22,786 nucleotides of DNA. It comes from a virus. The stretch spans positions 1 to 22,786 of the IMG/VR virus record IMGVR_UViG_3300049225_000477, one strand, 5' to 3'. The translations under genes were made by a program, and so were the position numbers. The notes beneath the pieces were generated by a model. The model ran no database searches, was not told the origin of the DNA, and was given only the letters and a program-made list of their open reading frames with translations. Below, one piece after another: positions 1 to 22,786 of this stretch. Each line of letters begins with the position of its first letter. The stretch's first letter is position 1.

Positions 1-672
1 ATGACCTCTACAAGTCATATGGTAACACAAAGAATCCCTTGACTGTACCATTTCATAACCTGCTAAAATCCATCTATTAAATATATCTGAATCTTCGTAA
101 CCATAGGGAGCAAACCTCTGGTCATGACCTCCAATGGATAAATGGTCTTCTTTATATAACATCCAGGGTGCGAATATTCCTTGAGTAGTAATATTTTTAT
201 CTTTATTAGAAGTTTCAATACAAAAATTTTCAAATGCTTCCCAATTAAAATCATCGTAATCAATACCAAAATGTTGAACATGCTTTTCGAGTCCCGCTGG
301 GTGTATAGGGGGTTCAATCCTAGTAGCGCATACTACTTTACCTTTTTCTAAATGCTTTAACATATTTTCAAAATAGCCTGGGCCTATGATCATATCTGAA
401 TGTAAGATAGAAACTATATCAGTCTTTGCTAATCTCATACCTTCATCGTACCAATATGTATGTCCTTTTCTATCTTTAGAAATTATAGTTTGTAGATAAT
501 CATCATTAAGATTTAATAGCCACTTTGAAGTTTCATCTTCTGAGGCATCATCTATAATAATCATATTAACTTTAGGCGCATACTTTTTTATACTTTGATA
601 AGTATTTTTTAAGTGTTCTAATGTGTTATGACTAGGAATTATGACAGTATGTTTAATATATTTGTTTTCCAT
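1..672 (-). CDS. Glycosyltransferase family 2 (GT-A), 3' end cut by the window edge
   Basis: The frame is open from an ATG at 672 to the window edge (224 codons, no stop), so the C-terminus is missing. The protein starts MENKYIKHTVIIPSHN, the usual first strand of GT2 enzymes, followed by the acidic nucleotide-binding DDASED (residues 41-46). HSDM near 91-94 sits where the metal-binding DxD is expected, and YGYEDSDIF (190-198) matches the catalytic ED region of family 2. A GT2 enzyme transfers a sugar from a nucleotide sugar to an acceptor; donor and acceptor cannot be read here. Its start overlaps the end of the upstream glycosyltransferase gene by 34 nt, suggesting translational coupling. 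It closes the visible part of the 1-6407 glycosyltransferase run. Family call is firm, specificity unknown. Confidence 0.85.
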   Translation of the reverse strand, partial: MENKYIKHTVIIPSHNTLEHLKNTYQSIKKYAPKVNMIIIDDASEDETSKWLLNLNDDYLQTIISKDRKGHTYWYDEGMRLAKTDIVSILHSDMIIGPGYFENMLKHLEKGKVVCATRIEPPIHPAGLEKHVQHFGIDYDDFNWEAFENFCIETSNKDKNITTQGIFAPWMLYKEDHLSIGGHDQRFAPYGYEDSDIFNRWILAGYEMVQSRDSLCYHMTCRGH

Positions 673-1628
673 GTTTCTACATTATAATATTTTTGATAAT
701 TTTCTTTAGCTTTTAAGCTACATTCTTTATAAAACTCAGGATTATCTCTTAATAAAAGGGATAATTTACGTGCTCCTTCTATATCTTCAACATTTACTGA
801 TAAATCTGGAAAGCATCTATATTGAGTATCTACTAATTCGTTACCAATACAGGGTATACCAAAATAGGCACAATTTAAACTAAAAGTTCCGGCTGCAATA
901 GTAGGCATTAAATGTACAGCATATTTAAAATTAGCTAGTTCTGTAATCCAATCATTCCAAATTAATCTTGGAAAATGGTTTAAATTAGGTAATTGGTCTT
1001 CATTTATTCTTTTGCTATGTGATTCTTGAGCCCAAATTGGATTATTAAATTCTTGAGCTACATAATAACTTTGAAATCCTCCATACCAATGAGAAAAATT
1101 ACCCCCTATTAAAGTTTTATCTTCAGTTTTAGGAGTTATATTTTTAATATAAAAATCCCTCATTAAAGTTCCTATGGCTTGTACAGGTTTAGTTGGAAAT
1201 AATCCTTTATAAAATTTTACGTCATGTTCATTATGGGCTAAAATACCATCAAAAGATTGAAGTTGGTTGTAAAAGTAAATTTGGTTATGAACTTCATAAT
1301 CATTAAACCACCAAGTAGGACCTTCTTGAACATAAAATACTTTTTTATTATCTTGTTTAGTAAGTACTTCTTTATAAGGAAATTTTAAAATATCACTAAT
1401 TGGGTTTTCTTTAGAAGAAAGAGAAACTCCTCCATCAGCACTTAAATAAACTTGTCCTTTAGGTAGTATTAAAAGTACAGCATCATAGTTTTTAACATTT
1501 TCAATTTGTCTGAGATTGAAATGATCAGCATCTAAAGCATTCATCCATGCAAATTCAGTTCTCATATTAGGATGATCATTAGATACTTTCCCATTAAATC
1601 CCATTTCTGTTAAAAATGCTATTTTCAT
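639..1628 (-). CDS. Glycosyltransferase, GT-B-like (GT4/CgeB-type)
   Basis: This 329-aa protein begins MKIAFLTEMGFNGKV, a typical first strand of a Rossmann-type GT-B domain. The middle carries VQEGPTWWFND and the C-terminal half has FKYAVHLMP...AAGTFSLNCAYFGIPCIGN (about 235-264), which resembles the donor-site helix of GT4/CgeB-like enzymes, where a 'choose the accessible, valued element' pattern GIPCIGN follows the catalytic region. The classic E-x7-E pair is not obvious, so the family assignment is loose. It is 1 nt from the upstream gene and overlaps the downstream GT2 gene by 34 nt, so it belongs to one co-transcribed cluster of sugar-transfer genes. No signal peptide or membrane segment is apparent, implying a cytoplasmic enzyme. 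Acceptor unknown. Confidence 0.65.
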   Translation of the reverse strand: MKIAFLTEMGFNGKVSNDHPNMRTEFAWMNALDADHFNLRQIENVKNYDAVLLILPKGQVYLSADGGVSLSSKENPISDILKFPYKEVLTKQDNKKVFYVQEGPTWWFNDYEVHNQIYFYNQLQSFDGILAHNEHDVKFYKGLFPTKPVQAIGTLMRDFYIKNITPKTEDKTLIGGNFSHWYGGFQSYYVAQEFNNPIWAQESHSKRINEDQLPNLNHFPRLIWNDWITELANFKYAVHLMPTIAAGTFSLNCAYFGIPCIGNELVDTQYRCFPDLSVNVEDIEGARKLSLLLRDNPEFYKECSLKAKENYQKYYNVETWKTNILNILS

Positions 1629-1629
1629 T

Positions 1630-2601
1630 TTAAAATTGTTTTACTGACCCGTCCTTATAAACATATTTGGTTCCTCTAATACAACATTCTCTTATAGTGC
1701 TATAGGGACATAAAGTTATAGTTTTAGTATCTTTACCACTTGCAGCATCCGTTATACCTGCTTGGTATCCAATATTAAATAATGCCTTACTTTTAATGTA
1801 GATCTGTTCTCTTAGAGATAACCCTAATTTTGAAAAGTCTATACTATTAGGAAAACATTCACCCCATTGTGTAGTTTTAATATCAAATTCACTAAAATAA
1901 AATACAGGTTTACCATGATATTCTTTAGTTTCTTTAATTAAATGATGATCATAGTCCCACCTCCCCCTTAAGCTTTCTATTCTTGAGGCAAATAATAAGC
2001 ACCCATAGGATTCATCTCCAAAATTCTTTTTGATAATACCTTCACATTTGTCTATTTCTTCTTGATCAAAATATAATTTAGGTCTTGAATCTATATTTTT
2101 TAAGTCTTCATCTGTAAACCCAAATCTTCTTAAAATTTGTTCAGCAAGTGGTTCATCACAAGATCTTATCATTTCACCATCGTGGATTAAAGAACTATAA
2201 CAACGATCATGGTCTGTAAATACTCGGGTGAATTCTCCTTTACTAAAAAATTTATCAATATAAGGGTTATTTTTATGGATAATATCTTTATTATCTAATG
2301 CTTTATTTTTCCCTTGGTAACTCCAATTATTAACTCCAGGAATCATTTGTTTTACATATTCCTTTGTTGGTAAAGCTATTTTAATTTTAGGATATTTTTT
2401 CTTTAATGCTTCAAAGATTCCACTTCGTATTCCTAAATCTCCTATGCTATAACACATCCCCATAAAAGGGAACCAACCATCGTAATCTTTTGGTAAAGAA
2501 ACATCTTTAATATTTTCTAGATCATTTTTATGTACTCCTAAATAATCTACATTAACCCCTGCATCAATAATTTGATCATTTATAATGAACCACTGTCTCA
2601 T
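1630..2601 (-). CDS. Putative GT-B glycosyltransferase, heptosyltransferase (GT9)-like
   Basis: The 323-aa protein has an N-terminal segment FPFMGMCYSIGDLGIRSG (about 44-61) followed by a helix and KIKIALPT, resembling the GDxhxxTP-type nucleotide-sugar fold start of ADP-heptose-type GT9 enzymes. Near the C-terminus, ALFNIGYQAGITDAASGKD (about 274-292) resembles the conserved G-x-SG-x-x-hA donor-site region of that family. Overall similarity is weak and I recognise it by pattern only. It overlaps the upstream GT2 gene by 4 nt (ATGA) and is followed after 1 nt by another glycosyltransferase gene. Both neighbours support a sugar-transfer role. If not a glycosyltransferase, it could be a nucleotide-sugar-binding accessory protein. 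Confidence 0.45.
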   Translation of the reverse strand: MRQWFIINDQIIDAGVNVDYLGVHKNDLENIKDVSLPKDYDGWFPFMGMCYSIGDLGIRSGIFEALKKKYPKIKIALPTKEYVKQMIPGVNNWSYQGKNKALDNKDIIHKNNPYIDKFFSKGEFTRVFTDHDRCYSSLIHDGEMIRSCDEPLAEQILRRFGFTDEDLKNIDSRPKLYFDQEEIDKCEGIIKKNFGDESYGCLLFASRIESLRGRWDYDHHLIKETKEYHGKPVFYFSEFDIKTTQWGECFPNSIDFSKLGLSLREQIYIKSKALFNIGYQAGITDAASGKDTKTITLCPYSTIRECCIRGTKYVYKDGSVKQF

Positions 2602-3224
2602 AACGTGTCGTAATATGCGTTTTGTTTTTCTTGGCGATCAATTGTTTTAGGATGGTATAAAGATAATTGTTCAGTTGGTGGAATAGGAGCATATGTTTTA
2701 AAACCTTCTAAAACCTCATGTACCTTATTTTTCCATTTAATTTCAGGTTTATTTTTCCATATACGCCATTGGTAATCAGGATAATTTACCCAACCCTTAT
2801 CATCTACATTCCATCCCCACTTTTTAATATGTTCATCAGTTAACCCCTCAACTGTATTTACTCTAGGAACTAAATATACTTCATTATCAGGGTTATTACC
2901 TAATATTTCTGGGAGGTAACCTAGTAACACTTGATGAGGCATTTCATCAGCATCTATTTGGAATATATAATCTCCTGAACAATATTCTGTTAATTGGTTT
3001 TTCCAGTCAGCAAAATGACCATTAAAATCAAATCCCCTCCATGTCTGTACATTAGGTAGTTTATTGAATTTCAATAAATAATTTAATACTTCAGGATCAC
3101 CATTTTTGCTATCATATAGAATAACTATTTCATCTTTTATTCTCTTATTTTCTAATAGAAATGGGACAAGTTTCTGTATTTCAAGAAACTCATTACATAC
3201 TGTTATTGCATAACTTATTTTCAT
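2598..3224 (-). CDS. Glycosyltransferase family 2 (GT-A), short
   Basis: This 208-aa protein starts MKISYAITVCNE, the canonical GT2 opening strand, and has a clear DxD motif in FQIDADEMP (D91, D93), which binds the metal and nucleotide-sugar phosphates. A later W-KNKVHE segment (about 162-168) is typical of the SunS/WaaE-like branch of GT2, where it lies near the acceptor site. The protein is somewhat shorter than usual GT2 enzymes (about 230-300 aa) but looks complete. The stop overlaps the next start by 4 nt; the upstream 147-aa gene ends 6 nt before this start. No signal peptide or transmembrane segment is visible. Substrate unknown. Confidence 0.8.
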   Translation of the reverse strand: MKISYAITVCNEFLEIQKLVPFLLENKRIKDEIVILYDSKNGDPEVLNYLLKFNKLPNVQTWRGFDFNGHFADWKNQLTEYCSGDYIFQIDADEMPHQVLLGYLPEILGNNPDNEVYLVPRVNTVEGLTDEHIKKWGWNVDDKGWVNYPDYQWRIWKNKPEIKWKNKVHEVLEGFKTYAPIPPTEQLSLYHPKTIDRQEKQNAYYDTL

Positions 3225-3230
3225 ATTTTT

Positions 3231-3674
3231 CTATTCTGGTAATAATCCAATATATGAAAGAGCATCTATAAAATCACGTTCTTTAAAATATTTTATAGTA
3301 GTCATATCAGCTCTATGTTTTTCGCCTTTATATTTTTCTTGTTCTTCTTTTGGTATTTCAATAGCTTTTACTGCACCCCAATTCCAATTTTCTACATCTG
3401 TACCTGAGGCGAATATCATACCATTTTCTTTAACATTAACAGTATTAGGTAACCATATTAATTTAGTTTTAGGATCAGTCCATGCTAAATCTTTATAAAT
3501 TTCAGGTAAAACATCTACTTGTTCCTTATAAAATTCAGAACCTTCTAACATTAAAGTATTAGTCCAAAAACCACATGATAAACTATAATAATTAGTAATA
3601 TCTTTATTTATTTCTGTTTTATAACATAAATCTCCTCCGGATTTAGGGCAATTTATTATTTCATCATGATTCAT
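3231..3674 (-). CDS. Unknown 147-aa protein with degenerate Zn-ribbon-like N-terminus
   Basis: I do not recognise a named family. The first 37 residues contain CPKSGGDLCY (C9, C17) and, after a short hairpin-like stretch, SCGFWTN (C34). This spacing looks like a small zinc ribbon in which one cysteine has become serine (S12 in the first CPxC-like knuckle). The rest is rich in tryptophan and acidic residues with no catalytic signature I can name. It sits between two glycosyltransferase genes (1 nt and 6 nt gaps), so it is co-transcribed with them; whether it works with them cannot be told from sequence. The frame is well conserved in codon character and has a plausible ATG, so I regard it as a real gene. 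Confidence 0.75.
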   Translation of the reverse strand: MNHDEIINCPKSGGDLCYKTEINKDITNYYSLSCGFWTNTLMLEGSEFYKEQVDVLPEIYKDLAWTDPKTKLIWLPNTVNVKENGMIFASGTDVENWNWGAVKAIEIPKEEQEKYKGEKHRADMTTIKYFKERDFIDALSYIGLLPE

Positions 3675-3675
3675 A

Positions 3676-4968
3676 TTATATTTTATTTAGTTTAGGTAAA
3701 CCAATATTAGATAAATTTAGTGTATTCATTTTTGGAAAATCTGGGAGGTTTTTATTAAGTTGATCTTCTACTAAGTCTTTCATTTTATCCCAGCTAAAGG
3801 TATCTTTAATATACTTTTTTTGTTTTCTAGATCGAGATAAATGTTTTTTATAATGTTTATACACTTGTCTTAAGGAACTGATAGAATTTTGGGGGTCAAC
3901 TTGAAACCATTTAGCTTCTTTTATTAACCAATTATTAGAAGCTGATCCATGAACATTTTCTAATTTACCAGGAAGTAAAACATTATATTCAGTTTTTAAA
4001 AAATCTATATGACCACTCCAACCTGAAGCTATAATAGGTTTACCTGTAGTAGCAAATTCTAATAAAGGTCGACCAAATCCTTCCCCCTTAGTAAGACTAA
4101 CCATGGCTTTAACTTTAGGATGGTTATACAATTCATTCATTTCTGAATCATCAAATTCCCCATTTAATAGATAAATGTTAGGTAAATTAGCTTTACCATG
4201 TAAGTCTCTAATTTGTTTAATTTTATCTAAAATATTATCCCTACTACTGTATGAAGCTACCCCAATTGAAGATTTTAAAATAAGTGCTGGTTTTTTACCT
4301 ATGCCTTTTTTAAAGCTTTCATAAAAAGCATTAACTAATACACCAACATTTTTTCTGTCGTGTCCATATTCTCCTTGCATCCAATGTCCAACAAACAAGT
4401 AACAAAATTCTTCTTTTATATCTTTAAAATTAATTGTTTTAATTTCTCCACTTGTTATGGGTTTGTAAGTAGATACATCTACTCCCTCAAAAATAACTTC
4501 AATTGGTTTTTCTAATTTTACTTTGCCTACAATTTGACCTGTTCTTTTATCTTGTCTATCATAAACCATTTTTTCAAAAGTATCTTTAGCAAATTGTGAT
4601 GAAACCCAATTTATATCCATCCTATTTAAACCTTCTATCCATTCTGCTTTACATGCGGTGGCTTCAATACCTGCTGTTAGACCGATATTGTATTTTCCAA
4701 TAGGTTGAAATTCATTAGGAATTGTAATTTGCATCCAAATTTCTGGTTGGGTTTTTTGCCAATCTTGAGGAGCCATATGTTTATATAAAAATCTCCATTC
4801 AGGGTGGTCTTCACAAAATCCCCAAGAGGTTTCACCCCATTTTTGGGATAATAATTCTACTTTATATTTATCTAACTTAATAATAGCTTTAACTATATCT
4901 CTTGCTCTTGCCCCATATCCTGAATAAGTATCAAAAGGGCAGCTTATAACAAATCTTGGTTTACTCAT
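3676..4968 (-). CDS. Glycosyltransferase family 4 (GT-B)
   Basis: The 430-aa protein has the two-domain layout of GT4 enzymes. The N-terminal domain includes the glycine-rich loop YSGYGARARD (15-24). The C-terminal domain carries the E-x7-E motif in GEGFGRPLLE (E296, E304), followed by GKPIIASGWSGH, the usual donor-nucleotide-binding stretch. FVGHWMQGEYGHDRKN (about 192-207) occupies the position of the phosphate-binding R/K. These residues support retaining transfer from a nucleotide sugar. The start shares one base with the stop of the upstream GT4 gene (TAATG), a coupling arrangement. Cytoplasmic by absence of signal or membrane segments. Donor and acceptor cannot be predicted. Confidence 0.88.
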   Translation of the reverse strand: MSKPRFVISCPFDTYSGYGARARDIVKAIIKLDKYKVELLSQKWGETSWGFCEDHPEWRFLYKHMAPQDWQKTQPEIWMQITIPNEFQPIGKYNIGLTAGIEATACKAEWIEGLNRMDINWVSSQFAKDTFEKMVYDRQDKRTGQIVGKVKLEKPIEVIFEGVDVSTYKPITSGEIKTINFKDIKEEFCYLFVGHWMQGEYGHDRKNVGVLVNAFYESFKKGIGKKPALILKSSIGVASYSSRDNILDKIKQIRDLHGKANLPNIYLLNGEFDDSEMNELYNHPKVKAMVSLTKGEGFGRPLLEFATTGKPIIASGWSGHIDFLKTEYNVLLPGKLENVHGSASNNWLIKEAKWFQVDPQNSISSLRQVYKHYKKHLSRSRKQKKYIKDTFSWDKMKDLVEDQLNKNLPDFPKMNTLNLSNIGLPKLNKI

Positions 4969-6407
4969 TAATATATAATTTTATGATTTAAAAATTTACC
5001 TTTATAATTATTTGCATTAATTACTTCATATTTTTCTCTTGGTTCCCATACATCAAATAACTCGTCTAAAGCATTTATTACTCTTTTTGCTTGATGTGTA
5101 GAAGTAAATCCGGCTTCATCACTTAAAGCCCATTCTCTTCCTTTTAACCCTCTTCGTTTAAGTTCTTTTCTACCTAAATTATAACATTCTTTAATTCTTT
5201 CAAAAGCATCTTCCCAAGTACATCTATCATCATAAATGTATGGAGTTGGAGGGGAACCTTGAATTGATCTTGATGTTGGGTAAACGGGGAATGCCCATTC
5301 ACCATGTTCTTTATATGTACCCCTATGATTAGACGGAACATCAGCACTTGGTGTAAACCATTTCCCATTTTCATCTATAAATCTCATTTGGTCTTGCATG
5401 CCTCCTGTAACATTAGCAATAATAGGGGTTCCTGCCAACATAGATTCTGTGTTAGCTAACCCCCAACCTTCATTAGAAGATAATAGTATATGAACATCTG
5501 CTATATTATATAACCAATTTAATTGTTGTTCAGTTAATTTTGAATCTATAAAAATTACATTTTTGTGGTAATCTTGATCAAATAAATATTCTTTTACTTT
5601 AGGTAAATCAGTTCCAGCGTTAGTTACTCTTTCAACTTTTAATACCATATAACAATCTTTAGCTTTTTCTTTAGGTAAAGAATCTAAAAATGCTCTAAAA
5701 GCCATCATAGCATCTGGGATTTGTTTTCTTCTGATATTTCTTGAGTTAAAATAAAGAACAAATTCTGGGTCTTTGTTTTTGAATATAGATTTTTTAAAAT
5801 TAATTAAATCTAGATCATTATCCATAAGTGGGAAAAAATGGGTAATATCTTTACCATGAGGAACATATTTAAAAATTCTATTACCTTCATGTCCTTTTAA
5901 TACTAATTTATTAATATTAACAGTTTGTTTTGAAATCCCCATTAATAAATCACATGCCTCATAATATGGTCTATTATACATAGGAGCTGGGTAATCATCC
6001 CAAATATTTAAGTAAGTGATTGGGATTTTTTTTCTAATTTCTTGTTCCATACTCCAAATATAGGTAAAATATCTAGGGTCTGTGATTAAAAAGAGTGCAT
6101 CTGGTTTTTCTAATTTAATTATTGATCTTAATACTTGTGAATCCCCATATCCAGAAGCAGGATACAATAGCACAGATGAATCATTTATTCCCATAAGTTC
6201 ATTAGTATTTTGGGATAAATCTAATCTTTTTCCTTTTTCAGGATGGTCTATAGAACCAGCTATCTGGACCCAATTAAAGTGGTGGGAGGTATGTAATACA
6301 ATTTCTTTTGCTATAGTAGCAACTCCAGAATGTACTCTAATATCGTCGCAAATTAGAAGTATTTTTTTTCTTTTATCCTTAGGGATATATTTAAAGTCTT
6401 TATTCAT
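4968..6407 (-). CDS. Glycosyltransferase family 4 (GT-B)
   Basis: This 479-aa GT-B protein starts the glycosyltransferase run downstream of the small DNA-binding-like protein. The N-terminal Rossmann region is KKILLICDDIRVHSGVA (14-30). The donor domain holds NSRNIRRKQ (221-229), supplying the phosphate-contacting R/K, and the E-x7-E motif in NEGWGLANTE (E313, E321) followed by AGTPIIANVTGG. These are diagnostic of GT4. A C-terminal extension with an aromatic-rich stretch (about 360-400) is longer than the minimal family fold. It overlaps the upstream 66-aa gene by 8 nt and the next GT4 gene by 1 nt. It could act sequentially with its neighbours in building one glycan. Confidence 0.88.
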   Translation of the reverse strand: MNKDFKYIPKDKRKKILLICDDIRVHSGVATIAKEIVLHTSHHFNWVQIAGSIDHPEKGKRLDLSQNTNELMGINDSSVLLYPASGYGDSQVLRSIIKLEKPDALFLITDPRYFTYIWSMEQEIRKKIPITYLNIWDDYPAPMYNRPYYEACDLLMGISKQTVNINKLVLKGHEGNRIFKYVPHGKDITHFFPLMDNDLDLINFKKSIFKNKDPEFVLYFNSRNIRRKQIPDAMMAFRAFLDSLPKEKAKDCYMVLKVERVTNAGTDLPKVKEYLFDQDYHKNVIFIDSKLTEQQLNWLYNIADVHILLSSNEGWGLANTESMLAGTPIIANVTGGMQDQMRFIDENGKWFTPSADVPSNHRGTYKEHGEWAFPVYPTSRSIQGSPPTPYIYDDRCTWEDAFERIKECYNLGRKELKRRGLKGREWALSDEAGFTSTHQAKRVINALDELFDVWEPREKYEVINANNYKGKFLNHKIIY

Positions 6408-6600
6408 TGTCCTTTAGTTCGAGATTAATTTGATTAGTAATTTGTTTACGAAAATCTTCATCTGTAAGATACAAAAACAAAGCCCGATCGGCAAGTTTTT
6501 GGAATGAAAATTTACGTTTTACACATTCAATTTTAAAATTCTCGAATAAATCGCTCTTGACTTTAACACTAGTTAGTGTCATTGGTTTTTTTGTTGTCAT
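6400..6600 (-). CDS. Small ribbon-helix-helix (CopG/Arc)-like protein
   Basis: The 66-aa protein has a short polar, lysine-rich start, a predicted strand LTSVKVKSDL (9-18), then two amphipathic helices (about 19-30 and 32-45) containing FKIECVKRKFSFQKLADRAL. This strand-helix-helix order fits ribbon-helix-helix dimers that insert a beta ribbon in the DNA major groove. It is preceded by a 41-nt intergenic gap that holds a TATAAT-like hexamer, one of only three gaps above 40 nt in the window, so it may head a transcription unit with the glycosyltransferases and could regulate it. The fold call is by pattern only; a target site cannot be proven. Other small helical proteins remain possible. Confidence 0.55.
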   Translation of the reverse strand: MTTKKPMTLTSVKVKSDLFENFKIECVKRKFSFQKLADRALFLYLTDEDFRKQITNQINLELKDNE

Positions 6601-6622
6601 AATCTTTATTTATTAAAACGTT

Positions 6623-6634
6623 TATTATACATAT
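6623..6634 (-). promoter_or_regulatory. Putative promoter -10 region ATATGTATAATA
   Basis: On the minus strand the 12-mer ATATGTATAATA lies in the gap before the 66-aa gene, about 24 nt from its ATG, and contains a perfect TATAAT. The identical 12-mer occurs in the gap upstream of hsp20 (13040-13051). No clear -35 is visible, as would be the case for a T4-late-type promoter, which uses only a -10-like element. Function is inferred from position and repetition. Confidence 0.45.
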
Positions 6635-6641
6635 ATAAGTA

Positions 6642-7616
6642 TTACTCAAAATGCGCCTTTGCTCCACATAATTCTTTATCTTCCCCATAAGGACAAAATG
6701 TACAATTCCATTTAGAAGGTGATTTTGGATAATCTATTTCTTTAATATTTCCATTTGAGCTAAAACATTCTGTTATAAAATCATTTATAGCATTATTAGC
6801 TCTATTTATTTTTATTTTCCCACTAGGAGGTACAAATGTTTGTACTCTATATGCTTGATGAGGTGACATTATTTTTTCATCATCCCAATCTAATACTTTT
6901 CTTTTAACAATAAAAAACTCAATATCAATTTTATCTAATGGGATTCCATATTGTTCAGAAAAGAATTTTTTATATAATATTAACTGAAAGTGTTTATCTT
7001 CGTTTTTCTTATCATATGAGTTCCATCCTTTAGTACTGGTTTTTATGTCGATTATTTTAAATGTATCTGTTGTTTCACAGTATGTTACAACATCTAGATA
7101 CCCCATGTATAATATGTTGTTATACATTTTATTTGGCGCAATTACAATTGGTATTTCACAACCAACTAAATATGTACCTTTTTTACTAAAATATCTACTA
7201 CGTTTTTTCTTAAACCACTCTAAAATAGCTACTCCATCTTCAAAAAATTCCCTCATTTCTTCAGCAGAAGAAAAATGTTCATTATTATTAGTTTTGTATT
7301 GTTTTTGATATTCACCTATAAATTTTTCTTGAAAAAATTCTTCTATATTAATTTCCCTATCAGCAGCAGCTGCAGATTTTTCATACATTACATCTAAATA
7401 ATGTTGCATTACTTCATGTACAGCTGTCCCAAATACAGTGTGTATAGAAGAATTAAATCTTTTAATTTTATCCTTATATTGGAGTTTCCAACGATAAGGA
7501 CAACTTCGGAAAATTGACATTTGAGAATAGGATATATTCTTTTGATATGCAAAATTAATTTCCTTAGGTGGATTATTTTTAATCTCCTTTACTATTTTAG
7601 GTATTTTTTTAGCCAA
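6642..7616 (-). CDS. PD-(D/E)XK nuclease, Cas4/RecB/AddB-like with predicted Fe-S cysteines
   Basis: The 324-aa protein shows the ordered motifs of the RecB/Cas4 branch of PD-(D/E)XK nucleases: SYSQMSIFRSCPYRW at the start (C39), GTAVHEVM (H67, E68), GYLDVV (D175), IIDIKTS (D190, K192) and HFQLILY (Q211, Y215). The C-terminus has C305-x2-C308-x8-C317, which with C39 makes the four-cysteine set that holds a 4Fe-4S cluster in Cas4 and AddB. No helicase domain is attached. Such standalone enzymes are common in T4-like phages and probably process DNA ends in recombination or replication. No cas gene or CRISPR array is present, so an adaptation role is not supported. It follows the Nmad1-like gene after 1 nt. 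Confidence 0.85.
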   Translation of the reverse strand: MAKKIPKIVKEIKNNPPKEINFAYQKNISYSQMSIFRSCPYRWKLQYKDKIKRFNSSIHTVFGTAVHEVMQHYLDVMYEKSAAAADREINIEEFFQEKFIGEYQKQYKTNNNEHFSSAEEMREFFEDGVAILEWFKKKRSRYFSKKGTYLVGCEIPIVIAPNKMYNNILYMGYLDVVTYCETTDTFKIIDIKTSTKGWNSYDKKNEDKHFQLILYKKFFSEQYGIPLDKIDIEFFIVKRKVLDWDDEKIMSPHQAYRVQTFVPPSGKIKINRANNAINDFITECFSSNGNIKEIDYPKSPSKWNCTFCPYGEDKELCGAKAHFE

Positions 7617-7617
7617 A

Positions 7618-8091
7618 CTATTTTTTCCATTTGTCTCGACCTACTAAAAGACCGATTATTCCATAATTGGCAACATCAATAAATGTATCTTGCATACCTT
7701 CACCTTCAACAAATGATCTACCATTTATTAATAGATTTTTTAAACGTGATATTTTATCCGTTAACCTAATACACAACCCAGTTAGTGAGAATTGTTTATC
7801 ATCGCTGTTATTAACGATATCTCCGCCTAAAGCAATGTTATTTAAACCATAGTCCATATGCTTACGAGCAAACATTTCATACATTTCTTTTTGAATTTGT
7901 TTAAATTCTTTAGATAATTCAGGGTATTCTTTTTCAAATATTTTAATATCTGATTTTGATCCTGATTTGGCGTTCATTATTTCTCTATCGCTCATAACTT
8001 TTGATAATTGGACTGCGTTGGAAGCAAAATGCCCCCCACTATTAATTTTATTTTCTAAACTCTCCATGTATTTTTTGACTGAATCACCCAT
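7618..8091 (-). CDS. DUF1599 / nucleotide-modification-associated domain 1 (Nmad1)-like protein
   Basis: The 157-aa protein contains EMFARKHMDYGLNNIALGGD (about 72-92), then LCIRLTDKISRLKNLL (106-121), and DTFIDVANYGIIGLL (about 135-149). The order K-x-x-DYG, RhxDKhxRL and D-x-x-x-DhANY is what I associate with the Pfam DUF1599 (Nmad1) family, helical proteins often encoded in phages near nucleotide-modifying genes. Its acidic and basic residues resemble those of all-alpha NTP pyrophosphohydrolases, but no activity is established from sequence. It overlaps the upstream 76-aa gene by 8 nt. Its presence in a phage that also carries folE and a MazG-like enzyme is suggestive of nucleotide-pool remodelling, not proof. 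Confidence 0.6.
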   Translation of the reverse strand: MGDSVKKYMESLENKINSGGHFASNAVQLSKVMSDREIMNAKSGSKSDIKIFEKEYPELSKEFKQIQKEMYEMFARKHMDYGLNNIALGGDIVNNSDDKQFSLTGLCIRLTDKISRLKNLLINGRSFVEGEGMQDTFIDVANYGIIGLLVGRDKWKK

Positions 8092-8314
8092 TGATTTGTT
8101 CTTTACTGTCTGAAAAATATGTATTTAGTACTGCAAGTCTATCATCTGCATCAACTAGATTTATAAGTGCTTCTTCAGCATTTTTATAAAAATCTTCTGT
8201 TGAATGGTCTCCAATACCAACTGCCTTATTACCCAGTAATTCAAGTGATAATAATGCTTTAGCTTTATCTGCTTCAGCAGATGTTTTTAACATAGTGTAT
8301 AATTCTTTTGTCAT
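8084..8314 (-). CDS. Unknown small acidic helical protein (76 aa)
   Basis: I do not recognise the family. The protein is predicted mostly helical and acidic, with an alanine/leucine-rich segment (AEADKAKALLSLELLGNKA, about 13-31) and a second helix around EDFYKNAEEALINLVDADD (40-58). There is no catalytic motif, signal peptide or membrane segment. Its start overlaps the stop of gp62 by 4 nt and its stop overlaps the next start by 8 nt, so translation is likely coupled to the clamp-loader gene. Position and coupling make it a real gene; a replication-related accessory role is only a guess. Confidence 0.7.
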   Translation of the reverse strand: MTKELYTMLKTSAEADKAKALLSLELLGNKAVGIGDHSTEDFYKNAEEALINLVDADDRLAVLNTYFSDSKEQING

Positions 8315-8724
8315 TTTAATAATGGTTTTATTTCTTTTTTATCTAACCCTCTATTTGTTAATATACGACTAATTTCTGGGGTAGCCAATATATTTATATA
8401 TTCCTTTGCTTCTTTACTAGAACACTTAAAATAATTTTTAATATGGTCTGTTAAATCTTTATTAGGTTGTTTTACCTTGGATTTAATATACTTATTCCAT
8501 TTATTATTTTTAGGAATAAATTCTTTGTAAATAGAATATATCATTCTTTTTTCTTGTGGAGGAAAATCTTGCACATAGTTAACAACTTCAATATAATCTG
8601 GATTCATTGATATGAACCTGTGGACCATATAACTGTTCCAAACCTCCCAATCTTTATCAGTAAATGACTCAACAGGAGGTTTAGTAGTATTAATTGCCTT
8701 TAACCAATCAAAGATATTCTTCAA
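8311..8724 (-). CDS. 62: Clamp-loader small subunit (T4 gp62-like)
   Basis: The 137-aa protein matches the short gp62 type of T4-like cyanophages rather than the 187-aa T4 form. It opens NIFDWLKAINTTK, then has WNSYMVHRFISMNPDYIEVVNYVQ (about 29-52, equivalent to the y-VNR-LS segment), a lysine/proline stretch KNNKWNKYIKSK (72-83), and an ending LTDHIKNYFKCSSKEAKEYINIL. In T4, one gp62 joins four gp44 ATPases to load the gp45 clamp at primer ends. Clamp and gp44 are both encoded in the same window, which supports the call. It is separated from gp44 by an 81-aa gene with 2-nt gaps. Similarity is pattern-based, so confidence is moderate. Confidence 0.72.
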   Translation of the reverse strand: MKNIFDWLKAINTTKPPVESFTDKDWEVWNSYMVHRFISMNPDYIEVVNYVQDFPPQEKRMIYSIYKEFIPKNNKWNKYIKSKVKQPNKDLTDHIKNYFKCSSKEAKEYINILATPEISRILTNRGLDKKEIKPLLK

Positions 8725-8726
8725 AC

Positions 8727-8972
8727 TTAGTCCATTAATTCGTCAGCCAATTCTTCTCTAAGTTCTTTTGGAACTGATGACTTGAGAATTTTCTTAGTTG
8801 ATGGATCATAAAAAACTGGGATTGGGAGTAAAGCATCTTCATCTGTACCCATTACAAATTTAGATACAGTTCTTAATACTACTCCTTGTTGGAAAACTAC
8901 TCCACCATCAAAGTTTTTAATGGCTGTTGTATTTTTTAAATCAATTGGGGGTTGTTGTACTTGCTGTTGCAT
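8727..8972 (-). CDS. Unknown 81-aa protein between the clamp-loader subunits
   Basis: No family recognised. The N-terminus is a low-complexity glutamine/proline stretch (MQQQVQQPP), followed by a beta-rich core with GGVVFQQGVVLRTVSKFVMG (about 23-42) and PVFYDPSTKKIL (52-63), and a charged helix KELREELADELMD at the end. It sits 2 nt after gp44 and 2 nt before gp62, where in T4 the two loader genes adjoin directly. The location invites a role in clamp loading, for example as an accessory or clamp-binding peptide, but the sequence itself shows no defined motif. Tight packing and in-frame codon character support a real gene. Confidence 0.75.
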   Translation of the reverse strand: MQQQVQQPPIDLKNTTAIKNFDGGVVFQQGVVLRTVSKFVMGTDEDALLPIPVFYDPSTKKILKSSVPKELREELADELMD

Positions 8973-8974
8973 AA

Positions 8975-9919
8975 TTATTTATTATTTATTAAGTTTTGAA
9001 TTAACGACATTGTATTTATTTCCTTGTCGATTCGGAAATTTGCTTTATATTGATGTTCATTTATTAAAATAGCGGCTGTGCCTTCTTTGTTTTGTAAGTA
9101 TTCAGATGCACGTTCGTATAATGATTTAAATAATTCATCAAAATCATCTACATTAGCATCAGCTATAATTTGACGTATATCATTATAACAATCTATTTTA
9201 TTATGTTTAGATCCCTCTGATAAGGCATTAATAACTTTATCTATATAATTAGATGATACTAATACTGATTGGTCTAAACTAAGATATAAATCATTTGCTC
9301 CACCATCTACAGTTGATAATTGTATAGTGTTAATACACTTACGTAAATCAGGATAATATTGATTAACTAAGGGTACTAAATCATTTACTTCATGTGTAAT
9401 TGATTCTTCATTACAAATCCAATGTAAATGTTTAGCAACATCTTTTTTAGTTGGGGGTACAATTTTAAGTACTTGACACCTTGACTGTAAAGGATCAATA
9501 ATACGCTCTACAAAATTACAAGTCATAATAAATCTTGTAGTACGAGAAAATGTTTCAATTATATTTCTAAGTGATGCTTGTGCTTGAATTGTAAGAAAAT
9601 CTGCTTCATCTAAAATAACCACTTTAAGGGGTTTGAATGAAGCAACAGATGCAAAACTAGAAACTTTATCTCTAATAGTTTCAATTCCTCGTTCATCTGA
9701 GGCATTAATATATAAATGATCACAATCTAAAGTATTAACAATAATTTTTGCTAATGTAGTTTTACCAGTACCCGCAGGACCATAAAATATAAAATTTTGT
9801 ATATCATTTTGGTTTAAATAAGCCGATATTGATTTTTTTATATTTTCATTACCAACGTAATTATTTAATGTTTTGGGTCTATATTTTTCTACTAATAAAC
9901 TATGATCCATATTCGCCAT
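8975..9919 (-). CDS. 44: Sliding-clamp loader ATPase (T4 gp44 / RFC-small-subunit-like)
   Basis: The 314-aa AAA+ protein is about the length of T4 gp44 (319 aa). It begins LVEKYRPKTLNNYVGNE, the RFC box II-like start. Walker A is GPAGTGKT (47-54), Walker B VVILDEAD (100-107), sensor 1 MTCN (132-135), and the SRC motif lies in PLQSRCQ (143-149) with the arginine finger that acts across subunits. It uses ATP to open and place the gp45 clamp on DNA together with gp62. It overlaps the 89-aa gene upstream by 20 nt; a second methionine, M4, would shorten the overlap to 11 nt and is a possible alternative start. Function is firm. Confidence 0.93.
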   Translation of the reverse strand: MANMDHSLLVEKYRPKTLNNYVGNENIKKSISAYLNQNDIQNFIFYGPAGTGKTTLAKIIVNTLDCDHLYINASDERGIETIRDKVSSFASVASFKPLKVVILDEADFLTIQAQASLRNIIETFSRTTRFIMTCNFVERIIDPLQSRCQVLKIVPPTKKDVAKHLHWICNEESITHEVNDLVPLVNQYYPDLRKCINTIQLSTVDGGANDLYLSLDQSVLVSSNYIDKVINALSEGSKHNKIDCYNDIRQIIADANVDDFDELFKSLYERASEYLQNKEGTAAILINEHQYKANFRIDKEINTMSLIQNLINNK

Positions 9920-10169
9920 ATATTGAATATTTTTTTTCAGGTTCAGGTATTACTTCTGTTTCTTTAGAATCAATTGCATATAAACTACTTTTTAATGGTT
10001 CTAATCTATAACTCCCCTTAAACCCTGTTTTAACCATATAAGCTTCTAGAGTATCGGTTAATGATTTATGTACAGGACCATCTGGTTCATTTGCAACTAA
10101 CCTCCATTTATCACCAGGCGGTACTCGCCTGGCGATTAGGATATTTTTTTCTTCAATTTGTGTAGCCAT
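9900..10169 (-). CDS. Unknown 89-aa protein upstream of gp44
   Basis: No family recognised. A basic, beta-rich N-terminal half (NILIARRVPPGDKWRLVANE, residues 9-28) is followed by a helix around LTDTLEAYMVKTGF and a polar tail ending EYGS. No catalytic motif or membrane segment. The ATG follows immediately after the TTCGTATATT element (10170-10179), with no room for a Shine-Dalgarno sequence, and lies 16 nt after the groEL stop. The gene overlaps gp44 by 20 nt, hinting at translational coupling with the clamp loader. Whether it belongs functionally to the chaperonin or the replication side cannot be told. Confidence 0.72.
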   Translation of the reverse strand: MATQIEEKNILIARRVPPGDKWRLVANEPDGPVHKSLTDTLEAYMVKTGFKGSYRLEPLKSSLYAIDSKETEVIPEPEKKYSIYGEYGS

Positions 10170-10179
10170 AATATACGAA
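10170..10179 (-). promoter_or_regulatory. TTCGTATATT element directly before the 89-aa gene
   Basis: Minus-strand TTCGTATATT ends at the base before the ATG of the 89-aa gene, in the 16-nt gap after groEL. The same decamer precedes the clamp gene and the chaperone unit. If it were a -10 promoter, the transcript would begin inside this gene, so it would have to serve gp44 or act instead as an RNA or protein-binding site. Function unknown. Confidence 0.45.
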
Positions 10180-10185
10180 ATTATC

Positions 10186-11808
10186 TTACATCATCCCCAT
10201 CATTGATGGGTCAATTTGAGGTTGATTTGATTCTTCACTTGGTTCATCTACTACGGTACATTCGGTAAGTAATACTGTACCTGCAACTGACGCTGCATTT
10301 TGTAGTGCAGTTCTAGCTACTTTGGTTGGGTCAATAATTCCAGCTTCTTTCATATTAACTATTTCATCAGTTTTAATATTATAACCTGCCCAAGTATCAT
10401 TACCAGAATTGACTAAATTATCAGCTAAAATTTGTCCTTTGACTTTATCATAACCAGCGTTAACTAAAATTTGATTAAAAGGTTTAGCACATGCTTCAAT
10501 TACAATTTGAGCTCCAGTTGATTTAGCTTCTAGACCTGAGGAAGCATATAATAATGCTGTTCCCCCTCCCGGTACTATACCTTCTTCAATAGCAGCTTTA
10601 GTTGCATGTAATGCATCATCAACTCTATCTTTTTTCTCTTTCATTTCAGTTTCAGTATTCCCACCTACATGGATAATAGCTACTCCTCCTGTGAATTTCG
10701 CCAATCTTTCTTGGAGCTTTTCGATCTCAAACGGCGTTGTTGCTTTTGAGATTTGTTGTTGTAATTCTTCAATACGTGCTTCAATTGATTCAACTGTTCC
10801 TTTTCCATCTACAATTGTTGTTTGTTCTTTTTCTACAGTTACAGTACGAGCTTCACCAAACCATTCCCAAGAGAATTTATCTAGTTTCATACCTTTTTGT
10901 TTATCACATACTACCCCACCTGTGGTGACAGCAATATCTTCTAAAACTAATTTACGTCTATCACCAAAATCAGGTGCTTTAACTGCTACAACTTTCATTG
11001 TACCTCTCATTTTATTAACAATAAGGGTTGCTAAAGCTTCATTATCAATATCTTCAGCTATAATTAAAAGTGATTTTGCTTGTGCCGATACTGCTTCTAA
11101 TATAGGTAATAGTTCTTTTACTTGAGTAATTTTTTGATCAGCAATAAGAATTAGGGGGTTATCTAATGTAGCAGTCATATTGTTATTATTAGTAACAAAA
11201 TAAGGAGATTTATATCCTCTTCCAAACTGTAACCCTTCAACAGTTTCTAAATAAGTTTCTCCTGTACGAGATTCTTCGATATGAACAACCCCTTCTAATC
11301 CTACTTTTTCAATTGCCGTAGCAATTAATTTCCCAGTTTCGGGATCATTATTAGCTGAAATTGATGCAATTTGTTCTAATTGCTCTTCACCTGAAATATC
11401 TTCTGATATTTGGTTCTTAAGATTATTAACTATATCTTTTACTGTGGAATCAATATCTCTTTTAATTTGAACCGCATTTTCGTTATTATTTAGAGCATTT
11501 AATCCAGCTTGAATCATTTCTCTAGCTAATAAAGTAGATGTAGTTGTACCATCACCTGCTTTTTCAGCTGTTTTAATTGCGGCTTGTTTTACTAGTTGTA
11601 CCCCTAATTCTTGGTTAGGGTCTTTTAGTGTAATTGATTTAGCCACAGTAACACCATCTTTTGTAGATTGAGGGGCACCTTGTGGATTAGAAATAACTAC
11701 ATTTCTACCGTTTGGACCTAATGTTGATACTACGGCATCTGCTAGTGTATCAATTCCTTTTACTAAATTGGTTCTTGCTTCTGAACCTAAAATAACTTGT
11801 TTACTCAT
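10186..11808 (-). CDS. groEL: Chaperonin GroEL (Hsp60, group I), full length
   Basis: The 540-aa protein is colinear with bacterial GroEL (548 aa in E. coli) with no domain missing. The equatorial ATP site is intact: GPNGRNV (31-37), DGVTVAK (D51), GDGTTT (85-90) and the catalytic aspartate in VDDALHAT (D398). The apical domain has KAPDFGDRRK (278-286) and LLIIAEDIDNEAL. The tail is a short DPSMMGMM rather than a long GGM repeat. It should form a tetradecamer that folds proteins inside a GroES-capped cavity in the cytoplasm. GroES is encoded 2 nt upstream, so both are co-translated. The sequence is close to cellular group I chaperonins, which suggests acquisition from a bacterial host; phylogeny would be needed to say which. 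Confidence 0.97.
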   Translation of the reverse strand: MSKQVILGSEARTNLVKGIDTLADAVVSTLGPNGRNVVISNPQGAPQSTKDGVTVAKSITLKDPNQELGVQLVKQAAIKTAEKAGDGTTTSTLLAREMIQAGLNALNNNENAVQIKRDIDSTVKDIVNNLKNQISEDISGEEQLEQIASISANNDPETGKLIATAIEKVGLEGVVHIEESRTGETYLETVEGLQFGRGYKSPYFVTNNNNMTATLDNPLILIADQKITQVKELLPILEAVSAQAKSLLIIAEDIDNEALATLIVNKMRGTMKVVAVKAPDFGDRRKLVLEDIAVTTGGVVCDKQKGMKLDKFSWEWFGEARTVTVEKEQTTIVDGKGTVESIEARIEELQQQISKATTPFEIEKLQERLAKFTGGVAIIHVGGNTETEMKEKKDRVDDALHATKAAIEEGIVPGGGTALLYASSGLEAKSTGAQIVIEACAKPFNQILVNAGYDKVKGQILADNLVNSGNDTWAGYNIKTDEIVNMKEAGIIDPTKVARTALQNAASVAGTVLLTECTVVDEPSEESNQPQIDPSMMGMM

Positions 11809-11810
11809 TT

Positions 11811-12173
11811 TTAAATATCGTTTAAGATTTCTTTTTCAGTTTCACTTACTTCTGTTTCTGCAATAGCTTCTTTAATTGCAACTTGTGTTTTAACCTTAGC
11901 TAAAATTTGGTTTTCAGGACCTACATAATATTCTTCTCCATTATAGGGTAGTTTAGTAAAACCCATTGTAGGTAATACTACTTTATCTCCAATTTTAATT
12001 TGAGTAGAAATAAATTCTCCAGTAATAGTTGGTTTTCCAGGTCCTACAGCTACTACAGTACCTAATTCGTTTTTTTCTTTACCTAAATCTGGTACAATAA
12101 TATTACCATAGGTTGTTTCTTCAATTTCTATAGGTTTAACTATAACAGCATCAAATAGCGCTTCTAATTCCAT
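11811..12173 (-). CDS. groES: Co-chaperonin GroES with C-terminal extension
   Basis: Residues 1-96 align by pattern with GroES: LFDAVIVKPIE (6-16), a mobile loop around YGNIIVPD (22-29), the GTVVAVGPG turn (38-46), IKIGDKVVLP (59-68) and ENQILAKV (87-94). The loop keeps a hydrophobic triplet (IIV) that would dock on GroEL. The protein is 120 aa, about 25 aa longer than E. coli GroES (97 aa); the extra tail is acidic and helical (KEAIAETEVSETEKEIL). It is not like T4 gp31 in any obvious way. The start overlaps the 105-aa gene by 23 nt and groEL follows after 2 nt. As cap of the GroEL cavity its role is clear; the tail's role is unknown. Confidence 0.93.
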   Translation of the reverse strand: MELEALFDAVIVKPIEIEETTYGNIIVPDLGKEKNELGTVVAVGPGKPTITGEFISTQIKIGDKVVLPTMGFTKLPYNGEEYYVGPENQILAKVKTQVAIKEAIAETEVSETEKEILNDI

Positions 12174-12468
12174 CAGTATAATTTTTAATTTGATTTTTAA
12201 TTAATTTATAATTTTCTAAATATTCATTTAAACTATCAAAATCATCTTTTGTAGTTTTTAAATCAGCAATTTTACTAATTGCTTGTTCAAATTCAGGATA
12301 ATAATATAAAGATTTTTCGTAGGTTTTACTTTTACCTTTAGATCTAAAATGACTTGCATCAGAAGTAACCATTTCTTTTACAGTATAACTGTATTCATCT
12401 TTTGTGATGAAATAAGGCTCTAATAAGGGGTCAGTAATAGTTTGAATCGATTTTCTTTTTACAGACAT
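12151..12468 (-). CDS. Unknown 105-aa protein heading the groES-groEL unit
   Basis: I cannot name a family, although the segment ITDPLLEPYFITKDEYSYTV (about 11-30) has the look of a conserved phage hypothetical family. The middle is basic (HFRSKGKSKTYEKSLYYYPEF) and the C-terminal third is a charged helix (about 69-100). No catalytic motif. It is the first gene after a 75-nt gap that holds a TTCGTATATT element, and its end overlaps groES by 23 nt, so it is likely the leader gene of the chaperonin transcript. It could be an unrelated phage protein or a substrate or modulator of the chaperonin; sequence does not decide. Confidence 0.75.
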   Translation of the reverse strand: MSVKRKSIQTITDPLLEPYFITKDEYSYTVKEMVTSDASHFRSKGKSKTYEKSLYYYPEFEQAISKIADLKTTKDDFDSLNEYLENYKLIKNQIKNYTDGIRSAI

Positions 12469-12496
12469 ATAACTTGTTTTATTTTATTTATCCGTG

Positions 12497-12506
12497 AATA
12501 TACGAA
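12497..12506 (-). promoter_or_regulatory. TTCGTATATT element upstream of the 105-aa/groES/groEL unit
   Basis: The minus-strand decamer TTCGTATATT lies 28 nt before the ATG of the 105-aa gene in the gap after hsp20. Of the sites with this motif, it has the spacing that best suits a -10 promoter element (TATATT), with a transcript start about 20 nt before the gene. No convincing TTGACA-like -35 is seen. Confidence 0.5.
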
Positions 12507-12525
12507 ATAAAATGTGCTAGGACAC
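12507..12525. repeat. Left arm of imperfect inverted repeat around hsp20
   Basis: The plus strand reads ATAAAATGTGCTAGGACAC. The minus strand of 13016-13035 reads ATAAAATGGAGCTAGGGCAC. With one gap, 17 of 20 positions match, and the two copies face each other across the hsp20 gene. In an hsp20 transcript the two arms would lie in the 5' and 3' untranslated regions and be largely complementary. Confidence 0.5.
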
Positions 12526-12543
12526 GCTTTTTTGTGTATACCT

Positions 12544-12960
12544 TTATTGAATTTTAATTGTTTTTGGCTTTTTAGATTCAGCTATTGGAATAAAAATATG
12601 AAGTAAGCCATCTTTCATCCCAGCAGTTAAACTTTCAAGTTCAAATTTAGCTGCTACTTTATAACCTAGGTTAAAAGATCGTTTAGCTAATCCTTTATAG
12701 ATGTAACCAGAATAATCTTCTTCTTCTTTTGGTTTATCATAGATAATTTTTAAAAGATCTCCATCTATTTCTAGTTGGATGTCTTTTTTAGTTAGACCAG
12801 TACAGGCAATCTCAAAGTGGAGCCCTTCTTCGTCGTAAAAAATATCTAGTGGGTGTGGTTGTTTGTTGTCAAACGTTGTTGGTTGAAAAGATCCGTCTGC
12901 TTTAAAAAAGTTACGGAATAGTAAGTCGAACGGTGTACGTTCATTGAATAATGTACTCAT
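12544..12960 (-). CDS. Small heat-shock protein, Hsp20 / alpha-crystallin family
   Basis: The 138-aa protein has the usual three-part sHSP layout: an N-terminal FNERTPFDLLFRNFF arm, an alpha-crystallin domain (about 36-127), and a C-terminal tail with the I-x-I motif (I135, I137) that links dimers into oligomers. The domain ends with the A-x4-G-x-L type signature in TAGMKDGLLHIFIPI (112-126), where the usual N-G is D-G. It would hold unfolding proteins in an ATP-independent way, possibly passing them to the GroEL/GroES encoded next. Hsp20 genes are common in T4-like cyanophages. It has its own gaps on both sides (95 and 75 nt), each carrying a promoter-like element, suggesting separate control. 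Confidence 0.93.
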   Translation of the reverse strand: MSTLFNERTPFDLLFRNFFKADGSFQPTTFDNKQPHPLDIFYDEEGLHFEIACTGLTKKDIQLEIDGDLLKIIYDKPKEEEDYSGYIYKGLAKRSFNLGYKVAAKFELESLTAGMKDGLLHIFIPIAESKKPKTIKIQ

Positions 12961-13015
12961 ATCATTTAGTTTTGTGAGGCCGTAGCTCTCGGTTAATTTA
13001 ATTTAAACATAACAA

Positions 13016-13035
13016 GTGCCCTAGCTCCATTTTAT
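13016..13035. repeat. Right arm of imperfect inverted repeat around hsp20
   Basis: The plus strand reads GTGCCCTAGCTCCATTTTAT, the inverted partner of 12507-12525. It lies between the putative promoter at 13040-13051 and the hsp20 start, so it would be in the hsp20 5' untranslated region. Confidence 0.5.
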
Positions 13036-13039
13036 GTTC

Positions 13040-13051
13040 TATTATACATAT
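13040..13051 (-). promoter_or_regulatory. Putative hsp20 promoter -10 region ATATGTATAATA
   Basis: Minus-strand ATATGTATAATA with a perfect TATAAT lies just after the clamp gene stop and about 80 nt before the hsp20 ATG. It is identical over 12 nt to the element at 6623-6634 and occupies the same place, right behind the stop of the preceding gene. The remaining gap would form a long 5' untranslated region. No clear -35 is visible. Confidence 0.5.
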
Positions 13052-13055
13052 GTGT

Positions 13056-13778
13056 TTACTCATTTCTTGCAATAAAGTATTCACTATTTACTTCTTCTGA
13101 ATAGAAGTTTAATTTTAGCATTCCTTGTTCTGATAATTTTAGTGTACCACTATCCATATCTTTATTGGAATTTAAAATATCTTTAAAGATATCAGAATCA
13201 AAAGGAATTTCAATACCACTTTTAGATATATTACCCTGAATTTGATATGTAATTTTGTTTGAAAATCCAGTATTATCACCAAATATAAATTCACAAATAT
13301 TTGTACCATCCATATCTGTAGTACTTGTGATTAACATATTATTTACATCAGCTAAAGCACTTTTAGCTTTAATTAAATGGTCAATATCTTCTCTAGTCAA
13401 ATCAAGCTCCATTTCAAATGATTCTGGGTCTTCATAATACGTGTTTTTTCCTAAAATAAGGATATCAGCCAATGAGTAAGTTAAATCAAAATTAGCATCT
13501 GCAAAATGAATTTTAGTGTAAACGGCTTTCATTTTTTCTAATGACACCATTAGATCACCATTAGTAATAGATATTAACTTACTTAATTTATGTGTATCAA
13601 ATACACCTAATTCAGCATCCTCTAATGGAAAATTATTATGCTCTATTTTACATACTCTACCGGATTCACCTGCGTAAATAGTAAGTTGGTTGTCTTTGAT
13701 TCTCCATTTTACTTGATTATTTAAACCATTTAAGTAATATTTGGAAATAACTGATGTGAGTGTGCTCTTATTTATCAT
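13056..13778 (-). CDS. 45: Sliding clamp (T4 gp45-like DNA polymerase processivity factor)
   Basis: The 240-aa protein is close in length to T4 gp45 (228 aa) and follows its plan: an N-terminal helix (STLTSVISKYYL), beta repeats with GVFDTHKLSKLISI (58-71) matching the clamp helix of gp45, ADILILG before the linker, and a C-terminal YFIARNE strand like that of gp45. Sequence conservation in this family is low, so gene order helps: it follows the C-terminal polymerase fragment by 23 nt, and gp44 and gp62 lie downstream. It would form a trimeric ring that tethers the polymerase to DNA. A TTCGTATATT element ends 6 nt before its ATG, leaving no Shine-Dalgarno site. Confidence 0.82.
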   Translation of the reverse strand: MINKSTLTSVISKYYLNGLNNQVKWRIKDNQLTIYAGESGRVCKIEHNNFPLEDAELGVFDTHKLSKLISITNGDLMVSLEKMKAVYTKIHFADANFDLTYSLADILILGKNTYYEDPESFEMELDLTREDIDHLIKAKSALADVNNMLITSTTDMDGTNICEFIFGDNTGFSNKITYQIQGNISKSGIEIPFDSDIFKDILNSNKDMDSGTLKLSEQGMLKLNFYSEEVNSEYFIARNE

Positions 13779-13784
13779 AACTGT

Positions 13785-13794
13785 AATATACGAA
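13785..13794 (-). promoter_or_regulatory. TTCGTATATT element just before the clamp gene
   Basis: Minus-strand TTCGTATATT lies in the 23-nt gap between the polymerase C-terminal gene and the clamp gene, ending 6 nt before the clamp ATG. As a promoter it would give an almost leaderless transcript; as an RNA site it would overlap the ribosome footprint, where T4 translational repressors also act. Function not shown. Confidence 0.5.
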
Positions 13795-13801
13795 TTTTAT
13801 T

Positions 13802-14737
13802 TTAAATTTCAAATGAACTTAAGGCATTTGTATAAGGATTTAAATCTAATGACCATTGCAAATCACTAAAGAACCCTTCTAATTTATTTAACAATATTGA
13901 ATCAAATACTTTCTGTCTATCAGCATATCTATCTAAAAATTCTTGTACCTTTTTAGGAATATCATAATCAAAAAATGCTAATGCCTCTATCTTGTATGGA
14001 TTATCTTTACAATAAATCCATTTAACTTTATCAGCCATAGTAATTAAATTATGTTTTCTATCTAATTTCCATAATTTTAATAAATCATTATAACGAATAG
14101 CTGCTCTTACAGGTGCAGGAGCACCTTTAAGTATCTCAGTAAACATTTCACCCGCTCTAGCACTTGTACCTTGATACTTTTGAAGTTTTTTAACAGCTGT
14201 TGGATTACCTAATTTTGCTAATGGTATCTCACCACCTAATATTTGCTTTTTAAACACTTTAATTTGGTCTATAATATTAGCTTTTTCTTCACCTTTAAGT
14301 ACTTGTTGAAGTATATCATTAAAAAATTCCCCTAAAATAGGTGGAAAATTTGCTTTCATAAACTCTAAACCTTTAATATCTAAAGATTCTTTTTCAATAC
14401 CTTCTTGTTTAGTAATCCATTGAGCATAACGACGGGTTGCTCTAAAATAGGCTGAACGGATAACACATTCTGTTTTCATTTCAAGTCTATGTTCTGGGAC
14501 ATTAAAGCATTCTTTAGCCAAAACATCATAATGGTCTGTGATAATATCCTGATATTTAAGTGCTACTTTTTCTAAAATATCATCTTTTTCTTTATCGCTA
14601 AATTCTTCAAAATTAGGGTATAAATGAAGTAAAATAGGTTCAGCATTAAAATAATTAGAATCAGTGTCTACATAAGCACAATAATTTTCATCATCTGCAT
14701 CACATATCCACCAAGGTGTTTCTTCTAAATGTTTCAT
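13802..14737 (-). CDS. 43: Family-B DNA polymerase, C-terminal fragment (motif C and thumb) of a split gp43
   Basis: This 311-aa protein is the missing end of the polymerase encoded at 18952-20763. Residues YCAYVDTDSNYF (19-30) are motif C with both catalytic aspartates (D24, D26). Downstream, IRSAYFRATRRYAQW (93-107) corresponds to the KKRY DNA-contact motif, followed by LDIKGLEFMKANFPP and a thumb-like helical C-terminus. The N-terminal piece ends just before this point; 603 + 311 = 914 residues compares with 898 for T4 gp43, and motif C would fall at joint position 627 against 621 in T4. It lacks any intein sequence or splice nucleophile, so the halves should assemble non-covalently. Its ATG shares one base with the preceding stop (TAATG). 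Confidence 0.88.
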   Translation of the reverse strand: MKHLEETPWWICDADDENYCAYVDTDSNYFNAEPILLHLYPNFEEFSDKEKDDILEKVALKYQDIITDHYDVLAKECFNVPEHRLEMKTECVIRSAYFRATRRYAQWITKQEGIEKESLDIKGLEFMKANFPPILGEFFNDILQQVLKGEEKANIIDQIKVFKKQILGGEIPLAKLGNPTAVKKLQKYQGTSARAGEMFTEILKGAPAPVRAAIRYNDLLKLWKLDRKHNLITMADKVKWIYCKDNPYKIEALAFFDYDIPKKVQEFLDRYADRQKVFDSILLNKLEGFFSDLQWSLDLNPYTNALSSFEI

Positions 14738-15120
14738 TAATATTTTTTATATGATTTTTCTTCTACTAACCCTGATGATGTTAAAATGTTAATTAATTTT
14801 TTAACTTCACATCTTTTATCGTTTGTAATATACACAGAACGAGCCAATTCTACAAATTCTTTATCAAATCTCTTTTCACGTTCACAATCTCTAATCCAAT
14901 CTTCTATGTCCCAAAGTTGCCCATTAATCTTAGCTAATTCAAGATAATGATTTTGTAATTGACCATCATGTTTTTCAAATAATTCTATAACTAAAGGGTT
15001 AAGAGCATCAAACTCAACCATAATATTAGTTAACTTTTCTTCATCTTCTATTTTGAGCAATTTTAATTCTAAAATTGAAATTTTGTCTAATAATTCTCCG
15101 TTTGAAATTTCTACTAACAT
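14737..15120 (-). CDS. DUF6165-like small protein
   Basis: The 127-aa protein begins MLVEISNGELLDKISILELK and ends with VYITNDKRCEVKKLIN and a final EEKSYKKY; between these are LWDIEDWIRDCE and FDKEFVELARSVY. This ordered set (GELhDKhxILEhK ... LWxhEDxIR ... LARSVYxxND) is what I associate with DUF6165, a family of mostly helical proteins found in bacterial polysaccharide or LPS loci. No enzymatic function is established. It is the last gene of the cassette that splits the polymerase and overlaps the polymerase C-terminal gene by 1 nt. The company of glycosyltransferases agrees with that family context. Confidence 0.62.
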   Translation of the reverse strand: MLVEISNGELLDKISILELKLLKIEDEEKLTNIMVEFDALNPLVIELFEKHDGQLQNHYLELAKINGQLWDIEDWIRDCEREKRFDKEFVELARSVYITNDKRCEVKKLINILTSSGLVEEKSYKKY

Positions 15121-15130
15121 ATTTTTATTT

Positions 15131-15394
15131 TTAAAATGATCTTTCCCCAGATATTGGTGGTAAATTTACAGGTGCATTTCCATTTGAGTCTAAATCATCT
15201 CTTAATTCTAATACTACTTTATAAGGTACTCCATTTATTTTAAACTGACCTCCTTGTTTAAGCATTTTTCTAAAAAAGTTTTCTTGTTTTTCAGACCAAT
15301 TTTCACTTAATTGTATTATTTCATCTTTAGATACATTCTTTCCCTCAGATGTAATATGCATATTTTTTCTTATCGATTGTTTTTTTAAAGCCAT
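15131..15394 (-). CDS. Unknown basic 87-aa protein
   Basis: No family recognised. The N-terminus is basic (MALKKQSIRKNMH), followed by a helical segment SKDEIIQLSENWSEKQENFFRKML (22-45), a GGQFKINGVPYKVVLEL strand pair (48-64) and a polar tail. No catalytic motif, signal peptide or membrane segment. It sits 2 nt after a glycosyltransferase-like gene and 10 nt before the DUF6165-like gene, within the cassette inserted between the polymerase halves. Codon character and tight spacing indicate a real gene. Confidence 0.7.
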   Translation of the reverse strand: MALKKQSIRKNMHITSEGKNVSKDEIIQLSENWSEKQENFFRKMLKQGGQFKINGVPYKVVLELRDDLDSNGNAPVNLPPISGERSF

Positions 15395-15396
15395 AA

Positions 15397-16314
15397 TTAT
15401 GTATTTTTACCTATTTTTGTTTTTGATTCTCTTAATTCATGTAATTCTATTTTTTTCTCTCTACATTCTACTGCTTCCTTAAAATTACTTGGTTTATGAT
15501 AGGAAGTATATGGGTAATCATAAGTAATCCAATAAGTATGGGGGAGAATTTCCCCAAAATTATTAAAGGTTAAAATGTCAGCTGGTAATAATAAATGTTC
15601 TGGATTCCAAAACCATAGCTTCCATACATCTGTAGAATCTGGTTCTGTTCTAGAGAAAAATACTCTATAATCATCCCTAATATCATATATATCATACCCC
15701 ACCTCTATAAAAGAATGAGAAAAAATTACCTGAGAAAATTCCCCTTCAATATAATTATTTGTAGCATAATGGGGAAGTTCTCCAAACTTATCTAAAACTT
15801 TATTTAAAACCTCACCCGAAGATATACCTGTAGAGTGTCCTGCATGTTTTTTATAATGGTGTGCAAGTATTGGTTCTTTTACTAGGGGACAAATATAACC
15901 ACAATTACCATAAAAATTAAATTTATTTATTAAATATTGATCCCAATTATTTTGAACAAAAAAATAATCATCTTCATTAAATATATAATAATCATAATCA
16001 TTTTTATATGCTTTAAAAGTATCACTCCAAGCACCATAACTTAAACCCTTATTTTCTCTTGTAATAATAGTTACTTTAGAACCTTGTATTTGGTCTGGGA
16101 CTATTTTTTCAATTTCTGGGATATATTTTTCATGTTCTTTTTCTAGATTAAATACTAAAAATATATCGTTAAGATTATGTGAATAATTAGATAAATAAGC
16201 TAAATGGTTTCTTAAATAAAATAGTTTATCTTCTTTATTTTCATTAATTTCTTTTCTTCTATCCCCTAGCCAAAAGACAGCAATATAACAAGATTTTTTA
16301 CCCATATTAAACAT
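15397..16314 (-). CDS. Glycosyltransferase-like protein (GT-A fold)
   Basis: The 305-aa protein has a GT-A-type pattern: an opening strand CYIAVFWLGD (9-18), ITRENKGLSYGAW (84-96), like the ENxGxxxGA segment of sugar-surface glycosyltransferases, and a metal-site candidate IFNEDDYFF (111-119). The second half carries histidine and aromatic clusters (ILAHHYKKHAGHSTG, about 149-163) that could form an acceptor site. No membrane segment. It overlaps the acetyltransferase gene by 8 nt with the ATG at 16314; the internal M4 at 16305 would avoid the overlap and is equally plausible. Part of the sugar cassette within the split polymerase. The specific reaction is unknown. Confidence 0.65.
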   Translation of the reverse strand: MFNMGKKSCYIAVFWLGDRRKEINENKEDKLFYLRNHLAYLSNYSHNLNDIFLVFNLEKEHEKYIPEIEKIVPDQIQGSKVTIITRENKGLSYGAWSDTFKAYKNDYDYYIFNEDDYFFVQNNWDQYLINKFNFYGNCGYICPLVKEPILAHHYKKHAGHSTGISSGEVLNKVLDKFGELPHYATNNYIEGEFSQVIFSHSFIEVGYDIYDIRDDYRVFFSRTEPDSTDVWKLWFWNPEHLLLPADILTFNNFGEILPHTYWITYDYPYTSYHKPSNFKEAVECREKKIELHELRESKTKIGKNT

Positions 16315-16780
16315 TCTTGTACATTAAAACTACATCAACAAAACCCTTTTTTTTATTATAAAACTTTTCAGGAATAATACCTATATTTTTAAACCCTAGT
16401 TTTTTATATAAATTATATGCTCTAAAATTAGATACTTGAACCTCTAAGTAAAACCTTCTTAAATTTTTATCTTCTTTAAGTTGTTGTATTATTTTTTGAT
16501 ATGCTTCAAAAGCATAACCCTTACCCCTAAAATCAGGATGTAAATCAAGACCTATATAAATAGTTTTATTTTTACTATCATACTCTGATGTTCTGATATA
16601 TCCTGCTATTTTATCTTTATTTTTTACTCTAATTACATACCATTCAGGGTTAGTTGTTGTAAACCATTCTATAGTTTCTTTTAATGTAAAAGAAGTAGAA
16701 TCATTTAAATAATCTAAACAATAATCCCTAATAATTTTTAGTTCTTCTAAATCATCAAATTGTAACTTACTTACTTTCAT
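16307..16780 (-). CDS. GNAT-family N-acetyltransferase (RimJ/RimL-like)
   Basis: The 157-aa protein has the full GNAT fold order: an N-terminal strand-helix (KLQFDDLEELKIIRDY), beta strands WYVIRVKNKDKIAGYIRT (47-64), motif A with the acetyl-CoA loop LHPDFRGKGYA (80-90), and motif B VQVSNFRAYNLYKKLGF (115-131) with N118. It transfers an acyl group from acyl-CoA to an amine. Directly upstream, separated by one glycosyltransferase-like gene, is a DegT aminotransferase, so a natural guess is N-acylation of the amino sugar that enzyme would make; many GNATs instead modify proteins. It overlaps the upstream gene by 14 nt and the downstream gene by 8 nt. Confidence 0.88.
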   Translation of the reverse strand: MKVSKLQFDDLEELKIIRDYCLDYLNDSTSFTLKETIEWFTTTNPEWYVIRVKNKDKIAGYIRTSEYDSKNKTIYIGLDLHPDFRGKGYAFEAYQKIIQQLKEDKNLRRFYLEVQVSNFRAYNLYKKLGFKNIGIIPEKFYNKKKGFVDVVLMYKNV

Positions 16781-17738
16781 GTCTATTTAAACTTTTAAAT
16801 TTATTTTTATCTATTTTATTAAAGTCATATGTAACTATTTTTTTATTATTTCTAATAATAGTTAAATTTTGAATATCATTAATGTTTTTTATGGGATTTA
16901 AATGCCATGCGCCTAACTGATTATCATAATCAATATAGTCTTTATTATCTATTAAAATTTTTACATTATACGAAGACACGTTTTCTTTTAATAATGTTTG
17001 GGGACGATTCCAAGAAAATACTAGTAAATTATCCTCTTTATCTACAACAGGAGCTACCCATATATCTTCACCTCCTGAATAGTACTTATTTATTTTAATA
17101 TTATTTTCAAATAATAATGTATGAGATTTTGATAGTTTATTAGGTTCGTTATTTAAAATTTTTAATTCATGATCTTCAATTGTTCTAATGTGTCCCGTTG
17201 ATAATTGATGTTTTAATTCTTTTTCATTACATATAAACCATTGTTCATTAATTTTATCTAAATGAAAAGATATAGGGAAACTAATAATAGAAGGTTGATA
17301 ATTTGTACCATAATACACTAAACTATGTTTATCTAAAAGAATAGAATTTTCTACAAATTCGTCTGCAGATAATAGTTCTGTGTCGTATTCAATGCAATGA
17401 ACTTTTTTATATCCTTCATTCTTTGCTGTCAATAACCCTAAGGTTACTAATTTCCAAGCAGCTATAAAATGATTAAAAGGTCTATTTTCAGTAGTATAAA
17501 TAGTAAAATTATCACTTTCGTAATACATTATGTATTTGTATTCAAAATCTGTTAATAATATATTTGAAGAATCATAAATAAAATAATTTACTTTATTAAT
17601 AATATCCTCTGGAATACTACTATGGCTAACTACCATAATATCAAATAGTTTTTTATCTATAGAAGATATAAAATCTCTTAGTAAATTTTTCCTTTCATCA
17701 TCAGGAGTATATGCTGTTATTAGAAATAAATCCTTCAA
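16767..17738 (-). CDS. Putative glycosyltransferase-like protein with DxD-type site
   Basis: The 323-aa protein starts LFLITAYTPDDERKNLL (4-20), a typical GT-A opening, and has KVHCIEYDTELL (112-123) where a DxD-like metal site is expected after a hydrophobic strand. The region before it (FNHFIAAWKLVTLGLLTAKNEGYKKVH) is the helix that normally precedes that strand. The C-terminal third is beta-rich and may be a separate binding domain. No membrane segment is evident. It begins 1 nt after the aminotransferase stop and overlaps the GNAT gene by 14 nt. I call it by fold pattern and context; a non-catalytic role is possible. Confidence 0.55.
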   Translation of the reverse strand: MKDLFLITAYTPDDERKNLLRDFISSIDKKLFDIMVVSHSSIPEDIINKVNYFIYDSSNILLTDFEYKYIMYYESDNFTIYTTENRPFNHFIAAWKLVTLGLLTAKNEGYKKVHCIEYDTELLSADEFVENSILLDKHSLVYYGTNYQPSIISFPISFHLDKINEQWFICNEKELKHQLSTGHIRTIEDHELKILNNEPNKLSKSHTLLFENNIKINKYYSGGEDIWVAPVVDKEDNLLVFSWNRPQTLLKENVSSYNVKILIDNKDYIDYDNQLGAWHLNPIKNINDIQNLTIIRNNKKIVTYDFNKIDKNKFKSLNRHESK

Positions 17739-17739
17739 C

Positions 17740-18936
17740 TTACCATCCTTTTTTAATACATTCTACAATATATTCTCTTTCTTCTTCTGTTACCCACCAA
17801 CCAACAGGAATATTAACTACTTTTCCTATGGTTTTATCTAAATTAGGCAAATCAGTTCTAAACTCAGATGTACAAGTATGCTTATCATTTCTTTCATGTA
17901 CCTGGGATACTGTGATGTTACATTCATCCATATGTTTATAAAAGCCATCCCTGTCATCTACTAGCATAGTATAAATCCAAAAAGCAGAATCATGACCTTC
18001 TTTTCGTTCTAATAAAGTAACTCCTTTAATGTCTTTTAGATTTTCATCATAATAAGCGGCATTTTCTTTATGTTTAGTAACTATATTTTCCATAAATTTA
18101 AAGTTCTCAATACCTACAGTAGCACAAACATCATTCATATGAAATTTAAAACCCCATTCCTCTATATCAGCTTCACATCTAAAATCTTTTCGATCACCAT
18201 CTCTATCAATCCCATACCATCTAATTAATTTACCTCTACTATGTAATTCTTTATGAGGACTAAATAATAAACCACCATCAATTGATGTTACATGCTTAAT
18301 AGCTTGTAACGAAAACATAGTCAAGTTTCCATTAGTACCAATTGGCTTTCCTTTATATTCAGATCCAAATGAATGAGCTCCATCTTCAATAAGAGCAGGA
18401 GCCCAACCGAATTTTTTACGAATATTATTTTGGATTTCTTTAATACGATCTAAATCCAATGGATACCCACCCCAATGAACACCCATAATAACTTTAGTTT
18501 TTTTAGTAATTTTACTTTCTAAATCATCTAAATCCATATTTAGGGTTTTAGGGTCAATATCTACCCATTTAATTTTTAACCCATTAGCTAATATAGGCCA
18601 ATTTGAAGCAGTACAAGTCATTGCAGTACATAAAACCTCATCCCCAGGTTTTAAACCAGGCCATTTGTGTTGTACCCAAGCTAATCCTTGAAATACATCT
18701 TCTAGGTGTTCTTGAGGTTTTTTAAGTAGATGTAATGCCATATGTAAAACAGAAGTTCCAGCATTTAAAGTTTGAATGTAAGGGTGTTTAAAATAATCTT
18801 TTAGATTACTTTCAAATTCTTCTACTTTAGGACCTTGTCCTATAAAACCACTATTAAGTACATCTACAACTTTTTCTCCTGCTTTTGGAGACATAAATAC
18901 TTTAAATAATGGAATTTTGTTTTCTGGTTTTTTCAT
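17740..18936 (-). CDS. DegT/DnrJ/EryC1/StrS-family PLP aminotransferase
   Basis: The 398-aa protein is full length for this family. NAGTSVLHMALHLL (58-71) is the phosphate-cup segment, IEDGAHSFGS (183-192) contains the PLP-ring aspartate (D185) and the stacking histidine (H188), and SLQAIKHVTSIDGG (209-222) holds the Schiff-base lysine (K214). These enzymes transaminate nucleotide-linked keto-sugars, giving amino sugars such as perosamine or 4-amino-4,6-dideoxy sugars; the exact product is not readable. It lies 15 nt downstream of the polymerase N-terminal gene, opening the cassette, and is followed by glycosyltransferase-like and acetyltransferase genes. No sugar dehydratase is in the window, so the keto-sugar must come from the host or genes outside. 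Confidence 0.93.
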   Translation of the reverse strand: MKKPENKIPLFKVFMSPKAGEKVVDVLNSGFIGQGPKVEEFESNLKDYFKHPYIQTLNAGTSVLHMALHLLKKPQEHLEDVFQGLAWVQHKWPGLKPGDEVLCTAMTCTASNWPILANGLKIKWVDIDPKTLNMDLDDLESKITKKTKVIMGVHWGGYPLDLDRIKEIQNNIRKKFGWAPALIEDGAHSFGSEYKGKPIGTNGNLTMFSLQAIKHVTSIDGGLLFSPHKELHSRGKLIRWYGIDRDGDRKDFRCEADIEEWGFKFHMNDVCATVGIENFKFMENIVTKHKENAAYYDENLKDIKGVTLLERKEGHDSAFWIYTMLVDDRDGFYKHMDECNITVSQVHERNDKHTCTSEFRTDLPNLDKTIGKVVNIPVGWWVTEEEREYIVECIKKGW

Positions 18937-18951
18937 ATTTCTAGTTTTAGG

Positions 18952-20763
18952 TTACCACATTGGTCTTGGTTGTTCAATAATATTTGGATTAGTTATAACT
19001 TCTTTACTTTCTTTTTTATCTGTTAAACTTAAACTAATTTCTCCTCGCATAACTTTATTCATATGCCTGTTAGCACATAGAGCTGATTCTTGTATAATTC
19101 TGTGACCTGATAATGTAATTGCTTCACTTAGTATGGATTGATTCATACCATATCTAAATGAGGGTAATGCTGTTGCTCCATATAAACTGTTAAGCAAAAT
19201 TTTCATTGTATATTGCATTAAATGATTATATTCACCTGCTTCTGTATCCCCTGATTTATATGCTTTTTTCATACGTCCTTTATATAAAACACGTTCTTCA
19301 AACCATTTTTTAAGTATAGTGGATAATACTGCTTCTTTATCTGTTCTAAACATTGAACCATTAGCCGCTACTGCTAAATCATTTTGTTTGATCATTTCAA
19401 CTAACCTACCAGCATTAACATAGGTTTGTTTTCGTTTTGCATTTTCTACTAATAATTTTTCTTCGGGGTCACGTTCTTTTAAATCGTTAAGACCCAATCT
19501 ATTATTACGGTCATCTGCATCTATAATACGACCCACGAATGTTTCTTTACCAATGTTAATTGACATAATTATAGATGGATACAATGATGTTAAATCCTCA
19601 TCAAACATATACTTGTATAATCCCGCTTTGGGGCAAAAAAGGTATCCTCCGGCATAACCGTCTTTCTTTTGTGGATTAGGTTCTTTAGGTGGTGGGATTA
19701 TATTTTGAGATAATAAATAAGCTGAAATTGCTCCATCTTGGGTTACACTATTAGAATAAACTTCACTATAATTATGTTTACCTTTATGTGATAAGTTTTT
19801 AGTTAAAGCAATATATTGTAATTTTTCATCTAATTTTTGAAGTATTTCAACATCAACAAAATTATATTGGATAAACTTTTGTATATCGGTTTCAAATAAT
19901 TGATCTAAATTTCCTTCATACTCAACTTTATTCATACCAACATATTTCTCTCCAATAGCATCTAATTTCCAACTGGGTTCATCTTTCCAACTATATTTTT
20001 TATGTAAACGAATATAATCAAGTGATTCAACTCCTACAATATCAACATATTGATTTCGTTTATAGAAAAATTTGGAGAATTTCTTAGATTCTACTTTACC
20101 TAAAGGTGATAAATGATCAGCAAATTCCTTACCTATTGTATTACACATTCTATAATATAAGTAAGGTATATCAAAATAATCTGAGTTATAACCAATTAAG
20201 ATATCAGGATCTATGTCCCTGATTATTTCAATAAATTTAGCTAGTAATTGACTTTCAGTATTACAAGGTATAATTTCTTTATTTCTAGCTTTAGTATGTT
20301 TAAGTTGATTTTTTTTATCAAGAATTAAAATATGCCAAGTATCTGGGGTTTTATCCCACCAAGCAATTGAGGTAATAGGCATTGGGGCACTTTCAATATA
20401 ATCTTCAGTTAATGCCCCTCCAATTTCACACTCAATATCAAAAAATACTTCCCTATGTCCTGAAGAAGGTACATCATTAGTTCCATATCTTTCTACTAGA
20501 AATTTTTGATGGATTTTCATATCATGGAAATGCAACCCAGGAGTATTTTTATCACTATAATTTGGATTTTTAGAAAAAAACCAATTATTGGTATGCTTTA
20601 AATATTCACCATTTAATCCAATATTAGTGTGATCTTCTTCCTTACATTCTTGATATGCTATATTTTCATAAGGAATAACTTGGTGACCCTTATCTTCTTC
20701 CCAAAGATGCATTTCCCAAACATTATGTCCTAATTTTTTACCTTGATAACACTTTTTATACAT
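18952..20763 (-). CDS. 43: Family-B DNA polymerase, N-terminal fragment (exonuclease, motifs A and B) of a split gp43
   Basis: The 603-aa protein covers the N-terminal, 3'-5' exonuclease and most of the palm/fingers domains. Exo I is FFDIECE (D109, E111), Exo II YNSDYFDIP (D198), Exo III YNFVDVEI (Y300, D304), motif A DLTSLYPSI (D390) and motif B KILLNSLYGA (K521). All catalytic residues are present, so proofreading should be intact. It then stops after a short polar tail (ending EQPRPMW) before motif C. Motif C is supplied by a separate gene 4.2 kb downstream (13802-14737). Alone it could not polymerise. Start choice: ATG at 20763 shares one base with the preceding stop (TAATG), and the N-terminus aligns in length with T4 gp43. 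Confidence 0.93.
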   Translation of the reverse strand: MYKKCYQGKKLGHNVWEMHLWEEDKGHQVIPYENIAYQECKEEDHTNIGLNGEYLKHTNNWFFSKNPNYSDKNTPGLHFHDMKIHQKFLVERYGTNDVPSSGHREVFFDIECEIGGALTEDYIESAPMPITSIAWWDKTPDTWHILILDKKNQLKHTKARNKEIIPCNTESQLLAKFIEIIRDIDPDILIGYNSDYFDIPYLYYRMCNTIGKEFADHLSPLGKVESKKFSKFFYKRNQYVDIVGVESLDYIRLHKKYSWKDEPSWKLDAIGEKYVGMNKVEYEGNLDQLFETDIQKFIQYNFVDVEILQKLDEKLQYIALTKNLSHKGKHNYSEVYSNSVTQDGAISAYLLSQNIIPPPKEPNPQKKDGYAGGYLFCPKAGLYKYMFDEDLTSLYPSIIMSINIGKETFVGRIIDADDRNNRLGLNDLKERDPEEKLLVENAKRKQTYVNAGRLVEMIKQNDLAVAANGSMFRTDKEAVLSTILKKWFEERVLYKGRMKKAYKSGDTEAGEYNHLMQYTMKILLNSLYGATALPSFRYGMNQSILSEAITLSGHRIIQESALCANRHMNKVMRGEISLSLTDKKESKEVITNPNIIEQPRPMW

Positions 20764-21302
20764 TAAATAAAAGTTGCTGGTTTATGAAATTTTTGTAATT
20801 CGTTTCCTGTGAAAAATTGTTTTAAGTCTGGTCTATAGTAATTAATAGATTTCATTACTTTACGATCACGTGTTCTATATACTACGAATCGGTCTTCGAC
20901 CTGTTCAAAGTGACATGGCTCATCTTGTTCTTTAGAGCGGAGGGTGACAGTTTCCATGGCTTCCTCTTTAGTGCTACAAGACTTCGACATATTGCTTCCT
21001 TGTACTTCTTGATATGCAGGCCATATCTTATCTTTAAGGCCGTGTAACATAGTACCGTTCCCAAGGGAAACGTAAGCAATATCACACAAAGCATCCAAAA
21101 CTTCCACGATGTCTCCGTTTTCGCAAGCCTGTCTATATTCTTCCAATTCTTCAAGTACAAAGTCGTATACGAATTGCCATTCCTTTTTTTCTGGTATTGT
21201 TGGCTCATAATTATTCGGTTTATTAAACGTGCGATTAAAAGTTTCTACTTCATTAACAAAGGGCACGTCGGCTTTGCTAAATAATTCTAATTGTTTACCC
21301 AT
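20763..21302 (-). CDS. MazG-like all-alpha NTP pyrophosphohydrolase with C-terminal extension
   Basis: Residues 45-105 carry the metal-binding pattern of MazG-type enzymes: VLEELEEY (E51, E52, E54, E55) and, after a turn, EVLDALCDIAYVSLG (E67, D70, D74), then a WPAYQEVQGSNMSK segment with the conserved lysine. Such enzymes hydrolyse (d)NTPs to monophosphates and pyrophosphate. The remaining 70 residues form an extra basic region of unknown role. Phages use such enzymes to shape the dNTP pool. Its base composition is unlike the neighbours: 105 G+C in 240 bases (44%) by hand count over 20881-21120, against 33% for 21361-21420. It overlaps the upstream phosphoribosyltransferase by 8 nt. Confidence 0.82.
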   Translation of the reverse strand: MGKQLELFSKADVPFVNEVETFNRTFNKPNNYEPTIPEKKEWQFVYDFVLEELEEYRQACENGDIVEVLDALCDIAYVSLGNGTMLHGLKDKIWPAYQEVQGSNMSKSCSTKEEAMETVTLRSKEQDEPCHFEQVEDRFVVYRTRDRKVMKSINYYRPDLKQFFTGNELQKFHKPATFI

Positions 21303-21840
21303 TTTTATTCATTTTATTTTGAAATTTTATAAATGATCCCTCTTTATCATTGGTTAATCCCCCTATGGTATGTAATTTACTATCTTCTTCTGACCATACC
21401 AAAGAATTATCTTCTCTTTCAGCAAATTCTTCAAATTCTTTACTTTGTAGGTAATCTTGCATTGGTTTTGCATTATACATTTCCCAAGGGTAAATTAACC
21501 ACTCATCTCCTTCATGTAATTCAGACCATAAATTTGGTTTAAAACAAGAAGTATGAGGTTTATAATGTAATACTGCTGTGTAAACACCAGGTGCTTTTTC
21601 TAAAGTAACCCCACTATCTGCTATATCATCTATTACTAGAGTATTTTTGCCTATTACATCTACATAAGGTAAATCTAATTTATGGGATATCATAACTGCT
21701 GGAATTAATCCTCCTCTAGCTATACCATGTACTGAATCTATTAGGGGTAGTTCTAATGGGATTTTTTGACATAGATCATCTACTAAATAACTAATATCAT
21801 CCCAGCTTAATTTTAATTTATTTTCACTTATTTTTAACAT
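21295..21840 (-). CDS. Phosphoribosyltransferase (type I, xanthine/guanine-PRTase-like)
   Basis: The 181-aa protein contains the PRPP-binding signature NTLVIDDIADSGVTL (66-80) with the adjacent aspartates D71-D72, and the earlier VHGIARGGLIPAVMIS (38-53) that forms the pyrophosphate loop. EWLIYPWEMY (about 113-122) resembles the base-binding hood of the Gpt-like branch. The enzyme joins a base, probably a purine or purine analogue, to PRPP. A C-terminal extension of about 60 acidic residues (EFEEFAEREDNSLVWSEED...) is longer than usual. It is 2 nt downstream of folE and overlaps the MazG-like gene, which suggests a role in a modified-purine or nucleotide-salvage route. The true base substrate is not determined. 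Confidence 0.85.
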   Translation of the reverse strand: MLKISENKLKLSWDDISYLVDDLCQKIPLELPLIDSVHGIARGGLIPAVMISHKLDLPYVDVIGKNTLVIDDIADSGVTLEKAPGVYTAVLHYKPHTSCFKPNLWSELHEGDEWLIYPWEMYNAKPMQDYLQSKEFEEFAEREDNSLVWSEEDSKLHTIGGLTNDKEGSFIKFQNKMNKNG

Positions 21841-21842
21841 AA

Positions 21843-22538
21843 CTATATATTGTGTCCTCCGTTATTAATTTTTAAACTATCAAAGAATTCTTTGCGAGCT
21901 AAATTCTTATTATCTTTAAATACACCTGATGCTTTAGTAGTAACCATTGCTGCACCTTGATGTTTAACACCTCTACAACTTACACAATTATGTGTTCCAA
22001 CTATAGTTACAATTACACCCTTATTTCCAGCTGTAATTTTATCTACAGCATTATGAATCGCTGATGTTAATTGTTCTTGGATTGCTCCTCTTCTACCAAA
22101 TAATTCTACAATTCTATTTAACTTAGATAACCCAATTACTTGACCACCTTCACCTGCTATATAACCAATATGAACTACACCTCCAATTGTTTGGTGATGG
22201 TGAGAACACATTGAAGTTAACGGTATATTACGTTCTATAACAATACCATCATAACCATCCGAGGGAAATGACGTAATAGGAGACATTGCTGTGTATCTAC
22301 CAGCCCATAAATCATTCACATATGCTTTTGCTACTCGTCGAGGTGTTTCCATTGAATTTGGGTCTTCTCTCCAATCACATTTTAATGCATCCAAAAACTT
22401 ACCATAAGCTTCTTCTGCATCATCAATCATTCTTGCTTTTTCTATATTAGTGAAAGGGAACCCTTCAGCAACCCCATTTGCATAACCTACTTTTACTACT
22501 TCTAATTCTTCGTGGACTTTTCTACGTTTGTTCTCCAT
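21843..22538 (-). CDS. folE: GTP cyclohydrolase I (FolE, type IA)
   Basis: The 231-aa protein is full length. Zinc ligands are present: C111 and H114 in MCSHHHQT, and C185 in HNCVSCRG. SMETPRRVAKAY (62-73) and GLSKLNRIVELFGRR (136-150) are family signatures. The reaction opens GTP to 7,8-dihydroneopterin triphosphate, the first step of folate synthesis and of the 7-deazaguanine (preQ0/queuosine) route. Phages carrying folE often use it for DNA-base or tRNA modification, although folate supply is also possible. The start ATG overlaps the 46-codon gene upstream by 17 nt. The leader is A/T-rich with no Shine-Dalgarno. The neighbouring PRTase fits the deazapurine idea. Confidence 0.96.
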   Translation of the reverse strand: MENKRRKVHEELEVVKVGYANGVAEGFPFTNIEKARMIDDAEEAYGKFLDALKCDWREDPNSMETPRRVAKAYVNDLWAGRYTAMSPITSFPSDGYDGIVIERNIPLTSMCSHHHQTIGGVVHIGYIAGEGGQVIGLSKLNRIVELFGRRGAIQEQLTSAIHNAVDKITAGNKGVIVTIVGTHNCVSCRGVKHQGAAMVTTKASGVFKDNKNLARKEFFDSLKINNGGHNI

Positions 22539-22662
22539 TTATATAACTTTTTAATTTGTCTATTAATACTAATACATCATCTGGCTCCATAGTTATAGCA
22601 CAGCATGTATTTACATTTTCTTCTATTTCCTCCAATATACGAAGGGCTTCTTGTTTATCCAC
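22522..22662 (-). CDS. Small unknown protein (46 aa), GTG start
   Basis: An open frame starts with GTG at 22662, sharing one base with the stop of the preceding gene (TAGTG), and stops inside folE (17-nt overlap). It encodes a helical, acidic peptide: QEALRILEEIEENVNTC (4-20), CAITMEPDDVLVLIDKLKSYI (21-41). The paired cysteines C20-C21 are its only unusual feature. Coupling on both sides and filling of the otherwise empty 122-nt space argue that it is real; its short length and GTG start argue for caution. No function recognised. Confidence 0.55.
   Translation of the reverse strand: MDKQEALRILEEIEENVNTCCAITMEPDDVLVLIDKLKSYINGEQT
22634..22643 (-). promoter_or_regulatory. Fourth copy of TTCGTATATT, inside the 46-aa gene
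   Basis: Minus-strand TTCGTATATT followed by GGAGG lies within the coding part of the small gene, about 95 nt before the folE start. This copy is inside a reading frame (LRI codons), so it may be chance. I list it because the decamer is otherwise found at gene starts. Confidence 0.25.
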
Positions 22663-22786
22663 TATACTTCGCGTTGATCTTCAAAAGCAATAATATGAGG
22701 CCTCCAAGTCATTCTATAACCATTATCTCTAACCCAATCAAATAATACAGGATATGATTTAAACAATCCTTCTCTTGAATCACCAG
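22662..22786 (-). CDS. Partial C-terminus of an unidentified protein, possibly QueE-like
   Basis: Only the last 40 codons are in the window. They read GDSREGLFKSYPVLFDWV and then RDNGYRMTWRPHIIAFEDQREV, split here only for readability. The ending has a histidine eight to eleven residues before an R-x-V terminus preceded by a short turn, which resembles the tail of 7-carboxy-7-deazaguanine synthase (QueE), where a conserved histidine and a final GV occur. The folE gene next door makes that attractive, but 40 residues are too few to decide. It could be another radical-SAM or nucleotide enzyme. Confidence 0.35.
   Translation of the reverse strand, partial: GDSREGLFKSYPVLFDWVRDNGYRMTWRPHIIAFEDQREV

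Follow-up and report, generated by a model that had tools for sequence, protein, structure and literature searches.

What do sugar-type genes do between the two halves of a phage DNA polymerase gene? The question is raised by an uncultured phage known from IMG/VR record IMGVR_UViG_3300049225_000477, whose 22,786 nt are the window, the whole stretch of DNA that was analyzed. Its T4-type family-B DNA polymerase gene (gp43) is split just before the DTDS motif, and a cassette fills the gap. A preliminary description had placed an acyl-amino-sugar segment inside the polymerase locus, and all of the genes that it named were confirmed, lying at 14737-18936 (minus strand); it located the cassette correctly and missed that the polymerase gene itself is divided around it. 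The features are the following.

18952-20763, minus strand: PolN, 603 amino acids (aa), covering the exonuclease and the start of the polymerase domain, and stopping before motif C
17740-18936, minus strand: DegT, 398 aa, predicted PLP sugar aminotransferase, PF01041
16767-17738, minus strand: GTa, predicted GT-A-fold glycosyltransferase, TTG start
16307-16780, minus strand: GNAT, 157 aa, predicted N-acetyltransferase, PF00583
15397-16314, minus strand: GTb, 305 aa, predicted GT-A-fold glycosyltransferase
15131-15394, minus strand: h87, 87 aa, over no Pfam cutoff
14737-15120, minus strand: DUF6165 protein, 127 aa, PF19662
13802-14737, minus strand: PolC, 311 aa, starting just before motif C (YVDTDS)
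2598-6407, minus strand: companion glycan cluster, with GT5 (4968-6407; PF00534 over cutoff), GT4 (3676-4968; just below the Pfam cutoff), a 147-aa protein (3231-3674), and GT3 (2598-3224; PF00535 over cutoff)
639-2601, minus strand: two proteins (639-1628 and 1630-2601), neither with a Pfam match, which extend the companion cluster to the left end of the window

The 87-aa open reading frame (ORF) at 15131-15394, the sixth gene in the gap, had been overlooked in the preliminary description.

The two polymerase halves fall on adjacent parts of one profile. PolN matched positions 28 to 567 of phrog_262 (profile length, 856; E = 5e-113), along with PF03104, PF00136, and the RB69 polymerase, and PolC matched positions 565 to 843 (E = 1e-42). 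Solved structures gave only weak, unrelated matches to PolC, and its Pfam scores were below cutoff (PF00136, 17.2 bits; PF20286, 19.7 bits), which leaves PHROGs as the basis of its identification. Two shorter PHROG polymerase profiles, phrog_2062 and phrog_1918, which we read as split-polymerase families, meet approximately 50 to 90 residues upstream of this break. The PolC and DUF6165 genes overlap by 1 nt, and the two polymerase parts presumably assemble.

The halves were separated in 75/75 related contigs holding both PolN and PolC, a count that takes in those of 80 loci where both were recognized as ORFs; the other five (L088, L099, L105, L134, and L137) had no PolN ORF. Across those 80 loci, a single ORF matching PolN and PolC together never occurred, and the count therefore excludes no unsplit gene. 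An assembly artifact was ruled out, as PolC was a separate ORF in 80/80 loci (in two pieces in L096) and the full cassette recurred in contigs L004 and L085. A group I or group II intron was also rejected as the cause. Across the window, no Rfam family scored at or above its gathering threshold, and thus no known intron was found there; each half, moreover, has its own start and stop. No counterpart was seen here to the untranslated spacer, intron, or homing endonuclease that separates the halves of split gp43, and no endonuclease family was matched among the scanned cargo representatives, several of which had no Pfam match at all.

The DegT, GNAT, DUF6165-like, and two glycosyltransferase-like proteins that had been proposed from the sequence were each borne out. 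DegT scored 233 bits to PF01041 against a cutoff of 19.8, which makes it a member of the DegT/DnrJ/EryC1/StrS family, and the PLP-binding lysine K214 and preceding aspartate D185 are both intact, as had been described. Dehydratase relatives such as ColD lack the PLP-binding lysine. When DegT was compared with all solved structures, the closest by far were AtmS13 and CalS13 (4xau/4zas) at 384, 383, and 347 bits, the first of these being the AtmS13 match and the last the CalS13 match, and the next group scored 117 bits. DegT fell below every NCBIfam equivalog or subfamily cutoff among those listed, including PseC (201 of 423.5 bits), ArnB (PRK11658; 147 of 631 bits), and WecE (102 of 435 bits). 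It is probably a sugar aminotransferase, with a keto sugar nucleotide as the predicted substrate. CalS13 and AtmS13 belong to actinomycete antibiotic sugar pathways, those of calicheamicin and AT2433, respectively. The pathway of AtmS13 is one for an aminopentose, and DegT might accordingly act on a pentose. A bacterial source for DegT was considered and not adopted; a pattern scan of a genome collection for close relatives gave one match, on a Woesearchaeota-labeled contig with phage-type genes.

GNAT scored 74.1 bits to PF00583 against a cutoff of 20.7, and the DUF6165 protein scored 50.8 bits to PF19662 against a cutoff of 27. RimI was the better match for GNAT (56 bits, versus 35 bits for PseH), with both scores below the NCBIfam cutoffs (34.6 of 93.1 bits for the PseH equivalog), so a protein target for GNAT is possible. 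No Pfam glycosyltransferase family was over cutoff for GTa or GTb, and no NCBIfam match named either, though GTb had a weak PHROG glycosyltransferase match (E = 9e-4). In the AlphaFold2 models, however, both proteins fold as GT-A enzymes. GTa (pLDDT 87.5) has the GT-A fold at residues ∼1 to 223, followed by a mostly beta C-terminal part; Foldseek matched it to TarS (E = 1.6e-6), and VIA gave Z scores of 13.7 to 3d5n_E (rmsd 3.1; 160 residues aligned) and 13.5 to glycogenin 1zcy. The GTb model (pLDDT 85.7) matched SpsA by Foldseek (E = 1.7e-7) and 1h7l by VIA (Z 14.6; rmsd 2.8; 181 residues aligned). Family alignments showed invariant H114 and E117-Y118-D119 in GTa, and E114-D115-D116 in GTb. 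Comparison with two other contigs carrying the same cassette put dN far below dS for all six gap genes, which indicates purifying selection.

Do these genes act together? An acyltransferase, either a GNAT, an LbH protein, or a formyltransferase, was located within 3 ORFs of DegT in 66/80 related viral loci, and in 43 of the 52 clusters formed when DegT was clustered at 95% identity; the remaining 14 loci had no recognized acyltransferase nearby. Random expectation was taken from 500 draws of random ORFs from the same 80 loci. GNAT was near DegT in 52 loci (random mean, 15.4; maximum, 27), LbH in 11 (2.4; 6), and GTb in 38 (10.7; 18). The formyltransferase was near DegT in 3 loci, an association not significant alone given a random mean of 1.2 and a maximum of 4. 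The acyltransferase kinds were mutually exclusive, never two kinds in one locus. GNAT and GTb were fused in 13 ORFs, several of them from closely related contigs, with GTb first in 12 and GNAT first in 1. The frequent proximity, the interchange of acyltransferase kinds, and the fusions support the N-acyl amino-sugar pathway that had been put forward. The claim that the genes follow the order of the sugar-making steps did not hold, since the gene order DegT-GTa-GNAT-GTb is not literally the biochemical order.

One could alternatively regard the cassette as unrelated cargo at a permissive boundary, in which GNAT would acetylate proteins as RimI does and DegT would be an orphan, the two sharing no pathway. 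The gap contents do vary among phages, and RimI is the best score of GNAT. However, the grouping of DegT, GNAT, and GTb is kept across widely differing genomic locations, in part as fusions and with interchanging acyltransferase types, and the module adjoins the GT5-GT4-147aa-GT3 block in many relatives. We consider the unrelated-cargo explanation improbable.

The needed dehydratase had been said to be absent from the window, with the rest of the genome pointed to as the place to look for it or for a nucleotidyltransferase. Indeed, neither PF01370 (epimerase/dehydratase) nor PF00483 (nucleotidyltransferase) had a match in the 22.8-kb record. A sister phage, L125, carries DegT, a formyltransferase, and GTb in the same polymerase gap, and on its contig, ∼22 to 24 kb away, are Gmd-like (392 bits) and RmlB-like (290 bits) dehydratases. 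That contig also encodes two further DegT-like proteins and one resembling GDP-fucose synthase; all of these fall below the curated cutoffs. In L125 and in L103, a Gmd or RmlB gene lies on the side that corresponds to the left of position 639. Among the 50 records listed, 9 had a strong dehydratase, 4 over the curated cutoff and 5 below it. UDP-glucose or GDP-mannose dehydrogenases were found in 11/25 records; five of these had an epimerase-like gene no more than 1 kb from the dehydrogenase. The one such neighbor tested, in L163, scored 80 of 294 bits to a pentose-synthase model. An aminopentose route through UDP-glucose dehydrogenase and a decarboxylase was not adopted but may apply.

We infer the sugar identity, the order of steps, and the acceptor as follows. 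The six gap genes would form a glycan module that is expressed in the same direction as the replication genes around it. DegT would add an amino group to a keto sugar linked to a nucleotide; this sugar is most likely a 4-keto-6-deoxyhexose, supplied by a 4,6-dehydratase encoded elsewhere by the phage or by its host. GNAT would acetylate the resulting amine. The 4-acylamino-4,6-dideoxyhexose, similar to Vio4NAc or Per4NAc, would then be attached by GTb, with GTa, to a glycan whose assembly the companion cluster at 639-6407 may assist; the homolog of the 639-1628 protein of that cluster in Flavobacterium phage immuto is annotated as a GDP-mannose-dependent mannosyltransferase. The enzymes look soluble, so the acceptor would probably be a cytoplasmic virion protein and not an exported polysaccharide. 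Taken as a whole, from the sugar to the virion acceptor, we judge this reading moderately probable.

Virion, host surface, and DNA had all been left as targets. The same sugar might instead be placed on the O-antigen or capsule of the host envelope while infection proceeds, which could, for example, keep other phages out. CTP_transf_like and MannoseP_isomer proteins, which are typical of envelope sugar pathways, occur in the gap of relatives. LPS-type glycosyltransferases are reported to be common in pelagimyophages and are interpreted there in this way (PMC7029224). However, the flippase family PF01943 (Polysacc_synt) was unmatched in 23 records, several of 100 to 322 kb, and no clear membrane helix was found in the glycan proteins of the window, although host export machinery could be used. 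Soluble enzymes and the lack of a flippase match favor virion glycosylation, and we regard envelope decoration as somewhat unlikely.

DNA as the target was disfavored. T4 glucosylates hydroxymethylcytosine, and a thymidylate-synthase-family gene (PF00303; representative, 294 bits), of a family that includes hydroxymethylases, occurs in 11/80 other DegT loci. Modification of phage DNA bases, as in T4 and in RB69, whose DNA is reported to be arabinosylated (PMC6024577), would suit the T4-like background and the position of the genes among replication genes, but it is very unlikely here, with PF00303 in 0/12 split-polymerase records (fragments, one of 138.7 kb), GT-A folds nearest those of SpsA, TarS/TarP, and glycogenin, and what seem too many glycan proteins for base modification alone.

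The h87 gene was between the halves in 75/75 loci, and the rest of the cargo varied. DUF6165 was in the gap in 37/75 loci, DegT with GTb in 4/75, and the full cassette in only 2/75 other loci; in L125 and L127 the formyltransferase directly follows DegT, replacing GNAT. Nameable cargo was mostly sugar-type enzymes, with 15 such families versus 6 or fewer at any of 14 other gene boundaries. An essential gene anchors the gap, in which h87 is always present, so recombination between the conserved halves could exchange the sugar coat. We tentatively suggest that the polymerase junction might be a dedicated docking site at which this phage lineage swaps surface-sugar genes, as in serotype cassette exchange, but we hold this with less than even confidence. 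If it is a real exchange site, a highly conserved replication gene would be tied to a fast-changing surface trait, and the gap would offer a simple marker for glycan cassettes in metagenomes.

Other features of the gap were considered and set aside. A defense system was not favored, as none of the six gap proteins matched in PADLOC. Promoters and terminators within the gap region were rejected, with 44 promoter-like sites versus 57 in shuffled sequence and 4 terminator-like sites versus 2.5. A quick tree required two changes for the presence of DegT in the gap, yet a single clade was not rejected (AU P = 0.277), and for that reason two independent arrivals are not claimed.

The nearest parallel for the pathway is viral. 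In Mimivirus, dehydratase R141, aminotransferase L136, and L142, an acetyltransferase joined to a glycosyltransferase, make up a UDP-Vio4NAc pathway (PMC9614988, PMC10117803). There, as in the phage group, the aminotransferase, N-acetyltransferase, and glycosyltransferase are virus encoded, and the last two occur as one fused protein in certain members but as two proteins in the rest. The N-terminal part of L142 was modeled on PglB, whereas the phage acetyltransferase is a GNAT. The system described here also differs in belonging to a T4-type phage, in having any dehydratase outside the fragment and its genes inside a split polymerase, and in that its product and target are predicted. The giant-virus system is nevertheless paralleled both by the exchange of acyltransferase kinds next to a single aminotransferase and by the repeated fusion of acetyltransferase with glycosyltransferase.

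The original paper on gp43A/gp43B is said to be that of Petrov in 2010. Aeromonas phages 25 and 44RR likewise encode a T4-type polymerase in two separate genes, gp43A and gp43B, with either a homing endonuclease or an untranslated spacer between them (PMC2988022); here metabolic cargo with an 87-aa gene takes that place. Known split T4-type polymerases have a parasitic endonuclease or a spacer at the break. The large phage group described here keeps other cargo, which turns over quickly and, among the genes that can be named, is largely concerned with sugar chemistry. By title and the start of the abstract, the literature searched, with most subscription papers outside its scope, held no report of sugar genes in a split polymerase. 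Cultured Flavobacterium phage vB_FspM_immuto has a 58% identical DegT directly after GT5-GT4-147aa-GT3 and a 59% identical GroEL, but its DegT lies in the glycan cluster and not in a polymerase gap; its genome gave no match to PolN of the window in a search run without a positive control. Microcystis phage Mel-JY01 has its genes in a similar order (polymerase, a clamp-position gene, clamp loader genes, PD-(D/E)XK, and glycosyltransferases), but its polymerase is one uninterrupted 2547-nt gene.

The window spans the whole of a virus record of 22,786 bases, in which the T4-type family-B DNA polymerase is encoded as an N part (PolN) and a C part (PolC) with other genes between them. The genes are arranged as follows.

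Minus strand, first part: GTP cyclohydrolase I, a phosphoribosyltransferase-like gene, a PRA-PH/MazG-like gene, PolN (18952-20763), six genes in the polymerase gap, PolC (13802-14737).
Minus strand, after PolC: a gene at the sliding-clamp position, Hsp20, GroES, GroEL, an AAA clamp-loader gene, a small gene at the gp62 position.
Minus strand, end: a PD-(D/E)XK nuclease, then a glycosyltransferase cluster running off the left end.

The clamp and gp62 names were assigned by eye and from the gene order of phage Mel-JY01, and neither gene has a Pfam match. The preliminary description placed a putative acyl-amino-sugar pathway segment inside the polymerase locus; all the genes that it named are there, but the gap holds six, one of which it overlooked. 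The six (DegT, GTa, GNAT, GTb, the 87-amino-acid protein h87, and DUF6165) are tightly packed, with gaps of 15, 1, 2, and 10 nt and overlaps of 14, 8, and 1 nt. Comparison with a related locus, L085, showed purifying selection, with dN/dS from about 0.09 (DegT) to 0.40 (GTb), as did comparison with another, L004; the polymerase halves gave 0.08 (PolN) and 0.03 (PolC) against L085.

On the 856-position PHROG polymerase profile, PolN (603 amino acids) covers positions 28 to 567 and PolC (311 amino acids) 565 to 843. This coverage indicates that nothing large is missing and that the break falls just before the DTDS motif. A scan with PolC yielded 472 relatives, and in all of the best 80, which were kept, PolC was a separate ORF and no ORF matched both halves; the halves were apart in each of the 75 loci where both were recognized. 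In L096 (3300-4235), PolC is itself two ORFs (185 and 114 amino acids), which may be due to a sequencing error or to an additional break in the gene. The relatives Microcystis phage Mel-JY01 and L026 have an uninterrupted polymerase. The halves overlap by 4 nt with no gene between them in L049 and L039, and these cargo-free loci suggest that the split preceded the cargo. A 484-kb uncultured phage (L259; LR756508.1, 258500-268500) has a polymerase broken near the same motif, into ORFs 864-3917 and 6923-8788, with four ORFs of at least 120 amino acids between the pieces. Intein-like sequence (Hint and Intein_splicing, below cut-off) lies within the N-terminal piece and also opens the C-terminal one; this may be a split intein, by which the polymerase would have been divided along another route.

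Among the 75 loci with both halves, the gap held h87 in every case and DUF6165 in 37, with DegT and GTb each in 4 and GTa and GNAT each in 2. Other cargo included a 20-ORF cluster represented by a MannoseP_isomer cupin, a 15-ORF cluster represented by CTP_transf_like, a formyltransferase in two loci, and an FkbM methyltransferase in one; several small clusters had no Pfam match above cut-off. Fifteen cargo families (63 loci) occupy the PolN/PolC boundary, versus at most six at each of 14 other boundaries in the same stretch, and those 63 loci present 17 configurations. Six of these configurations occur within nine loci that share at least 95% PolC identity with the window, although ORF picking conceals h87 in two of the nine (L093 and L094). 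Since cargo also occurs at the gp62/h157 boundary (six families) and the gp45/Hsp20 boundary (five), the polymerase gap is the richest, not the sole, variable spot. A scan with h87 gave 33 loci, in 31 of which it lay beside the polymerase halves; no polymerase half was recognized in L245 or L257. The protein matches no recognized family and could help the halves to assemble or mark the site of exchange.

The combination appears to be new; each component was previously known. The split gp43 of Aeromonas phages, as treated in PMC2988022, has a spacer or homing endonuclease between its halves, whereas the window's lineage has sugar-type cargo there. PMC7029224 describes lipopolysaccharide-type genes in hypervariable phage islands, and PMC9614988 and PMC10117803 describe acylated amino sugars made by giant viruses. 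The literature searched, mainly open access and screened by title and the opening of the abstract, yielded no report of sugar-type cargo in a split-polymerase gap across a phage group.

The DegT, GNAT, and DUF6165 assignments hold, all scoring above curated Pfam cut-offs (PF01041, 233 bits; PF00583, 74 bits; PF19662, 51 bits), and K214 and D185 of DegT are intact at the positions first given. The nearest solved relatives of DegT are AtmS13 (384 bits) and CalS13 (347 bits), the next scoring 117 bits; it falls under every NCBIfam cut-off listed. The two proteins called glycosyltransferase-like are named by no Pfam model, but AlphaFold2, given alignments of their viral relatives, predicts a GT-A fold for both GTb (mean pLDDT 85.7) and GTa (87.5). 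The GTb model is nearest to SpsA (E 1.7e-7; Z 14.6, rmsd 2.8 over 181 residues) and the GTa model to TarS, glycogenin, and TarP (best E 1.6e-6; Z up to 13.7), with GTa hardly covered by the comparisons past residue ∼223. Each of the two alignments has an invariant acidic motif.

A scan of viral contigs with DegT gave 92 relatives, from which 80 loci were kept, and neighbors within three ORFs were compared with 500 random draws of other ORFs from the same loci. GNAT lay near DegT in 52 loci (random mean 15.4, maximum 27), GTb in 38 (10.7, 18), GTa in 22 (7.4, 15), and an LbH acyltransferase in 11 (2.4, 6); a formyltransferase did so in 3 (1.2, 4), which is not significant alone. No locus had two acyltransferase kinds, and 14 had no recognized one within three ORFs. 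The loci are not independent; with DegT clustered at 95% identity, 43 of 52 clusters had exactly one acyltransferase kind, and formyltransferase and GNAT members were mixed in one cluster at 90% and two at 85%. GTb-like and GNAT domains are fused in 13 ORFs; the GTb-like domain leads in 12 of them and GNAT in the other. The module often adjoins a glycan cluster, GT5-GT4-147aa-GT3; the window has this cluster at 2598-6407 but without DegT, its module occupying the polymerase gap. On the split-polymerase contig L007, DegT and a GTb-GNAT fusion are both found in the glycan cluster, and the polymerase gap is occupied by h87, DUF6165, and one other cargo gene. In a dozen loci (L063 to L077; e.g., L074, 14340-15269), DegT has a 3-oxoacyl-ACP synthase III nearby, in most cases accompanied by an LbH acyltransferase, a short-chain dehydrogenase, and a PhyH dioxygenase; this hints that the amino sugar may carry a longer acyl group. 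L163 (PBPJ01000021.1), filed under a Woesearchaeota MAG, has clamp-loader, glycosyltransferase, and DegT genes like those of the window and is apparently a binned phage sequence.

Most likely, a phage or host dehydratase would supply a nucleotide 4-keto-6-deoxyhexose, which DegT would aminate and GNAT acetylate before transfer by GTb and GTa. We favor this pathway because of the Mimivirus precedent, the acyltransferase swapping, and the GTb-GNAT fusions. In Mimivirus, according to PMC9614988 and PMC10117803, R141 and L136 carry out the first two steps and the acetyltransferase domain of L142 the third. L142 also has a putative glycosyltransferase domain and is represented by two genes in some strains, much as the phage GTb and GNAT are fused or separate. 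As to the target, for which virion, host surface, and DNA had been proposed, PF00303 had no match in 12 split-polymerase records, which is suggestive evidence against bases that are hydroxymethylated and glycosylated, although among the 80 DegT loci, from other viruses, 11 do contain a PF00303 gene. Polysacc_synt flippases had no match in 23 records (control genomes were positive in 13 of 14), and a crude hydropathy scan gave no clear membrane helices in the window's glyco-proteins, suggestively favoring soluble virion glycosylation; most records in the PF00303 and flippase searches are fragments, so these absences are suggestive only.

The dehydratase is indeed absent from the window, as first described: the 22.8-kb record has no PF01370 match, nor one to the nucleotidyltransferase model PF00483. 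We surveyed 50 records, many of them short fragments (46 of the 80 DegT loci plus L003, L085, L125, and L127). Three were above the Gmd cut-off, with three more at 392 to 396 versus 415, and one was above that for RmlB, with three more at 281 to 291 versus 365; together, these make up nine of the 50 records. The most informative is L125, whose contig, with DegT-formyltransferase-GTb in its polymerase gap, carries past GT5-GT4-147aa an island encoding Gmd-like (392 bits), RmlB-like (290 bits), and GDP-fucose-synthase-like proteins. The island also includes two further proteins resembling DegT, one resembling NodU, parts of a transketolase, and a glycosyltransferase fusion. The window's glycan cluster stops where such an island begins, and one closely resembling it is present in L103, a split-polymerase contig whose gap lacks DegT. 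The sugar may resemble Vio4NAc (RmlB route) or Per4NAc (Gmd route), or it may be an aminopentose. Transketolase is encoded as two small genes in the sugar island of the L125 contig (L222, 2262-3340), with a similar pair in L223. Short UDP-glucose/GDP-mannose dehydrogenases recur in the DegT records, as open frames of 276 to 296 amino acids in 7 of the 11 having one, often beside an epimerase-like gene (e.g., L163, 14477-16327).
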